Origin: Victivallales bacterium
GTDB lineage: Bacteria; Verrucomicrobiota; Lentisphaeria; Oligosphaerales; Oligosphaeraceae
Direction of reading: 5' to 3'
Assembly (NCBI GenBank): GCA_017417585.1
Contig: JAFPYX010000041.1
Coordinates: 1-64,000 of the forward strand
DNA length: 64,000 nucleotides
The position numbers and the translations under genes are program-made. The notes under the pieces are model-generated. The model did no database searches. It saw nothing but the letters and a program-made list of their open reading frames with translations, and was not told where the DNA came from. Of the stretch, positions 1 to 64,000 are shown piece after piece. Numbering within the stretch: position 1 is the first letter of the stretch; every line of letters begins with the position of its first letter.

Positions 1-3
1 CAT

Positions 4-31
4 TTCACATTTCACATTTCACATTTCACAT
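4..31. repeat. heptamer tandem repeat (TTCACAT x4)
   Basis: Four perfect copies of TTCACAT lie immediately upstream of the first gene, ending 5 bases before its ATG. The array may continue beyond the window edge. Other 7-bp-period repeats occur in intergenic positions of this window. Confidence 0.85.
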
Positions 32-36
32 TTTAT

Positions 37-1239
37 ATGGCTACTGTCTATCCATTTTGTGCTTGTCTGCCGAAGCCCGACCTGGCGAGTCAAGTCGCTT
101 CTTTGCCCTACGATGTCTATACTCGCGCGGAGGCTCGCGCCGCCGCGGAGGGCAATCCGCTCTCCTTCCTGCGCGTGACACTTGCGGACATTGAATTGCC
201 GGACGAGGTTTCCTCCTACGACAAAGTGGTCTATGAACGCGCGGCGGCCAATTGGCAAAAACTGCTGGGAACGGCCGTCCAGCCGGATGCCGCGCCGTCA
301 TACTATGTCTATAGCCTGGTCATGGATGGACGGTGCCAGACGGGCATTGTCGGCTGTGCCTCGGTGGAGGAATACAACGCGGGCATCGTGCGTAAGCACG
401 AGCGTACCCGTCAGGAGAAGGAGGACGACCGCACACGCCACATTCTGGCTACCAAGGCCCAGACCGGGCCGGTCTTCCTGGCCTACCGTGATGTCGCGGC
501 GTTGGACCGCATTGTGGAACGCACCCGCGCCGAGGAGTCGCCGGTTTTCGATTTCACGGCCGCCGATGGTATCCGCCATACTGGCTGGCGCATAAATGCG
601 AAGGATGTCGAGGCAGTTCGGAAGGCCTTTGATACGGTGCCGATTCTCTATATTGCAGACGGTCATCACCGTGCCGCGGCCGCGGCACGTACCTGCGCTG
701 AACTTCAGGGCGCAGGCGAGTCCGGACGCACTCTGGCGGTCATCTTTCCCGCCAGCCAGCTGAAAATCCTGGCCTACAACCGCATGGTCAAGGACCTCAA
801 CGGCCTTTCCAGGGAGCAGTTCCTGGGAGAGATGTCAAAAGTGGGTGAGGTCACGGAAAATGCTTCGGCGGTTCCCATGGCGGCTGGCGAAGTCTCTTTC
901 TTCCTGGAAGGAAAATGGTTCGGACTGCGTTTCCGCGAACGCCATCAGGAGAATCCCATCGAGGCTCTGGATGTCAGCCTTCTTCAGAACCAGGTCCTGA
1001 AGCCCATTCTGGGCATCGAGAATCCTCGCACCGACAAGCGCATCGACTTCGTCGGGGGAATCCGCGGCACCGCCGAACTCGAACGCCGCGTGAAGGCCGG
1101 AGAGGCAGTCGCCTTCTCAATGTACCCCACTTCCCTGGAACAGCTTATGGACGTCGCCGACGCCAACGGAATCATGCCTCCGAAGTCAACATGGTTTGAA
1201 CCAAAACTCCGCGACGGCTTGTTTACCCATTTGATTTGA
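37..1239 (+). CDS. DUF1015 family protein
   Basis: A 400-residue protein of the DUF1015 family, which is usually 400-420 residues, so it looks full length. The family hallmarks are visible: ADGHHR at residues 207-212 in the GHHR-type motif, a late SMYPTS motif, and MPPKST-WF-PK near the C-terminus. The GHHR motif recalls the nucleotide/phosphate-binding segment of ParB/sulfiredoxin-like folds, and small-molecule kinase activity has been proposed for relatives; that is family-level inference only. The ATG follows a heptamer repeat and has no Shine-Dalgarno sequence. lysA begins 48 bases downstream on the same strand. Confidence 0.85.
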   Translation: MATVYPFCACLPKPDLASQVASLPYDVYTRAEARAAAEGNPLSFLRVTLADIELPDEVSSYDKVVYERAAANWQKLLGTAVQPDAAPSYYVYSLVMDGRCQTGIVGCASVEEYNAGIVRKHERTRQEKEDDRTRHILATKAQTGPVFLAYRDVAALDRIVERTRAEESPVFDFTAADGIRHTGWRINAKDVEAVRKAFDTVPILYIADGHHRAAAAARTCAELQGAGESGRTLAVIFPASQLKILAYNRMVKDLNGLSREQFLGEMSKVGEVTENASAVPMAAGEVSFFLEGKWFGLRFRERHQENPIEALDVSLLQNQVLKPILGIENPRTDKRIDFVGGIRGTAELERRVKAGEAVAFSMYPTSLEQLMDVADANGIMPPKSTWFEPKLRDGLFTHLI

Positions 1240-1287
1240 TAAATTTACTAACTTCTTTGAAATCAAGTAATTTGTTATAATTTCACT

Positions 1288-2553
1288 ATGGAAATCCGCA
1301 ACGACCAGTTCTATTTCGGCGGCGTAAGTGCCGTCGAACTAGCGAAAACCTACGGCACCCCGTTGTATGTTTATGAGGAAGACCGCATCCGCGACAATTT
1401 CCGCCGTGCTCTCAAGGCCTTTCAGAAGTACTATGCGGACTTCCGCTTCTTCTATGCAATCAAGGCGAACAACAACCTCGCCATCGCGAACATCCTCCGT
1501 CAGGAGGGCGCCGGCATCGACGCGGCCTCCGTGAACGAAATCCTCCTGGCCAAGGCACTCGGACTAGGGGGCGAAGACGTGATGTTCTCCGGCAACTTCC
1601 TCTCCGACGACGACATCCGCCAGGGGCTCGACTCCGGCGTGATCTTCAACCTGGACGATCCCAGCCTGTTGCCGCGTGTCCTCAAATACGGCACTCCGGA
1701 TTTGCTGGCATTCCGCGTGAACCCCGGCTATGGCGAGTGCGAAGTCGGCTCGTTCGTCTGCAACGCCGGTCCAGACGCGAAGTTCGGCGTGCATCCCGAT
1801 CAGGTGATGGATGCCTACCGTGCTGCCAAGGCCGCCGGAATCAAGCGCTTCGGCGCGCACATGATGCCGGGCTCCTCCATCCGCAATCCGGAGTACTTCG
1901 GCTTCATCACCGGCCTGATCATGGACATCATCGGCAAGGTCAGCCGCGAACTGGACATCGACTTCGAGTTCATCGACCTGGGCGGCGGACTCGGAATCCC
2001 CTATCGCCATGAGGATGGCGTACTGGACATCGACGCCGCGGCCGCGAAGGTCGCCGCCGTCTTCAAGTCGAAGATCGCCGAATACGGCATGAAGCCCCCG
2101 CGCCTGATGATGGAGCCTGCCCGCTACTTCGTGGGCGATGCCGGATACATCATCGGCACCGTCCATACCATCAAGGATTCCTACAAGCGCATCGTCGGCA
2201 CGGACATCGGGATGAACGTCCTGGCGCGTCCCGCGCTCTACGGCGCCTACCACCACATCTATGTGAACGGCCGCGAGCGCGACCACCGCAAGCCGGTCGG
2301 GCTGTGCGGTCAGCTCTGCGAGAACACCGACTTCTGGGTGCACGATCGGCCGCTCTCCGAGAACATTGCACTGGGCGACCTGGTCATTGTCGAAAATGCC
2401 GGCGCCTATGGCTTCGGCATGAGCTACCAGTACAACGGACGCCTCCGGCCCGCCGAGATCCTCGTCCAGGGGGGGCAACACTGGCTCATCCGCGACCGCG
2501 AAACCTACGACGACATGGTTCGCCATGTCCATGTCCCCGATCACTTGAAGTGA
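1288..2553 (+). CDS. lysA: diaminopimelate decarboxylase (PLP fold type III)
   Basis: Converts meso-diaminopimelate to L-lysine plus CO2, the last step of lysine biosynthesis in the cytoplasm. The 421 residues match the family length. YAIKAN at residues 56-61 contains the PLP Schiff-base lysine K59. C344-E345 (CENTD) is the CESGD-type active-site motif contributed across the dimer. The GAYGF-MS-YNGR-RPAE block near the end is typical of LysA. Carboxynorspermidine decarboxylase is the main alternative, but the C-terminal block favours LysA. A TATAAT hexamer lies 6 bases before the ATG, with only a poorly spaced TTGAAA 13 bases further up, and there is no ribosome-binding site; a nearly leaderless mRNA is possible. 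Confidence 0.85.
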   Translation: MEIRNDQFYFGGVSAVELAKTYGTPLYVYEEDRIRDNFRRALKAFQKYYADFRFFYAIKANNNLAIANILRQEGAGIDAASVNEILLAKALGLGGEDVMFSGNFLSDDDIRQGLDSGVIFNLDDPSLLPRVLKYGTPDLLAFRVNPGYGECEVGSFVCNAGPDAKFGVHPDQVMDAYRAAKAAGIKRFGAHMMPGSSIRNPEYFGFITGLIMDIIGKVSRELDIDFEFIDLGGGLGIPYRHEDGVLDIDAAAAKVAAVFKSKIAEYGMKPPRLMMEPARYFVGDAGYIIGTVHTIKDSYKRIVGTDIGMNVLARPALYGAYHHIYVNGRERDHRKPVGLCGQLCENTDFWVHDRPLSENIALGDLVIVENAGAYGFGMSYQYNGRLRPAEILVQGGQHWLIRDRETYDDMVRHVHVPDHLK

Positions 2554-2563
2554 TCATCATCAA

Positions 2564-3877
2564 ATGGGATTGGAGAATTTCCAGGACAAGTCGTCGCTGA
2601 CGCCCGAACCGCTGAAGGCGTATCTGGTGGGATTCCTCCATTCGGGGGATGACCCGTTCCAGGCCGAGAGTCTGCTTGCCGAACTGGCGGAGCTGTGTTC
2701 CACGTGCGGCATGGTGGTACTCGGCTCGGAGGTCGCGAAAATTCGCGCCATCGATCCGGGGACGATTCTGGGGAAGGGCAAGCTCGCCGAAGTGCTGGAG
2801 ACCGCTGAACGCCTGGGGGCGGACGTGGTGGTGACCGACGAAGTCCTCTCGCCCTCGCAGCAACGCAATTGGGAGAAGCGCACCAAACTGGCGGTCATTG
2901 ACCGCCAGGAGGTCATCCTGGACATCTTTGCCGCGCGAGCGCAGACGCGCGAGGCACGGCTGCAGGTGGAGTTGGCGAAGGCAAGCTACGACTTGCCGCG
3001 GCTGGTGCGAAAGTGGGGACACCTGAACCGCCAGCGCGGCGCGGCGGGCGGCCGCGGCGGCCGCGCCCAGGGCGAGCAGCAGCTGGAGCTGGACTCCCGG
3101 CAGGTCCGCGCGAAGATCCAGAAACTGAACGACGAGTTGGCGGAGGTGCGCAAGCAGCGCGGAGTACAGCGCAGCGCACGGCTGGTGAAGCCGGTGCCCG
3201 TGATTGCGATTGTCGGCTACACGAACGCAGGGAAGTCCTCGCTCCTGAACCGCCTGACCAACGCCGATGTGCTGGTGGAGAACAAGCTCTTCGCCACCCT
3301 GGACCCGACCGTGCGGCGCTTCGCGCTGCCGGGCGGACAGGAGGTGCTGCTGGCGGACACCGTGGGCTTCGTGCGCAAGCTGCCGCATCTGCTGATCGAC
3401 GCCTTCAAGTCCACGCTCGAGGAGACCAAGCTCTCCGACTACATTCTGGAGGTGCTGGATGCCAGCGACCCGGATCTGGCCGAACACCACGATACCACCC
3501 AGGAGGTGCTGTCCCAGATCGGGGTGGGCCCCAAGCCCGCGCTGATGGTCCTCAACAAATGGGATCTGCTTCCCGAAGAGGAAAAGGCCGCGCTGCGCTT
3601 CAAGTATCCCGAGGCGCTGCCGATTTCGGTCAAGACTGGCGAGGGTGTCCAGGCACTGGTGAACCGAATCGCCCAGCGCGTCAAGGCGTTGATGCCGATG
3701 CGCAGCTACTGCTTCCCGCACAGCGCATACGCGGAATTGGCGCAACTGCGTAAATATTGCTTCATCGAACAAGAGGAATTCCAGGATGACGGGGTGCACG
3801 TCGATGCACGCGTCCCCCTGAGCCATCTCAACCGCTGGGATGCCTTCCTCACTCCAGTTCAGAAGAATCTGATTTAA
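2564..3877 (+). CDS. hflX: ribosome-associated GTPase HflX
   Basis: A translational GTPase-like protein that binds 50S subunits and splits stalled ribosomes under stress. It has 437 residues with the HflX N-terminal domain and its glycine-rich loop at about residues 150-180. The G domain shows G1 GYTNAGKS (218-225), G3 DTVGF (265-269) and G4 NKWD (331-334). It starts 10 bases after lysA and ends 6 bases before mutL, so co-transcription is likely. No clear Shine-Dalgarno sequence precedes the ATG. Confidence 0.95.
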   Translation: MGLENFQDKSSLTPEPLKAYLVGFLHSGDDPFQAESLLAELAELCSTCGMVVLGSEVAKIRAIDPGTILGKGKLAEVLETAERLGADVVVTDEVLSPSQQRNWEKRTKLAVIDRQEVILDIFAARAQTREARLQVELAKASYDLPRLVRKWGHLNRQRGAAGGRGGRAQGEQQLELDSRQVRAKIQKLNDELAEVRKQRGVQRSARLVKPVPVIAIVGYTNAGKSSLLNRLTNADVLVENKLFATLDPTVRRFALPGGQEVLLADTVGFVRKLPHLLIDAFKSTLEETKLSDYILEVLDASDPDLAEHHDTTQEVLSQIGVGPKPALMVLNKWDLLPEEEKAALRFKYPEALPISVKTGEGVQALVNRIAQRVKALMPMRSYCFPHSAYAELAQLRKYCFIEQEEFQDDGVHVDARVPLSHLNRWDAFLTPVQKNLI

Positions 3878-3883
3878 AACCCA

Positions 3884-5773
3884 ATGGGCATCATCAAAAT
3901 TCTTTCAGCCGAAGTCGCCGGGCGCATTGCCGCCGGCGAAGTCATCGAGCGGCCGGCCTCCGTGATCAAGGAGCTGGTCGAGAACTCGATTGACGCGGGG
4001 GCCACGCGGATCCGCGTGGTCACGGAGCAGGGCGGCCAGAAGCTGATGCAGGTGGTGGACAATGGACGCGGGATGGATCGCGAGGACGCGATCCTTTGCC
4101 TCTCCGCGCATGCCACCAGCAAGATTTCGCGCGAGGGAGATGTCGGCCAGATTGCGACGCTGGGCTTCCGCGGCGAGGCCCTGCCGTCGATTTCCAGCGT
4201 ATCGCGCTTCGAGATGCAGACGAGGATGGAGGACCAGCTCACCGGCACGGAGGTCATCGTCAACAATGGCGTGATTCAGGATGTGCGCGACTGCGGCTGT
4301 GCGCCAGGCACCAGCATCAAGGTCGCCTGGCTCTTCGGAAACCTCCCGGCGCGCCGGAAGTTTCTCAAGGGACCCGCGACTGAGGACGACCACATTCAGG
4401 AGATGATTCTGCTATTGGCGCTCTCGCGGCCGGATATCGCATTCGAACTCGTCCAGAACGGCCGGTCGGTCATCCGCGTGCCAGCTTCCGCCAACCTGGG
4501 CACGCGCGTCGAGCTACTGTTGGGGAAGGATGCCTTCGCCGCGATGCTCCCCGTGGACTATGAAGAGGAAGGAATCCGCGTGCGCGGATTTATCAGCAAG
4601 CCCGGCTTCACCCGCAGCAGCCGCCGCGACCAGCGTGTGGTGGTCAACGGCCGCGCCGCCTCGGCGGAGACAGTTTTCTTCGCTATTCGCGAGGCGTACG
4701 ACTCACTGGTGATGAAGGGGCGGTACCCCGGAGTGATTCTCTATCTGGACCTGGCGCCGGACCGCGTGGACGTGAATGTGCATCCCGCCAAGCGCGAAGT
4801 GCGCTTCCGCGAACCGATGCGGGTAGCGAAGGTCGTCGGCACTGCGTTGCGAAATGCGCTGCGGAACCTGGCAGGCGTGGACGCGTCGCCTTGGAATGAA
4901 TTCCAGAATCCCTTTGGCGAGCCGCCTGCACAGCCGGGGGCGGGCGATGAGCCGCCCACCTTGACCGACACCACGCCGAAGGGGGAACAGCCAGCGGCAA
5001 AACCGGTGGCTTCGCAGGCGTCGTCTGTTGCGCCGCCAGTGGCTGCCCCGTCGCCGATCGTCTTCCAGCCGATCCAGAGTCCATTGCCCTTTGCACCGGT
5101 CGGGAACCAGCCGCCAGTGCATCCGGAGGAGGATGCCGTGCCGTCTCAGGAGACTGGTGCCCCTGCCAGGGAAGAGCCGAAGTCCCATGAGGTGGACAGG
5201 GAATTGCCGAATGGAATCCGGCTGCTCGGGCCGTTTCACCAGGGCTATCTGCTTGCCGAGGGACGTGAGGGACTGATCGTGGTCAATGTCCGCGCGGCCT
5301 CACAGCGCATCCTCTTCGAACGCATGCTGGCCAACCTGAAGCAGAAGAAGGTCAGCCAACAGCCGTTGCTGATTCCCGTTACCATCAACCTGGCGCTGGA
5401 CGAGGCGCGGCTGCTTTCCAGGCAGCTGGAGCATTTTGCCGCGCTGGGATACACGATTGAAGAATTCGGCGGAAACGCCTTCGTGATCACCGCCGTGCCT
5501 GCAAATCTTCAGGACAGCGATCTGGGGATTGCGATGCGCGACATCCTCAGCGACCTACGGCGGGATTCCGTTACCAACCGGCAAAGCGCAATGCATCTGG
5601 CCCAGACCGCCAGCCGCCATGCCGTGCGCGTGAAGCAGGAACTCTCGCCGATGGAGCAGCAGGCGCTTCTGCGGGATCTGCTCAAATGCGAGATGCCATA
5701 CGCGGATGCCGCCGGGTTGCCCACGATGGTCCACATTACCTTCTCCGAATTGCAGAAGCGCTTCAAGACCTGA
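3884..5773 (+). CDS. mutL: DNA mismatch repair protein MutL, endonuclease motif degenerate
   Basis: Mismatch-repair matchmaker that couples MutS to downstream strand incision. The N-terminal GHKL ATPase is complete: ENSIDAGA, DNGRGM, and TLGFRGEALPSI. A proline-rich, presumably disordered linker spans roughly residues 340-430, followed by the dimerisation domain. In endonuclease-type MutL the C-domain starts with DQHAAHERxxYE. Here the aligned stretch at residues 468-479 reads NVRAASQRILFE, so the Asp, His and first Glu are gone. The terminal CPHGRP-like motif is also absent. The protein is probably a non-nicking MutL. The binding-protein gene begins 1 base after the stop. Confidence 0.93.
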   Translation: MGIIKILSAEVAGRIAAGEVIERPASVIKELVENSIDAGATRIRVVTEQGGQKLMQVVDNGRGMDREDAILCLSAHATSKISREGDVGQIATLGFRGEALPSISSVSRFEMQTRMEDQLTGTEVIVNNGVIQDVRDCGCAPGTSIKVAWLFGNLPARRKFLKGPATEDDHIQEMILLLALSRPDIAFELVQNGRSVIRVPASANLGTRVELLLGKDAFAAMLPVDYEEEGIRVRGFISKPGFTRSSRRDQRVVVNGRAASAETVFFAIREAYDSLVMKGRYPGVILYLDLAPDRVDVNVHPAKREVRFREPMRVAKVVGTALRNALRNLAGVDASPWNEFQNPFGEPPAQPGAGDEPPTLTDTTPKGEQPAAKPVASQASSVAPPVAAPSPIVFQPIQSPLPFAPVGNQPPVHPEEDAVPSQETGAPAREEPKSHEVDRELPNGIRLLGPFHQGYLLAEGREGLIVVNVRAASQRILFERMLANLKQKKVSQQPLLIPVTINLALDEARLLSRQLEHFAALGYTIEEFGGNAFVITAVPANLQDSDLGIAMRDILSDLRRDSVTNRQSAMHLAQTASRHAVRVKQELSPMEQQALLRDLLKCEMPYADAAGLPTMVHITFSELQKRFKT

Positions 5774-5774
5774 T

Positions 5775-7952
5775 ATGCAAGCGATTGCAAAGAACATCTT
5801 TGTTTTGGCGATTCTGTGGGCGCTGCTGTTGCTGGGAATGCGTGCGTGCGACAATGACCCTTGGCCAGGCGGAATGGCTGAAAGCAATACTTTTTTCACC
5901 AGCTTCAGCGCGCAGATCAAGAGCCTGGATCCTGCGACGGCGAACTACGTCCACGAGTCGGCGGTGATGGATAATATCATGGATGCCCCGCTGTGCTACG
6001 ATTATCTGTCGCGCCCGTATCGGCTGTTACCCGCCTTGCTGGAGGAAATCCCGGAAGCGCAGTACTTTGATTCGGCGGGCAAGGCCTTGCCTTTGGATGC
6101 TTCGGCGGACGAGATCTCCCGTGTGGAGTATCTGCTGAAGATCAAGCCCGGTATCCGCTTCCAGCCGCATCCGTGCTTTGCGGAAAATGCTCAGCCCTTA
6201 GTCGGCGAGCCATTGCGTCCGATGGACTTTGGGCCAATGGGCACCCGCGAATTGACCGCCTGGGATTTCAAGACGGGCTTCGTGCGGCTTTGCGATCCGC
6301 GTCTGGCGTCATCCGTCTTCTCGACCTTTAAGGGTTTTGTCGCGGGGATGGAGGAGACCTCGGAGGCGGTTGCCAAGGCAGTGGAGGCGGCTGACGAACG
6401 TCGGCTAGAAGCAGGCGAGAGCAGGGCGGATCTGGAGGCGCGTCCAAGCGTCCCCGACTATCGTTCGATTCCCTGTGCGGGATGCGAGGTGCTTGACGAC
6501 CAAACGTTGCGTTTTACACTTACACGCAAATATCCGCAATTCCGCTACTGGCTGGCAATGCATTATCTGGCGCCGGTGCCCCAGGAGGCGTTGGAATTCT
6601 ACCACCGTCCTGATGCTGTCGCGGCGGGGCTTTCGTTTGAGCGCTGGCCGGTGGGCACGGGGGCGTTCATGCTGGAGGAGTGCGAACCGAATTCGCGGAT
6701 TGTGCTGGTGCGGAACCCAAATTACCGCGAAGTTTACTATCCTTCGGAAGGGAGCGCGGAGGACCGCGCGGCGGGACGGCTGGAGGACGCGGGGAGGCGC
6801 CTGCCGTTTCTGGACCGCGTGGTCTTCAACTATGAACGCGAATCCATCCCCAACTGGCTGAAATTCCAACAAGGCTATTACGACTGTTCCGGCATTCCCA
6901 ACGACATGTTCGACAACGCGGTGGCGATGAATCCAGGCAATGGCGAACTCGCGCTTTCCGGGGCGATGGCGGCCCGCGGCATGCGGCTGATCCGGCAGGT
7001 TCCGCCAATCAGCTATTACTTTGCGTTCAACATGATGGATCCGGTGGTCGGGGGGCTGTCCCCCGAGCGCAGGGCGCTTCGGCAGGCGCTCTCGATGGTG
7101 CTGGACATCGATGAATACGTGACCATTTTCAAGAATGGCAATGGCGTGCCCGCGCAGGGGATCATCCCGCCGGGGGTCTTTGGGTACGAAAATGACCGCG
7201 AGCACTACAACCGTGTCCTGAATGTCTGGGATGAAAAGGCCGCCGCCCCGTGTCGGCGAAGCCTGGAGGATGCACGGCAGCTCATGGCTCAGGCGGGGTA
7301 TCCCGGTGGAATCGACCCCAAAACCGGCGAGGCGCTGGTGATTCATCTGGACCACGCCGCCGCCGGATTGCCCGATTTCAAGAACCGCTTCCAATGGCTG
7401 GCGCGGCGCTTTGCGCTGCTTGGCGTAGTGCTGGAGGAGCGCTCCAGCGACCTCAACCGCAACCGCGAACGCATCGACAAGGGTGACTGGCAATTCCTCT
7501 TTGAACGCGGCTGGGTGGCGGATTATCCGGACCCCGAGAATTTCCTCTTCCTGTTTGTCGGGGAAAATGGACGGGTGAAAAGCAGCGGCAGGGGCTTCAA
7601 CTACACCAACTACGAGAATCCGGAATTCGATGCCGTGTTCCGCAAGCTGGAGACAATGCCGGAGTGCGAAGAGCGCCTTGCGCTGATTCGACAGGCCGAG
7701 GATATCCTTAGCGCTGATGCGCCGAAGTGCTGGGGCTATCATCCCGTCAATGTCACTCTGGTCCATCGCTGGTTGCACAACTACCTGCCCCCCACCATCG
7801 CCTACGACAACCTCAAATACCTTCGGGTGGACGGCGCGGAGCGCGTCAAGGCGCAGCGCGAATGGAATCGTCCGCGCCGCTGGCCCGTCCTTCTCGCGGC
7901 GGCGCTGTGCAGCCTTGCATGGCTGGTGGTGGCGGCAAGAAAGATGAAATAG
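5775..7952 (+). CDS. ABC transporter family 5 (peptide-type) solute-binding protein, C-terminally anchored
   Basis: Binds an oligopeptide or similar solute outside the inner membrane and delivers it to the two permeases encoded next. I chose the ATG at 5775, which directly follows the mutL stop, because it gives a proper N-terminal hydrophobic segment (residues 7-21, with C25 as a weak lipobox candidate). A start at 5706 would lie inside mutL. The 725-residue product contains the SBP_bac_5 core (for example 'VGTGAFMLEE', 'LVRNPNY'). It is longer than typical DppA/OppA proteins and ends with a second hydrophobic helix, from about RWPVLLAAAL to the basic tail, so it may be membrane-tethered at both ends. 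Confidence 0.85.
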   Translation: MQAIAKNIFVLAILWALLLLGMRACDNDPWPGGMAESNTFFTSFSAQIKSLDPATANYVHESAVMDNIMDAPLCYDYLSRPYRLLPALLEEIPEAQYFDSAGKALPLDASADEISRVEYLLKIKPGIRFQPHPCFAENAQPLVGEPLRPMDFGPMGTRELTAWDFKTGFVRLCDPRLASSVFSTFKGFVAGMEETSEAVAKAVEAADERRLEAGESRADLEARPSVPDYRSIPCAGCEVLDDQTLRFTLTRKYPQFRYWLAMHYLAPVPQEALEFYHRPDAVAAGLSFERWPVGTGAFMLEECEPNSRIVLVRNPNYREVYYPSEGSAEDRAAGRLEDAGRRLPFLDRVVFNYERESIPNWLKFQQGYYDCSGIPNDMFDNAVAMNPGNGELALSGAMAARGMRLIRQVPPISYYFAFNMMDPVVGGLSPERRALRQALSMVLDIDEYVTIFKNGNGVPAQGIIPPGVFGYENDREHYNRVLNVWDEKAAAPCRRSLEDARQLMAQAGYPGGIDPKTGEALVIHLDHAAAGLPDFKNRFQWLARRFALLGVVLEERSSDLNRNRERIDKGDWQFLFERGWVADYPDPENFLFLFVGENGRVKSSGRGFNYTNYENPEFDAVFRKLETMPECEERLALIRQAEDILSADAPKCWGYHPVNVTLVHRWLHNYLPPTIAYDNLKYLRVDGAERVKAQREWNRPRRWPVLLAAALCSLAWLVVAARKMK

Positions 7953-8017
7953 GCTCTTCTGTTCCGTGCGCGCGGGGCCTTCAGGCCCGTGACAATCCCG
8001 TGAATTAGGATCTTAGT

Positions 8018-8995
8018 ATGTTTCGGTACATACTCAAACGAATCTTTTACATGGTGCCCATACTGCTGGGTGTCAATCTGCTGGTCTTCACGATGTTCTT
8101 CGTGGTGAACTCGCCGGACGACATGGCGCGGCAGTTCCTGGGGGAGCGAAATTCTACGCCGGAGCAGATTGAGCGCTGGAAGGCTTCACGGGGATACGAC
8201 TTGCCGTTGTTCTGGAACCGCGAGGCCGGCGGCGTTTCCTGTGTGTCGAAGACCATCTTCTTCCAGAAGAGCATCGCGATGTTCTGGGGCGGCTTCGGAA
8301 ACACGGATCACACCGGCCAGCCGATTGCGCGGGAATTGCGCCATCGGGTGGGACCGTCCTTTGCATTGGCGTTGCCAATCTTCCTCGGAAGTCTGCTGGT
8401 GAATGTCTTCCTTGGAATGATCCAGGCGAATAGCCTGGGCAGCCGTGTGGACCGCATCGGGCAGTTCACCAGTGTGGTGCTGATGAGCATCTCGACGCTC
8501 ATTCTGATTATCTTCGGGCAATTCGTCGCCGCAGTCCAATTGCGGCTTTGTCCGGTCTCCGGGTACGAGCCAGGGCTGGGGATGGTCAAATTCCTGCTTT
8601 TGCCGACCATCGTGGGCATTGTCGCCGGGCTGGGCTCTGGAACACGTCTCTACCGCACTTTCTTCCTGGAACAGATATCACAGGATTTCGTGCGCACCGC
8701 ACGCGCCAAGGGGCTGCCCGAGAGCCAGGTCCTTTTCAAGCATGTACTCAAGAATGCGTTGATTCCCATCCTTACCAACATCCCCCTTTACCTCCTGATG
8801 CTCTTCACCGGAAATCTTCTGTTGGAGAAGTTCTTCAACCTGCCCGGGCTCGGCGGCTACACCATCGATGCCATCGCCGCACAGGATTTCGCCATCGTGC
8901 GGGCGATGGTCTTCCTGGGGGCGGTCATCTATGTCATCGGGTTGCTCTTGGCGGACATCGCCTATTGCATCGTGGACCCGAGGATCAAATTCTGA
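8018..8995 (+). CDS. ABC transporter permease, DppB/OppB type
   Basis: Inner-membrane permease subunit of a peptide-type importer, 325 residues. It opens with the characteristic MFRYILKRI-F-MVPIL segment and has about six hydrophobic helices. The cytoplasmic EAA loop that docks on the ATPase is seen as DFVRTARAKGL followed by FKHVLKNALIPI. It pairs with the permease at 9092 and the binding protein at 5775. The 65-base gap upstream contains a GC-rich GGGGCC-TTCA-GGCCC hairpin. Confidence 0.92.
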   Translation: MFRYILKRIFYMVPILLGVNLLVFTMFFVVNSPDDMARQFLGERNSTPEQIERWKASRGYDLPLFWNREAGGVSCVSKTIFFQKSIAMFWGGFGNTDHTGQPIARELRHRVGPSFALALPIFLGSLLVNVFLGMIQANSLGSRVDRIGQFTSVVLMSISTLILIIFGQFVAAVQLRLCPVSGYEPGLGMVKFLLLPTIVGIVAGLGSGTRLYRTFFLEQISQDFVRTARAKGLPESQVLFKHVLKNALIPILTNIPLYLLMLFTGNLLLEKFFNLPGLGGYTIDAIAAQDFAIVRAMVFLGAVIYVIGLLLADIAYCIVDPRIKF

Positions 8996-9010
8996 GGCTG
9001 AAGGCCCGCC

Positions 9011-9045
9011 GTCTGATGTCCATCGTCTGACGTCCGATGTCCGGG
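9011..9045. repeat. degenerate heptad repeat (GTCYGAY-like x5)
   Basis: Five successive 7-base words beginning with GTC lie between the two permease genes: GTCTGAT, GTCCATC, GTCTGAC, GTCCGAT, GTCCGGG. The 7-bp period is the same as in other intergenic repeats of this window. Confidence 0.6.
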
Positions 9046-9091
9046 AATCAATACCTGTCCCCTATACCCTGGATCCTCTTTCAATTAAAGA

Positions 9092-10198
9092 ATGTCGTGG
9101 ACTTGTCAAAATTTGATTGTGCTGGCGCTGCTGGCGCTGGGCGCGTGGCTCTTCTGCGCGATGCGCCGCCGAGAATACTGGCGACTGGCGGGGCGGGAAA
9201 TCATGGCGCGGAAAAGCGCGGTGGTTTCCGGCACGGTTCTGGCGGCGTATCTCCTTGTCGCCTTGCTAGATTCCATCGGCTGGCGCAATGCCGAACGCGA
9301 TCCGGAGAGCGGCGAAGTCCGTCGCAATCCCCAGACTGGCGAGGTGGTCTACGACCGGGGCGCCTCTGTCCTTGACCGGTTGCTGGTGCCGCTGGCCAGT
9401 CGACAGGAACTCTACTATTCCGCGCCGCTGTCGAAGGAGGCATATATCTACGAAACACAGGAAAACGGGGATGGTACGGTGCGCCGCGCACATCCCGCAC
9501 TTCAGCATCCCCGAACCCATCTGCTGGGGACGGACCGCATCGGCAACGACGTTCTGCTGCTCGCGCTCAAAAGCATCCGCACCGGAATCATCATCGGGCT
9601 GCTCACCACGCTCATCGCCATCCCCTTCGCGCTGCTCATGGGAATCCTCGCCGGCTACTACGGCGGATGGCTGGATGACTTGATTCAGTATGTCTATACC
9701 GTCATCAGTTCCATCCCGACGGTGCTTTTCGTGGCCGCGTTCATCGTCATCTTCGGCGTCGGGCTTCCACAGCTCTGCGTTGCGATGGGACTGGCCTCCT
9801 GGACGAGCCTGTGCCGGCTGTTGCGCGCCGAAACGCTGCGGCTGCGCGAGTCCGAGTTCGTCTCGGCGGCTGTCGCCCTGGGGACGCCCTCCTGGCGGAT
9901 TCTCCTGAAACATATCCTGCCCAATGTCCTGCACGTGGTCATCATCACCACCGTGTTGCGCTTCTCGTCGGAGGTGCTGGCCGAGGCGCTCCTGACCTAC
10001 CTGGGCATCGGCGTGGGTGCGGAGACGATGTCCTGGGGCGTGATGATCAATGACGCACGCAGCGAACTCACGCGGGATCCCGTCATCTGGTGGAAGCTTA
10101 CCGCCGCCTTCGTCTTCATGCTCGGGCTGGTCCTGCCGGCGAATCTCTTCGGCGACGCGGTGCGTGACGCCCTGGACCCCCGGCTCAGAACGCAGTGA
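9092..10198 (+). CDS. ABC transporter permease, DppC/OppC type
   Basis: Second permease of the peptide-type importer, 368 residues. An N-terminal helix pair precedes a periplasmic segment of about 100 residues, then the transport core starts at HLLGTDRIGNDVL, a DppC hallmark. The EAA loop is seen as EFVSAAVALGTPSWRILLKHILPN. No cognate ATPase gene follows: the next gene is unrelated, so the ATP-binding subunits must be encoded elsewhere. No Shine-Dalgarno sequence is visible before the ATG. Confidence 0.92.
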   Translation: MSWTCQNLIVLALLALGAWLFCAMRRREYWRLAGREIMARKSAVVSGTVLAAYLLVALLDSIGWRNAERDPESGEVRRNPQTGEVVYDRGASVLDRLLVPLASRQELYYSAPLSKEAYIYETQENGDGTVRRAHPALQHPRTHLLGTDRIGNDVLLLALKSIRTGIIIGLLTTLIAIPFALLMGILAGYYGGWLDDLIQYVYTVISSIPTVLFVAAFIVIFGVGLPQLCVAMGLASWTSLCRLLRAETLRLRESEFVSAAVALGTPSWRILLKHILPNVLHVVIITTVLRFSSEVLAEALLTYLGIGVGAETMSWGVMINDARSELTRDPVIWWKLTAAFVFMLGLVLPANLFGDAVRDALDPRLRTQ

Positions 10199-10294
10199 TG
10201 TTCTGTGCGGGAAAAGATAATCGTCTTTTTTTTCTCCGTGTCATCTGGCAAAGTGTCTATGATGCAATATTGTTAGGAAAACCGCGAAATTCGC

Positions 10295-12349
10295 ATGGCG
10301 GAGATTTCAAGTTGGAATCGTTTTGATTCCGCATCTGGAGATTTTGTTTTGAACAGCGTAGTCTTTGGTTCTTTGGGGGATTTTTTCCCCGACACTGAGC
10401 AGCCCTGTCGTATCAAAGGCTGCAAGAACAAAGTTCATATTTCTGGTGAAAGGTCGATGTACAGCAAGGCGGATGGGCGGGAACGCCCGGACCGCCTGAT
10501 GTGCGACGAGTGTTTTGCCTTGTTCCAGACTCTTCAAGACCAGGAGGTTGCTTGCTCGACTCCCGGTTGCGACGGGAAATGGACCTGGAATCGCTTTCAG
10601 CAGCTTGAGGCACATGCCCGCGGCAAGGACCACGAACCGCCGCACGGCTTCTGCGACAAGTGCCGTGCGGCAATGAAGCAGAAGGACGAGCCGCAGGTGC
10701 CCTGCCGTGTGAAGGGCTGCAAGAACACTTGGACGTGGACACGCCGAATGCAGCAGGAGTCCAAGTCCACCAAGCCGCCTTATCGATTCTGCGACGAATG
10801 CTTCCACACGCTTCAGACGCTAGCGGACCGTGAGTTGCCCTGCCGCATCAAGGGATGCGGGGCGAAGGTGGTGTGGTCGAAACTGCAACAGCTGGAATGG
10901 CTGAAAACCGGCAAGTCACTGGAGAAGCCGCCGGCGCGGATGTGTCCGGATTGCCTGAAGAAATTTGCGGAGCTCAAGCCGATTGAGCAGCCTTGCCGGA
11001 TGAAGGGCTGCAAGAACACCTGGACCTATTCTCCGTATGACCAGCTTGAGGTGTTGAAGAATACACCCGAGGGCAAGGAGCCGGTTCCGCCCCAGCGGAT
11101 GTGCCGTTCCTGCCTGGAATTCTTCAATCATGCGAAAGACCAGGAGCAACCCTGCGCCAACCGAGGCTGCGATGGCAAGTGGCTATGGACGCGTGCGATG
11201 CAGCTGGGCGCCCATCTCCACGGCCATGACGATGCCCCGCATCATCTGTGCACGACCTGTCAGGAAAAACTCAAGACCATGCAACCCAAGCAGATGCCTT
11301 GTTGCGAAACGGGCTGCGATGGAACCTGGACCTACGAGCCTGCGGAACAATTGAAGGATGAATTGCTGAAGCGCAACCCGCCACGTCGGCATTGCGCCAA
11401 ATGCCAGGAGTTCATCAAAACGCACGAACCCCAGACGCTCCAGTGCGAGAAGTGCTCCAATGAGTTCAAGTGGTCGGTGCAGGAGCAGCTGATGACCGAG
11501 CTGGGGACCTTCCAGAAGCCGCGCTTCTGCGCCAACTGCAATTCCGATGAATTGGCGACGATGCCTCCTCCGCAGTCGGTTATCACGCCTGCCGTGAAGC
11601 CGCCGTTTGTGGTCAAAGTTCCGACTGGCGGGGCGTGGAATGACTCGCCGGTCACCCGTGACTGGCCGGTCGGGTTGACGCAGGAGGTCATTGCCCGCAT
11701 GGAGCATGCGGCGCGTCGCGTGGTCTGCCTCGGGGATTCCCTTACCGCCGCCCTGGGAGACGGGCCCTCCTGGGTGGCAGAATTGGAAAACCAGTTGAAC
11801 GAGAGGTTCCCGGAGGGCAAGACCGTGGTGCTGAATGCCGGCATCCCTGGATGCACAACCGAACTGGCGATGTTGCGGCTGGCGCGTGATGTGGAGGCGT
11901 TTTCGCCGCATCTGGTCATCGTTTCCTTCGCCTTCGAGGATGCCATGAAGGCCCGCAACGGCAATGCCGCCGAGGAACTTCCCAGGCTGTCGGAAAACTT
12001 CCATGCGCTGGTCAAGGCTCTGCGCTCGGTTCCCGAACCGCCGCAAGTGCTTTGCTTGTTGCCAAATCCCATTTATCCCCAGAAGGATGGCATGAATGAC
12101 GCTTGGAAAGTAAATGCCACGCCTGACGAGGCGTTCCAGGGACTCTATGATGCGGTGCTGCGTATGCAGCGGACGTGTGCCAAGGAGGCGGAGGTCCCGC
12201 TGGTGGATGGCAAGGCGCTCTTTGAACTGGTGGGCGCACGTGCGGCGCTGACTGGCATGGGCACCTGGAATCGGCCGAATGCAGCGGGATGCGAGAATCT
12301 CGCGCGCTGGCTGGCAGACGCGATTGCGACCAATGGATTGCTGAGGTGA
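10295..12349 (+). CDS. eight-fold Cys4 zinc-ribbon repeat protein with C-terminal SGNH-like domain
   Basis: A 684-residue protein with an unusual architecture. From C38 to about residue 425 there are eight tandem units of about 45-50 residues. Most fit CxxxGCxxxWTWxxxxQLE...PPxRxCxxC; the first five Cys pairs are best preserved and the eighth is shorter. Each unit looks like a small zinc ribbon. From about residue 465 an SGNH/GDSL hydrolase-like domain begins with GDSL at 480-483 and a recognisable NAGIPG block. The usual GxND block and the terminal D-x-x-H are not conserved: WNRPNAAG occupies the place of HPNAAG. Catalysis is therefore doubtful. No signal peptide is visible. The substrate is unknown. 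Confidence 0.75.
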   Translation: MAEISSWNRFDSASGDFVLNSVVFGSLGDFFPDTEQPCRIKGCKNKVHISGERSMYSKADGRERPDRLMCDECFALFQTLQDQEVACSTPGCDGKWTWNRFQQLEAHARGKDHEPPHGFCDKCRAAMKQKDEPQVPCRVKGCKNTWTWTRRMQQESKSTKPPYRFCDECFHTLQTLADRELPCRIKGCGAKVVWSKLQQLEWLKTGKSLEKPPARMCPDCLKKFAELKPIEQPCRMKGCKNTWTYSPYDQLEVLKNTPEGKEPVPPQRMCRSCLEFFNHAKDQEQPCANRGCDGKWLWTRAMQLGAHLHGHDDAPHHLCTTCQEKLKTMQPKQMPCCETGCDGTWTYEPAEQLKDELLKRNPPRRHCAKCQEFIKTHEPQTLQCEKCSNEFKWSVQEQLMTELGTFQKPRFCANCNSDELATMPPPQSVITPAVKPPFVVKVPTGGAWNDSPVTRDWPVGLTQEVIARMEHAARRVVCLGDSLTAALGDGPSWVAELENQLNERFPEGKTVVLNAGIPGCTTELAMLRLARDVEAFSPHLVIVSFAFEDAMKARNGNAAEELPRLSENFHALVKALRSVPEPPQVLCLLPNPIYPQKDGMNDAWKVNATPDEAFQGLYDAVLRMQRTCAKEAEVPLVDGKALFELVGARAALTGMGTWNRPNAAGCENLARWLADAIATNGLLR

Positions 12350-12527
12350 CCAGAGGAATCTGGCCAGTCGGCGGCCCGGCGGTCCCGAAAATAAAATCTG
12401 GTTTTTTCCGCAGATAATTTGTTTTTTTTGCGGACGAAAAGGAAATTCGCATTAAAGTATGCGTGTCTTGCTTTTCTTCCAACCCCTTTAATTTGGTTTC
12501 ACCTTTTTGAAAACGGACTACACGAAC

Positions 12528-13196
12528 ATGCGTATTTTTAAGTTCTCGTCCCTGCTGGCGATCGCGATGGTTGCCGCCGTGTTGCTTTTCACCGGTTGCG
12601 TGGCCAAGCCCAAACTGGATCTGAACGGCGTTCAAGACAATCCCTCGGGAATAGGCGGACTGAATGGCGAGGCTGGCGGCATGGATTTGGATGGCCCTGG
12701 CTATGTCGCCGGGCCTGAGGGTATGGACCCGAATGAGTTCCAGGGACTTAATGAATGGGATGATCCCAATGGGCTGGGCGCCGGAAAATGGGGGGACACC
12801 AATGCCCCCGTCAGCGAGGCCGGCAATGGCGGTGCCTTCCTCAAGAACGAACGCCGCTGGACGGATTGCGTGGTCTATTTCGCATACGACCAATACGAGG
12901 TCGGCCCCAGCGAACGTGCCAAGCTGGATTCGCTTGCGCAGTATCTTACCGAAAATCCCGCCCTTGGCGTTGTCGTGGAAGGGCATACCGATGAACGTGG
13001 AAGTGATGAATACAACCGTGCTCTGGGCGAACGCCGCGCATTGGCAGTCACGCAGTATCTTTCCCTGATGGGGGTGGGTGCCGATCGTTGCAAGACCATC
13101 AGCTATGGCGAAGACAAGCCGGCGGTGCCCGGTGCCGCCACGGAGAGTGACCATCAGCTCAACCGTCGAGCGGAATTCCTCATCGGCGAACTCTAG
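12528..13196 (+). CDS. pal: peptidoglycan-associated lipoprotein (OmpA domain)
   Basis: Outer-membrane lipoprotein that binds peptidoglycan as part of the Tol-Pal envelope system. The ATG at 12528 gives a clean type II signal peptide with lipobox FTGC and lipidated C24. A Gly/Asn/Asp-rich linker follows, then an OmpA-like domain from VYFAYDQ through VEGHTDERGS-EYN-ALGERRA to NRRAEFLI, the canonical peptidoglycan-binding signature. 222 residues is slightly longer than E. coli Pal because of the linker. An in-frame upstream start at 12507 would only add seven residues before the signal peptide. No tol genes are adjacent. Confidence 0.92.
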   Translation: MRIFKFSSLLAIAMVAAVLLFTGCVAKPKLDLNGVQDNPSGIGGLNGEAGGMDLDGPGYVAGPEGMDPNEFQGLNEWDDPNGLGAGKWGDTNAPVSEAGNGGAFLKNERRWTDCVVYFAYDQYEVGPSERAKLDSLAQYLTENPALGVVVEGHTDERGSDEYNRALGERRALAVTQYLSLMGVGADRCKTISYGEDKPAVPGAATESDHQLNRRAEFLIGEL

Positions 13197-13262
13197 CCGG
13201 GTATTTGCCGGATTCCATTCAGCATTTCGCAGACGCCATCCGAATGGCTACGGTGCACTGAG

Positions 13263-14555
13263 ATGTCTGCCTTGTCGGTGTGTGCGGCTCTGGTTTTCCA
13301 GGGCGGTAGGTTGTTGTTGGCGACACGGCGTCCCGGCAGTATGTTGGCTGGCAAATGGGAGTTCCCCGGTGGGAAGGTACGTCCGGGCGAGGCGCTAGAG
13401 GGATGTATTTCCCGTGAACTGGAAGAGGAACTCGGTCTGACGATTCGCCGTGCGTCCTGTTTTGGTGAAACGACGTACAATTATCCCGACAAGACAGTAT
13501 GCCTTCATTTTATGCTTTGCGAGATTGTGCCTGGCAGTCAGGCAGTGCCTCGTGAAGGTCAGCGTTGTGGATGGTTTTTGCCGGAAGAATGGGGCAGTCT
13601 GGATTTTGCCCCGGCGGATCTGAAGTTTCTGGAGAGTCGCCGGAAGGATTTGGAAATGGAAGCATCGAAGAGCGCTTTGCCGCGGAAGGCATCAGGGCGT
13701 TTGCCTGATTGGCTGAGAACTTCCTTTGCGGATGGCCGTTCACGAGTCGAGATGCAACGGCTTTTGCGGGAAAGCGGCCTTCATACGGTTTGCGAGGGGG
13801 CGAAATGCCCCAATCGCAGCGAGTGCTGGCATCACCGCACCGCAACCTTTATGATTCTAGGAGACACGTGTACGCGCGCGTGCAGATTCTGCTCGGTTCG
13901 GCATGGACGGCCTCTGGCCCCCGATCCCGAGGAACCCCGGCACATCGCCGAAAGCGTGGCGAAACTGGCGCTCAAATATGCCGTGGTGACTTGCGTGACA
14001 CGGGACGATCTTCCAGATGGCGGCTCCAGCGCAATGCGGGATGTCATTCTTGCCATACGGGAAAAGTGCCCTGAGACGCTGGTTGAAGTGTTGGTTTCAG
14101 ACTACAACGCAGACCATGGGGCAATGGATGTCGTGATGGGGGCGCGTCCGGCGGTCTATGGACATAATCTGGAAACGGTCGAAAGACTTACGCCGAGCGT
14201 CCGGTCGCGTGCGCAGTATCGCCGGAGCCTGGAGTGCCTCGAATATGTCGCCACACATTGCGACAGGAGGACGGTTGTCAAATCCGGCGTGATGCTGGGG
14301 CTGGGTGAGACTGATGATGAGATTCGCGCCTGCCTGCGGGACCTGCGTGCGGCGGGAGTCGCCATTGTCACCTTGGGGCAGTATCTTCAGCCTACCCATG
14401 AGCAGCTTCCCGTTGAGCGTTTTGTCACGCCCGAGGAGTTTCTCGAATGGCAGCGTTACGCCGAGCAGGAACTCGGCTTTCGGCGCGCGGTCTGCGGACC
14501 GCTGGTTCGCAGTTCGTACCTTGCCGCAGAGGCCTACCGGAAGGCAATTGGATAA
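13263..14555 (+). CDS. lipA: fusion: Nudix (MutT-like) hydrolase + lipoyl synthase LipA
   Basis: One uninterrupted 430-residue frame carries two enzymes. Residues 1-130 form a MutT-type Nudix domain with a perfect Nudix box (GKVRPGE...REL-EELGL) near residues 40-60. From about residue 145 the complete radical-SAM lipoyl synthase follows. The auxiliary-cluster cysteines start at C177 (CxxxxCPNRSECW), the SAM-cluster motif is C203, C207, C210, and the C-terminal RSSY carries the auxiliary-cluster serine ligand. LipA inserts sulfur at C6 and C8 of octanoyl groups on 2-oxoacid dehydrogenase and GcvH proteins. There is no stop between the parts. An internal ATG near 13657 could give separate LipA, but no Shine-Dalgarno sequence stands out. 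Confidence 0.9.
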   Translation: MSALSVCAALVFQGGRLLLATRRPGSMLAGKWEFPGGKVRPGEALEGCISRELEEELGLTIRRASCFGETTYNYPDKTVCLHFMLCEIVPGSQAVPREGQRCGWFLPEEWGSLDFAPADLKFLESRRKDLEMEASKSALPRKASGRLPDWLRTSFADGRSRVEMQRLLRESGLHTVCEGAKCPNRSECWHHRTATFMILGDTCTRACRFCSVRHGRPLAPDPEEPRHIAESVAKLALKYAVVTCVTRDDLPDGGSSAMRDVILAIREKCPETLVEVLVSDYNADHGAMDVVMGARPAVYGHNLETVERLTPSVRSRAQYRRSLECLEYVATHCDRRTVVKSGVMLGLGETDDEIRACLRDLRAAGVAIVTLGQYLQPTHEQLPVERFVTPEEFLEWQRYAEQELGFRRAVCGPLVRSSYLAAEAYRKAIG

Positions 14556-14614
14556 TAGGAATTGTTTGGCTGGATTTTCTAGTTCTTCGGGAAAGTTCTT
14601 CATTCTTCTCTTTC

Positions 14615-15142
14615 ATGGAAATCTTAATCGACACTCCCAAAATCCAGGAACGGCTGGCGGTTCTGGCAACGGAGATAGACCAGTTTTACAGCGGCGCCTC
14701 CTATACGGTGATGCCGCTGCTGAATGGAGCGATGTTCTTCGCCGTGGACCTCATGCGGCATCTTCATGGTGATTTTCTGGTGGACTCGCTGGCGGTCTCC
14801 AGCTATGCCGGCGAACACTCTACGGGAGAAATCCGCCTCCGCGGCGACAGCAAGATGCCAGTGAAGGACAGGAATATCCTGGTGGTGGACGGCGTGCTGG
14901 ATACCGGTCTGACCTTGACGACAGTGCGTAAGATGCTGCTGGAGCGCGGAGCTCGCACGGTCCGCAGCGCGGTGCTGGTCTCCAAGCAAGTGAAGCGCCA
15001 TCCCATGGCGGTCGGCTATGTACCGGATTGGGTGGGGTTTTCCCTGCCGGACTATTTCATTGTCGGATGCGGTATGGATGCCGACGAACGGTATCGGGCG
15101 TTGCCATTCATCGCACGCATCAATGATCCGGATGCCCAATAG
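14615..15142 (+). CDS. hpt: hypoxanthine phosphoribosyltransferase
   Basis: Purine salvage enzyme transferring phosphoribose from PRPP to hypoxanthine or guanine. The ATG at 14615 gives 175 residues, the usual family length; the longer frame from 14447 runs inside lipA. The family blocks are visible: VMPLLNGAMFFAVDLMR, the SSYAG-HSTGEIRL-GD flexible loop, the PRPP motif VVDGVLDTGLTL, and WVGFSLPDYFIVGCGMD-DE-YR--PFI. The PRPP motif normally reads VEDIIDTGLT: the first acidic pair is Asp-Gly rather than Glu-Asp, while the catalytic Asp before Thr-Gly is kept. Confidence 0.9.
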   Translation: MEILIDTPKIQERLAVLATEIDQFYSGASYTVMPLLNGAMFFAVDLMRHLHGDFLVDSLAVSSYAGEHSTGEIRLRGDSKMPVKDRNILVVDGVLDTGLTLTTVRKMLLERGARTVRSAVLVSKQVKRHPMAVGYVPDWVGFSLPDYFIVGCGMDADERYRALPFIARINDPDAQ

Positions 15143-15175
15143 TCTATGGCAAAACGTTTTTTTTGACAGAGTTTG

Positions 15176-16603
15176 ATGGAGTCTCCAAATCAAATCATGA
15201 TGGATTTGCAGCGCAAACAGGTGCTGGTGATGGGAGCAGGCCGAAGTGGAGTGGCAGCGGCCCGGCTTGCCAGGGCGCATGGCGCCGCAGTTGTCCTTCT
15301 TGACAATGCTCCGGAGGAGCGTTTTGAAGCCCTGAAAACTCAGATGGCACAGGAGGAGATTGCCTTTCTCCCAGGTTTTCAGGAGGAGCAATGGCGTGGA
15401 GGGCGAATCGACCTGGTCGTGATGAGTCCGGGGATTGCCCAGGGCTCTCCCATGGATCGGGTGGCTCTGAGTACAAAAGCCCTCGTGATGGGGGAACTGG
15501 AATTCGGCGCCGCTTTCCTTTCATGCCCAATGCTGGCGGTCACGGGAACCAATGGGAAAACCACGACCGTCGAGTTGATGGCGGCATGCCTCCGCGAAGC
15601 CGGGAAGCGTGTGATGGCGGCTGGCAACATCGGCCTCCCACTGAGCCAAGTGGCGCTTGAACAACCTGAGCTGGAGTATCTTGTGGTGGAGGTCAGCAGT
15701 TTCCAGCTGGAGCACGCATCGTCCTTCCATCCTCTGGTGGCAGTGGTGCTGAATATCACCCCCGACCACCTGAATCGCCATGGCACAATGGAGGTTTATC
15801 GGGAGCTGAAGCTGAATCTGCTACGGCAGGTCCGCGCTGGAGGGCATGCTATATATCATGCTAATTTGGAAAAGTTTGTGAATATTCCTGCGGAGGTGGT
15901 TCCGGATCGCTTGTGGCTGATTGGGGAAGAAGTCAAGCAGGGGAAACGTGGGACGGACTGGCTGGTGAACAGCGATGGTCTGGCACGACTGGAACCGGAC
16001 GGGACTCACAAGCCATTGCTTTCGCGGGCGATTCTGCAGCTGGTCGGGAATCATAACCTGGCCAATGCCCTGGCGGTGGTGGCCGCCTTGTCTGGCATCG
16101 GCATCCCCTTGACCGCCTATCTTGCGGCGATGAGCAATTTTCACAGCGGCCCCCATCGTCTTCAGCCAATTGCCGAATGCAATGGCGTGGCATTCTTCGA
16201 CGACTCGAAGGCCACGGATGTCGATGCCATGAAACAGGCATTGAAGACACTTGGACCTACGCGCGGCAAAAAAATCCTCTTAATTGCGGGTGGACTTGAC
16301 AAAGGATGCGCTCTTTTGGAAGTCAAATCCGAATTGAGAATGTATGTTAAAGAGGCTTACTTGATTGGTGACTGCCGTCAACGCCTTGCCGGACTCTGGC
16401 GCGAAGAGATTCCCTGCCGACTCTGTGACTCTCTGGAAGCCGCGGTGCGGGATGCGGCGGCAATGGCCAAGCCCGGTGATACCGTGTTGCTTTCACCTGG
16501 CTGTGCGAGCATGGACATGTTCCGGGACTACGAGGAACGTGGAAATCGTTTCCGGGAGGCCGTACTGGCTTTGTCTGCAGAAGACATCGGCAAATCTGAA
16601 TGA
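15176..16603 (+). CDS. murD: UDP-N-acetylmuramoylalanine--D-glutamate ligase
   Basis: Cytoplasmic peptidoglycan precursor enzyme that adds D-glutamate to UDP-MurNAc-L-Ala using ATP. The N-terminal Rossmann domain begins VLVMGAGRSGVAAARLA. The Mur ligase P-loop is GTNGKT at residues 124-129, followed by NIG-PL and SSFQLE, then NITPDHLNRHG, HNLANALA and DDSKATD. About 475 residues is slightly longer than E. coli MurD. The start may be TTG 15173, ATG 15176 or ATG 15197; I chose 15176. It stands apart from a division and cell wall cluster: no mraY or ftsW nearby. Confidence 0.93.
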   Translation: MESPNQIMMDLQRKQVLVMGAGRSGVAAARLARAHGAAVVLLDNAPEERFEALKTQMAQEEIAFLPGFQEEQWRGGRIDLVVMSPGIAQGSPMDRVALSTKALVMGELEFGAAFLSCPMLAVTGTNGKTTTVELMAACLREAGKRVMAAGNIGLPLSQVALEQPELEYLVVEVSSFQLEHASSFHPLVAVVLNITPDHLNRHGTMEVYRELKLNLLRQVRAGGHAIYHANLEKFVNIPAEVVPDRLWLIGEEVKQGKRGTDWLVNSDGLARLEPDGTHKPLLSRAILQLVGNHNLANALAVVAALSGIGIPLTAYLAAMSNFHSGPHRLQPIAECNGVAFFDDSKATDVDAMKQALKTLGPTRGKKILLIAGGLDKGCALLEVKSELRMYVKEAYLIGDCRQRLAGLWREEIPCRLCDSLEAAVRDAAAMAKPGDTVLLSPGCASMDMFRDYEERGNRFREAVLALSAEDIGKSE

Positions 16604-16712
16604 CGCGGGTTTTGCCGACGGCAGGCTGACAAGGGTCGGAATAGTCTCCTAAGTGTGCTCGCCAGGTTGGATTTCTTCTTGTTTTTGTTCCATGATTTTC
16701 AAAGGAGAACGC

Positions 16713-17846
16713 ATGACTATGAAAGTTCGTGAATTCCATTGGTCGAAAGACGCCTCTGCTTTGGCTGGCGCGCTGTGCATCCTGTCACTGTTCATTTTGA
16801 CGGGATGCCGCACCGCCACTCCGAAGACTGCTGTGAAGCCGAGTTACAGTGGCTTGATGAGTTCACGCGGCATTGTGCCGCCAGCCGCCAGCCATTATTC
16901 CGCCCCTCGTGTGGCCCGTCCCGTTGTTCCGGCGCCAGAAGTCGTCGGCGAACAGGATGCCTTTATGCCCGAGGAACCGATGGTGGTTCCAGAGGGCGCC
17001 GATGCATTGCCGATGGAGGAAGAGCCCGTGAATACGGTGGAACAGCCGGCATCCTACGAGCTTCCGCATCTGGAAAATGGCCGTGCCGTGCCGAATCTGG
17101 CAGGGGCGCCGGCGAATAAGCAGGGTGTTGCGGCTGGAGCAGCTGCCGCTGGCGGACAGGCCGCCGCCGGCAACAATATCTATGTGGTGAAAAGCGGCGA
17201 TTCCCTTTCCCGCATTGCCGCCGCCCACAAGGTGAAGGTGGCGGACATCATGGCGCTGAATCCCAGTGTCACCAGTCCCGACAAGATCATTGTCGGTCAG
17301 CGTCTGACCATGCCGGCAACCGCGACGGGCGATGGCTTGGAGGCCGCTCCCGTCCGGGCGGAGGTGCCGAATGACGGAATCTACACCGTCGCCCCCGGCG
17401 ATTCGCTTTGGACGATTGGCAAGCGTTTCGGCGTTCGCCGCGAAGACATCAAGGCGTGGAACAATCTCACGGACGACAAGTTGCGGGTTGGACAGCAGTT
17501 GCGTCTGCGCGCGGATGCGGCGCAGCCGACGGGAAACAGTGCCCCCCCACCGAAGCCGTCGTCTGCCTCTCCTGCACCAGCCAAGGTTGAGTCCACGCCC
17601 GAAGCTGATCCGGCCGCCGCAAACACCGAATTGCCGGTTGACCCGGAATATGTGCCGATTCCAACCTCCAATGAAACGCCGTCCTTCCCGTATTATGTGC
17701 AAAGCGGAGATACCCTTGAGAAGATAGCTCAGCGCAATAATACCACTGTCGAAGACATCCTGGCGCGCAATCCTGGCATCAAATCCGATTCGGATTTGGT
17801 TCCGAATGTGACTCAGCTGTCCATCGCGCCAGCTCCCCAAAAATAA
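16713..17846 (+). CDS. LysM-domain lipoprotein (three LysM repeats)
   Basis: An envelope lipoprotein that should bind peptidoglycan through LysM modules. The ATG at 16713 has a good Shine-Dalgarno sequence (AAAGGAG) and yields a signal peptide with lipobox LTGC, lipid anchor C32. A Pro/Ala/Glu-rich spacer of about 120 residues leads to LysM1 (from Y157, YVVKSGDSL-RIA), LysM2 (from Y224, YTVAPGDSLW-IG) and LysM3 (from Y327, YYVQSGDTL-KIA). No catalytic domain (M23 or NlpC/P60) is present, so a structural or scaffold role is likelier than hydrolysis. Confidence 0.88.
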   Translation: MTMKVREFHWSKDASALAGALCILSLFILTGCRTATPKTAVKPSYSGLMSSRGIVPPAASHYSAPRVARPVVPAPEVVGEQDAFMPEEPMVVPEGADALPMEEEPVNTVEQPASYELPHLENGRAVPNLAGAPANKQGVAAGAAAAGGQAAAGNNIYVVKSGDSLSRIAAAHKVKVADIMALNPSVTSPDKIIVGQRLTMPATATGDGLEAAPVRAEVPNDGIYTVAPGDSLWTIGKRFGVRREDIKAWNNLTDDKLRVGQQLRLRADAAQPTGNSAPPPKPSSASPAPAKVESTPEADPAAANTELPVDPEYVPIPTSNETPSFPYYVQSGDTLEKIAQRNNTTVEDILARNPGIKSDSDLVPNVTQLSIAPAPQK

Positions 17847-17937
17847 GGCCGGAGGCTGAAGAGTCAATTTCCCCCTAGATAGAAGCGGGAGGCCTATGTG
17901 CCGCCCATTAAAATCCAACCAGAAAGGAAATCCAACC

Positions 17938-18888
17938 ATGATTGTTACCACCAAGGAACTGTTCAAGCACGCCTACGGGAAATACGCGATTGGCGCCTAC
18001 AACATTAACAACCTCGAGCAGACCATGGGGCTCTTCGAGGGGAATGTCCGCTCCAAGGCACCGTTCATCGTCCAGCTCTCCAAGGGTGCTCGTTCCTATA
18101 CCCACAAGAAGATGCTGGAGGCGCTCATGAAGACCGCCAACGAAATCTTCCCTGATGCGATTTTCGCGGTTCACCTGGACCACGGTGACGAGGCGACCTG
18201 CTATGACTGCATCGACTCAGGAGTGTACTCCTCCGTGATGATCGACGCCTCCGCATTCCCCTACGAGGAGAATGTCAAAATCACCAAACGCGTGGTGGAC
18301 GCCGCCCATGCCAAGGGCATCGTGGTCGAGGCCGAGCTGGGGCAGCTCAAGGGTATTGAGGAGGATGTCAAGGCCGCCGAGCACATCTACACCAAGCCCG
18401 AGGAGGTCGAGGATTTCGTTTCCAAGACCGGCTGCGACTCCCTGGCGTGTGCGATCGGCACCTCCCACGGTGCGTTCAAGTTCTCCGGCGACCAGAAGCT
18501 TCGCTATGACATCCTGGAGGAAGTCCAGCGCCGTCTGCCCGGCTTCCCGCTGGTGATGCACGGTTCCTCCTCCGTCCCGCAGGGCGAGGTCGCCCGCATC
18601 AACGCCGCCGGCGGCCAGATCCTGGGCGCCAAAGGCGTGGACGCCACCCAGTTCCTGGGCGCGGCGAAGCGCGGCGTGACCAAGATCAACATCGATACCG
18701 ACGGCCGTCTGGTCTGGTGCCGCGTCCACCGCGAACTTTTCCGCGACAAGCCCGCGGAGTTCGACCTGCGCAAGCCCGGCAAGATCTTCATGAAGGAATA
18801 CGCCGATTTCATCTACGAGAAGAACTGCCTGCTCGGTTCCGCCTACCAGGCCGATGACGTGCGTGCCTACCTGGCCGCCAACAAGTAA
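17938..18888 (+). CDS. fba: class II fructose-bisphosphate aldolase
   Basis: Zinc-dependent glycolytic and gluconeogenic enzyme that reversibly splits fructose 1,6-bisphosphate. The ATG at 17938 is preceded by AGAAAGGAAA and gives 316 residues. The class II signature HLDHGD (79-84) supplies metal-binding and catalytic residues. Further blocks include VEAELGQL-G, AIGTSHGAFKF, VMHGSSSVP and the phosphate-binding TKINIDTD. It is followed by a strong hairpin terminator, so it is probably transcribed alone or as the last gene of a unit. Confidence 0.94.
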   Translation: MIVTTKELFKHAYGKYAIGAYNINNLEQTMGLFEGNVRSKAPFIVQLSKGARSYTHKKMLEALMKTANEIFPDAIFAVHLDHGDEATCYDCIDSGVYSSVMIDASAFPYEENVKITKRVVDAAHAKGIVVEAELGQLKGIEEDVKAAEHIYTKPEEVEDFVSKTGCDSLACAIGTSHGAFKFSGDQKLRYDILEEVQRRLPGFPLVMHGSSSVPQGEVARINAAGGQILGAKGVDATQFLGAAKRGVTKINIDTDGRLVWCRVHRELFRDKPAEFDLRKPGKIFMKEYADFIYEKNCLLGSAYQADDVRAYLAANK

Positions 18889-18911
18889 GCTGAATTGGCA
18901 AATCTGTATTC

Positions 18912-18955
18912 GGCGCGCGGGGCCTCCTTTGAGGACTCGCGCGCCATTTGTTTTG
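18912..18955 (+). terminator. intrinsic terminator after fba
   Basis: Long hairpin: GGCGCGCG (18912-18919) pairs with CGCGCGCC (18938-18945), and an inner stem CCTC/GAGG closes a CTTT loop. ATTTGTTTTG follows immediately. Confidence 0.85.
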
Positions 18956-19266
18956 ATTGTCAGCCGTTCTGATGCTTTGATACGGGCACGGGGGTACTGT
19001 TGTGTGTCCTTTGCGGGATTGGTTGCAAACAGCAGTTCTCAAATGGCCTCTGTCCAGGACAATAATGGGACAAAACGGTCCGTGAGGGATACATCGGCTT
19101 GTCGTCGCGTGTCATGTAGTTGCGCCAAACGAAATTCATGAAATCTTCATTTGGGATCCAGACGGATGCGGAGAATTGCATTACATTAGGAAAGTTGCCG
19201 ATTTTTCTTACTATCGACTTACAGTCTGACTTTTTCAACACCCTAAATTAGGAATTCCAGCCCATC
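18956..19266. other. gene-free stretch upstream of adk
   Basis: I see no convincing plus-strand gene here. A 93-codon minus-strand frame spans 18960-19241, but it has no recognisable domain, no Shine-Dalgarno sequence and Cys/Pro/His-rich composition at its end, so I leave it out. The end near adk contains GACTTTTTCAACACCC (19229-19244), a phrase often met at the ends of insertion sequences, so this may be an old insertion scar. No clear sigma-70 promoter stands out. Confidence 0.4.
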
Positions 19267-19929
19267 ATGGCAAAGACCTACATCTTTCTTGGCGCACCAG
19301 GCGCAGGCAAAGGCACCCTCGGTGAACTCTTCTGCAAGAAACAGGGCGTAATTCACATCTCAACTGGTCAACTGCTGCGAGACGAGATGGCCGCCGGCAC
19401 CGAGCTGGGCAAGAAGGTCAAGGACCTCATCGCCTCCGGCGCACTGGTCTCCGATGACATTGTGACCGCTATGGTGCGCTCGCGTCTGGCGAAGGCCGAT
19501 GTCCAGGAAAAAGGCGTGATGCTGGACGGGTATCCCCGCACGGTCGCCCAGGCCCAGAGCCTGACCGGCATTCTGGCGGAGACTGGCCTTGCGATGGGCG
19601 GCGCGGTTCTCATCGACGCACCGCGAGAGATTCTCATGAAGCGGTTGACCGGCCGCCGTCTCTGTACCAACAAGGAATGCGGCGCCATCTACAACATCAA
19701 TGACGTCGCTCCGAAAGTGGAGAACGTCTGCGACAAATGCGGCTCTCCGCTCTACCAGCGCTCCGACGACTCCGAGGCCACGGTGCTTGGGCGGCTCAAG
19801 GTCTATGACGAGCAGACTTTCCCGCTCATCGATTTCTATGCCAAGCGCAATGAACTCATCACCGTCACCATCGAGGATGCGCCGATCGAGCACAACTTTG
19901 CGCACCTCTGCCAGGTGATGGGAATTTGA
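19267..19929 (+). CDS. adk: adenylate kinase (zinc-LID type)
   Basis: Interconverts AMP+ATP and 2 ADP in the cytoplasm. The P-loop GAPGAGKGT is at residues 9-17, followed by STGQLLRDE (AMP binding) and DGYPRT-AQA. The LID domain carries four cysteines (CTNKEC ... CDKC), as in structural-zinc adenylate kinases. 220 residues is a normal length. The adk-map-infA order is that of the spc-operon tail, but secY is not upstream; a gene-free gap and fba are there instead. Confidence 0.95.
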   Translation: MAKTYIFLGAPGAGKGTLGELFCKKQGVIHISTGQLLRDEMAAGTELGKKVKDLIASGALVSDDIVTAMVRSRLAKADVQEKGVMLDGYPRTVAQAQSLTGILAETGLAMGGAVLIDAPREILMKRLTGRRLCTNKECGAIYNINDVAPKVENVCDKCGSPLYQRSDDSEATVLGRLKVYDEQTFPLIDFYAKRNELITVTIEDAPIEHNFAHLCQVMGI

Positions 19930-19973
19930 CAAACACTGCCAGCACTTCAGTACCCGGTCGTTTTTGAACTCTC

Positions 19974-20001
19974 GCATTGTGCATTCCGCATGATGCACGG
20001 A
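19974..20001. repeat. degenerate heptad repeat (GCATNNN x4)
   Basis: Four consecutive 7-base words GCATTGT, GCATTCC, GCATGAT, GCACGGA lie in the 74-base gap between adk and map, ending 2 bases before the map start codon. Confidence 0.55.
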
Positions 20002-20003
20002 TT

Positions 20004-20789
20004 ATGTTTCACCTGAGAACTCCAAACATCCACATCTACACTGGGGCGGAAATCGAGAAGGTCCGGATTGCCGCACAGGCCGCCGCACAGGTGCGTGACC
20101 GCATAGCCGAGGCCGTCCAGCCCGGAATGTCCACCTTGGAAATCGACAATCTGGCCGGGGTATTCATCCGCGAGACCGGCGGCGTGAGCGGTTCGTTGGG
20201 ATATCGCGGGTTCCCGCGCCAGATCTGCGTCTCCGTGAACGACGAGGTCGTCCATGGCATCGGGCGTGCCGAACGGATTGTCGCTCCCGGCGATCTTGTG
20301 AAGCTGGACGTGGTGGTGAACATCGGCGGCTACTTTGGCGACACCGCCCGCACGGTATGCGCAGGTTTCCCGGAACCCGAAGGGCTGCCGGGGGAACTCA
20401 TGCGTGTCACGCGGGAGGCGTTGGCTGCGGGAATCGAACGCGCACGCGAGGGGAATTGCATCAATGACATCGGCACGGCGGTGGAAAGGGTTGCGCAGTC
20501 GGCGGGATTCAGTTGTGTACGGGACATGGTCGGGCATGGCTGCGGGCGCAAGATGCACGAGGAACCGGAAGTCCCGAATTATCGCCAAGGAGGGAAGACA
20601 CCACGCCTCGCCGCCGGAATGATCATCTGCATCGAGCCGATGATCAATGTCGGAACCTGGCGCATCACCGTGGATTCCGTGGACCAGTGGACGGTGCGCA
20701 GTGCCGACCATTCCCTTTCAGCCCATTTTGAGCATCAAATTCTCATCACATCAAAAGAACCTGAAATTCTAACGTATGGCAAAAACTGA
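20004..20789 (+). CDS. map: methionine aminopeptidase type I
   Basis: Removes the initiator methionine from nascent proteins. The ATG at 20004 gives 261 residues; an upstream TTG in frame would fall inside the heptad repeat. The metal ligands are recognisable: D102 (KLDVVV), D113 (FGDTAR), H178 (GHGCGR), then CIEPMI and FEHQILIT supply the two glutamates. The last 14 bases overlap the infA start, which suggests translational coupling. Confidence 0.95.
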
Positions 20790-20994
20790 TTGCATTAAAG
20801 TCGATGGCGTAGTCAAGGAGCTGTTGCCGAACACCACATTCCGTGTTCAGCTGGAGAACGGGCACGAGGTTCTCGCGTCCATCTCGGGGAAAATGCGTCT
20901 GCATTTCATTCGCATCCTGCCTGGGGATAGGGTGACCGTGGAAATCTCGCCGTATGACCTGACCAAGGGGCGTATTTCCTATCGAAAGCGCTAG
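20776..20994 (+). CDS. infA: translation initiation factor IF-1
   Basis: A 72-residue S1/OB-fold factor that occupies the ribosomal A site during initiation. The sequence has the standard blocks: [26 protein letters not shown], the -SGKMR- segment, and [11 protein letters not shown] at the end. It overlaps the 3' end of map by 14 bases, and no separate Shine-Dalgarno sequence is visible. Confidence 0.96.
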
Positions 20995-21021
20995 GTAGGG
21001 GCGTGCCGTTGCTCCGTTTCC

Positions 21022-21130
21022 TTTCCGCGCCTTGGGGGGGACATTAAGGCGCAGGAATGCCTGCGGAACACCAACCGGGTTCAAGACTCGGCACGCTCGA
21101 TTGCCGCCATGCCCGGCGCGGAAATCTTTT
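21022..21130 (+). ncRNA. structured RNA or large terminator between infA and rpmJ
   Basis: A perfect 10-bp inverted repeat, TTTCCGCGCC (21022-21031) and GGCGCGGAAA (21115-21124), closes an 83-base interior. The interior contains a second perfect hairpin CGCAGG-AATG-CCTGCG (21050-21065). TCTTTTT follows the closing helix. It could be a large branched terminator of the adk-map-infA unit or a small RNA. I do not recognise a known family. The rest of the 428-base gap to rpmJ holds a promoter and a roughly 250-base leader without a gene. Confidence 0.5.
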
Positions 21131-21142
21131 TGTGATATTGCG

Positions 21143-21170
21143 TTGCAGATTCGCATTCTGGCATTATATT
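21143..21170 (+). promoter_or_regulatory. sigma-70-like promoter for the rpmJ-rpsM-rpsK-rpoA-rplQ unit
   Basis: TTGCAG (21143-21148) and TATATT (21165-21170) with a 16-base spacer lie just after the infA terminator. They would give a leader of about 245 bases before rpmJ, long enough for feedback control by a ribosomal protein. Confidence 0.5.
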
Positions 21171-21422
21171 AACAAAATTTCCGTGTCTATTCACCAGGCG
21201 GCGTAGAGTTTCCGGCCGTCGTCGGCGTTTCCGGCTGGAAGGATGCCATTCTTTTCATGTCGTTTGTAACTGTCTATTGGTGGGTAGGTTGCGGAATCTA
21301 CACAAAGGCTCCTGGAGGCTGCCAGGCAAGGGCTTGGCGGTTTTCGGCTCCAGGTCACAAGTCCGGAAAGATCAGGGTGGAAGCTTGTCCATCAGTCCCC
21401 AAAACACCCAAGAGGTACCATC

Positions 21423-21539
21423 ATGAAGGTCAGAGCATCAGTCAAGCGGATGTGCAACAACTGCCAAATTGTGAAGCGCGGCGGTGTGATCTACGTCATC
21501 TGCAGTAAGAATCCCCGCCACAAGCAGCGTCAAGGCTAA
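21423..21539 (+). CDS. rpmJ: 50S ribosomal protein L36 (bL36)
   Basis: A 38-residue protein beginning [11 protein letters not shown] and ending KQRQG. It has the zinc-binding pattern of the C+ form: C11-x2-C14, then C27 and a histidine five residues later. It is the first gene of the ribosomal/RNA polymerase unit. An AGAGGTACCATC sequence just before the ATG provides at most a weak ribosome-binding site. Confidence 0.95.
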
Positions 21540-21611
21540 CAAACGTCCAGGTCTCCCCATTCCGCCTGGCTTTCCGGCGGAGCAAAACAAACATTTTCAG
21601 GAACTTGAAAC

Positions 21612-22049
21612 ATGCCTAGAATTCTTGGTGTTGACATCCCGAACAACAAACAGACGGTCATCTCCCTGCAGTACATTTACGGCATTGGCCCTGCCATTGC
21701 GAAACAGGTCTGCGAGAAGGCCAACATTGATCCTCGCCTGAAGGCATCGGAACTCACCGAAGCCAACATCGGTGCCATCCTGAATATTCTTCAGGAGCAA
21801 TACATGGTGGAAGGCGATTTGCGCCGGCAGATTGCCAACAACATCCGCCGCCTGATCGCGATTGGCTCCTATCGCGGCACCCGCCACCGCAAGAATCTGC
21901 CGGTCCATGGGCAGCGTACCCGCACCAATGCGCGTACCCGCAAGGGGTCGAAGAAGACCGTCGGCGCCATCCGTGACCGTACCGAGCGCAAGACCGCGGC
22001 CAGTGCGGCGGCGGCCAAGCTCGAAGGCAAACCTGCGGCCAAGAAGTAG
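21612..22049 (+). CDS. rpsM: 30S ribosomal protein S13 (uS13)
   Basis: Head protein of the small subunit contacting P-site tRNA and the B1 bridge. It has 145 residues with RILGVDIPNNK at the start, YGIGPAIAKQVCEKANI, and the basic RHRKNLPVHGQRT-TNARTRKG block. About 25 residues follow this block as a Lys/Ala-rich tail, longer than in E. coli. It lies 72 bases after rpmJ and 82 bases before rpsK. Confidence 0.96.
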   Translation: MPRILGVDIPNNKQTVISLQYIYGIGPAIAKQVCEKANIDPRLKASELTEANIGAILNILQEQYMVEGDLRRQIANNIRRLIAIGSYRGTRHRKNLPVHGQRTRTNARTRKGSKKTVGAIRDRTERKTAASAAAAKLEGKPAAKK

Positions 22050-22131
22050 TCTGGCGATCGTATCAGCGAGGAATCCAATCACTTTTAATCAAATAATAGC
22101 GCGTTGGGAAAACGCCTAGGAGAAAAGATTC

Positions 22132-22638
22132 ATGGCAGAAGAGACCAAAGAGAAAACCGCGGCCGCCGCGGCGCCTGCCGCCGAAGCCGCCAAGCTGCCG
22201 GTGCAGCCCCTGACCGCCGAACAGATTTTGGCTGATGAGCCGATTGCCGTCGACACCTCCAAGATCAAGCGTGCCAAGAACGGCCGCCTGGTGCTTAGCG
22301 GGGTAGTTCATGTCGAGTCCACCTTCAACAACACCCGCGTGGTCATCACGGATCCGCAGGGCAACGTGCTTTCTTGGTCCACCGGCGGCAAGTTGGGCTA
22401 CAAGGGCTCCCGCAAGAGCACTGCGTATGTCGCCCAGGTCATCGCCGGCGATGCGGCGAAGAAGGCGATGCTTGCCTATGGCCTCAAGGAGGTCGAGGTC
22501 GAAATCAAAGGGCCGGGTGCCGGACGCGAGTCCGCCGTGCGTGGCATCTCCCTTGCTGGTTTGGAAATCACGGTCCTGCGTGACGTTACGCCGTTGCCGC
22601 ACAATGGCTGCCGTCCTCCCAAGCGCCGCAGAGTCTAA
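22132..22638 (+). CDS. rpsK: 30S ribosomal protein S11 (uS11) with N-terminal extension
   Basis: Platform protein of the small subunit. The conserved core starts at about residue 55 ([18 protein letters not shown]) and runs to [11 protein letters not shown]. The first 50 residues are an Ala/Glu/Lys/Pro-rich extension not found in most bacteria. A good Shine-Dalgarno sequence (AGGAGAAAAG) fixes the start at 22132, so the extension is probably translated. rpoA follows directly; rpsD, which lies here in many bacteria, is missing. Confidence 0.95.
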
Positions 22639-22748
22639 AAGTCCGCCAGCGCGGCGCTTGGCTTTTGCCAATGCCGCCGCAAGGCGAAAGCTGGATTTTG
22701 TGTCGCGTCCAAAGGAATGATTTCAAACCTCAAGGAGGAATACCAAGT

Positions 22749-23765
22749 ATGGCAGACCTGAAAAACTTTGTGATGCCCCAGAGCCTGGAGATGGACGAGT
22801 CCAACGCGACTCCGCGTTACGCAAAGTTCGTCACGGAACCCTGGGAAAGCGGCTTTGGTCACACTATCGGCAATGCCCTTCGCCGCGTGTTGCTTACCAT
22901 GATGGAAGGCGTGGCTGTCACCTGCATCCGCATTGACGGCGTGGCCCATGAGTTCACCCCGATTCCGGGCGTGGCCGAAGATGTCATGGACATCATCCTG
23001 AACATCAAGAAGCTTGCCTTCCGATGTGAAGGTTCATTGCCCCGCACACTGGAGATGGTGGTCCAGAAGGCCGGTGTGGTCACGGGCGCCGATATCAAGG
23101 AAGATGGTGTGGTTCAGGTTCTCAACAAGGACCTGAAGCTCTTCACGATCACCGCCGACCTGAAGAAACCGCTGCGAATCGAATTTGACCTGAATCGCGG
23201 CCGCGGCTACCGTCCGAGCGAGCAGAACAAGCATGAAGACCAGCCTGCCGGTTCGATTCCGGTGGACAGCCTTTTCAGCCCGATTGAACGTGTCCGTTAT
23301 GACGTCGGGGCTTCACGCGTGGAGGACCGCACGGACTACGACCGCCTGGAGCTGGAGATCTGGACGGATGGTCGCATGGAGCCGATGGAGGCGCTGGTGA
23401 ATGCCGCGGCGTTGCTCCGCCGCCACCTGACCATCTTTGAGAATCCTCTGCCGGGCAACAAGTTCTCGGACGAGGAGCAGGCTCTCATCGACAAGCTGAA
23501 GCAGCCGATCGAGGCACTGGACCTCTCGGTCCGTTCGGCCAACTGTCTCAAGCAGATCAAGATCGACTTTGTCTGCCAGCTGGTCAAGGTCACGGAAAGC
23601 CAGTTGCTCAAAGTCCGTAACTTCGGCAAGAAATCCTCTACGGAGATCAAGCAGAAGCTGGAGGAGAGCGGCCTGTGCCTGGACATGAATTTACCTGAGA
23701 AAATCAATGACGAGCTGCAGCGCCTCATGGCCGCCCAACTCGAGAAGCCTTCCAAGGAGGATTAG
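22749..23765 (+). CDS. rpoA: DNA-directed RNA polymerase alpha subunit
   Basis: Alpha subunit that nucleates RNA polymerase assembly and contacts UP elements and activators. The ATG at 22749 sits behind a strong AAGGAGGAA; an in-frame start 84 bases earlier is unlikely. The 338 residues comprise the NTD (EPWESGFGHTIGNALRRVLL) and the CTD helix-hairpin-helix region (LDLSVRSANCLKQ-I, LLKVRNFGKKSSTEI). rplQ begins 2 bases after the stop. Confidence 0.97.
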   Translation: MADLKNFVMPQSLEMDESNATPRYAKFVTEPWESGFGHTIGNALRRVLLTMMEGVAVTCIRIDGVAHEFTPIPGVAEDVMDIILNIKKLAFRCEGSLPRTLEMVVQKAGVVTGADIKEDGVVQVLNKDLKLFTITADLKKPLRIEFDLNRGRGYRPSEQNKHEDQPAGSIPVDSLFSPIERVRYDVGASRVEDRTDYDRLELEIWTDGRMEPMEALVNAAALLRRHLTIFENPLPGNKFSDEEQALIDKLKQPIEALDLSVRSANCLKQIKIDFVCQLVKVTESQLLKVRNFGKKSSTEIKQKLEESGLCLDMNLPEKINDELQRLMAAQLEKPSKED

Positions 23766-23767
23766 AA

Positions 23768-24199
23768 ATGAGACACCGCGCTGCCACTTTCAAAATCAAC
23801 CGCAGCAGTTCGCACGTGCGAGCTTTGCTGGCCAATGCGGTTTGCAGCCTGATTGAACACGGCCAGATCAAGACCACGCTGGTGCGTGCCAAGCGCATCC
23901 GTCAGCTGGCGGAGCAGATGATGACCAAAGCCAAGGATGGTAGCCTGCACGCCCGTCGTCTTGCGCTGGCCAAGCTTCACCAGGAGACCCAGGTGGTCCG
24001 TCTGTTTGACGTGCTGGCTCCCCAGTACAAGAACCGCCAGGGCGGCTACACCCGCATCTACAGGCTGGGGCCGCGCATTGGCGACGCCGCCGAAATGAGC
24101 ATCCTCTCGTGGGTCGAGACCGACGAGGAGGTCGCCGCGGGCAAGGCTGCCGAAGCACCGGCCGAGGAGGCTCCCAAGGCGGAAGAGGAAGCGAAGTAA
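23768..24199 (+). CDS. rplQ: 50S ribosomal protein L17 (bL17) with acidic C-terminal tail
   Basis: Large-subunit protein near the exit-tunnel surface. The core is canonical: MRHRAATFKINRSSSHVRALLANA, then VRAKRIRQLAEQMMTKAK, then YTRIYRLGPRIGDAAEMS. It ends with an Ala/Glu-rich tail of about 28 residues (TDEEVAAGKAAEAPAEE...). A strong GGAGGA within the rpoA end serves as ribosome-binding site. A terminator follows. Confidence 0.96.
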   Translation: MRHRAATFKINRSSSHVRALLANAVCSLIEHGQIKTTLVRAKRIRQLAEQMMTKAKDGSLHARRLALAKLHQETQVVRLFDVLAPQYKNRQGGYTRIYRLGPRIGDAAEMSILSWVETDEEVAAGKAAEAPAEEAPKAEEEAK

Positions 24200-24225
24200 G
24201 CCTTCCTGTTTTGCCGCAGAAGTGG

Positions 24226-24280
24226 ACCGGCAGCGTCTGTTCGGCCGAAAAGGCCTGATGGGCTGCCGGTTCTTTCTTTT
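24226..24280 (+). terminator. intrinsic terminator after rplQ
   Basis: ACCGGCAGC (24226-24234) pairs perfectly with GCTGCCGGT (24262-24270), with an internal CGGCC/GGCCTG-rich segment, and is followed by TCTTTCTTTT. Confidence 0.88.
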
Positions 24281-24321
24281 GTCACTTTTTCTCCGAGGTT
24301 TGTTCTGTCCAGGGGGATTCA

Positions 24322-27243
24322 ATGTTCCAATTACTTAGTACCACGAAATTCCCGGAGCGTCGGCTGGTCGCGCAGCGCTATCGCCATGACTGTGGGATGG
24401 AGGTGCTTAGCCTGGAGGCCGATGACCCGGAGAATCTCTTCGCGCTGTGCTTTCGGACGGAACCCGTGGATAGCACGGGCGTCCCGCATATCATCGAGCA
24501 TTCCGTGCTGATGGGGTCCCAGAAATATCCGGTGAAGGATCCGTTTGTCTGCATGCTGAAGACCAGCGTGGCGACCTTCATCAATGCGATGACCTATCCG
24601 GACCGCACGATCTATCCATGCACGACCTGCTGTTCGAAGGACTATTTCAATCTTTTCGAGGTTTATTGGGACGCGGTGTTCCATCCACGCCTGACCCGCG
24701 AGACCTTTGGACAGGAAGGCTGGCACTACGAGGTTGCGGGAACTGCCAAACGACCGGTGCTCAAATACAATGGCGTCGTGTACAACGAGATGTCTGGATA
24801 CTACTCGGATCCCCTTACCCTGCTAGGGTGTACGGTCGAGGAGACGCTCTTCCCCGATACGCCCGTGAGCCACAACTCCGGCGGCGACCCTGACCGGATT
24901 CCCCGGCTGACCTATGCGAAATTCCGGAAGTTCCACCAGGAGCATTACAACCCCGCCGTCACGCGTGTGGTGCTTTACGGCGACATCCCCACGACGGAGA
25001 AGCTGGCCTTTATCGAGGCGCACCTCCAGGCAATGAAACTACAGGATGTTCCTGCGCCGAAAGCCTTTTCTCCTGTCCCGCAGTTTGTCGGCGCACCTGC
25101 CATGCGTCCCCGGGTGGTGAAGCGTGGTTTTGTGCCTGATGCGATGTCGGCCCGCAGTCGAAAGGGCATCTGTGCTTTGGCATGGCGGCTGGATTGCAAC
25201 CGTGACCCTGAGGTCGATCTTGGGCTCCAGCTGCTGGCGGCGGTGCTGTTGGGCAATGCGGGGGCGCCGCTTTCCCGTGCGCTCAAGGAGTCCCGGCTGG
25301 GTGCGGCGATGATCAGCAGCGGCTACGACAACGAGACCCGCTACACCAGCTTCCAGGTCGGGTTGCGTGGCGTTCGGGAACAAGACTGCGCTCGAATGGA
25401 AGAGCTGATTCTCACGGCGTTGCGGAAATTGGTTCGCGACGGCCTTTCGCCGGAGCAGGTGGAGAGCGCGGTCGCCGCCTTCCAGGTGGAGAACCAGAAT
25501 ATCGGCCCGATGTATCTGATTGATCTTCTGGACGAAATCATGGCATCCTGGAATTATTCCGATGACCCGTTTGTCTTCATGCGTCTCTCCGAGGCACTCC
25601 CGCATATCCAGGAGATGCTTCGCCGCCAACCGCGCTATTTCGAAGAACTGATTCAAAAGTGGTTGCTGGACAATCCTGCACGGGTGCGCATCGACCTGAT
25701 GCCAGATACGGCCTTGCGTAAAAAGCATGACCGCGTTCAGGCGGAGCACCTGGCTCGCACCTTGGCACGATGGTCGCCTGCGCAAGTGCGTCGTGCCCGT
25801 GACTTTGCCGAGAAACTGCAACGCAATGCGGTGACGCCCGATTCCCCGGAGGCACTAGCCACTCTGCCGATCCTTACGCGTAACGACTTGCCCGCCAAGT
25901 TGAAGCCGCTTCCACTATCCAGCGGTGTCTTTGGCAACGGACTGCCTTGGCAACGAGGCGAAATCTTCCACAATGGCATCAGTCGTGTCAGCCTGATGGC
26001 GGATGCCAGCATGGTGCCGCAGGAGCAGACATTGCCGATGAATATTCTGCTGCAGCTGCTGCCCCAACTGGGCAATGCCTCGCAGACCTACGACCGTTGC
26101 AGCGCGGAATACGCCCGGCTGGGCGTGACTTTCTCAATGGCTTTCACCGAAACCTCGCTGCACGATTCCACCAAGTACCTGCGGTTCTTCTTATTGTCCT
26201 GCAATGGACTGGACCGCAATTTCGCGGCTGGTCTGGAACTTTTCCGGCGACAGCTGGACACGGTGGTCTTCACTGAACGTCGGCATCTGGTGGAACTCCT
26301 GCGTGCTTCCGCGATGCGCGCCACCGCCGCGCTCTCCACCCACGCCAACCTCGGCCGATGCCAGGCACGCGCTTGCGCCGGCCTCACTTTGAGCGGAGAA
26401 CTCGCCGAGGAAATCAATGGCTTTGTCGGATTCCTGCACCTCCAGCGACTCGCTCGCCTGACGGAAGGTCAGCTGGATGACTTCTGCGCACAATTGCAGG
26501 CCTGTGCCCAGACGCTGCGACAGCTGCCGCTGGTCGCCTGCGGATTCGTCGGCTCGGATGAGGGAATGGCCGCCGTCGAGCAGTTCGCCGGCACCTTTGG
26601 CGTTGCTGTGGCTCCAGGTGAATTTGTCCCCTGGAAGAGTTCTTCGTTTGTGCCGAAACAGGCCATTGGCAGACGGGAGTTCTGTGCCGTGAATGCGAAG
26701 GTCAGCAGTTGTGTGCGCATCCTGAAGGCACCGCACTTCAGCGCTCCGGCCTGCGCCCCTTTGTCGGTTCTGGCGCATTTGCTTTCCGTGGGGTATCTCT
26801 GGGACGAAGTGCGGGCGAAGGGCGGCGCCTATGGCGTCGGCTTCGCATACCAGCCATACAATTGCCATGCCAGCCTCCATTCTTCCGAGGATCCCCAGCC
26901 CGCCAATACCTATCGCGTCTTCGATTCGGTGGCGGAACTTGTTGCGGGACATCGGTTCGACTCGGCGGAGGTTGGCCAGGCGGTACTCAGCACCGCCGGA
27001 GCCTTCCTGCGGCCGGACCGGCCTGCCGAATTGTGCGATGTTGCGGTCAAGGATTTGGTTCGAGGTCGCACGGAGACTTTGCGGCAGCAGGACTTCCATC
27101 GTTTGATGTCGGTTACCCCGCAGGCAGTGCAGGCTGCGGCGCAGATGCTTTTCGATCCCTCCAGTTGCGAGTTCAATGACTGTGCGGCCGGCCCCGCCGA
27201 GGCGGCTGTCCCCGGCTTTTCGTCAATTTCCTTGAAGGCCTAA
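24322..27243 (+). CDS. M16C-family zinc metallopeptidase (presequence protease-like)
   Basis: A two-chambered, monomeric inverzincin that degrades unstructured peptides, similar to PreP/Cym1. The inverted zinc motif HxxEH is H56-I-I-E59-H60, in HIIEHSVLMGSQKYPVKDPF, strongly PreP-like. NEM-GYYSDP follows. 973 residues matches the roughly 970-1000 of the family, with the M16C-associated middle domain and a C-terminal half lacking the zinc motif (AKGGAYGVGFAY). No signal peptide is seen, so it is probably cytoplasmic. It stands alone between the ribosomal unit and unrelated genes. Confidence 0.93.
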   Translation: MFQLLSTTKFPERRLVAQRYRHDCGMEVLSLEADDPENLFALCFRTEPVDSTGVPHIIEHSVLMGSQKYPVKDPFVCMLKTSVATFINAMTYPDRTIYPCTTCCSKDYFNLFEVYWDAVFHPRLTRETFGQEGWHYEVAGTAKRPVLKYNGVVYNEMSGYYSDPLTLLGCTVEETLFPDTPVSHNSGGDPDRIPRLTYAKFRKFHQEHYNPAVTRVVLYGDIPTTEKLAFIEAHLQAMKLQDVPAPKAFSPVPQFVGAPAMRPRVVKRGFVPDAMSARSRKGICALAWRLDCNRDPEVDLGLQLLAAVLLGNAGAPLSRALKESRLGAAMISSGYDNETRYTSFQVGLRGVREQDCARMEELILTALRKLVRDGLSPEQVESAVAAFQVENQNIGPMYLIDLLDEIMASWNYSDDPFVFMRLSEALPHIQEMLRRQPRYFEELIQKWLLDNPARVRIDLMPDTALRKKHDRVQAEHLARTLARWSPAQVRRARDFAEKLQRNAVTPDSPEALATLPILTRNDLPAKLKPLPLSSGVFGNGLPWQRGEIFHNGISRVSLMADASMVPQEQTLPMNILLQLLPQLGNASQTYDRCSAEYARLGVTFSMAFTETSLHDSTKYLRFFLLSCNGLDRNFAAGLELFRRQLDTVVFTERRHLVELLRASAMRATAALSTHANLGRCQARACAGLTLSGELAEEINGFVGFLHLQRLARLTEGQLDDFCAQLQACAQTLRQLPLVACGFVGSDEGMAAVEQFAGTFGVAVAPGEFVPWKSSSFVPKQAIGRREFCAVNAKVSSCVRILKAPHFSAPACAPLSVLAHLLSVGYLWDEVRAKGGAYGVGFAYQPYNCHASLHSSEDPQPANTYRVFDSVAELVAGHRFDSAEVGQAVLSTAGAFLRPDRPAELCDVAVKDLVRGRTETLRQQDFHRLMSVTPQAVQAAAQMLFDPSSCEFNDCAAGPAEAAVPGFSSISLKA

Positions 27244-27304
27244 ATTCGATGGCCTAAAACCTGAGATTTTGGACTTTAACCTGATAACATTTGGACTCTT
27301 GCCT

Positions 27305-28006
27305 ATGAAGCCAGAAATCCTCTTCTTCACTCATAATCCTGAATCACCCTGCGCACAGGCTGTGCGGCAGCGCGAGGATGTGTTGACCCTGCGCCCGGAA
27401 GACGACTTCAGCGCCTATCTCGCCGAAGTTAAAGCAGCCATTGTGGATGTGGAGGGCGAAGAGCGCGGCACCTTGCTCAAGGCGTTGCTGAAGGAAAAAG
27501 TCCCCTTTGCCGTCAATGGCCTGTCGGGAGAGACTCCGGACTCCCTCAAAAAGCTCTGTGCTGCCGCCAAACGTCGCCATATCCAGGTCTGCTGGCTGGG
27601 TTCACTCCGCTTCGAATGGGCGATGGCACGTTTCAAGGAATTGCTGACGAGCGGAGTGCTGGGACAGCTGCAGGAACTCAGACTGGTCAAGGCTCCCGCT
27701 GAAGGTATCTTCGAACGACTCAAGGACGAGGACCTGCTGAATTGGCTGCTCCTTGGAAATGAAACCGCATACTACTACGATGAAGTGGAGACGGATGACT
27801 ATGCCGTCACCGCCATCGGGGCACGGGGAACGGCAACCGCCTGCATCCACGCCGACGGAACCAATGAGGTCAAAGTCGAATTGGCGGACGAGCCGATACG
27901 TGTCATGAAAGAGCAAAGCCATCCGAGGGATGCCGAAATCGGTTATTTCCTCTTCGCGGTCCGGGGCGGAAAACCTTGGACGATGATGGGAAAGGTGCCG
28001 AATTGA
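27305..28006 (+). CDS. Gfo/Idh/MocA-like protein, divergent and shortened
   Basis: A 233-residue protein I cannot assign firmly. The middle contains 'SLRFEWAMARFKELLTSGVLGQLQEL', which resembles the helix-strand connection of Gfo/Idh/MocA oxidoreductases (R-x-P...ELI-SG-LG-I). The N-terminal third has an alternating strand/helix pattern but no GxGxxG dinucleotide motif, and the protein is about 100 residues shorter than the family. It may be a degenerate, non-catalytic relative. I chose the ATG at 27305; a TTG at 27269 is in frame. Confidence 0.5.
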   Translation: MKPEILFFTHNPESPCAQAVRQREDVLTLRPEDDFSAYLAEVKAAIVDVEGEERGTLLKALLKEKVPFAVNGLSGETPDSLKKLCAAAKRRHIQVCWLGSLRFEWAMARFKELLTSGVLGQLQELRLVKAPAEGIFERLKDEDLLNWLLLGNETAYYYDEVETDDYAVTAIGARGTATACIHADGTNEVKVELADEPIRVMKEQSHPRDAEIGYFLFAVRGGKPWTMMGKVPN

Positions 28007-28018
28007 CAGCGGGACAAA

Positions 28019-28097
28019 TTGTCAATCGTTGTCGTGAATTGTCGAAGCGGTGCCTTTTTCTGGAAATGTTGTCGATTTCATGCGATTTCCTGTTGTC
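28019..28097. promoter_or_regulatory. phased TTGTC repeats upstream of rplM
   Basis: TTGTC occurs at 28019, 28029, 28039, 28069 and 28093. The first three are exactly 10 bases apart and the fourth falls on the same 10-base register. The first forms GACAA-A-TTGTC (28013-28023). They lie just upstream of the putative rplM promoter, so protein binding along one DNA face is possible. Confidence 0.4.
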
Positions 28098-28103
28098 TGG
28101 AAT

Positions 28104-28131
28104 TTGAAAACTGCGGTTCAGGGATTACATT
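28104..28131 (+). promoter_or_regulatory. sigma-70-like promoter of rplM-rpsI
   Basis: TTGAAA (28104-28109) and TACATT (28126-28131) with a 16-base spacer, 48 bases before the rplM ATG. No other good pair is seen in this gap. Confidence 0.5.
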
Positions 28132-28178
28132 AACGCGCTACACGGATTTTTAATTCGCCCTTATACATACTCAAAAAC

Positions 28179-28616
28179 ATGAAGACGTTCCTTCCCAAAG
28201 TTGATGAAATCGAGCGCAAGTGGTGGATCATCGATGCCGACCACCAGGTGCTCGGCCGCCTCGCTCGCGACATCGCGATGATTCTGCGCGGCAAGAACAA
28301 GCCCATTTTCACTCCGCATCTGGACTGTGGTGACTATGTGGTGGTCAAGAATGCCGCCAAGGTCGTGATGACCGGCCGCAAGAGCACCGACAAGGAATAC
28401 CAGGACTTCTCCGGCTGGGTGGACGGCCTGAAGCGCACCAAGGCGGATGTCATGCGCAAGAAGCACCCGGAGGAGCTTATTCTCCGCGCGGTGTGGGGCA
28501 TGATGCCCAATGGCCCGCTGGGCCGCGCCCAGTTCCGCAAGCTGAAGGTGTATGGCGGCGACCTGCCTGCCCACCAGTATGCCGCCCAGAATGCCCAGCC
28601 CCTCGAGATCAAGTAA
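28179..28616 (+). CDS. rplM: 50S ribosomal protein L13 (uL13)
   Basis: Early-assembly large-subunit protein, 145 residues. Diagnostic blocks: KWWIIDADHQVLGRLAR-IA, the GDYVVVKNA-KV-MTG-K segment, and RAVWGMMP-GPLGR-Q--KLKVY-G--HQ. It is transcribed with rpsI, as in most bacteria, with 25 bases between them. No Shine-Dalgarno sequence is visible before the ATG, unlike rpsI. Confidence 0.96.
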   Translation: MKTFLPKVDEIERKWWIIDADHQVLGRLARDIAMILRGKNKPIFTPHLDCGDYVVVKNAAKVVMTGRKSTDKEYQDFSGWVDGLKRTKADVMRKKHPEELILRAVWGMMPNGPLGRAQFRKLKVYGGDLPAHQYAAQNAQPLEIK

Positions 28617-28641
28617 TACTTAATTTTTGGATAAAGGAAAC

Positions 28642-29040
28642 ATGGCTCAAGACAGCGAACTGATTGTGACCATCGGGCGCCGCAAGTGCGCCAGCGCACG
28701 TGTCCGCATGACTCCGGGGTCCGGCGTCATCACCGTGAACAAGCGCGCCTACAACGACTACTTCACCACCGAGGCCATCCGCGGGTACATCGAGCAGCCG
28801 CTCGTGCTGACCGGCAAGACCGCCGATTTCGACATCTTCGCCCGCATCAATGGCGGTGGCGAGATGGGGCAGGCCGGCGCATTGCGCCACGGCATCGCCC
28901 GTGCGCTGGAGAAATACGACGAGACGCTGCGCCCCGTCCTCAAGAAGGCCGGCATGCTCACCCGTGACTCCCGCGAGAAGGAACGCAAGAAGCCCGGCCG
29001 TCCCGGTGCCCGCAAGCGCTTCCAGTTCAGCAAGCGTTAA
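28642..29040 (+). CDS. rpsI: 30S ribosomal protein S9 (uS9)
   Basis: Small-subunit head protein whose C-terminal tail reaches the P-site tRNA. The ATG at 28642 with AAAGGAA upstream gives 132 residues. It has [37 protein letters not shown] and the terminal [17 protein letters not shown] tail with the conserved final Lys-Arg. Confidence 0.96.
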
Positions 29041-29071
29041 TCCGCTGTTTCGTCTTGTCGAGTTTTCGTTG

Positions 29072-29115
29072 GCATCCGGCTGTCGTCTAAAAGAGGCGGC
29101 CGGGTGCTTTTTTTT
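29072..29115 (+). terminator. intrinsic terminator after rpsI
   Basis: GCATCCGGCTG (29072-29082) pairs with CGGCCGGGTGC (29097-29107) using two G-U pairs, followed by eight T residues. Confidence 0.85.
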
Positions 29116-29202
29116 ATCCTGTTGCTTTGCAGCAGCATCTACTGCGGAGCCGAACCCTTGGCCTTCACCCCAAGGCGCCGCTTTGGGCATAGGGCATTTC
29201 TC

Positions 29203-30231
29203 ATGGATAAAGTCAAAGTCGCAATCATCGGTGGGTCCGGTTATTCCGGCGAGGAACTTCTGCGGATTCTGAGCCGTCATCCCTTCGTGGAACTGACCGC
29301 CGTCACCAGCCGGGAGAATGCCGGCAAGCCGGTCGGCGAGTTCTTTCCGCGCTATGCGGAGTGTCCGCTGAAGTTCATCCAGCCGGATGTCGAGGAAATC
29401 GCACAACTGGCGGAAGTTGTCTTCCTCGCATTGCCCAACGGGCTGGCCGGCGACTATGCGAAGCCGCTCCTGGAGAAGGGCTGCAAGATTGTCGACATCT
29501 CGGCGGACTTCCGGCTGCGCGACCCCGCCGTCTATGAGAAATACTACAAGAAGGCGCATCCCGCGCCCGACTTGATTCCGCAGGCGGTCTATGGACTGCC
29601 CGAACTCTACCGCGAAGAGATCCGTGGTGCGCGTTTGATTGCGAACCCCGGCTGCTATGTGACCAGCATCCTGCTGCCGGCCACTGCGTTGCTGAAGGCG
29701 GGCGTGGCGGAGCCGGAGGGCATCGTCGCGATGTCGATGTCCGGCGTCAGCGGAGCCGGACGCAAGGTCGCGCTGGACTACATCTTCCCGGAGTGCAATG
29801 AGAACCTGAAGCCCTACGGCGTGGTGGGACACCGCCACCTGCCGGAGATCGAGCAGGAATTGGCGGTCGCCGCCGGCGTCCCGAAGGTCACGATGAATTT
29901 CCTTCCGCACCTGGTTCCGGTCAACCGCGGCATCCATTCCTCCATCCTGGTCACGCCAAAGCCCGGCAAGGCAAGCGCGGCGGCCGCTCTTGAGGCGCTT
30001 CACGCCGCCTACGACGACGAGCCGTTCGTGCGAGTCCTCGCCCCCGGCAAGCTTGCCGAGACCAAGCATGTCACCCTGACCAACATGTGCGAAATCGGCT
30101 GCGTCTATGACGAGCGCACCAACCGCCTCATCATCTCTAGTGCGATTGACAACCTCACCAAAGGCGCCTCCGGCCAGGCCGTCCAGAACCTCAACCTCAT
30201 GTGCGGCTTCCCCGAAACCACCGCACTGTAG
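29203..30231 (+). CDS. argC: N-acetyl-gamma-glutamyl-phosphate reductase
   Basis: Third step of arginine biosynthesis, NADPH-dependent reduction of N-acetylglutamyl phosphate. The ATG at 29203 gives 342 residues, the family norm; upstream in-frame starts would sit in the rpsI terminator. The dinucleotide motif is GGSGYSGEELLRIL, the catalytic cysteine C151 lies in NPGCYVT, and GVVGHRHLPEIEQEL and the NFLPHLVPVNRGI block are present. No other arg gene is adjacent. Confidence 0.95.
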   Translation: MDKVKVAIIGGSGYSGEELLRILSRHPFVELTAVTSRENAGKPVGEFFPRYAECPLKFIQPDVEEIAQLAEVVFLALPNGLAGDYAKPLLEKGCKIVDISADFRLRDPAVYEKYYKKAHPAPDLIPQAVYGLPELYREEIRGARLIANPGCYVTSILLPATALLKAGVAEPEGIVAMSMSGVSGAGRKVALDYIFPECNENLKPYGVVGHRHLPEIEQELAVAAGVPKVTMNFLPHLVPVNRGIHSSILVTPKPGKASAAAALEALHAAYDDEPFVRVLAPGKLAETKHVTLTNMCEIGCVYDERTNRLIISSAIDNLTKGASGQAVQNLNLMCGFPETTAL

Positions 30232-30374
30232 GGTGTCTCCCCATTGCGGTGCCATGCCGCCGGATCGGCGTGGTTGGTTCTTCCTTCCCCCCAGGAGACT
30301 GTAAAGTGCCTTTATCTTTTTCAGTGCGATAAGAGTCACGAATAATTCGCAAACGATCTTGCCGGGAGAACATC

Positions 30375-31277
30375 ATGAGCTTCGTTTATCAATGCCCCTA
30401 TTGCGGCCAGCAAATTCAGGGTGAAGAACAATGGGCAGGGCAACAGACGCAATGCCCCTATTGCGGCCAGGCGATTCTGATTCCCGCCCCCCCCATGCCG
30501 TTGTCCGGGGACTATTCCCCGTCGGCCATGAATCAGCTGATGGGGAATTATTCCTATAGCCAGACAGTCATGATGGAACCACCGTCCCCCGTCGTCTCGC
30601 TCCCGCCCAATCCGATGATTGGCGATATGCCAACGGCAGAGTCGGTCCGGAAATCATTGGGCAGGGTGTTCCTTCATATGATATTATGTATGATTGCCTT
30701 TGTCGGTTCGGTTGTCTTTGCGGTGATGACGGCGGCATTTACGCGGCAAGAAGAGATTTTGCCTCTTGTGGGAATCGGATTGGTTGGCAGTGTGATTTGG
30801 CTGGTGATTGAGGCGATTCTCTGGGGGGTGTTCTTTTTAATCTGGATTTTCCGCAGCTGGAAGCTGCTGCCTCCCGAAAGTCGCCGTTGTCCTCTGTGGG
30901 GAGGTAAAGTTTCTCCGGGCATGGCAGTCGGATTTCTGTTCATTCCCGTTTTCAATCTGTATTGGTTTCTGGTGGCATTCTACGGGTTGCCCTTTGCCTA
31001 CAAACGGTATCATGGGGTGGACAATGGAGGATGCCCGGTGTCAATTACATTGATGATTTTGCAGGTGGTCAATCTGCTGAATAATGTTGCTGTGCCCATT
31101 TTGCGCTATCATTATATTTCGAGAGTGGATGATTACGCGATGTTGTTGATTGGAGGCCTGCAGGCATTGCAAGGGATTCTGGGCATCGTCAGCTTCATTC
31201 TGACGATCATTCTCATGTGCAAGGTGAGAACGCAGGAAGTGAAGCTAGTGACAGAGGGGGCCACTCAGTTTTACTAA
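30375..31277 (+). CDS. double zinc-ribbon membrane protein at the head of the GTPase locus
   Basis: A 300-residue protein with an N-terminal pair of nearly identical CPYCGQ motifs (YQCPYCGQQI ... TQCPYCGQAI), forming a rubredoxin-type or double zinc knuckle. A Pro/Ser spacer follows, then at least four hydrophobic helices: about 95-120, 130-155, 190-215, and a C-terminal pair. The segment around 'FNLYWFLVAFYGLPFAYKRYHG' resembles four-helix membrane proteins often found with GYF or zinc-ribbon domains. It precedes the GAP1-N2 gene by 129 bases on the same strand. Its Gly-rich-free soluble part faces the cytoplasm by inference. GGGAGAA upstream is a reasonable ribosome-binding site. Confidence 0.6.
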   Translation: MSFVYQCPYCGQQIQGEEQWAGQQTQCPYCGQAILIPAPPMPLSGDYSPSAMNQLMGNYSYSQTVMMEPPSPVVSLPPNPMIGDMPTAESVRKSLGRVFLHMILCMIAFVGSVVFAVMTAAFTRQEEILPLVGIGLVGSVIWLVIEAILWGVFFLIWIFRSWKLLPPESRRCPLWGGKVSPGMAVGFLFIPVFNLYWFLVAFYGLPFAYKRYHGVDNGGCPVSITLMILQVVNLLNNVAVPILRYHYISRVDDYAMLLIGGLQALQGILGIVSFILTIILMCKVRTQEVKLVTEGATQFY

Positions 31278-31406
31278 AGGGGCTTGTTCTGGCGGCGACA
31301 GTTTCGCGAATTGCCTTACAAATGCCGCGTGGCATGTTCCTACGGTGAACCAAGTCCAGGCAAAGTCGCTTTCACAGTGATTGAACATTAAAGTTTTTGG
31401 ACAGCA

Positions 31407-33326
31407 ATGGCATACGAACTGATTTATACCTCTGTTCCGCACGGGCTGAAATTGGGCAGCAGCGGCTTTTGTACGGTTGCCATGACCAATGGCATGCCGT
31501 CTCCTCTGGCGCGGGTGATGGAGGGAATGACGGGATACAAGCCGTTGTATCCGATGAGTGATTCCAGGTTTGCCAACAATCCCCCCTCCTATTTCCATTA
31601 TTCGGTCAAAGTCGGTGGCAGTTCGTATGATGTCTGCGGACGGATATGTTCGTGTCCGATAGATTATACCGGTCGGACCAATAAAATAGCACATTTCATT
31701 GTTCCTGATGAGATGGAAAAGCAGCAGATGCCTTTGGGGGCGGCATCGCTTTCCGAAGAGATGTTCCGAACCGCATGGGCTGGAGAGCCACAGTCGATTC
31801 CCTCGCGGCTGGGGGTGCGACTGGCCAGTTTTACCATGGGGAAGGCGGTGGAATGGCAAAAAGCCACTGGCGATGCCGGATGGGCGGGGGTGCTTGCCCA
31901 GAGTTTCCTGAACAATCCACGGCAACGCGTCGTTATTTTGTTTGATCCGGAACACCCTGTCAATGCCCTTCAGCTTGTGCGCGAGGCAATTCAGCTGCTG
32001 CCGCCGCAAAGGCGCTGGGAGGTCGGCTATAACACCTGTGTGTCGAATGTGCCTTCCAATGTGGTTTCCCATTGGAATTTCTGCCCGAAGAACAATGATT
32101 TCATGCAGGCGGCAAACGTCATGCCCTCCCAGGTGCTGCTGGATTTGACGGCGCCTGCGGAGATTGCCGAGGAGACTCCGCTGGTGCAGGCGGCGCGGAG
32201 CGGAAAGGTGTCTGCGGTTCAGCCGCCACCACAGGCGCAGCCCAGGAATAATCCGTCAATGGCTGTTCCTGTGGGGGAGGGTGCCATTGGCCATTCGCCG
32301 AATGCCCGGCAGCCTTCTATTTCCGCCGGAGTTCCCGTGGATGCCCAAAGGCACGACAGGGGGCCTGTTGCGGGACTGCGTTTGGCACCCGTGCCGGGAA
32401 GCGTCGGTTATCCGCGTGGTGGGGAAAGGCTGGTCGCGGATTCCAATGGCGGCAAGGGCGTCAGGGTGCTTTGCCTGGTGCTGTCGCTTTTGGTTGTGCT
32501 GCTTCTCTCGCTGACACTTGGTCTTGGATACCTCTATTACCAGACGCGCCTGGATCTGGAGCGGTATGCCGCGCAGATGGATAATGACTCGCAAACTGCG
32601 GCGGACGCGAACGAGACCAAAATCCTGAAGCAGCCGGATGAATCGGAAGAACCTGAGGACAAGCCGGAAGTTGTTGATTCCCCGGAAGAAGACACGGGTT
32701 CAGCCTCTGAAGGCGAACATGATGAACAACCTATTGCGCATCAAGAGGGAGAGGGAACAGTTGTCCCGTTGGGTAACGTGGGCAAGGAAGCAGGAAATGG
32801 TGGGGAAACCCTTCAAGCCAAACCGAAGGCGAACGCCCAGGCGACAACGCCTGATGGCGCCGACGGAACCTCTCTGGGCCTTCTCAGTGCAGGAGATGGG
32901 CCGTTGGCTGGCGATTCCGAAGCCGCCCAAAGCCCCGCCAAAGGTGAAGCCAAGGCTTCGGAAGAAGATTGGGGCGAAAGGATTGAGAAGTTGAAGAAGG
33001 ATTTGAAAAATGACTTTGGAGACTTACAGGACTTTGAAGCTGTCTGGCGTCTTTTGCAATGGAAAGATGACGAAATCCAGAGACATTTTGTGGAGTTGAT
33101 TGAAAGCTTGAGCGGGAAATATGAGGCAACGAAGAAACTACTTGATAATGTGTCATCTGATCTGGAATCGAAAAATGACGAACTTCAGGAACAGGTGGTC
33201 AAATATAACCTTCTTGAACAAAAGAAAAATGCGCTGGACCAACAGATAAGAAATTGGCACAAAACTTGGGATAACCCCTCCGAACTTCAGAAACGAATAA
33301 ACCAATTAAATAATCAACAAAAGTAA
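31407..33326 (+). CDS. GAP1-N2 domain membrane protein (GTPase-associated)
   Basis: A 639-residue, three-part protein. Residues 1 to about 260 match the 'GTPase-associated protein 1, N-terminal type 2' (GAP1-N2) pattern: ELIYTSVPHGLKLGSSGFCTV, SPLARVMEGMTGY, a YSVKVGG strand, and RRWEVGYNT / HWNF blocks. A Pro-rich spacer leads to one transmembrane helix at about 354-376 (CLVLSLLVVLLLSLTLGLGY). Then come an acidic low-complexity region and a C-terminal coiled coil (about 520-639). GAP1-N2 domains are reported next to TRAFAC-type double GTPases in predicted conflict systems. The GTPase gene follows after 15 bases, so the two are probably co-translated. Family assignment is from motif memory. 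Confidence 0.75.
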   Translation: MAYELIYTSVPHGLKLGSSGFCTVAMTNGMPSPLARVMEGMTGYKPLYPMSDSRFANNPPSYFHYSVKVGGSSYDVCGRICSCPIDYTGRTNKIAHFIVPDEMEKQQMPLGAASLSEEMFRTAWAGEPQSIPSRLGVRLASFTMGKAVEWQKATGDAGWAGVLAQSFLNNPRQRVVILFDPEHPVNALQLVREAIQLLPPQRRWEVGYNTCVSNVPSNVVSHWNFCPKNNDFMQAANVMPSQVLLDLTAPAEIAEETPLVQAARSGKVSAVQPPPQAQPRNNPSMAVPVGEGAIGHSPNARQPSISAGVPVDAQRHDRGPVAGLRLAPVPGSVGYPRGGERLVADSNGGKGVRVLCLVLSLLVVLLLSLTLGLGYLYYQTRLDLERYAAQMDNDSQTAADANETKILKQPDESEEPEDKPEVVDSPEEDTGSASEGEHDEQPIAHQEGEGTVVPLGNVGKEAGNGGETLQAKPKANAQATTPDGADGTSLGLLSAGDGPLAGDSEAAQSPAKGEAKASEEDWGERIEKLKKDLKNDFGDLQDFEAVWRLLQWKDDEIQRHFVELIESLSGKYEATKKLLDNVSSDLESKNDELQEQVVKYNLLEQKKNALDQQIRNWHKTWDNPSELQKRINQLNNQQK

Positions 33327-33341
33327 CAATCAGGCCTCCCC

Positions 33342-35465
33342 ATGAATAATCCATTTGTTTATCTGAACGTGAATGGCCAGAGTTCGGGGCCATACACAAT
33401 GGAACAGTGTGCCCAGATGCTGGCCAACGGACAGATCATGACCTCGACGATGGCCTCCATTGGAGGTGGCGCCTGGGTGCCTCTGAACGCGAGCGGCTAT
33501 TGGGGACAGCTCGTCCAGCTGTCGTCCGTCAGGAGCCAGCGTACTGTGATCCATGCTCCGTCTTCGCTGGGAGGCGGGCAGCCGGTGATGGGGGGCACTG
33601 CCGTACCAGTGCAGCCGGTGATGGGGGGACAGCCGACGCCTCCTCCGGGTTTTGGCGCCGCAGCCATCCCAGTTCAGCCAATGGGCGTTCGTCCGGTGAT
33701 GCCTGTGCCTCCTCCTCCGGTTTTTGGCACTGCGGCCATCCCAGTTCAGCCGATGGGCGTTCGTCCTGCGATTCCAGTTCAGCCGATGGTCGTTCGTCCG
33801 ACGATTCCAGTGCAGCCGATTGCTGTCGGCGGTCCAGTATCAACGCCGTTCGTGCCCGGCATGGGAACGCCGGTTGCTCGTCCTGGAGTGCCAAATCCCG
33901 TGTTTTCCCCTGTGGCTTCGACATTGTCCGGTGACGGTTTTTCCTTTGTCTCAAACGTCGGCGGGGTAAATCCGATTCAACGGGATGAGTTTTCCGGGAA
34001 TGTCACGGCGGCGGAGTCCTATCTGGAGCCAGAGGATATGGAATTGGAGGAGGACGAAAACTCCCCGCAGATGCTCTGCATGCATTGCTGGTATCTTTTC
34101 CGGCAGGCGCGAATCAGATATATCTCTCGGCATCCGGATTTGCTTGGTGATTCCGTGCTGGGGCCGTCTGCGCAAAGACGTTTTCTCCCGAGGAAGTTCA
34201 ATGCCAACGACGAGGCCTTGGATGATCGCGGAGTCGCCTGCACCGAGATGGCCTGCCCCCGCTGCCACCTGGCGATTCCCGGAGTTATTCTGGAAAATCC
34301 CAGCTCGCTGCTCTCCATCGTCGGCGCCCCTTCCGCCGGAAAGTCCTATTTCCTTACGGCGATGATCCACAGTTTGAAGAAATCCCTGGGTGAACTCAAT
34401 TTTGCCCTTGAGGATGCGGATCCGACGCATAATATGGTGCTGAGCCACTACGAGGAACTGCTCTTTGAAAACCGGAAAGTTGACCAGTTTGTAGCGCTGC
34501 CGAAGACAGAGTTGCAAGGCGATGGCTTCTCCAGCCAGACCCAGATCGACGGCATGACGGTCGAGTTGCCGCTTCCTTTTGTCTATACGCTACGGACGAT
34601 GATGAACACCAACTTCAGGCCGCATAACCTGGTGTTCTACGACAACGCTGGAGAGCAGTTCGAGCCAGGGCGGGATTTCCTGACCCGCATGGCGACCAAC
34701 CACCTTTTGCAGTCCAACTGCATTTTCTTCCTTTTCGATCCGTTTAAGGACAACCGGACGGTAGGCAAGTGCTCGAGCGAGGATCCACAGGCCGGTGCTA
34801 TGCAACGGTTTGCCAACCAGCTGCAGATTTTCAACGAGATGGTAAACCGAATCCGGCAGAAGTCAGGCGGCGCTTCGAACCGACAGTATTCGACGCCGCT
34901 GGTGGTGCTGGTGCCCAAATACGATGCCTGGAAAAACTCCTTTGCACTGGATCTCTCCGACACCTCGGTCATCGGATATGGCGAAGACAAGCAGCCGGCA
35001 TTGAACATGAGCGTGATAACCCTCACTTCCTTCTTGCTGAGGAATTGGTTGCGCGAACTGGTGCCGGAACTGGTCAGCGGAGCGGAGACCGTTTTCCAGG
35101 AGGTCTATTACCTGCCAGTGTCTGCACTCGGGCAATCCCCGACGCTGGATCCGAAGACACAGATGCTGAGCGTGAAGGCGGAGGTCATCCAGTCGGTCTG
35201 GGCGGATGTGCCGTTGCTCTTTTACCTATGGCATGATGGATTCCTGCCCGGAGTCCGTTGCAGCGTGGCGGAAAAGGTGTCTCCTGTGGATGAGTATTGC
35301 CGGTTTGAAGACGGTACGATGATCTTTTCTCCGCCAAACCGCAAGCCGATGATGATCCCTCAAATCTACTGGGGACAGGAAGTCCATGACGAGGAATTGG
35401 GGTTCATTCGCTTCCCGCAGGGGGAGACGGCTGGCTCGGAAGACGGGGCTGATTTTCATTTCTAG
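33342..35465 (+). CDS. GYF-like / zinc / double-GTPase (TRAFAC) protein
   Basis: A 707-residue protein. Residues 1-60 resemble the GYF_2 adaptor domain (VYLNVNGQSSGPYTMEQ...GAWVPL). A 33-nt-type repeat encodes IPVQPMGVRP-like units at about 105-175. Paired cysteines C246/C249 and C300/C305/C308 form a probable zinc treble clef. The GTPase core follows: P-loop GAPSAGKS (328-335), switch II DNAGEQ (D434-E438), and VPKYDAW (K526, D528) in place of NKxD. The size and order fit the 'DO-GTPase2' TRAFAC clade. It has no transmembrane helix, so it is cytosolic, and is likely the regulatory switch for the membrane components around it. Confidence 0.78.
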   Translation: MNNPFVYLNVNGQSSGPYTMEQCAQMLANGQIMTSTMASIGGGAWVPLNASGYWGQLVQLSSVRSQRTVIHAPSSLGGGQPVMGGTAVPVQPVMGGQPTPPPGFGAAAIPVQPMGVRPVMPVPPPPVFGTAAIPVQPMGVRPAIPVQPMVVRPTIPVQPIAVGGPVSTPFVPGMGTPVARPGVPNPVFSPVASTLSGDGFSFVSNVGGVNPIQRDEFSGNVTAAESYLEPEDMELEEDENSPQMLCMHCWYLFRQARIRYISRHPDLLGDSVLGPSAQRRFLPRKFNANDEALDDRGVACTEMACPRCHLAIPGVILENPSSLLSIVGAPSAGKSYFLTAMIHSLKKSLGELNFALEDADPTHNMVLSHYEELLFENRKVDQFVALPKTELQGDGFSSQTQIDGMTVELPLPFVYTLRTMMNTNFRPHNLVFYDNAGEQFEPGRDFLTRMATNHLLQSNCIFFLFDPFKDNRTVGKCSSEDPQAGAMQRFANQLQIFNEMVNRIRQKSGGASNRQYSTPLVVLVPKYDAWKNSFALDLSDTSVIGYGEDKQPALNMSVITLTSFLLRNWLRELVPELVSGAETVFQEVYYLPVSALGQSPTLDPKTQMLSVKAEVIQSVWADVPLLFYLWHDGFLPGVRCSVAEKVSPVDEYCRFEDGTMIFSPPNRKPMMIPQIYWGQEVHDEELGFIRFPQGETAGSEDGADFHF

Positions 35466-35615
35466 GCCCGTTTGACCGGGATGGCCGGACGATTCGGGAG
35501 ATGCCTTTCCCCGCACGGGCGGACAGGTCGTGGGACACCGCCTTCCGCATCCCACAGGGGGATTCACATTTTCATAAATCGCTCATCAATACGATTAAAC
35601 AGGTAGGTTTCAGAA

Positions 35616-38600
35616 ATGCTGTCGGGAAACAACCAGGAATTGTCCGTGTTGCTGCGCAAATATCGTGCGCTGGTGAAAACGGGAAGTGTCGAGGAAAAGG
35701 TGTTGCTGGCTCGACAGATTTTATGCTTGCAGCCAAATGACAACGACTGGAGAGAAACTCTTCGCACCTTGGAAAACCAATGGCAGAAGGAGCTGATGGT
35801 CGAGGCGCAGACTGCGATTCAGGCGCGGAATGATGGCAAGATGGAGGAACTCTGGGAGAGGTTGTCCAATGATCCTTGGTTGGTCAAGCCTACCGGTCCT
35901 CTTATGGAGGAGCTGAGGAGGAAGGTTGTTCCGAATCAGAGACCGACGCCGGCGCCACGATGGTCTGAGGCTTCGGAAATCCGGCAGAGCAATGCCGCCA
36001 GCTCCAAGACGGAGAAGGAGGATGACGGGGAAGTCCAGCGGCTGCTGAGCAAATATCGGCGGCTGGTGCATGGCGGGTCGGTGGCGGATAAAATCGCAAT
36101 TGCCAAGCAGATTCTGAATGCCAGGCCGGAAGATGTTTCGTGGCGTTCTACGCTCCGGGAACTGGAGGGGGCCTTGAAAAATGAATTGACGGAGGAGGCC
36201 AAGGAGGCAATCCGCAAAGGAGATGTCATTGAACTGGAGCGGATTCATGAGGTGCTTGCGCAGGGCGAGTGGCAAGTTCCGCCACAACCCGAGGCGATGG
36301 CTAAAATCGAGGAAATGCTAGCCCAATTGCATCAGAGGCAATGGGAACAGGAGGGGCAGGCCATCTGCGATCGTCTTGACCAGCAGTACCGCGATGACCT
36401 GGAAGGCGGTTTGGATAAAATGGCGGGATGGTTCGAAGAGTGGGACAATCTGCGGAAGGAACATCCGTCGTTTGTGCCGACAGAGGAGCAGGAGAGGCTC
36501 CTGGCGGTGATTCGGCCCAATTGGCAGGGGATTTACCAGGAACGTCAGCGGGAAGAGGCCGCAGACCGAGACTATGCAAGGCTGACCACGCAATTGGAAC
36601 AGGCCATCAAAAAGGGTGCGTCGCAAAAGGAGCTCCTGGAAATCTATGACGGTCTGGAACGGCTGGATCGAGATATGCCTGAAACTCTCCTGCAACGGTA
36701 TGACACCGCCTTGGAACAGGCGCGTACAAAGGAACATCGCCGGGCGGTGATTACAAGGGTGATCTGGGTGTTGATTCTGCTGATGGTGGGTGGAGCGGTA
36801 TTCTTTGGTTTCCGAGAATGGTCGATTCGGGAATTGACCGGTCGGTATTCCAGTCTGCTGAACCCGATCTTGACGGACCCGACGCGGGATGCCGCCGAGG
36901 CCGAGGCCATCTTCGCGGAGATGAAAGAACGCCAGGAGGCGTTGCTGGGGCGTCCTGAATTCAAGGAGGCGCTAAAGCAGTTGGGACAGAAGAAGGAAAA
37001 CCAGGCCGCCAATTCCGCCAGAATGCAGCTGTGCGGCAGCGAATTGCGGGAGCTGCTTCCGCATTACCGGGAAAACCGTCAGCGGATCGCAGAACTGCGG
37101 AAGGAACTGCAGGATTTGCCGCTGGTGCCGGAAATGGCCGAGGAACGTCAGAAAATCCTGGAGGACTACGAACAGGCGGCGAAGCAGTTTGTGGAGTACC
37201 AGGACCGCAAGCATCTGGAATTGCTGAGCGGGCTCCAGCAAAAGTACATGGATTTCAACGCCCTGCTGGAAAATGGCGAGGATCTTGCAAAGGCCAGGGA
37301 AATGCTGGCTGAAATGGATGACGTCTTGAGGATGGCGGACAAGATTGAGGACGTTTCGGACAGAGAGCGGACAGATGGTGAAAAATGGCAGAGCCGCCTG
37401 GAACGGGCCGCGGGTGAGCTGGAACAGCAGGAGAGGCTGGCGGGGGTTCTGGATACGATTCTTCCAACTTTGAATTCTCTGAAGGAATTGGTGGCCTTCG
37501 GGGAGGAGTTGTCCTTTGAACCGAATGTGGAAACGAAAGAAATAATCGACTCCCGGTTTGCATCCGATTTCTCTCCGGAGCGTTTGAATGGACTCATCGC
37601 ACGGGGGGAGGAAGCCCTGGCGCAGGGGCAGGATAAGAACAGCCTGATCCAGCAGACGGGTTCTCCGCGTGGGCGGACGATTCTGATGGAATTGGACGAG
37701 CAGCTGGGAAGAGCCAGGTCGCTGGCGGAAAAATACACCAGTTATGAATCTCTGCTGAAGGAACAGGCAGATGGCATCTGGGAGGTGGACAATATAAAGA
37801 GCTTGCAGGAGGCCGTGGATGGCTTTTTGGCTGTCGCGCCACGAGTCTTGCCGGTCACGCGGGAAATTCAGCGTTTCAAGAACGAGCAACTCCGACCGTT
37901 GTTCAAGTTGAAGGAACCGGATCCAAGAATGGTGCTCTTCGATGAAATGGAGCAGGCGTGGAAAGGCTTCCTGAAGCAGAAGTCCGCCGAGGTGCCTGTC
38001 TATTACATGATTTCCCTGCAGGGAAAAGTCAAAGTCAAAGGACAAAGCGATTACACCAATCGGTTCTTCAATCTGTTTTTCAGTGAAGACGCCCTGCGGA
38101 GTTTTAGCTCGAACATGAATTCCTTCAATTTCCTAGTCATCAAATCCAGCCGCGGTAGGAACCTGGATGAGGTGTTCATGGAAATCGACTTGAGAACCTA
38201 CCAAGGCAAATGGCACTACTCTGTCAACCGGGAAGAAGTCATTGCCACACCCCGCAACCCGTCGATATTGGACCAGCTGAATGCTCGCCGGGTGCAGACG
38301 CAGCTCCTGGCACCGCATTGCCGCTGGCTGGAGGATGCCTTGGAGCGAAGCAAGAAGCGGACCGCCGACGACCTGCCGTTGCTGGGGGACGCAGACACCT
38401 TCGCATTCCTTGAAAGGCTGTTAGATGGCTTTGACCAGGATGCGCCATATCCCCGGGCGATCATGGCGGAAGGGCTGTTGAAGGCATTGCTGGATGGCAA
38501 GGCGGCAAAAGAGGCCGAGGCGGCGCAGGTGCCGTTCGTGGTGTCCTTGAGGGGACTTCAGCAGGACATCCATAAGCTGCTGCAGGATTATGGATTGGCC

Positions 38601-38963
38601 AACCAGTGGGAACAACGGCACGCAGTGGGGGATGATGGAACCATGCTGCTGTCCGAGGAATTGGCCAAGCTTGGAAAGCGTCTGCCCGAGATTGGAAAAC
38701 AGGCTGCGGACTATCTTGAAACGGTCGCGTTCCTGTTTGTCGAGGCTGGGGGCATCTACTGGAACTATACGAATGAAAAATACGAACGGCTCGATTTTGT
38801 CTTGCCGGAGAATCTCCTTCCCCAGCAAAAGAAAAGGCTTTTTTACTTGAATCCGAGTGACAATTCCATGTTGCAATACAGCGTTGTACAACCAGACGGA
38901 TGGCGAGTCAACAATGCAGTTCAAGACGCTTGCCGACATCTCATCCTCTACTACAAAAAATGA
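35616..38963 (+). CDS. 1115-residue helical membrane protein of the GTPase locus
   Basis: I recognise no named family. The protein is almost entirely Glu/Gln/Leu/Arg-rich helix with one transmembrane segment at about 380-402 (VIWVLILLMVGGAVFFGF). The N-terminal 200 residues contain a duplicated module of about 85 residues: LLRKYRALVKTGSVEEK...ARQIL and LLSKYRRLVHGGSVADK...AKQIL, each continuing into W-x-TLRxLE. Residues 400-800 are long coiled coil; the last 300 residues are more globular (YYMISLQGKVKVKG, RNLDEVFMEIDLRTYQGKWHY). The stop codon overlaps the next start as ATGA, so it is translationally coupled to the channel gene. A scaffold or load-bearing tail is my inference. Confidence 0.65.
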   Translation: MLSGNNQELSVLLRKYRALVKTGSVEEKVLLARQILCLQPNDNDWRETLRTLENQWQKELMVEAQTAIQARNDGKMEELWERLSNDPWLVKPTGPLMEELRRKVVPNQRPTPAPRWSEASEIRQSNAASSKTEKEDDGEVQRLLSKYRRLVHGGSVADKIAIAKQILNARPEDVSWRSTLRELEGALKNELTEEAKEAIRKGDVIELERIHEVLAQGEWQVPPQPEAMAKIEEMLAQLHQRQWEQEGQAICDRLDQQYRDDLEGGLDKMAGWFEEWDNLRKEHPSFVPTEEQERLLAVIRPNWQGIYQERQREEAADRDYARLTTQLEQAIKKGASQKELLEIYDGLERLDRDMPETLLQRYDTALEQARTKEHRRAVITRVIWVLILLMVGGAVFFGFREWSIRELTGRYSSLLNPILTDPTRDAAEAEAIFAEMKERQEALLGRPEFKEALKQLGQKKENQAANSARMQLCGSELRELLPHYRENRQRIAELRKELQDLPLVPEMAEERQKILEDYEQAAKQFVEYQDRKHLELLSGLQQKYMDFNALLENGEDLAKAREMLAEMDDVLRMADKIEDVSDRERTDGEKWQSRLERAAGELEQQERLAGVLDTILPTLNSLKELVAFGEELSFEPNVETKEIIDSRFASDFSPERLNGLIARGEEALAQGQDKNSLIQQTGSPRGRTILMELDEQLGRARSLAEKYTSYESLLKEQADGIWEVDNIKSLQEAVDGFLAVAPRVLPVTREIQRFKNEQLRPLFKLKEPDPRMVLFDEMEQAWKGFLKQKSAEVPVYYMISLQGKVKVKGQSDYTNRFFNLFFSEDALRSFSSNMNSFNFLVIKSSRGRNLDEVFMEIDLRTYQGKWHYSVNREEVIATPRNPSILDQLNARRVQTQLLAPHCRWLEDALERSKKRTADDLPLLGDADTFAFLERLLDGFDQDAPYPRAIMAEGLLKALLDGKAAKEAEAAQVPFVVSLRGLQQDIHKLLQDYGLANQWEQRHAVGDDGTMLLSEELAKLGKRLPEIGKQAADYLETVAFLFVEAGGIYWNYTNEKYERLDFVLPENLLPQQKKRLFYLNPSDNSMLQYSVVQPDGWRVNNAVQDACRHLILYYKK

Positions 38964-39859
38964 ACATGAGAACGAAAAAGAAGTACGAGCTGAATTTCGA
39001 TTCCCTGGATCCGGAAGCGTCCCTGGGCATGACGGGAAAGAAATACACTGCCGTGAACAACTGGTTTGCCATGTTCCTGGGAGCCGCGTTCACGGGGGTG
39101 TTTTATCTGATCCTGTATCCCTTCTATGCCCGGGGGGGCGGCCAGATGATACAGATGTTCTTCCACGGCGGCGCGGCTAACCGAAGCACCGTCCCGTATT
39201 ACACCATGTTCCTGACTTTCTGGTGCCTGGCGTTCCTTCTGCTGAAATGGAAGAAACTGGCGGTCCAGCGAAGGGCGTTGAGTGTGCAAGTGGTTCCCGG
39301 ACAGTTCTCCAACTATGTCATCTCGCGCATGAATGCCCGCGACATCATTACTGGAATCCACAACCGGGTCTATGGCAGCGAACATTTCATGGCATTGTGG
39401 AGAATCGAATGCGCCCTAGGCAACCTGGACAATATCGGGCATGTCTCGGAAGTGTCGGCTGTCATGAACGACCTGGCGGAAAACGACGCGAATTTCATGG
39501 AAAGCACCTACACTTTCCCGAAAGGACTCATCTGGGCAATCCCGGTTCTCGGATTCATCGGCACGGTGCTGGGCCTCTCGCAGGCAGTCGGCGGTTTCGG
39601 CGCGGTGGTCGCCAGCGGCGCCGATTTGGAGACCCTGAAGGTGTCGCTCTCCAATGTCACGTCCGGCCTGGGGATCGCCTTTGAAACGACCCTGATCGCA
39701 CTGGTCGCCGCGCTGGTGATCCAGCTGTTGATGACACTGCTGATCCAAAAGGAGGAGGAATTCCTGGATGCGTGTTCCGGATACTGCTACGACAACGTGA
39801 CTTCACGGCTTCGCGTGGACGAAGTGATTCCGGTGGCCGTCCCTGAACAGATGCAATAA
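38960..39859 (+). CDS. MotA/TolQ/ExbB-family proton channel subunit
   Basis: Inner-membrane stator-type subunit, 299 residues from the ATG at 38960, whose ATGA overlaps the previous stop. TM1 (about 28-50) and TM2 (about 75-95) precede a long cytoplasmic loop. The conserved ExbB/TolQ/MotA core then follows: FPKGLIWAIPVLGFIGTVLG (TM3) and LSNVTSGLGIAFETTLIALVAALVIQLLMTLL (TM4). The family forms pentamers around a dimeric MotB/ExbD-type partner and converts proton flow into rotation or force. The two following genes supply plausible partners. A role in flagella is unlikely because no motility genes are nearby. Confidence 0.85.
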   Translation: MNMRTKKKYELNFDSLDPEASLGMTGKKYTAVNNWFAMFLGAAFTGVFYLILYPFYARGGGQMIQMFFHGGAANRSTVPYYTMFLTFWCLAFLLLKWKKLAVQRRALSVQVVPGQFSNYVISRMNARDIITGIHNRVYGSEHFMALWRIECALGNLDNIGHVSEVSAVMNDLAENDANFMESTYTFPKGLIWAIPVLGFIGTVLGLSQAVGGFGAVVASGADLETLKVSLSNVTSGLGIAFETTLIALVAALVIQLLMTLLIQKEEEFLDACSGYCYDNVTSRLRVDEVIPVAVPEQMQ

Positions 39860-39879
39860 TCGTCCTGCAGGATACGACA

Positions 39880-40761
39880 ATGCGGAATCGGGGAGTCCCA
39901 ATCAGCCTTTTCTCCTTTCAGGATATCATCACGTCGTTGACGGGGGTGATGATCATTGGCATTTTGGTCATTGCCTTGCAGCTGGTGGATTCGATTCGGA
40001 AAAAGCAGGCCACGCCGCCACTGGATCCTGAATTCGAGGAAATGCAGCGCGAGTTGGCGGAATTGCGTCGACAACTCCAGATGTATTCCGAGACGGAGAT
40101 GGAAGAGCCGGATGAACGGCTGGAGGAATTCCGCAATCAAAGTCTGGAACAGCTGAACTTGCGTCTGGAACAGGAAAGGCAGCTGGTCGAAAAGCGCCGG
40201 GAGACCGTGGACAATCTCAGGAACAATGCGGAGGCCATGAACGAGGAGACGAAGCGATTGGCTGAGGAGGAGGCCGAAAGGCACCAGAAAAACCGCGCGG
40301 AGCTGGAGCAGGTGCTGGAAGAGATTCGCTCGAAGATGGCTGAACTGAAGACTGAGGAGGAAAAGACGCTGGCGAGGAGTCGCCAGCTGAAAGAGGAACG
40401 CAATCAAATCCAGGATGCGATTGCACAAAAACAAAGGAAGTTGGAATTTGCCTTCATTGGCAACAGGACGCATACTCCGATTCTGGTGGAATGCACCCGG
40501 CAGGGGTTCCGGGCGGCGATTTATCCGCCGGACAAGGCGGAAATCCTGGATTTCCAGGGGAAGGATTTCCATTCCAACTTGCGTGATTTGACCCATTGGC
40601 TGAAGCAATTCGATTTCTCACGGTATTATCCGGTGCTGCTTTATCGGGATGGCTCTTTGGAGAACTCGGAGGAAATCGAGGGGGAAATCAAAAAACTTTC
40701 TCCCGCGATCAAACTTGGGCGCGACCCCGTGAGCATGTCCGTCGAGATCTTCCCGAAGTAG
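39880..40761 (+). CDS. ExbD/MotB-like single-TM coiled-coil protein A
   Basis: A 293-residue protein with a short N-terminal cytoplasmic stretch, then FSFQDIITSLTGVMIIGILVIALQL. D15 sits at the beginning of the single helix, as the essential proton-carrying Asp does in ExbD, TolR and MotB. Residues 45-190 are a strongly charged coiled coil. The last 100 residues are globular (HTPILVECTRQGFRAAIYP ... RYYPVLLYRDGS) and resemble no peptidoglycan-binding OmpA domain. It starts 20 bases after the channel gene. The partner role is inferred from topology and gene order. Confidence 0.65.
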   Translation: MRNRGVPISLFSFQDIITSLTGVMIIGILVIALQLVDSIRKKQATPPLDPEFEEMQRELAELRRQLQMYSETEMEEPDERLEEFRNQSLEQLNLRLEQERQLVEKRRETVDNLRNNAEAMNEETKRLAEEEAERHQKNRAELEQVLEEIRSKMAELKTEEEKTLARSRQLKEERNQIQDAIAQKQRKLEFAFIGNRTHTPILVECTRQGFRAAIYPPDKAEILDFQGKDFHSNLRDLTHWLKQFDFSRYYPVLLYRDGSLENSEEIEGEIKKLSPAIKLGRDPVSMSVEIFPK

Positions 40762-40785
40762 AATGATTTCAAACTCTTGAACTGT

Positions 40786-41715
40786 ATGGCCAAGAAGAAA
40801 TCCGAGTCACTTCCTTCCAGCCTGGAGCTGTTGCTTGACACGATGTGCAATACCTTCGGGGGAATTATGTTCATCGCGATCGCGCTGGTCATCGTGACGC
40901 AGTTCGCCTCCAAGTCGGTGATGGAGAGCATCACGAAATTGCCAACGCCAGAGGAAAAGGAGGCGCTGCGGCGGCAGCTGGCTGAGCTGCAGCTCGAGGT
41001 CCATGAGGTGGAGCAGAAACGCATCAATGCTCAAATGGACCGAATGGGCTTTGAACCCGAAGCGGTGGCGGTGGTTCGCCAGATTCTGGAGACACGGGAG
41101 GAACTGCAGGCCGCCATGGAGGAGGAACTGGAGGCGAAACAGCTTTTGCAGGACGCACAGGAGGAGCAGAATAAACTGGATGACCAGGCGGTGGCCAATC
41201 AGGAAGAGCTGAAGGTATTGCAGGAAGAGCAGCTGGAGGCGATGGAGCAACTTCGCAGGGAAGAGCGGATCCTGGAAATGGCAAAGGCCGAAATGAAGGA
41301 ATTGCAGCAGGCTTGCCAGGACTTGAAAAAAAAGTTGGCCAGCACCAAGCCGGCCCAGACGATTACCTTCTCGATGGAAATAGATCGCTCGCCTGTCGAT
41401 GAAATGACTATTTTTATCAATCATGGGCGGTTCTATACGGCTTCGGATGTTTCCACCGAAGAGTTGGGAGGGGACCAGTTTCGGGTTAGGTTCCCCGCTG
41501 GACGCGGTCATGGCGCCTCCGCCGACGAGATCAGCAGGGTTTTCAGCTCGAAATCGAGCGGAACTGTCCATATCTGGGTGGGCGATCAGAGCTTCAATAC
41601 GTTGGTTGAGGTTCGTAACTTTTTGCGCGGCAAAAAGATTCCCGTAAGCTGGGAGTATTGTTCTGAGTTTACCTTTGTCCGAAGCAGCAATGTTCACCGC
41701 GGGGTCTCGTTCTAA
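40786..41715 (+). CDS. ExbD/MotB-like single-TM coiled-coil protein B
   Basis: A 309-residue protein built like its upstream neighbour: short basic N-tail, then LELLLDTMCNTFGGIMFIAIALVIV, with D18 at the membrane edge. It continues into a coiled coil to about residue 185 and a small C-terminal domain (TITFSMEIDRSPVDEMTIFINHGRFY ... GTVHIWVGDQSFN). The LLDTxCNTFGG signature recurs in proteins encoded beside MotA/TolQ/ExbB-like genes, to my recollection. I chose the ATG at 40786 over the in-frame TTG at 40777. The two paralogous partners could form a heterodimer inside the channel pentamer. Confidence 0.65.
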   Translation: MAKKKSESLPSSLELLLDTMCNTFGGIMFIAIALVIVTQFASKSVMESITKLPTPEEKEALRRQLAELQLEVHEVEQKRINAQMDRMGFEPEAVAVVRQILETREELQAAMEEELEAKQLLQDAQEEQNKLDDQAVANQEELKVLQEEQLEAMEQLRREERILEMAKAEMKELQQACQDLKKKLASTKPAQTITFSMEIDRSPVDEMTIFINHGRFYTASDVSTEELGGDQFRVRFPAGRGHGASADEISRVFSSKSSGTVHIWVGDQSFNTLVEVRNFLRGKKIPVSWEYCSEFTFVRSSNVHRGVSF

Positions 41716-41797
41716 GTCGATATCAATTGACTGGAAATCATAACTCCCCAGTTGCACCGGAATACGCGTGGACAATTGCACGGCTTGGTTGCAAGTG

Positions 41798-41830
41798 ATT
41801 TTGCAAAATTCGTGCTATATTTTGCAAAAT
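41798..41830. promoter_or_regulatory. paired palindromic operator upstream of the HTH gene
   Basis: Two identical perfect 12-bp palindromes ATTTTGCAAAAT lie at 41798-41809 and 41819-41830, centres exactly 21 bp apart (two helical turns). A TATATT -10-like element (41816-41821) overlaps the second copy. Binding of the adjacent HTH protein would block transcription, a standard autorepression layout. Confidence 0.7.
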
Positions 41831-41860
41831 GCTTGCAGTTTTGTTTTTTTCTGTGAAAAC

Positions 41861-42283
41861 ATGGCAAATGGCGATCAAAACATCCTGGGACAGCAGTTGC
41901 GGTATTTCCGCAAGAAGCTGAATTTGAAGCAGACGGAGATGGCGAAGCGGCTGGGGGTGTCAATGAGCCTGTATTCCAAGCTGGAGTCGGGGCAGATTGC
42001 GACTACGCCACGGCGACTGGAGAAATTCGCCTCGCAATTGCAGACGAGCGTGGAGTTCCTCACGACGGGGCAGGGGGCCGAGCATGTGGAAAAATATACC
42101 ACGGCACTTGGCTCGGACGAGTTGAGTCGCCTTTCGCTGGATGCGCTGGATAGGCTGGTGACTCTGTCGCAGGATCCAAAGTTGGTCAAGCTGGCGGAAC
42201 AGGTGGCTCCCACGTTGCGCGTGGCTCCGTCGCGTGCGCTGGCGGTGGTGATTCGCACCATCCTGATGGGGACGCAATCGTAG
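41861..42283 (+). CDS. Xre/Cro-type HTH transcriptional regulator
   Basis: A 140-residue protein with an HTH_3 domain in residues 10-65: LGQQLRYFRKKLNLKQTEMAKRLGVSMSLYSKLESG, the classic Cro/CI helix-turn-helix. The C-terminal half is helical and lacks a recognisable ligand domain. I chose the ATG at 41861; the longer frame upstream would run through the two operator palindromes. It sits between the GTPase locus and the esterase gene and could regulate either, or only itself. Confidence 0.85.
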   Translation: MANGDQNILGQQLRYFRKKLNLKQTEMAKRLGVSMSLYSKLESGQIATTPRRLEKFASQLQTSVEFLTTGQGAEHVEKYTTALGSDELSRLSLDALDRLVTLSQDPKLVKLAEQVAPTLRVAPSRALAVVIRTILMGTQS

Positions 42284-42329
42284 ATTTTTTTGTAACTTGT
42301 TCATGATAAATTAGTTAGGAGTTTTCTTG

Positions 42330-44345
42330 ATGTTGAGGTTGGCAAGTTTGTTTGTGGATGGCGCGGTGGTTCAGCGCGAGATGCCCATCGTAGTGTGGGG
42401 ATGGTGCGCTCCGCGCGTGCTGGTGAAGGCGACGCTCGCCACAAGCACGGCGACTGCACCATCGTCGCTGGACGGTCGTTTCGAGGTTCGTTTGCCGTCC
42501 TTGCCGGCGGGAGGTCCCTACACGCTTGAAGTTGTTGCAGGCGAGGAGACTGTCGTGGTGAAGGATGTTCTGGTGGGTGAGGTCTGGCTGGCTTCCGGTC
42601 AGTCGAACATGGAGTTCCCATTGGCGACTTTCAATCTGGACGACCCGCAGGAGCAGACCGACCAGTACCTTGCCGAGGGCGGGGTGGATCCGCTGCTTCG
42701 CATGGTGACCATTCCGCACCAGTCGATGGGCACGGTGGAGACCGTGGTGGAGCCGCCGCTAACTTGGGTGAAGTCCGGCGATGACCGCGCGACGACGCGG
42801 GCGTTCAGCGCGGTGGGCGCATGGTTCGCGCTGGCGTTGCGCAAACAGCTTGGCGTGCCGGTGGGCATCATCCATTCTAGCTGGGGCGGCACCTACGCGC
42901 ACGCCTGGACCAGCCGCGAGATGCTGCGTCGCCTGGAATGCCGTAAGGCGATGATTGCCAGGCAGGATGCGGATTTCAACGATGCCGCAACCTGGTCGAT
43001 TCCCAATCTGCGGCTCGAAGGGCAACCGCTGGAAGGCAGCACGCTCCCACAGGACTTCGACAAGGTCACCCACAAGGATACGGGGAACCAGGGCTTCGGC
43101 TGGGGCTGGGCCGCCCCCGAGTTCGACGACTCCGGCTGGAAGCTCTTCCAGGTGCCGGGTTCCTGGAAAGGGCAGGAGATTGCCAAGCTGGGCGCGCTCT
43201 GGGCGCGACTGGCCGTCGAACTTCCGCCGGAGTGGGCAGGGCGGGATCTCGTGCTGCATCTGGGCGGCATCGACAAGCACGACCAGACCTACTTCAACGG
43301 CGAGCTGGTCGGTGCGACCGGAAAGGACTACGACGAGATGTACTGGAATTGCCCGCGCGAATACCGCATTCCGGGGCGCCTGGTGAAGGGCGGTCGAAAT
43401 GTTCTTGCCGTGCGCGCCTTCAGCTTCTACTTCGACGGCGCGTTCACCGGCGCGGAGGAGAACTACCGTCTGGAACTGGCGGACCGTCCGTCAGAATGCA
43501 TTGAGTTGGCGGGGGACTGGAGGGCCTACCCGGAATACGAGCTGGATGTCTATATGCCGCAGGGAGATGGCACCAACTACACGCCGTTCAATCCGAACGC
43601 ATGCCATACGCTCTTCGACGGCATGATCGCTCCGCTGATTCCCTACACGCTGCGCGGTGCGCTCTGGTACCAGGGCGAGACCGACCACAACACGATGAAT
43701 TTCGCACGTGAATACGAGGTCACTCTGCCCGCGATGGTCGAGGACTGGCGCTTCCGCTGGGGGCAGGGCGACTTCCCCTTCTACTTCGTGCAGATCTCCG
43801 GCTGGGCGGACACCGATGTCTATGGCAAGGACATCGACTGGCGGAAGCTCTCGGCGTGGAGCGTAGTCCAGGATGTGCAGCGCCGCTGCGTGGACTTGAT
43901 TCCGAACTCCGGGATGATCGCCACGGGCGACATCAGCGAGGCCCACGACATCCATCCGCACAACAAGCGCGACTATGGCAAGCGTTTGGCGCGGTTGGCG
44001 TTGCATTACACCTACCATGTGCCTGGTGTGGTGCCGGAGGGACCGCGCTTCCGCGAGGCACGGCCGGAGGGCGCCAGCCTGCGAGTGCTCTTCGACTACG
44101 CCGAGGGGCTCCATGCGCTTGACGGCAAGCCCGTCAAGGGCTTTGAAATCGCAGGATTGGACCGCAGGTTCGCTCCGGCCGAGATGCGCATCGAGGGGAC
44201 GAGCGTGGTGCTGACCTCGCCGGAGGTTCCCGCTCCGCAGTATGTCCGCTACAACTGGAAGCCATGGCCGGGAAACGACTGCGGATTCCTGGTCAACGGC
44301 GAGAACCTGCCGTGCCCGGTCTTCTGCAGCATAAAACTCTGGTAA
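42330..44345 (+). CDS. sialate O-acetylesterase-type (SASA) hydrolase
   Basis: A 671-residue SGNH-fold carbohydrate esterase. The catalytic Ser is S92 in the GQSNME motif, WYQGETD is the second SASA block, and DIHPHNKRDYGKRLA carries the Asp/His pair. A beta-sandwich insertion of about 150 residues between blocks (WGWAAPEFDDSGWK...) resembles the galactose-binding/jelly-roll insert common in this family. There is no signal peptide, so it would act in the cytoplasm on imported acetylated sugars or on xylan-type substrates; specificity cannot be read. AGGAG lies 10 bases before the ATG at 42330. An HTH gene precedes it. Confidence 0.88.
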   Translation: MLRLASLFVDGAVVQREMPIVVWGWCAPRVLVKATLATSTATAPSSLDGRFEVRLPSLPAGGPYTLEVVAGEETVVVKDVLVGEVWLASGQSNMEFPLATFNLDDPQEQTDQYLAEGGVDPLLRMVTIPHQSMGTVETVVEPPLTWVKSGDDRATTRAFSAVGAWFALALRKQLGVPVGIIHSSWGGTYAHAWTSREMLRRLECRKAMIARQDADFNDAATWSIPNLRLEGQPLEGSTLPQDFDKVTHKDTGNQGFGWGWAAPEFDDSGWKLFQVPGSWKGQEIAKLGALWARLAVELPPEWAGRDLVLHLGGIDKHDQTYFNGELVGATGKDYDEMYWNCPREYRIPGRLVKGGRNVLAVRAFSFYFDGAFTGAEENYRLELADRPSECIELAGDWRAYPEYELDVYMPQGDGTNYTPFNPNACHTLFDGMIAPLIPYTLRGALWYQGETDHNTMNFAREYEVTLPAMVEDWRFRWGQGDFPFYFVQISGWADTDVYGKDIDWRKLSAWSVVQDVQRRCVDLIPNSGMIATGDISEAHDIHPHNKRDYGKRLARLALHYTYHVPGVVPEGPRFREARPEGASLRVLFDYAEGLHALDGKPVKGFEIAGLDRRFAPAEMRIEGTSVVLTSPEVPAPQYVRYNWKPWPGNDCGFLVNGENLPCPVFCSIKLW

Positions 44346-44362
44346 CCTGAAACGGAGAAACG

Positions 44363-44953
44363 ATGAGTTCCAAACTTGACCTCGAATTCACGCTGGTGTC
44401 CCTGGACTTTCCGCCGCGTCGGCATCTTCCGCAAAGCACGCACCTCATGACCGCGACGCTCCTGTGGCCGCGCATCGGTGTAGCCAAGAAGGCCGCCGAG
44501 CAGGAGGTGCGGTTCAAGAAAGGGCGCTGCGACAAGGCGGACGCACCGTGGAATGAACGTATCCTCTTCAAGGAGTCTGTCGAGGGCGATTTTGCCTTGG
44601 CGGTCTCCCTGACGGTCTCGGTGATGCGTCAGCACCTGCGGACCTTCCGTCGCGCCTTGGCGGGCTATGCGCTGACGGCGGCTGGCGCGGCGGTCGATGA
44701 CTTCGGTCCGGCGGGCGAGGTGGCGGAACTGCCGTTGAAGGCGATGTCGAAGATGGTGGGCAATGCGTCGAAGGAACCCGAGCTCTTTGCGCAGGGTGCC
44801 ATCGACCTCAAGGCGGAGATGTTCGCGGAGACGGGAGATGCGCAGCTGGTGACAGTGGAGCTCTTTTCCGCGCTGGAATTGATGAAAGTCCAGCGTCGCA
44901 TCGCCGACATCCCCCAGGTCGGTACCGCCACCATCGCCGTGCGGAAACTTTAA
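44363..44953 (+). CDS. hypothetical protein, 196 residues
   Basis: I do not recognise a family. The protein has no signal peptide and one moderately hydrophobic Ala/Gly-rich stretch (RALAGYALTAAGAAVDDFG, about 97-115). Strand-like segments at both ends begin LEFTLVSLDFP and finish IPQVGTATIAVRKL. A good ribosome-binding site (CGGAGAAA) and a 17-base gap to the esterase gene make it a likely co-transcribed partner. Confidence 0.65.
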   Translation: MSSKLDLEFTLVSLDFPPRRHLPQSTHLMTATLLWPRIGVAKKAAEQEVRFKKGRCDKADAPWNERILFKESVEGDFALAVSLTVSVMRQHLRTFRRALAGYALTAAGAAVDDFGPAGEVAELPLKAMSKMVGNASKEPELFAQGAIDLKAEMFAETGDAQLVTVELFSALELMKVQRRIADIPQVGTATIAVRKL

Positions 44954-45091
44954 CCCCGCGGCATTTCGCTGTGGGCACCGAACTGGCTCGGGCACGGAAC
45001 AGGGCGACTGTGATGTCATTCAAACCTTCCGTCCGCAAAACAACACCCTGATATTTGTCCAGAACATAACCGGACAGCAATGCCCGGCTAC

Positions 45092-45232
45092 TCAGAAATT
45101 CAGGCTTTGTGGATTTTGCAGGAAATCCGCCAGCCCGATGATAAGGATGCCGTCGTCAGTGTTGTAGGCCGGCACATCATCATAGGTGATCACCACCTTT
45201 CGGAATGAATCGCCGATTTTTGGGCAAGACAT
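45092..45232 (-). CDS. small hypothetical ORF or C-terminal gene remnant
   Basis: A 46-codon minus-strand frame from ATG 45232 to TGA 45092, reading MSCPKIGDSFRKVVITYDDV onward and ending FLQNPQSLNF. The composition is protein-like, with an amphipathic end. The frame stays open upstream of the ATG for about 45 more codons, through TPDAVGFTAISAGAFGQKV, into the heptamer repeat. This looks like the tail of a once longer gene cut by the repeat, or a short real gene; no Shine-Dalgarno sequence is visible. Confidence 0.35.
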   Translation of the reverse strand: MSCPKIGDSFRKVVITYDDVPAYNTDDGILIIGLADFLQNPQSLNF

Positions 45233-45287
45233 GCAGAACTGCACTTTTTGTCCAAAAGCACCCGCCGAAATCGCCGTGAAGCCTACG

Positions 45288-45315
45288 GCGTCAGGCGTCG
45301 GGCGTCAGGCGTCAG
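45288..45315. repeat. heptamer tandem repeat (GCGTCAG x4)
   Basis: Four contiguous 7-bp copies, three GCGTCAG and one GCGTCGG (second copy). Confidence 0.85.
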
Positions 45316-45400
45316 GCCGCCCTTGGTCCGCCGCAGGAGTCCCTGGCTCCAAAGGCGACAGGGCCTCAGATGCATAGACCGTTGTCTTGAAGCGTCTTAG

Positions 45401-45441
45401 GAGAATTCCCCAAAATTTCTCATGAAGCAATGGGAATTCTC
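45401..45441. repeat. perfect 10-bp inverted repeat
   Basis: GAGAATTCCC (45401-45410) and GGGAATTCTC (45432-45441) with a 21-base loop. An alternative pairing of CCCAAATTT-type words with 45450-45466 is also possible. Confidence 0.6.
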
Positions 45442-45586
45442 ACATAAATTGGGAAAATTTGGGAAATTATGTTATTTTATGGCCATTCCCATGATTCATT
45501 CCTTCCAACCACAGGAGTTCAAGACAAATAGCAAATCCTTCTCTTCTCTGACATAACCAGTCCTCTGCGACTGGAGTAGTGCTTGC

Positions 45587-45701
45587 GAGGCCATAAAACT
45601 TCCACATATCTCCCTCGTACACAAGCGCATCAAAGGTACGCTCTGTCCTTGAGCGTTGTCGTCGTGCTTGTGTATTGGTATGTGGAAGTACCATTGGCCT
45701 C
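45587..45701. repeat. long imperfect inverted-repeat element (MITE-like or structured RNA)
   Basis: Nested complementary arms: GAGGCC (45587-45592)/GGCCTC (45696-45701); ACTTCCACATA (45598-45608)/TATGTGGAAGT (45679-45689); TACACAAGC (45618-45626)/GCTTGTGTA (45666-45674); CGCTC (45639-45643)/GAGCG (45651-45655). The element folds into a single 115-nt hairpin with small internal loops. No family is recognised. Confidence 0.65.
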
Positions 45702-45997
45702 ACGATTCGGCAACGCTCTTTTTTTGTGCCCGCGTGTAAGATTGTTTCATAAAATGGTAGTAAGTTTTCAAGCGGGTGAACATGCTCCGGTGCTTCTTTG
45801 TTATTTGTTTCCGTAGAAAATCACCCATTAAAAATGTCGAAGAACCTAAAAAAGCATTGGTTTCCCAAAGATGGGCACCTTTGCAAGGAACAAATGGGTA
45901 GTAGCAATAACAAATGTTCGCTCCACAAGATTGACTTCAATTCGCCCTTTGGGAACATAGTGAATTTTACAATGTGAATAGATAAGTTTGGTAATTA

Positions 45998-47329
45998 ATG
46001 ATGAAAACATCTTCTTTTTGCCGCGTGATTGTGTTAACAGTTCTTCTTTTGGAAGGTGTGCTATGGGCGCAAAGTATGACGAATTCCCGACTGCTGCATG
46101 CTGTCGTGTCTGAACCAGTAGGAATTTGTTATGTCGATGTCAGCCAATGTGCAGACTTGATGGAGCGAATCTGCAAGGAAATACCAGAGATTCCGCAATT
46201 ATCTGATGGTATCCTGAACAAGGATTTTTTTAATGCGGTACGTTGTTTAGGGGCCCAGGCAATACTCAGCTTCCAAGACTTTTCTGACTTTGAAAAAGAC
46301 CAATTTGGCGTTGCAGTCCAAATTGATGAACGAATTCCTCTGAATACGCTGTGGAAGGGGTTCGGGCCTTTGTTAAAGGATGAACTGCCGAAAGAACTTA
46401 GCATGCCCTCAAATGATGAGAATATCGTTCTCCTAGGATATGATGGTCCTCGTGGCATGATTGAACAGAATCTCGCAAACGGTCAGGGAACTGCGCAGGA
46501 ACTGTTGAAATCATTTCCCGATCAGGCATTGTTCTATTGCGCAGTGAAATTGAAATCGCTTGCTCCCAAGTTCGCGGATGTGGTTGCAGAGGCAGATGAA
46601 GATAGTTTATTGGCAAGAATTGCTGCCCAACTGGTGGATGCCGTCATTTTTGATGCCTCGTTCGTTGGACTGAATGAGAAGAATAGGGAATTAAAATTTG
46701 TCGGCAATCTTATTTTTCGCCATGCTAAAAGTGCCAAAGAATTCCAACGAACGGCATTGGAAGTAAAAGAACTGCTGATGAAGCAGGTAATTGAAGAAAT
46801 GACTGACGACGAGTTTTCATCACAATTCGCCAGGAATCTACTGGATAATATGCACATTAAATGCACCGGGAAGGTATGTCGCATTGAGATTTCAGGAATT
46901 AGGGGGGAGATTATTATTCTGTCTGGTATTGTTTTGCCATCCCTGGCGCAAGCAAGGAACAAGGCAAGAACAATACAATGCATGTCTGCGATAAAACAGA
47001 ATTTGCTAGCTCTGATGTTATACGCCGAAGACAATGATGGACTTCTGCCGTCTGCCGACACTTGGAGGGAGAAGCTTTCTCCCTATGGAGCAATTGAGAG
47101 CTGTCCATTTGATGGGGCGATTTATCTTTATACGCCAAATGAAAACTGTAATTTAAATTCTATCATCAATCCAAGTCGGGCAATTCTCCTAGTCTGTCTT
47201 AACGAACATAAGGCCGGAAAGGTCATTGTTGGTTTTGCCGACGGTCATGTCGAGAGTATAGATGCCGCAAAAGTCCGAAAAGCCCTTGAATGCCGTAGAC
47301 AAAATGGAGAACTTCCTAAGATTCAATAA
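45998..47329 (+). CDS. secreted protein with C-terminal pseudopilin-like domain
   Basis: A 443-residue protein with a Sec signal peptide (cleavage likely after VLWAQS). The first 300 residues match nothing I know. From about residue 305 the sequence changes to LPSLAQARNKARTIQCMSAIKQNLLALMLYAEDNDGLLPSAD, then CPFDGAIYLYTP and IVGFADGHVESI. These are the post-helix blocks of PulG/DUF1559-type pseudopilins, abundant in Lentisphaerae and Planctomycetes. The prepilin N-terminal methylation motif is missing, so the domain is a passenger rather than a pilin. The gene is AT-richer than its upstream neighbours. Confidence 0.65.
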   Translation: MMKTSSFCRVIVLTVLLLEGVLWAQSMTNSRLLHAVVSEPVGICYVDVSQCADLMERICKEIPEIPQLSDGILNKDFFNAVRCLGAQAILSFQDFSDFEKDQFGVAVQIDERIPLNTLWKGFGPLLKDELPKELSMPSNDENIVLLGYDGPRGMIEQNLANGQGTAQELLKSFPDQALFYCAVKLKSLAPKFADVVAEADEDSLLARIAAQLVDAVIFDASFVGLNEKNRELKFVGNLIFRHAKSAKEFQRTALEVKELLMKQVIEEMTDDEFSSQFARNLLDNMHIKCTGKVCRIEISGIRGEIIILSGIVLPSLAQARNKARTIQCMSAIKQNLLALMLYAEDNDGLLPSADTWREKLSPYGAIESCPFDGAIYLYTPNENCNLNSIINPSRAILLVCLNEHKAGKVIVGFADGHVESIDAAKVRKALECRRQNGELPKIQ

Positions 47330-47548
47330 CTTTTTTGAAACACCCGTTAATTTTTGTTTGCTATTAATTTCGCCATGTTCCCGTGAGGATAACCTACAGG
47401 AGCCTTTTCGTTAGTAGAGAAAAATCACAACTCGCTATTTACACCACAAGAAAAAAGGGCCACCTTTTAGGTGCCTTTGTGAGGAACATCGCAAATTGAA
47501 TACATCATTCGGACAATGAGATTTTAACTCAAACAATGGAGACTCAAA

Positions 47549-48946
47549 ATGGAACTGTTCATCACCAAACTTTTTTCCGAGCCAGCGTATTATGTGTCAA
47601 CTGTGGTGTCATGTCTCGGATCGATATGTGTGCATGAATTCAGCCACGCATTCATTGCCCATAAACTGGGGGACGACACGGCCAAGGAAGGCGGCTACAT
47701 GACGCTGAACCCATTCAAGACCATGGGGTGGCTGTCCATCGCGGCATTGTTTTTATTCGGCTTCAGTTGGGGTGCGGTTCCTGTTAAAAGAGAAGATTCA
47801 AGTCGTTTGCGCAGAGCGGCGATTTCCCTGGCGGGGCCATTGTCCAACCTTGCCTTGCTAGGGATTTTTGCTCTTCTCCTCAAAGGAATGTATTCTGTCG
47901 CGCCATTGGCAACCTCCAATGGTTTTGCGTACTATTGTCGGTTATTCTTGCTGGTCGCTCTCTATGCCAACGCCATTCTTTTCTTGTTCAATATCTTGCC
48001 AATTCCTGTGCTGGACGGATGGCAGACCATCGAACCGTTTCTCCCGAAATTCTTGATTCCGAGCGAAGAGAGCAAAAGCACCATTTTCCGTTGCTTTATC
48101 TTCTTAGCCCTGTTCTCTGGCGGTGCGGGCGTTTTCGACAAGGTTTTCGGCAAAGCTGTTGATGGTTTGACAGGAAAATTCCTTCCTATGCAGGTTACCG
48201 CAAACAAACTGGTATCGGAAGGCAATGAACTTATAGAGGCCCAAGACTATACTGGAGCATACAAGGCATTTGAGAAGGCCGCAGAGCTAGGCAGTCCTGA
48301 AGGAAAACTGAGTTTGGCTATCTGTCTTGCAGAGGGGCAAGGTTGCGAAGCAAATCCAGAAAAGGCTTTTGCCATCTTTTCCGAAGAGGGTGTGCGGGAA
48401 TTTCCCTTTGCCAAATTCTACATTGGCATAATGCGAATGAATGGTCTTGGTTGCACTCAAGATTATTCCAAGGCCTACGACCTTCTTTCCGAACCAGAGG
48501 TTCAACAAGCAACTCCTCTTGCACGAGCGAATCTTGGTGTGCTTCTGGCAGAGGGATTGGGCGTCAAGGTAGATATGGCACGAGCCTATGCGCTCTTCAA
48601 TGACGCGGAGGTCATGTCGCAATCGCCTGTGGCGCGTTTCTATATGGGAGTTTTTTTGATGATGGGAGAAGTTTGCAAAAAAGATGAAGCTCGTGCTTTT
48701 GAATTGCTATACGATGATGAAGTGCTGAATAGTGTTTTGGCTGCCAAGTTTTATCTTGGACTTTGTTTCTATGCAGGAATTGGCACAAAACAGGACTTTG
48801 CAGAGGCTGCCACGCTGTTGAAGGAGGCTGCCGATACAGGAGAACCCAATGCCGTCCAGTTTCTTGGCTATCAGAATGGCAAGATGCCAGATTATGGCAT
48901 GCCGCTGGAACAACTGCTCCGGCGCATGTGGAATGAAAGGAAATAG
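47549..48946 (+). CDS. site-2 protease (M50) family membrane peptidase fused to Sel1 repeats
   Basis: A 465-residue intramembrane metalloprotease homologue. The zinc motif HEFSH (H29-H33) lies in the first helix and NILPIPVLDGWQ supplies the second-site Asp (D156). About five hydrophobic helices end near residue 195. The remainder consists of about six Sel1-like 36-residue alpha-alpha repeats (A-LG-LLAEGLGV..D-A-AY-LF), which usually bind partner proteins. The S2P core resembles the compact, non-PDZ rhomboid-neighbour type. Substrate choice by the Sel1 part is inference. The preceding 219-base gap has a CACC/GGTG hairpin and no gene. Confidence 0.82.
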   Translation: MELFITKLFSEPAYYVSTVVSCLGSICVHEFSHAFIAHKLGDDTAKEGGYMTLNPFKTMGWLSIAALFLFGFSWGAVPVKREDSSRLRRAAISLAGPLSNLALLGIFALLLKGMYSVAPLATSNGFAYYCRLFLLVALYANAILFLFNILPIPVLDGWQTIEPFLPKFLIPSEESKSTIFRCFIFLALFSGGAGVFDKVFGKAVDGLTGKFLPMQVTANKLVSEGNELIEAQDYTGAYKAFEKAAELGSPEGKLSLAICLAEGQGCEANPEKAFAIFSEEGVREFPFAKFYIGIMRMNGLGCTQDYSKAYDLLSEPEVQQATPLARANLGVLLAEGLGVKVDMARAYALFNDAEVMSQSPVARFYMGVFLMMGEVCKKDEARAFELLYDDEVLNSVLAAKFYLGLCFYAGIGTKQDFAEAATLLKEAADTGEPNAVQFLGYQNGKMPDYGMPLEQLLRRMWNERK

Positions 48947-48967
48947 TCAAGCTGGGAGAAAAGAAAC

Positions 48968-49386
48968 ATGAAGTATACAACACAGGATTTTATTCTTCCC
49001 AAAAGCAAGACCTTGTACACAATGCTAAACGGATTGCATTGATTGGCGTGCTCCTTTGGCTGGAGGCTTTCCTGCTTTTACCCGGGATGTGCACTCCGTT
49101 GCCGATGGTGGTTTGTCTCGTGAATTGAATTGGCATTGTCATCTGGGTTGTCTTGTGGAAAGAACTTCAGATAAGCGTAGCCAGGATTGCCACGCATGCC
49201 ATCTTTGCGACCTTGCTTGGTGTAACCGGGCTTTTGGGGGTGTTCTTCATCATGATTGCGCTTTCACAGGCCAAAACAGTTCTCAACTGCAATGTCGATG
49301 TTATATTCTGGAATATAACGAAATCTGTGTGGCTGGCTTCCTTGACGCCAGTTCTCGTGTGGGGCATTTGTGTCAAGAAACGCTAA
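48968..49386 (+). pseudogene. broken gene for a small multi-helix membrane protein
   Basis: A good ribosome-binding site (GGGAGAA) and ATG at 48968 start MKYTTQDFILPKSK, but this frame stops at 49042. The neighbouring frame continues with AKRIALIGVLLWLEAFLLLPG, meets an in-frame TGA at 49126-49128, and resumes with IGIVIWVVLWKELQISVARI to the TAA at 49384. Joined, the parts give about 138 residues with four hydrophobic helices. This is best explained by one frameshift (about 49000-49020) plus one nonsense mutation, TGG to TGA. A shorter real protein from TTG 49153 (77 residues, two helices) is the alternative. Confidence 0.5.
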
Positions 49387-49449
49387 GAATCAAACTGCTT
49401 CAGACTGTTTCATAAAGGGTATGAGTTTCATTTCGCATCTTGCCTAAAA

Positions 49450-50337
49450 ATGGCATCTGAAGAATCCATCGCATTGTTTTTGAAGGATTTCAACCCTGTA
49501 AGCATCGGGGATCCGATTGGCAGACTGGGGCGAACTGCATGGGAGCTTGATGACGGTGTCCGGTATTTCCCGCTGTCCACGTGGTGGCATTGGGGGATAA
49601 TTGCTTTTTTCGTTTTTGCCATTGTCTCATATCTGTATTTCTTCAAGTATCGGGCGAAAATGAAAATGTGGCGACGAATTGTATTTTCAGCGGGTTTCAC
49701 GGTGGTTTCAACAGCCTTGGTTGCCGTAATCGGCCTTGCCTGTTCGTATTATTGGGGTGGTCCTTATGCTTATGAAAATTACCAGGTTCCTGCGGAACCC
49801 GCTGACGTGCTGATTTGGTTTTCAGGGTCTGACGATGGCGCATATTATCTGGACAACTACAGTAGATGCCGAAAGCAATATCCAGTTGTCTCGAGAGATG
49901 AATTTCGCGCGGCATTGTTCAATTTTAGCGATATTGACAAGGCGGTTGAATATGCGCGACGGCTTCCTCCGGGATGTCGGCTGGTGGTTCGTGGACATAG
50001 CATGGGGGCCGCCGCCGCGATGCGTTTTGCGCAAAAATGTGGATATCCAATTGAATTGCTGGATACGAGAGATCCAACAAGCTGGTTTGGCAAATGTCCC
50101 GCCAAACCTGCCAATGTGAAATACTGGCGCAACGTCCTGCCCGGAGAAACCGGCTGGAATATTCCCGAAGAGCAACATCACGGGACGAATTACTGGGGAA
50201 AAACAAACATGGCCAATGTCTTCCGTTCCATGGGCGGGCCATGGAATCATTGTGACGAAGCGACAAATGTTGTTATGCCGGGAATGGATCATCGCGAGGT
50301 TGGAGAAAACATCGATGAGATTGTTTGCAAACCATAG
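49450..50337 (+). CDS. membrane-anchored alpha/beta hydrolase
   Basis: A 295-residue protein with two N-terminal hydrophobic helices (about 50-66 and 77-98) followed by an alpha/beta hydrolase domain. The nucleophile elbow is GHSMGA, S184, preceded by a typical strand (CRLVVRGHS). The likely acid is in LLDTRDP and the histidine is H281 in GMDHREVG. The oxyanion region may be WFSGSDDGAYY. The substrate is unknown; lipase or peptidase activity are both possible. It is followed after 52 bases by an S1C protease gene. Confidence 0.75.
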   Translation: MASEESIALFLKDFNPVSIGDPIGRLGRTAWELDDGVRYFPLSTWWHWGIIAFFVFAIVSYLYFFKYRAKMKMWRRIVFSAGFTVVSTALVAVIGLACSYYWGGPYAYENYQVPAEPADVLIWFSGSDDGAYYLDNYSRCRKQYPVVSRDEFRAALFNFSDIDKAVEYARRLPPGCRLVVRGHSMGAAAAMRFAQKCGYPIELLDTRDPTSWFGKCPAKPANVKYWRNVLPGETGWNIPEEQHHGTNYWGKTNMANVFRSMGGPWNHCDEATNVVMPGMDHREVGENIDEIVCKP

Positions 50338-50389
50338 AAGCCGAGTCTTGAGTCAATGTAAAACATTGTTGCATACCATTGCTAAGAAC

Positions 50390-51376
<987 letters not shown>

Positions 51377-51400
51377 CGGAATCACGCAGGGCACCCAGGT

Positions 51401-51453
51401 TGAAGGCAAAGGTGCTCTAGGGATATATATGCCTGAAAGCACCTTGCCTTCAA
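51401..51453 (+). terminator. long inverted repeat after the S1C protease gene
   Basis: TGAAGGCAAAGGTGCT (51401-51416) pairs with AGCACCTTGCCTTCA (51439-51453) with one bulged base and a 22-base loop. There is no T-run behind it, so it may be a factor-dependent terminator or an mRNA 3' stabiliser. Confidence 0.55.
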
Positions 51454-52062
51454 GGGAGGGCCGTTTTCGGGCCGCCAGGGGCATTTCGGCTTTTTCCACT
51501 GCCGTTTCTGTCCTGTTCCGGGGCCGTTTCCCGTCACGGCAGTATTGTACAAAAATAGTGCTTGGCATCGCATGAATTGCGGACAATGTACGCCGTCCGT
51601 GTGTGCTACCGCATTTCCGCTGTCGGATGTCCAATTTGCAGTCGATTCGCACTTTTTTCTTCCAAAACGCCACGCAATTCGCTCATTTCCCTTCCATCGG
51701 CATTGCGAGGCATGCTTTTGAACACTGCTGTCCGACAATTTTCAGGAAAGCCGCCGACACCTTTCGCGATTTCCGCAACCACCAAAAAACAACGGGAGAT
51801 AGCTTTCCGGGTCTTCGATTTTTAAGGGCTTGTCACGGCCATGTCCCTGGGTGCGGCATGAAATGACACGTCCTGGGAAAGCACATGCTTTCCTATCCTC
51901 TGAATGACTTTCATGACTTTTCGGGAATGGGCTTGCATCCCCCCATATCGTGCGTTAAATTTGAAAGGGCGGGTGGTTGGGGGGCAACCCACCATCCATC
52001 ATTGCTGTCCGACAGATTTCCGACGGAAGAACTGACGTCCCGTCCGGGCAACTTGACGCATG
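51454..52062. other. gene-free stretch between protease gene and 47-bp repeats
   Basis: About 600 bases in which several short frames are open, but none has a plausible start, domain or consistent composition. I see no promoter, RNA gene or mobile element here. Confidence 0.45.
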
Positions 52063-52345
52063 CCGCGTCCCTTGCCAAGTGGCGGGAGCAGGCGCAATGC
52101 CAGTCCATGCCGCGTCCCTTGCCAAGTGGCGGGAGCAGGCGCAATGCCAGTCCATGTCGCGTCCCTTGCCAAGTGGCGGGAGCAGGCGCAATGCCAGTCC
52201 ATGCCGCGCCCCTTGCCAGGCGGCGGGTACAGGCGCAATGCCAGTCCATGCCATACCCCCTGCCAAGTGGCGGGAGCAGGCGCAATGCCAGTCCATGCCA
52301 TACCCCCTGCCAAGTGGCGGGAGCAGGCGCAATGCAAGTCGTTGC
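52063..52345. repeat. 47-bp tandem repeat array
   Basis: About six head-to-tail copies with a 47-bp period (starts near 52070, 52117, 52164, 52211, 52258 and 52305, the last incomplete), containing GTGGCGGGAGCAGGCGCAAT and CCAGTCCATG. Copies differ at a few positions; the last three share a CCATACCCC variant. There are no spacers, so it is not a CRISPR. Since 47 is not a multiple of 3 and the unit lacks stops, reading frames stay open on both strands without coding meaning. Confidence 0.9.
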
Positions 52346-52398
52346 TGTTTTGTGTGTTGTGGAAATTGGACTTTTACCGAGCAACAGTGGTTTTTGAA

Positions 52399-52424
52399 CA
52401 TGCTTGTGCTAAAATTCAAGCATG
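52399..52424. promoter_or_regulatory. inverted repeat upstream of the kinase operon
   Basis: CATGCTTG (52399-52406) and CAAGCATG (52417-52424) form a perfect 8-bp dyad around an AT-rich centre (TGCTAAAATT), 114 bases before the kinase start. It could be an operator or a small hairpin. Confidence 0.45.
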
Positions 52425-52537
52425 AAGTCCAGCGGCGTGGCTATGGTATTTCGAATCGTGCCGGTACACTTCATGTAACGTTGCCATCGGCGGAGGGACG
52501 GAACTGACTTTCAAGTGGTTTCCTGTTGGAGAATACA

Positions 52538-54076
52538 ATGCATCTCTTTGGTCTACAAGTGTTAACTCGCTGTGGAAGCGGGGCGTACGGCGACGTCTAT
52601 TATTGCCAGGACGCATCAGGAAAGCGCGTGGCATTGAAGGTGATTCCCAAGGGCAAGGTCGGCTCCGGCTGGGAGCGCGAGCTGAAGGGCATCACGAACT
52701 ACCGTCGTCTTGCCGAGGACAGCCCATTGCTGCTGAACATCTTCCATGTCGGCGAGGATGAATCCAGCTTCTACTACACCATGGAACCCGCCGACAATAC
52801 GGGAACCGAGGAGAAATATACGCCGGACACCTTGGCCGCACGGCTCGCGCATGGTCCTCTGCCGTCCGAAAAACTGCAAACCACCCTGAAACGGCTGCTG
52901 GAATGCATCACGGCGTTGCACAAGGCGGGCTTTGCGCACCGGGACATCAAGCCGGAGAACATCCTGTTCGTGAATGGCGAACCCAAGTTGGCGGACCTGG
53001 GGCTGCTTTCCCCGTTGTCCGGCACATTGACCCAGCTGGCCGGAACGCTGGATTTCCTTCCGCCGGAAGAGCGCACGGGCGAAGGGACGGGGGACAGCCG
53101 CGAGTCCCGTCAGCGCAACGACCTGTATGCCTTCGGGAAAATTATCTACTGCTGTATCACGGGGAACGGCGCCGACCAGTTTCCCTCTCTGCCACAGGAG
53201 CTTCCGCTGACTTTGCAGAACAAGTTGTTCTTCAGGCTGGCGCTCCGGCTGTGCGACCGGGAACCGTCCCGACGTCTGGCAGAGTTGCGCGAGGTGGTTG
53301 CCTCCTTTGAAAACACGGTCCGGATGTGCCAGTACGGTGAGAGTTTCTCAGACAAATTGCATTATGCGTGTTCGACCTTGTCCAGAAGTTTTGTCTTCAC
53401 CTGCTCCCGCCTCTTCAAATCAGCCGTCAGGCACTGGCTGCTGACCCTGCTATGCGTTTCCGTGCTGGGCATCTGCGTCTGGTATGCCTGGCCCCGTCCC
53501 CCATACGACATCGCAAAGGAGCAGACAAAACCTTACAGAAACAATGACTTGGGCATCGAAATGGAGATTCCCGTGGAATGGGAGATCCTTTCCAGCCAGA
53601 CGGCAAACGAATGGCTAAAGGAACTCGATGACGATGAGGCTCTCTCGGAGCAGGAGAAAAAGCGGATGGAATTCTTTGCTTCGATTCAGGAGCTGGGCTG
53701 CGACTACATCATCTGCGACTATGACGCGAAAAATCCCGACAACATAACCATACAGTCGGTTCCGGTGCCAGGGGAGTTGCTAATGGAGACGCCAGACGAT
53801 GAACTTCGCATCGGCATGCAACAATTGTTCAAGGGCGAACTCGGCTTCGACACCAAGATCTACGCCTTCCAGCGTCTGACGATTGCCGGGCATCCATGCG
53901 TGTTCGTTGACTTGTCCCATGTCCCCGGCATCCGGGTCAACAACTATCTCTTTGGCCTGGAAGATAAATGCTTCGCCATCGCGCTCACTGCACGGGAAGA
54001 GACCTTCTTTGACCGCAGGGAGCAGTTCCAGTCCATCCTGTCCACCCTGCAGTTTTCTGACAAGCCCGGAAAATAA
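52538..54076 (+). CDS. Ser/Thr protein kinase with one TM helix and extracytoplasmic domain
   Basis: Hanks-type kinase, 512 residues from the ATG at 52538 (GGAGA upstream; a TTG 12 bases earlier is in frame). Key elements: glycine loop GSGAYGDVY (13-21), K34 in VALKV, catalytic HRDIKPEN with D136, and DLG instead of DFG with D153. LPPEE stands for the APE motif. A transmembrane helix follows at about 300-320 (LLTLLCVSVLGICVWYAW). The last 180 residues lie outside the membrane and look like a PsbP/DUF1795-type fold (NDLGIEMEIPVEWEI ... FQSILSTLQF). It leads an apparent operon with a sigma factor, anti-sigma-like protein and protease. Confidence 0.88.
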   Translation: MHLFGLQVLTRCGSGAYGDVYYCQDASGKRVALKVIPKGKVGSGWERELKGITNYRRLAEDSPLLLNIFHVGEDESSFYYTMEPADNTGTEEKYTPDTLAARLAHGPLPSEKLQTTLKRLLECITALHKAGFAHRDIKPENILFVNGEPKLADLGLLSPLSGTLTQLAGTLDFLPPEERTGEGTGDSRESRQRNDLYAFGKIIYCCITGNGADQFPSLPQELPLTLQNKLFFRLALRLCDREPSRRLAELREVVASFENTVRMCQYGESFSDKLHYACSTLSRSFVFTCSRLFKSAVRHWLLTLLCVSVLGICVWYAWPRPPYDIAKEQTKPYRNNDLGIEMEIPVEWEILSSQTANEWLKELDDDEALSEQEKKRMEFFASIQELGCDYIICDYDAKNPDNITIQSVPVPGELLMETPDDELRIGMQQLFKGELGFDTKIYAFQRLTIAGHPCVFVDLSHVPGIRVNNYLFGLEDKCFAIALTAREETFFDRREQFQSILSTLQFSDKPGK

Positions 54077-54179
54077 CTTCGTAATGTAAGAAACGACGGT
54101 TCCGGCGGTAGTCAGCAGTGGAAACGAAAGAACGCGTCTGGCTCCATTCACGTTTTTCTTCAAAGAATCGCAGGAAAAT

Positions 54180-54782
54180 ATGGCATTCACCACAAAGAAA
54201 TCCTTGCTGGCGCGAGTTCGCGCGGGGGACGACGTCTCCTGGAACGAGTTCTACATGACCTATCGGCCGCTGATACTCCTGTGCGGACGGGACTGCGGGC
54301 TGACCCGCGATGAAAACGAGGAGCTGGTTCAGCAGGTCATGTGCGAAATCTTCCAGAAGGACATCCTCGGGAAATACAACCTTGACGAAGTGCCGCAGGA
54401 AATCACCTTCCACTACGACCCGGCGCGCGGGCGCTTTCGTCATTATTTCAAGGCCATCGTCCGCAATCAGGCATTGAAGCTCTATCGCAAGCGGAAGGAG
54501 GTTCTGGACATCGGCAGCATTGCGGAGGTCGCCGACGACGTCCGTTTCGACGATGTCTGGGAGGAGGAATGGCGGCGGCACCTCCTTACCCAGGCTCTTG
54601 AAGAACTGCGCGCCACCGTCCAGCCAGTCACCTTTTCCGCCTTCCAGATGTATGCCATCCAGGAACACCCCGTCAAGGAAGTGGCGGATTTTCTCCAGTT
54701 GTCTGTCGATTCGGTTTATGTTGCCAAGAACAGATGCATTGCGGGGTTGAAGCGGATTATCGAGAAACTTGACCGGAGGTAA
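54180..54782 (+). CDS. ECF-type RNA polymerase sigma factor
   Basis: A 200-residue sigma-70 family protein with region 2 (WNEFYMTYRPLILLCGRDCGLTRDENEELVQQVMCEIF ... FRHYFKAIVRNQALKLYRKRK) and region 4 (LEELRATVQPVTFSAFQMYAIQEHPVKEVADFLQLSVDSVYVAKNRCI). The region 4 form, with 'VYVAKNRC', matches ECF groups found with Ser/Thr kinases in Planctomycetes/Lentisphaerae relatives. It lies 103 bases after the kinase gene and 5 bases before the anti-sigma-like gene. It probably directs this operon's own transcription or an envelope-stress regulon. Confidence 0.88.
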   Translation: MAFTTKKSLLARVRAGDDVSWNEFYMTYRPLILLCGRDCGLTRDENEELVQQVMCEIFQKDILGKYNLDEVPQEITFHYDPARGRFRHYFKAIVRNQALKLYRKRKEVLDIGSIAEVADDVRFDDVWEEEWRRHLLTQALEELRATVQPVTFSAFQMYAIQEHPVKEVADFLQLSVDSVYVAKNRCIAGLKRIIEKLDRR

Positions 54783-54787
54783 ACAAG

Positions 54788-55018
54788 ATGAAGCACTACA
54801 CCAAGGAAGAGCTGGAACTGTACCGCCATGGCCAGATGTCCGTCCTCGGCAGGGGCAACTGTGCGAGCCATCTGGAGGCATGCGAGGAATGCCGGAATCT
54901 CCTGGAGGAACTGAAGTCCGAGGACGACTTCGTGGAGGAACTCCGCAGCAGCCTCCAGGTTTTCGACGCCATCTCGAAGGAGTCCCCGCTTCATTCCACT
55001 CAAGCCGCAAAATCATAA
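54788..55018 (+). CDS. small zinc-finger anti-sigma-like protein
   Basis: A 76-residue protein starting 5 bases after the sigma factor gene. It contains HLEACEEC (H28-x3-C32-x2-C35), the zinc-binding core of ZAS/zf-HC2 anti-sigma domains, followed by one long helix. There is no transmembrane segment, so it is a soluble, ChrR- or RsrA-like form. Its position next to the sigma gene supports an anti-sigma role; redox sensing through the cysteines is possible but unproven. Confidence 0.75.
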   Translation: MKHYTKEELELYRHGQMSVLGRGNCASHLEACEECRNLLEELKSEDDFVEELRSSLQVFDAISKESPLHSTQAAKS

Positions 55019-55165
55019 GAAATTCTGAATCAGTGAATTATAGATTTCTTTTGGAATCTGTTCTTTGCGATGAAGTACTGCAAAGCGTTCCATTGTCGGT
55101 TGACATTGTCGAAGCGCCGCCACCTGTCGTTTTGTCTTTAATCTTTAACTCATAAGCGTAATTCA

Positions 55166-56605
55166 ATGAAAATGAAAAAAATCCTTGCGTTTTTCTGTCT
55201 TGTCGGCCTTTCCCTCGTTGCGGTGGCCCAGGAGTATGACCCATTGAATGCCGTGGTCAGAGTGGACACCATCTACTATCAGCCGAACTTCAGCATGCCA
55301 TGGCAAAACCGGATGCAGGACTCCTGTTGTGGTTCGGGCGTGGTGATAACTGGAAACCGCATCCTGACCGCCGCCCACAATGTCACCGATGCCACCTACA
55401 TTACGGTCATGAAGCAGTCTTCCGACGAGAATTATCCCGCCACGGTTCTGGCGGTCGACCACGACTGCGACCTGGCACTGCTGGAAGTGGAAGACCAGTC
55501 CTTCTTCAACGACATCCTGCCGTTTGAAATCGGCGAGACTCCTCCGCCTCAGACGCAAGTGGCGGTGGCCGGCTTCCCCATCGGTGGCGATGGTCTCTCC
55601 ATTACCCAGGGAGTCATCTCGCGCATCGAAACCCGAACCTATGTACATTCCTATTGCAACCTTCTGTGTGCGCAGTTGGACGCGGCTATCAACCCCGGCA
55701 ACAGCGGCGGCCCGGTGGTCAACAACGGCAGTGTCGTTGGCATTGCCTTCCAGTCGAACAATCGGGGAGAAGGGCTAGGCTATATGGTTCCAACTGAGAT
55801 CATCCGACATTTTCTCAGGGACATCGAGGATGGCAAGGCGGATGGCTTCGGCTCAGCTGGCTTCCGCTATGCGACTCTTGAAAATCCTGACACACGTCGA
55901 TATCTCAAGATGACTGACGGGCAGACCGGCGTGCGTATCACCTATGTCTGTCAGCACAACAGGGAGTTGCTTCAACTTGACGATGTTTTGCTGGCCATAG
56001 ACGGAATACATGTTGCCAACAACGGCTACATCCGCCTTGTGACCGGGGAGTCCCGGGCCTTCAGCACGCTGATTTCCCAGCGGCAGATAGGGGAGAAGAT
56101 TGACCTGACCATCCTTCGCGACGGCAAAGAGCTTGTTGTGCAGCTCCCGGTGAAAAAAATCGAGTATCTCTGCAAGGATTTCCTGTATGATACGCTTCCC
56201 GACTATTATATCGTCGGCGGCTTTGTATTCACTACGCTCTCCTACAGTTTTCTGGATGAATGGGGGAATGACTCCCCGCCGGCAGAGCTAGTGTCAAAGA
56301 CGTTCACGGAGAAGACCAGCCCTGACGAGGAGACTGTTGTGCTTTCCTTTGTCTTGGGAGACCGCGTGAATGTCGGCTACCAGGGGCTTATGGCCCTTCA
56401 GTTAAACAAAGTCAATGAGAAGAAAGTGATCAATCTGCCGGATCTTATCTCCTTCATCGAGAACAGCGAAGAGGAGTTCATCACCCTGACCTTAGGGGAG
56501 AATGACTATCCGGTCACGCTCGACCTCAAGAAGCTTCGCGATTCCACCCCCGCCATCCTGAAACGCTACCGCGTACCCGCAGACCGGAGCGCATCGCTGA
56601 GGTGA
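55166..56605 (+). CDS. secreted S1-family serine protease with PDZ-like domain
   Basis: A 479-residue secreted trypsin-like protease. The signal peptide ends near AVAQ. The catalytic triad is H71 (TAAHNV), D102 (HDCDLALLEV) and S180 (PGNSGGPVV). Residues 230-330 resemble a PDZ domain (GVRITYVCQHNRELLQLDDVLLAIDG). About 130 further residues form a domain I do not recognise, longer than usual Deg proteases and similar to plant/organelle Deg types with a second degenerate PDZ. It closes the kinase-sigma-anti-sigma cluster. Confidence 0.85.
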   Translation: MKMKKILAFFCLVGLSLVAVAQEYDPLNAVVRVDTIYYQPNFSMPWQNRMQDSCCGSGVVITGNRILTAAHNVTDATYITVMKQSSDENYPATVLAVDHDCDLALLEVEDQSFFNDILPFEIGETPPPQTQVAVAGFPIGGDGLSITQGVISRIETRTYVHSYCNLLCAQLDAAINPGNSGGPVVNNGSVVGIAFQSNNRGEGLGYMVPTEIIRHFLRDIEDGKADGFGSAGFRYATLENPDTRRYLKMTDGQTGVRITYVCQHNRELLQLDDVLLAIDGIHVANNGYIRLVTGESRAFSTLISQRQIGEKIDLTILRDGKELVVQLPVKKIEYLCKDFLYDTLPDYYIVGGFVFTTLSYSFLDEWGNDSPPAELVSKTFTEKTSPDEETVVLSFVLGDRVNVGYQGLMALQLNKVNEKKVINLPDLISFIENSEEEFITLTLGENDYPVTLDLKKLRDSTPAILKRYRVPADRSASLR

Positions 56606-56837
56606 TGTGGAAACGGTCCAGGCCGGAGGCAACGATGCATCAGGGAATAAATGCCTGGATGCACTTTGCCTCGGGAGAAGGCCGTTTCCAGATCGCTGGA
56701 CATTGCAGGTTCTTCAAAGACTGCGGCTGTCCAACATGGGCTTTCCGAACTTTGGCGGGAAATGCCCTAAGTGTGGAATTGCCAACAATCTAGGCGTATA
56801 TTTGGTATTTTGTCGTTTGGAACCCGGCGTGGGGCGT

Positions 56838-56871
56838 CTTTCCCGACCATGCGTTTTTCTGCGCGGGAAAG
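56838..56871. terminator. inverted repeat at the convergent junction
   Basis: CTTTCCCG (56838-56845) and CGGGAAAG (56864-56871) form a perfect 8-bp dyad right behind the 3' end of the minus-strand ABC-F gene and 233 bases past the plus-strand protease. It may stop transcription from both sides, but no T-run follows. Confidence 0.35.
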
Positions 56872-56873
56872 GG

Positions 56874-58820
56874 CTAATGCAACTGGCGCCGTTCTTCCAG
56901 TTCGGTCCAGCGGGCGTAGAGGCGCTCGACCTCGGCCTTGGCGGCATCGAGCTGTGCGGTGAGTTCGGCGGTCTGGCGGCCGTATTTGGCGTGGAAATCC
57001 GGGTCGGTGAATTTTGCCTCCAGGTCGGCGACTTGCGCTTCGGCGGCAAGGATGGTCTCTTCCATCGACTCCAGTTCCCGTTGCTCCTTCCAGGTCAGGC
57101 GCTTTTTTCCTGCGCTTTCACCCGCGCAAGAATGCGCGGGCACGGAACCTTTACCCGCGCAAGAATGCGCGGGCACGGACCCCGCGGGCACGGAACCCGC
57201 GGGCACGGCGGGCACTGAACCCGCCAAGCGCTCTTGGCGTTTCTCCAGATAATATTGATAGTCGCCGTGCTGGAAGGTGAGTTGGCCATCGCCCTCGAAG
57301 GCGAGGATGTCGGTGCAGACGCGGTTCAGAAAATAGCGGTCGTGGGAGACGACGGCGAGGCAGCCGGGGAAGTCCATCAGGGATTCCTCGAGGATACGAA
57401 GGGTTGCCAGGTCGAGGTCGTTGGTCGGTTCGTCCAGCAGGAGGAAATTCCCGCCGTTCTTGAGGATCTTGGCAAGCAGGAGGCGGTTTCGCTCGCCGCC
57501 GGAGAGCTGCCCGACGAGGGTGGTGATCTCTTCGTCCTGGAAGAGGAATCGCTTGAGATAGGTCCAGACGGCGACGCGTCGGTTGCCGAACATCACATAG
57601 TCGTTGCCTTCGCCGATTTCCTCGACGACGGTGCGGTCGTCATGCAGGGCGACGCGGTGCTGATCGATGTAGTTCATCTCGGTTCGGTCGCCGATGCGGA
57701 CTTCTCCGGAGTCGGGCTGGAGTTCACCGAGGAGGAGCTTGAGGAGGCTGGTCTTGCCTAAGCCGTTGCGGCCGAGGATGCCGAGTCGCATGCCTGGCGA
57801 GAAGTTGAGACTCAGGTGGGAGAAGAGCTGGTGTCCGCCGCGTGAGAGCGAGACGTCGGTGAGACGCGCGATGATGTCGCCAAAGCGCGCGGGTGGAGGG
57901 AGCAGCAGCTCCACGTCGCGTTCCACAGGAGGCGGGGCGGCGTTCACGGCGTCGTTGAAGCGCTGGATGCGGCTCCAGGACTTGGTTCCACGCGCCTTGG
58001 GACCGCGGCGGATCCAATCCAGCTCGCGTCGGATGAAGGCGAGTCGGCGGTTCTCTTGGAGGGCGGCGACTTCATCGCGGATGGCTCGCTGTCGCAGGTA
58101 CTCCGAGTAGTTGCCAGGATAGGCGTAGAGCTTGGCGGCTTGGAGTTCGACGATGCGGGTACAGACGCGGTCGAGGAAATAGCGGTCGTGGGTGATGAAG
58201 AGGCAGGTGGCGGGGGATTTTGCGAGGTAGTCCTCCAGCCATTCGATCGTCTGGGTGTCGAGGTGGTTCGTCGGTTCGTCCAGAAGCAGGACTTCCGGCT
58301 GGTCGATGAGGGTCTTGGCGAGGGCGACACGGCGTTTTTCGCCACCGGAGAGAGTTCCGGCGAGACGGTCGAGCGGGGGGACGGCGAGGGCGGTGGCCAG
58401 TTCGGTGAGGCGCGTCTCCAGCGTCCATCCGTCGCGTGCGGCGATGGTGCGTTCCAGTTCGTCGGCACGGTGCGCTTTGGCGTCGTGGGGGAGGCTCTCG
58501 TATTGCCGAATGAGTTCGCGAGTTTCGCGTGCGCCGTCGAGGATGTTCTCGCGGATGGTGGCGTAGTCATCCAATTCGATTGACTGCGATAAGTATTTGC
58601 ACCTCAAGTCTTTACGAATATCAATTGCTCCTGAGAAGAAATGTTCTTCTCCGGCGAGGATGCGCAGGAGTGTGGATTTCCCCGCACCGTTTCGTCCGAT
58701 AAGGCCGACATGTTCACCGGCTCGGAGCAGGAGGTCCTGGTCGTCAATCAGGATTCGCGCTCCGATGGTGACATGGAGGGTATTGGCGGAGAGTACGACT
58801 GGTGCGTCAGCCTCAGCCAT
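56874..58820 (-). CDS. ABC-F family ATPase (Uup-like)
   Basis: A soluble twin-ATPase acting on ribosomes rather than a transporter. Both nucleotide-binding domains are complete: GRNGAGKST and LSGGEKRRVALAK, LLLDEPTNHLD; then GRNGLGKTS, LSGGERNRLLLAK, LLLDEPTNDLD. The C-terminal Uup-type coiled coil (EQRELESMEETILAAEAQVADLE) is present. Between NBD2 and the coiled coil lies a low-complexity linker made from a palindromic DNA repeat. I use ATG 58820; a GTG at 58829 overlaps the upstream stop as GTGA and would add three residues. Confidence 0.92.
   Translation of the reverse strand: MAEADAPVVLSANTLHVTIGARILIDDQDLLLRAGEHVGLIGRNGAGKSTLLRILAGEEHFFSGAIDIRKDLRCKYLSQSIELDDYATIRENILDGARETRELIRQYESLPHDAKAHRADELERTIAARDGWTLETRLTELATALAVPPLDRLAGTLSGGEKRRVALAKTLIDQPEVLLLDEPTNHLDTQTIEWLEDYLAKSPATCLFITHDRYFLDRVCTRIVELQAAKLYAYPGNYSEYLRQRAIRDEVAALQENRRLAFIRRELDWIRRGPKARGTKSWSRIQRFNDAVNAAPPPVERDVELLLPPPARFGDIIARLTDVSLSRGGHQLFSHLSLNFSPGMRLGILGRNGLGKTSLLKLLLGELQPDSGEVRIGDRTEMNYIDQHRVALHDDRTVVEEIGEGNDYVMFGNRRVAVWTYLKRFLFQDEEITTLVGQLSGGERNRLLLAKILKNGGNFLLLDEPTNDLDLATLRILEESLMDFPGCLAVVSHDRYFLNRVCTDILAFEGDGQLTFQHGDYQYYLEKRQERLAGSVPAVPAGSVPAGSVPAHSCAGKGSVPAHSCAGESAGKKRLTWKEQRELESMEETILAAEAQVADLEAKFTDPDFHAKYGRQTAELTAQLDAAKAEVERLYARWTELEERRQLH
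57121..57215. repeat. palindromic in-frame repeat inside the ABC-F linker
   Basis: CCCGCGCAAGAATGCGCGGG is a perfect 7-bp dyad with a 6-base loop, occurring at 57121-57140 and 57154-57173 (33-base period, 11 codons). Shorter CCCGCGGGCACGGAA units follow to 57215. The array encodes GSVPAHSCAG-type and GSVPA repeats. Confidence 0.8.
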
Positions 58821-58825
58821 GGTCG

Positions 58826-59944
58826 TCACGGAATTTCATAGATGGTAAGCTGGCAGTCGATGGCGCCATTCTTGAGGGGGAACTTGGCGACTGGCGGAAC
58901 ATGGATGTTGCTCAAGCACCTGGGGGTTCCGGCGAGAATGGCGACGCGGCAATTGTGCATCCGCATTACGGCGGCGCCGAGTTCCTGGTAGAGCTGGTTC
59001 GCGGCGTCGAGTCGCACGCCATAGGGCGGGTTGGTGACCACGAGGCGTCGGACACCGTCGTTGCGCTGTTCGCGCAAGGGGACGGTTCGGAGGGCGAGTT
59101 TTCCGGCCAGTCCGGCGCTCTTGGCGTTGGCGGCGGCCAGTTCGAGGACAGATGCGTCCAAGTCGCAGCCGGTAATCTTCGGGAGCTGTCCAGTTGCGTT
59201 TCGTCGTGCCTCTCCACGGAGTTGGCGCATAGTATCGGCGGCCTCGGAGTCGAAGTTCGCCCAGCGTTCAAAGCCAAAGCGCGGTCGGAAGATTCCGGGG
59301 GCGACATTGGCGGCCCAGAGGGCACCTTCGACGAGGAAGGTTCCGGAGCCGCACATGGGGTCGAGGAGGGGGGCCTTGCCGTCCCAGTCGGCGAGTCTCA
59401 GGATGGCGGCTGCGAGGGTCTCTTTGATGGGCGCCTCGCCGCCGGCGACGCGGTATCCGCGCTTGAAAAGCGGATCTCCTGAGAGGTCGAGATAGAAGGT
59501 CGCCTTGCCGCGGCCCCAATAGACAAAGGCGCGGACGTCGGGATCCTCGCGGGAGACGCCGCTGCGTGCGCCGTTGAAGCGGTCGCGCTGCTGGTCCACG
59601 ATGGCGTCCTTGAGGCGGAGGGCGACAAAATCTGGGTTTTCTCCGGTGCTGGGGTGCGCATAAGCCGCGCAGGCGAAGGTCTGCTCCGGAGTGAGGTAGA
59701 GTTCCCAGGGGAGGGTCTTGGCGCGGAGGTAGATCTGGTCGAGGTTCTCGGCGGGGAAGCGTCCAAGCACGAGCATCACGCGCTGGCCGATGCGGGTGTG
59801 GAGGCACGCCTTCCAGCCATCGCGCAATTCGCCCATGAAGGGGATTCCGCCGGAATTGAGGCGGGCGGAGCGGAAACCCAGGTCGCGCAGTTCGTCCACG
59901 AGGACGCGTTCGGTGCCGGGCGCGGCGGTGACATAGAATTCCAT
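58826..59944 (-). CDS. THUMP-type rRNA/tRNA guanine-N2 methyltransferase (RlmL N-domain/YpsC-like)
   Basis: SAM-dependent RNA methyltransferase, 372 residues. The N-terminus (FYVTAAPGTERVLVDELRDLG) is typical of the RlmL/YpsC THUMP module. The methyltransferase core shows the DPMCGSGTFLVEGAL SAM-binding motif, GCDLDASVLELAAANA, and the amino-methyltransferase motif TNPPYGVRL. This is the N2-guanine type that modifies 23S rRNA (m2G2445 in E. coli). Its stop overlaps the start of the ABC-F frame, so the two ribosome-related genes are coupled. Confidence 0.9.
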   Translation of the reverse strand: MEFYVTAAPGTERVLVDELRDLGFRSARLNSGGIPFMGELRDGWKACLHTRIGQRVMLVLGRFPAENLDQIYLRAKTLPWELYLTPEQTFACAAYAHPSTGENPDFVALRLKDAIVDQQRDRFNGARSGVSREDPDVRAFVYWGRGKATFYLDLSGDPLFKRGYRVAGGEAPIKETLAAAILRLADWDGKAPLLDPMCGSGTFLVEGALWAANVAPGIFRPRFGFERWANFDSEAADTMRQLRGEARRNATGQLPKITGCDLDASVLELAAANAKSAGLAGKLALRTVPLREQRNDGVRRLVVTNPPYGVRLDAANQLYQELGAAVMRMHNCRVAILAGTPRCLSNIHVPPVAKFPLKNGAIDCQLTIYEIP

Positions 59945-59951
59945 CTTTTTA

Positions 59952-59972
59952 AATTAGCAATTAGCAATTAGC
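59952..59972. repeat. heptamer tandem repeat (AATTAGC x3)
   Basis: Three perfect 7-bp copies in the 23-base gap between the methyltransferase start and the end of the small upstream gene; the last copy overlaps that gene's final codons. Confidence 0.85.
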
Positions 59973-60234
59973 ATCTTGAGGCGGGTGGTTTGAGGGCGGG
60001 GCGAAGTTTCTGGACGAGGGCGAGTTCCTTCTGGAAGAGGTGCCCGCGTTGCATGAGTTCGCGGATCTTGTCCTCCAGGTCGGCCCAGTTGTCCGCCGTG
60101 GGTTCGCCGTCCTGCCACGATTCGTCAGACGGGGTGCGGAATCTCCAGCGAATTTGGTCCGCGAAGAACTCGACGCGGACGGAGCGCTTGCCGCCGGGCC
60201 AGGTTTTGTCGGTCCAACCGATGGGTCTGCGCAT
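59968..60234 (-). CDS. small hypothetical protein, 88 residues
   Basis: A charged, soluble protein beginning MRRPIGWTDKTWPGGKRSVR with a probable beta hairpin (VEFFADQIRWRF) and a C-terminal helix (NWADLEDKIRELMQRG). I recognise no domain. It lies between rubredoxin and the methyltransferase on the same strand. Its 3' end runs into the AATTAGC repeat, and no Shine-Dalgarno sequence is visible, so the exact limits are uncertain. Confidence 0.55.
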   Translation of the reverse strand: MRRPIGWTDKTWPGGKRSVRVEFFADQIRWRFRTPSDESWQDGEPTADNWADLEDKIRELMQRGHLFQKELALVQKLRPALKPPASRC

Positions 60235-60282
60235 CTTTGAGATGGTAAAAGATACTAAGGTATAAAGTAAAAGGTAGCCGGA

Positions 60283-60313
60283 CTAGATCGGCTAGTCCGG
60301 CTAGGGCGGCTAG
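60283..60313. repeat. 9-bp tandem repeat (CTAGNNCGG x3)
   Basis: CTAGATCGG, CTAGTCCGG, CTAGGGCGG and a trailing CTAG lie in the gap downstream of rubredoxin. Confidence 0.7.
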
Positions 60314-60319
60314 AAGCTT

Positions 60320-60490
60320 TTACGCCATTGGTTCGAAGTCGGCCTTTGAGACCCCGCAATCGGGGCAGCACCAGTCGTCGGGGATTTGCGAGAATGGGGT
60401 TCCGGGGGCGATGTTGTGTTCGGGGTCGCCGAGGGCGGGGTCATAGACATAGCCGCAGACGGTGCACACGTATTTTTGGTCGTCGCTCAT
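60320..60490 (-). CDS. rubredoxin
   Basis: A 56-residue one-electron carrier with a single Fe(Cys)4 site. It has [16 protein letters not shown] and [15 protein letters not shown], the two C-x2-C-G knuckles. The ATG at 60490 is preceded by GGAGACTATC, a good ribosome-binding site; a longer in-frame start would be far upstream and without support. Rubredoxins serve peroxide/superoxide reduction or redox enzymes in anaerobes and microaerophiles. It is divergent from clpC with a palindromic operator candidate between them. Confidence 0.95.
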
Positions 60491-60542
60491 GATAGTCTCC
60501 AGAGTTATTGGAAAGTGAAAAGGAGAGGGTGGTGTGACATAA

Positions 60543-60583
60543 TGTCGCATGGAATTACTGCGACAATGTACACTATAGTCGCA
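60543..60583. promoter_or_regulatory. dyad operator candidate between rubredoxin and clpC
   Basis: TGTCGCA (60543-60549) and TGCGACA (60559-60565) form a perfect 7-bp inverted repeat with a 9-base spacer. A third half-site, AGTCGCA, lies at 60577-60583. The 245-base region has no other feature I can support. Confidence 0.55.
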
Positions 60584-60735
60584 GAATTTTACTCTGCCGG
60601 GTTTGCAGTGCGGGGTCAAGGGACTAAATTAAGCACGGCACGAAAATTGCTATAGAATCAAGCATTTGTCTTTCAAAGGGGACTTTGGGAGCGTGTCTGC
60701 TTTTGATAAATACTTAAATTTAAGGAAATATAACT

Positions 60736-63345
60736 ATGCCAGACTCGAATGATAATTCCCTTCACGGCTTTACGCCGCGAGCACAGCAGGCTGTGGAATT
60801 GGCGCAAAAACTCGCCCGTGACCACGGCCAGGACTTCGTTGGCTCGGATCATCTTCTGTTGGCGCTGTTGCGCCAGAACCAGTGCCTTGCCGTGGCTGCC
60901 CTGGAGGGGCTCGGTGTCAACCTAGAAGAACTGGCCTCCGACCTGGGTAGTCAGATGACTCCGGATTCGGATTCGCAAAAGCCCACAGCCGGGAAGTTGT
61001 CGTTTACGGCCAGGGTGAGGCGCATATTCAGCCTTGCTCGCCAGGAGGCCGAGAATGCCGGCTTCCCGTATGTCGGAGCGGAACACCTGGTGTTGGCTAT
61101 TTTGCGTGACGGAGGGGGGCATGCCTTCGAATGCCTGGCTCGGCAGAATGTGACTTACGAGGCCGTCCAGAAATGGATGTTAAGCAGCCTGGATCCGCAT
61201 TATCTGCCTGAGACCAACGATGACTCGCAGTCTCCTGGGGAAGAAGGCGGCCAGCCGGAGGATGGCGCTGCCTCCGCCTCCGGGAAGCAACCGGTGGATG
61301 CCAACGGCGTGCCAATGGGGCAGGGGGGACGCGAACGCGCTTCCGCGCTGAAGGCCTTCGGGCGGGACCTCACCGAGCTGGCTCGTCAGCAGAAACTCGA
61401 CCCGGTGATCGGGCGTAGCAAGGAGATTGAGCGCGTCATTCAGATTTTGTGCCGTCGGACCAAGAACAACCCCGTGCTGATTGGCGAGGCCGGGGTGGGG
61501 AAGACCGCGATTGTCGAGGGGCTGGCGCAGGCCATTGTCAACCGCGAGGTCCCGGAGTTGCTGGCGAATCGCCAGCTGGTGGCGCTGGATTTGACCTTGC
61601 TGGTGGCCGGAACCAAATTCCGCGGGCAGTTCGAGGAGCGCATCAAGGCTGTGCTGGAAGAGGCACGCAATGCAGGGAATGTGATTCTGTTCCTGGACGA
61701 ACTGCACACCATCGTGGGGGCAGGTGGCTCGGAGGGCGCGATGGACGCGTCGAACATCATGAAGCCATCGCTTTCCCGCGGTGAAATCCAGTGTATCGGC
61801 GCGACTACGATGAACGAATACCGCAAGAGCATCGAGAAGGATGCCGCGCTGGAGCGCCGTTTTCAGTCGGTTCTGGTGAACCCGCCCACGGTCGAGGAGA
61901 CCGAGCAGATTCTCCGGGGGCTGAAGGGGCGCTATGAGAAGTACCACCATGTGATCTACACGCCGGAGGCCATCTCGATGACCGTGATGCTCGCCGACCG
62001 GTACATCCCGGCCAGGTTCTTCCCGGACAAGGCGATCGACGTGATTGACGAGGCGGGCGCCCGTTCGCACCTCAAGCTCGTGCATCATGCCCCCGATGTC
62101 AGCGACCTCGAACAGGAGATTTCCGAAATTGAAAAGCAGAAGCTGGATGCCGCTATGCAGCAGGACTTTGAGGCTGCGGCGCGTTTCCGCGACCGGGAGA
62201 AGGTTCTCCGGCAGGAGAAGGAGGACCGCCTGGCCGCCTGGAAGAGCGAATCGGAAAGCGCCAGCGTGAACCTGACGGCGGACGACATCCGCACGGTGGT
62301 CGCCTCGATGACCGGCATCCCGCTGACACGCATGGAGGAGAAGGAGGCCGCGCGGCTGCTGCGAATCGAGCAGAGCCTCAACGAGGTGCTGATTGGCCAG
62401 TCGGACGCGATTCATCTGGTCGCCCGGGCGCTGCGGCGTTCCCGCGCGGACCTCAAGGACCCGCGCCGTCCCATTGGCAGCTTCCTCTTCCTGGGACCTA
62501 CCGGCGTGGGCAAGACCTTCCTGGCCAAATCTCTGGCGGAGTTCATGTTCGGCGACGCGGATGCGCTGGTGCGAATCGACATGTCCGAATATATGGACAA
62601 GTTCAACGTCTCGCGGCTGGTCGGGGCTCCCCCGGGCTATGTCGGCTACGAGGAGGGCGGGCAGCTGACGGAGAAGGTTCGGCGCCGTCCCTACAGCGTG
62701 GTGCTTTTCGACGAGCTGGAGAAGGCGCATCCAGACGTGATGAACATCCTCCTGCAGGTGCTGGAGGAGGGGCAGCTCACCGACAGTCTTGGGCGCGTGG
62801 TCTCGTTCCGCAACACCATCATCGTGATGACCTCGAATGTCGGGGCCGCCAGCTACGCCAAGCCCGCCTCGATGGGCTTTGGCGGCCAGAATGCCGAGGC
62901 GGACAATGCGCGGATGCAGGAGCGCATCCTGGAGAGCGCCAAGAAGCAGTTCCGTCCGGAGTTCCTCAACCGTCTGGATGACCTGGTGGTCTTCCGCAGC
63001 CTCACGCGTGAAGACATCCGGAAAGTCATCGCGCTGGAGCTGGATAAGATTCGCAAGCGGTTGGCAGCCAAGCACCACGAACTCTCCTTCGATGAGGCCG
63101 CGATGGAGTTCATTCTGGACCGTGCCTACAGCCCGGAGTTCGGGGCGCGCGAGGTCCGGCGCGTGGTGACGCGATTTGTCGAGGACACGCTTGCCGAGGA
63201 ACTCCTCAGTCGGGATGACGCCGAGACGCCGGCGCGAATCGTGGGACATCTTGCGCCGGACAACTCGCGGCTGGCGTTTGAAATCACCGCCATTGACGCT
63301 CCTTCACCAGAAGAGCCCGCATTCGTGCCGGTAGGTGAGCCGTGA
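60736..63345 (+). CDS. clpC: AAA+ protease subunit ClpC
   Basis: Hsp100 unfoldase that feeds substrates to ClpP and works in protein quality control. The 869 residues comprise Clp_N repeats (1-145), an acidic Ser/Gly-rich linker (about 153-195), AAA1 with Walker A GEAGVGKT (250-257), a UVR/middle domain (about 455-490, [25 protein letters not shown]), AAA2 with Walker A GPTGVGKT (587-594), and the D2 small domain. The UVR motif and short middle domain fit ClpC rather than ClpB. No mcsA/mcsB/ctsR genes are adjacent. The AT-rich upstream lacks an obvious promoter pair. Confidence 0.95.
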
Positions 63346-63461
63346 CCTAGTGCCTGAAAACTTGCCCAGCCAGAGACCTCTTTCATTGATTCTCCTTCAT
63401 CGGACACGCCAGGGATGAAGGGGAGCGGCCATTCCCCATTCCTCCTTACACATTTCGTTTG

Positions 63462-64000
63462 ATGTTCCAGCTGATCATTCGCAAATCTCATGAACACACC
63501 CTCGCGGAGTTTTTCTCCCGTGGGACTGTGTTGCGTGTGGATGCCTTGCCCTATCGCCTGTCAGGGAAGGAGGGCGCAAAGGCAGATGCAGTGGCACCAC
63601 AGCTGGGCGAAGCGGTACTGGAGTTCAAAGCAACCTCGAATGGTGGCATTGTCTTGACCGTGACGGTGCCCGGGGAAGGGCAGACTTCTTCACGGGATAT
63701 CCACCATGGCGACAGCATGGAAATCGGCGGCGCGGCGATCCATTTTTATTTTCTGCGTGACCGTCCCGAGGTCTCCTGGCGTGCAAATGCCTTGGGAAAA
63801 CTCGCCGTGGCGGGCGTCGCGCTGTCATTGTTGCTGGAATTGGCCGCCTTTTGCGCGGTTCCATATCTCATGAATCACAGCAACCGCTGGCGCAGGCAGG
63901 GCGAACTCCAGGCCATCAACTATCAGACGGATGCCCTGCGCAAGAGCCTCCGCAAGCTTGAATCCAGCGACCCCGTCACCGCCGCATTTTTGGACGCCTT
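63462..64000 (+). CDS. membrane protein with FHA-like N-terminal region, cut by window end
   Basis: A frame open from ATG 63462 to the last base (179 codons so far). It begins MFQLIIRKSHEHTLAEFFSR and has a strand-rich N-terminus (about 1-105) that loosely recalls FHA or similar beta-sandwich modules (SSRDIHHGDSMEIGGAAIHFYF). One transmembrane helix follows at about 113-133 (LAVAGVALSLLLELAAFCAV) and then a helical segment. The C-terminus is missing. No Shine-Dalgarno sequence is clear. The FHA assignment is tentative. Confidence 0.55.
   Translation, partial: MFQLIIRKSHEHTLAEFFSRGTVLRVDALPYRLSGKEGAKADAVAPQLGEAVLEFKATSNGGIVLTVTVPGEGQTSSRDIHHGDSMEIGGAAIHFYFLRDRPEVSWRANALGKLAVAGVALSLLLELAAFCAVPYLMNHSNRWRRQGELQAINYQTDALRKSLRKLESSDPVTAAFLDA

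Follow-up and report, generated by a model that had tools for sequence, protein, structure and literature searches.

Seven open reading frames, g1 to g7, lie between positions 30375 and 41715 of the window, the whole stretch of 64,000 nucleotides of a Victivallales bacterium that was analysed. An ORF check confirmed that all seven are encoded on the forward strand, at the positions given for a co-directional seven-gene set in the preliminary description (Table 1). The intergenic gaps from g1 to g7 are 129, 15, 150, −4, 20 and 15 bases; g4 and g5 overlap by ATGA, and the last gap becomes 24 bases when ATG 40786, rather than TTG 40777, is taken as the start of g7. Thus, the claim that the genes are tightly packed holds for the gaps of 15, 20 and 24 bases (the last with the ATG start of g7) and for the ATGA overlap, but not for g1-g2 or g3-g4.

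Table 1. Features of the seven-gene locus and of the accessory block (window coordinates)
Feature	Coordinates	Strand	Description
Accessory block	30230..41789		about 11.6 kb, missing from the same-genus genome G001
Candidate promoter	30318..30346	+	just 5' of g1; consensus scan only, 9/12 matches
g1	30375..31277	+	two CxxC zinc-ribbon motifs, about 5 TM helices; weak resemblance to DUF4328; optional component
g2	31407..33326	+	GAP1-N2 31407-31805, GAP1-M 31851-32150 (Pfam), one TM 32466-32522 (hydropathy)
g3	33342..35465	+	GYF_2 33360-33485, zinc ribbon 34077-34265, single G domain of the DO-GTPase kind (Pfam, motifs)
g3 G-domain motifs	34323-34346; 34641-34655; 34917-34925	+	P-loop; DNAGE; KxD
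g4	35616..38963	+	1115 aa; helical repeats, one TM 36747-36803 (hydropathy), long helical region, two small beta domains
g5	38960..39859	+	MotA/TolQ/ExbB channel subunit; four TM regions, short C-tail
g5 threonines	39563-39565; 39686-39691	+	Thr202; Thr243/244; invariant among relatives
g6	39880..40761	+	one TM (hydropathy), motif SLFSFQDIITS with Asp15 (39922-39924), coiled coil, C-terminal domain
g7	40777..41715	+	one TM (hydropathy), motif SLELLLDTMCNTFGG with Asp21 (40837-40839), coiled coil, putatively TolR-like C-domain 41380-41709

Profile searches recovered the families that had been assigned from the letters alone, namely GAP1-N2, a GYF/zinc GTPase and MotA/TolQ/ExbB. In g2, GAP1-N2 (2.6e-21) and GAP1-M (2.9e-10) both scored above the Pfam cut-off, and the TM helix is followed by an acidic linker and a predicted coiled coil. 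In g3, GYF_2 scored above the cut-off (7.6e-6) and DO-GTPase2 below it (3.8e-4); the g3 relatives at L098 and L048 exceed the cut-off for DO-GTPase2. The residues of the GTPase motifs are invariant in 49/49 relatives (the P-loop Ser in 48/49), as are the four Cys of the zinc ribbon among relatives. The locus had been said to hold a GTPase pair. We found a single G domain in g3; "double GTPase" is a family name. An AlphaFold2 model of g4 (pLDDT 76.6, pTM 0.42) had no fold match in the PDB at E≤0.001 with Foldseek, and matches of this model to spliceosome, dynein and TPR structures were rejected as helical noise. Only three matches of the g1 type were found, and the g1 homologue in L039 lies directly 5' of the GTPase gene. 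g1 is optional, and the conserved unit comprises the six genes g2 to g7.

The remaining genes, g5, g6 and g7, resemble a stator. g5 (299 aa, last TM region ending near residue 262 by hydropathy) matches MotA_ExbB at 1.7e-7, above the Pfam cut-off, so that the proposed ExbB similarity was recovered. It also aligns with TolQ/ExbB of its own genome (hhalign 96.5%, E 7.9e-10), which carries four further, separate ordinary ExbB/TolQ-type loci. A sequence search of the PDB with g5 gave only weak TolQ matches. The channel threonines are invariant in 45/45 aligned sequences. The two single-TM proteins with a membrane Asp were also as described: Asp15 of g6 is invariant in 45/45 aligned sequences and Asp21 of g7 in 43/43; in L129, Gly replaces the Asp of g7. 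g6 is homologous to g7 along its full length (hhalign 99.4%), and both contain coiled coils of about 130-150 residues. In the AlphaFold2 model of g7 (pLDDT 89), the C-domain has E. coli TolR (5by4) as its first-ranked PDB match, a weak one (Foldseek, E 0.021, prob 0.85). Neither g6 nor g7 matched PF02472 (ExbD/TolR) in Pfam or, in hhalign with a profile of only four sequences, ExbD/TolR of the same genome. For g6, g7 and g4, PDB sequence searches gave nothing beyond noise from coiled coils or helices.

The unity of the operon was supported by relatives, which were collected by an alignment-based search of genome contigs with g5; a single-protein search of genome contigs with g3 gave no match. 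All of g2, g3, g4, g6 and g7 lie nearby in 33 of the 35 evaluable g5 loci, which belong to Lentisphaerae and Planctomycetes, and the predicted co-occurrence in other genomes is thus found in two phyla. The six-gene set also occurs in other families of the phylum to which the window belongs, and a complete unit (L069) is carried by a cultured strain, Victivallis vadensis DSM 14823. Gene order is shuffled at three loci (L094, L095, L133). Conservation is highest in g5 (51-67%) and in the TM segments of g6 and g7 (45-71%), followed by the zinc ribbon, the G domain and the GAP1 domains. Many relatives have GYF-trypsin, GYF-PrsW and vWA genes alongside. At two loci (L092 and L135), stator genes are present without the GTPase core, indicating that the stator can exist alone. 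Together with the profile matches, the co-occurrence supports the claim that a GTPase module is joined to a stator-like channel.

These genes are co-inherited within an accessory block. In G001, argC is followed by about 35 bp and then by the sequence from window position 41790 (blastn). In that comparison, L113 positions 1-1794 correspond to window 28383-30229 (87.5%) and positions 1830-4619 to window 41790-44526 (90.4%). Since a genome of the same genus is without the whole block, the block was gained or lost as a unit. Its distribution is patchy even within the genus. No terminal repeats were found in the block, and GC content (54.7% against 57.2% for the window) does not mark it as foreign. 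The cohesion of the six genes in PVC bacteria and the empty site in a close relative indicate a genuine accessory machine.

The g3-g2-g4 core also occurs in sister copies, and in 5/5 sister loci tested these adjoin a PilM-like (or PilM/GspM-like) pilus protein in place of a stator. This suggests that the core pairs there with another envelope platform. We favour, at slightly better than even confidence, the explanation that the window locus is accessory and codes for a transenvelope machine that is driven by ions and controlled by the GTPase. In this machine, g5 would form a channel ring of the MotA/TolQ/ExbB type. The partner of the ring, which bears the Asp and is anchored in the periplasm, would consist of g6 and g7; these probably pair as a heterodimer, as has been proposed for AglR-AglQ-AglS. 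g3 would act as a membrane-proximal GTP switch. Through its zinc ribbon and GYF parts, it would dock on two proteins: on g2 at the cytoplasmic GAP1 domains, and on g4 at the helical repeats. Both of these proteins, each crossing the membrane once, would carry the switch state, and perhaps motor force, into the periplasm. We infer complex formation, a 5:2 stoichiometry, the ion type and the topology; gating of the motor by GTP is suggested by the co-occurrence of the genes. More tentatively, and with rather less than even confidence, the locus may represent an undescribed class of GTP-gated, ion-driven machine of PVC bacteria: its DO-GTPase/GAP1/g4 switch would plug into alternative envelope platforms, a TolQR-like stator here and a PilM-like pilus platform in the sisters. 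For the biological role, work at the envelope or surface is about an even prospect, defence against phages or competitors has a smaller but substantial share, and any other role is improbable.

The transenvelope machine could serve at the surface or envelope, in gliding, adhesion, or polymer or lipoprotein transport, in the manner of Agl-Glt; the GTPase would then determine the place and time of motor engagement. This is a functional variant of the favoured explanation rather than a rival mechanism; taken by itself, it is possible but rather unlikely. One TolQ-like and two putatively TolR-like subunits with a GTPase switch follow the AglRQS/MglA plan (PMC3169522), the locus encodes several membrane proteins with long coiled coils, and the sister core goes with PilM/GspM-like proteins. 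However, presence is patchy even inside one genus, and no outer-membrane partner was identified within the locus.

Another reading is a defence motor like Zorya: infection would perturb the envelope and thereby set the stator in motion, with the GTPase/GAP1 arm passing the signal to an unlinked or protease-type effector. ZorAB is an ion-driven 5:2 motor that recruits an effector (PMC11890865), the GYF-trypsin and GYF-PrsW genes beside many relatives are protease-type candidates, vWA genes accompany them, and the block is present or absent as a unit. Against this, g5 is without a long cytoplasmic tail, the locus contains no OmpA domain or nuclease, the window operon has no protease gene (Pfam), and a defence-island context was not supported by 100 flanking proteins (PADLOC). 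We consider this reading unlikely.

The preliminary description had proposed an anti-phage conflict system whose GTPase, once activated, would open the channel of g5, g6 and g7 and so depolarise an infected cell. A conflict function has been predicted for GAP1-N2/DO-GTPase modules (Kaur et al. 2020, PMC7159879), the distribution is patchy with a clean empty site, g5 matches ZorA3 profiles at 6.5e-7 (PADLOC), and no other effector domain was recognised in the locus by Pfam and PADLOC scans. However, the flanks show no enrichment in defence genes: at 1e-15, any PADLOC family that gave a match, mostly the kinase-type PD-T4-6 models, did so with one of 100 flanking proteins, and in the window the block is flanked by rplM-rpsI-argC and a sialate esterase gene. 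Moreover, in the sister loci the partner of the core is PilM-like and a channel is absent. A leak pore would need neither the two conserved Asp nor the putatively TolR-like domain; these, with the conserved channel Thr, fit an energised stator better. Depolarisation as the effector is unsupported, and we regard this reading as quite improbable. The two loci with a stator and no GTPase core might suggest that the genes came together by chance, or share a transcript while acting separately. This is hardly credible given the 33/35 co-occurrence in two phyla, rearranged orders included; the six-gene grouping is not chance.

In the literature searched, figures and supplements aside, we found no description of a GTPase-stator link, and literature on GYF/zinc GltJ-MglA yielded nothing usable. 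If the proposed machine is real, the orphan DO-GTPase/GAP1 family gains a concrete mechanical partner, and a second lineage of GTPase-controlled ion motors exists besides MglA/AglRQS. The six-gene unit of V. vadensis would then be a defined one for testing a conflict role of GAP1-N2 against an envelope-machine role.

Several known systems resemble the locus in part. As in the GAP1-N2 GTPase-centric systems of the main text of PMC7159879, a GAP1-N2 and GAP1-M protein with a later TM helix lies beside a zinc-ribbon DO-GTPase, and relatives of the window locus carry the GYF-trypsin and GYF-TM genes reported there for planctomycetes. Unlike those systems, the window locus has no FNIII-repeat protein (no fn3 in g2-g7 at E≤1, nor among the best 25 of 26 g1 matches; Pfam) and adds g4 and a stator with two Asp subunits; that main text names no ExbB, MotA, TolQ, TolR, ExbD, stator or PilM. 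With Zorya ZorAB it shares a MotA-like channel and Asp subunit(s) in an accessory locus, but it is without the long ZorA tail, the ZorB OmpA domain (no OmpA match of g6 or g7 in Pfam) and a ZorC/D/E-type partner; no ZorB-ZorG model matched g1-g7 at E≤0.1 (PADLOC), and membership in Zorya was rejected on tail, OmpA domain and effectors. Myxococcus AglRQS/MglA (PMC3169522) is similar in architecture, with a TolQ-like subunit beside two that in the window locus are putatively TolR-like, a GTPase switch and a link to envelope-spanning proteins. However, g3 is of the DO-GTPase kind, with no Ras/MglA family match in Pfam, g6 and g7 contain long coiled coils and gave no match to ExbD at the sequence level, and no window protein matched Glt families (NCBIfam). 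TolQR/ExbBD shares the channel family, the conserved Thr and Asp and, by a weak match, the TolR-like fold of the g7 C-domain, whereas the window locus has two different Asp subunits with coiled coils and, in addition, a GTPase module.

The preliminary description placed seven co-directional genes (here g1 to g7) in the window, and all were found at the coordinates it gave. Their tight packing holds for the g4/g5 ATGA overlap and for the g2-g3, g5-g6 and g6-g7 gaps (15, 20 and 15 bases, the last being 24 if g7 begins at ATG), but g1-g2 and g3-g4 are looser (129 and 150 bases). Pfam searches upheld the family assignments above cut-off: GAP1-N2, with GAP1-M, in g2, GYF_2 in g3 and MotA_ExbB in g5. 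The DO-GTPase2 match of g3 (3.8e-4) is below cut-off; relatives of g3 exceed it. The P-loop, DN[AS]GE and KxD motifs of g3 are invariant in 49 relatives, one P-loop Ser excepted, as are the four Cys of its zinc ribbon. The "double GTPase" does not consist of two domains; g3 has a single G domain, and "double" is a family name.

Conserved co-occurrence in other genomes, proposed earlier as a check, was found. A g5 alignment used as query recovered 52 loci from a collection of genome contigs, mostly from Lentisphaerae, some from Planctomycetes and others from three bins with deltaproteobacterial labels (L071, L087, L092). Sequence extended 7 kb or more upstream and 2.5 kb or more downstream of g5 in 35 of them, and 33 of these had all of g2, g3, g4, g6 and g7. 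One exception, L067, is cut by a contig end; the other, L092 (a Desulfamplus bin), has g5 and g6 only. A small MMR_HSR1-type GTPase gene lies two genes downstream of the latter pair. The set is retained in other families of the window's phylum (L130-L133) and is intact where gene order is altered (L094, L095, L133). The GTPase gene precedes GAP1 in most loci, an order swapped in the window. A single g5-g6-g7 trio (L135) lacked the GTPase core. A more distant stator family (L136-L138, L121-L123), in which g5 has about 450-500 aa, has no GTPase nearby; when L136, L137, L138, L121 and L123 are taken as a separate family of stand-alone stators, the longer g5 measures about 380-500 aa and in some cases begins with a zinc ribbon, the g6-like subunit carries SLFPFLS or SLFPFMS, with Ser in the Asp position, and g7-like subunits, where found, retain Asp.

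Coordinates of the features discussed
Locus	Positions	Feature
Window	30375-41715	g1 to g7
Window	28383-30229	argC, 87.5% identical in G001
Window	41790-44526	Resumed homology, 90.4% identical in G001
Window	41768-42283	HTH gene
L061; L067	4848-6206; 8592-9980	GYF-zinc ribbon-trypsin and GYF-PrsW protease genes between g4 and g5
L092	9965-13437	g5/g6 region with small GTPase gene (12835-13437)
L129	5307-6212	g7 homologue with Gly replacing membrane Asp
L047	8958-17812	Sister core, PilM/Amuc_1101-like protein directly after
L045; L048; L052; L054		As L047
L048	9176-11605	Sister DO-GTPase with FHA domain

Within the genus, the block is accessory, present or absent as a whole. G002 carries a block fragment, and none was detected in G001 or G003. 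In G001, argC is followed by about 35 bp and then by the resumed homology, the entire stretch between window 30229 and 41790 being missing. The HTH gene is outside the block because it is kept at this empty site, just downstream. The block ends show no repeats and no foreign GC in the window sequence. The g5 tree clusters mainly by phylum, which argues against rampant transfer. Many relatives encode, between g4 and g5, a GYF protein whose fusion partner is a trypsin-like domain, a PrsW protease or other TM regions (TM2 in L070); rather than such a gene, the window carries g1 (zinc ribbon plus TMs). Planctomycete GAP1-N2 systems with GYF-trypsin and GYF-TM partners were described by Kaur et al. 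(PMC7159879), who also linked vWA, PP2C and kinase domains to some GAP1-N2 loci. These domains occur in the flanks here, vWA genes often following the relatives' loci.

g5 is homologous to TolQ/ExbB proteins of its own genome (hhalign 96.5%, E 7.9e-10) and matches ZorA3 profiles at 6.5e-7. T202 and T243/T244 are invariant (45 sequences); in our reading of the alignment, T202 and one of T243/T244 would occupy the ExbB channel-threonine positions. g6 and g7 are homologous to each other along their length (hhalign 99.4%), and their membrane Asp is kept (g6 Asp15 45/45, g7 Asp21 43/43), with one later exception. In L129, g7 carries Gly instead (LLLGPMCNTFGG) and its partner g6 retains Asp, a possible division of labour. 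Neither g6 nor g7 of the window matched ExbD/TolR by sequence (Pfam, hhalign); TolR nevertheless ranks first among the PDB matches of the confident g7 model (pLDDT 89), with a weak E of 0.021.

In g2, GAP1 domains precede a single TM and a coiled-coil-like tail follows it; in g4, helical repeats lie ahead of the TM, and a long helical region containing small beta domains comes behind. Both N-termini are probably cytoplasmic. PDB sequence and structure-model searches detected no relative of known structure for g4. Outside the stator set, g3 relatives are near-universal in the window's taxonomic order, mostly one per genome, with the same g3-g2-g4 core wherever the stretch covered was long enough. 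An Amuc_1101/PilM-like protein follows in 5/5 loci tested (E 5e-15 to 3.6e-26), in several with an extra small protein after it (weak GspM resemblance in L047). We infer that the core is a switch module coupling to different envelope platforms. The FHA domain of the L048 GTPase, where g3 has GYF, suggests phospho-dependent recruitment.

We lean slightly towards the locus being a GTPase-controlled motor. A conflict or defence role, predicted by Kaur et al. for the GAP1-N2 family, is compatible with the patchy distribution and the empty site, yet any accessory trait would fit equally. Each PADLOC family matched at 1e-15 had one match among 100 flanking proteins, mostly kinase-type PD-T4-6 models, and therefore these flanks do not constitute defence islands. 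The earlier proposal of the channel as a depolarising effector is disfavoured: an energised envelope machine accounts better than a leak pore for the conserved motor residues, the TolR-like domain and the PilM alternative. On DO-GTPase/GAP1-N2, the literature search found only PMC7159879 and one passing mention, in PMC11237479; a MotA/ExbB link is absent from their main texts, and figures or supplements could hold prior notice. The word "GTPase" does not occur in the text of a survey of MotAB and homologues (PMC12505986). The closest working analogy is the Myxococcus motor AglRQS under the GTPase MglA (PMC3169522); the comparison concerns how the machine would work and implies no shared ancestry of the GTPases.
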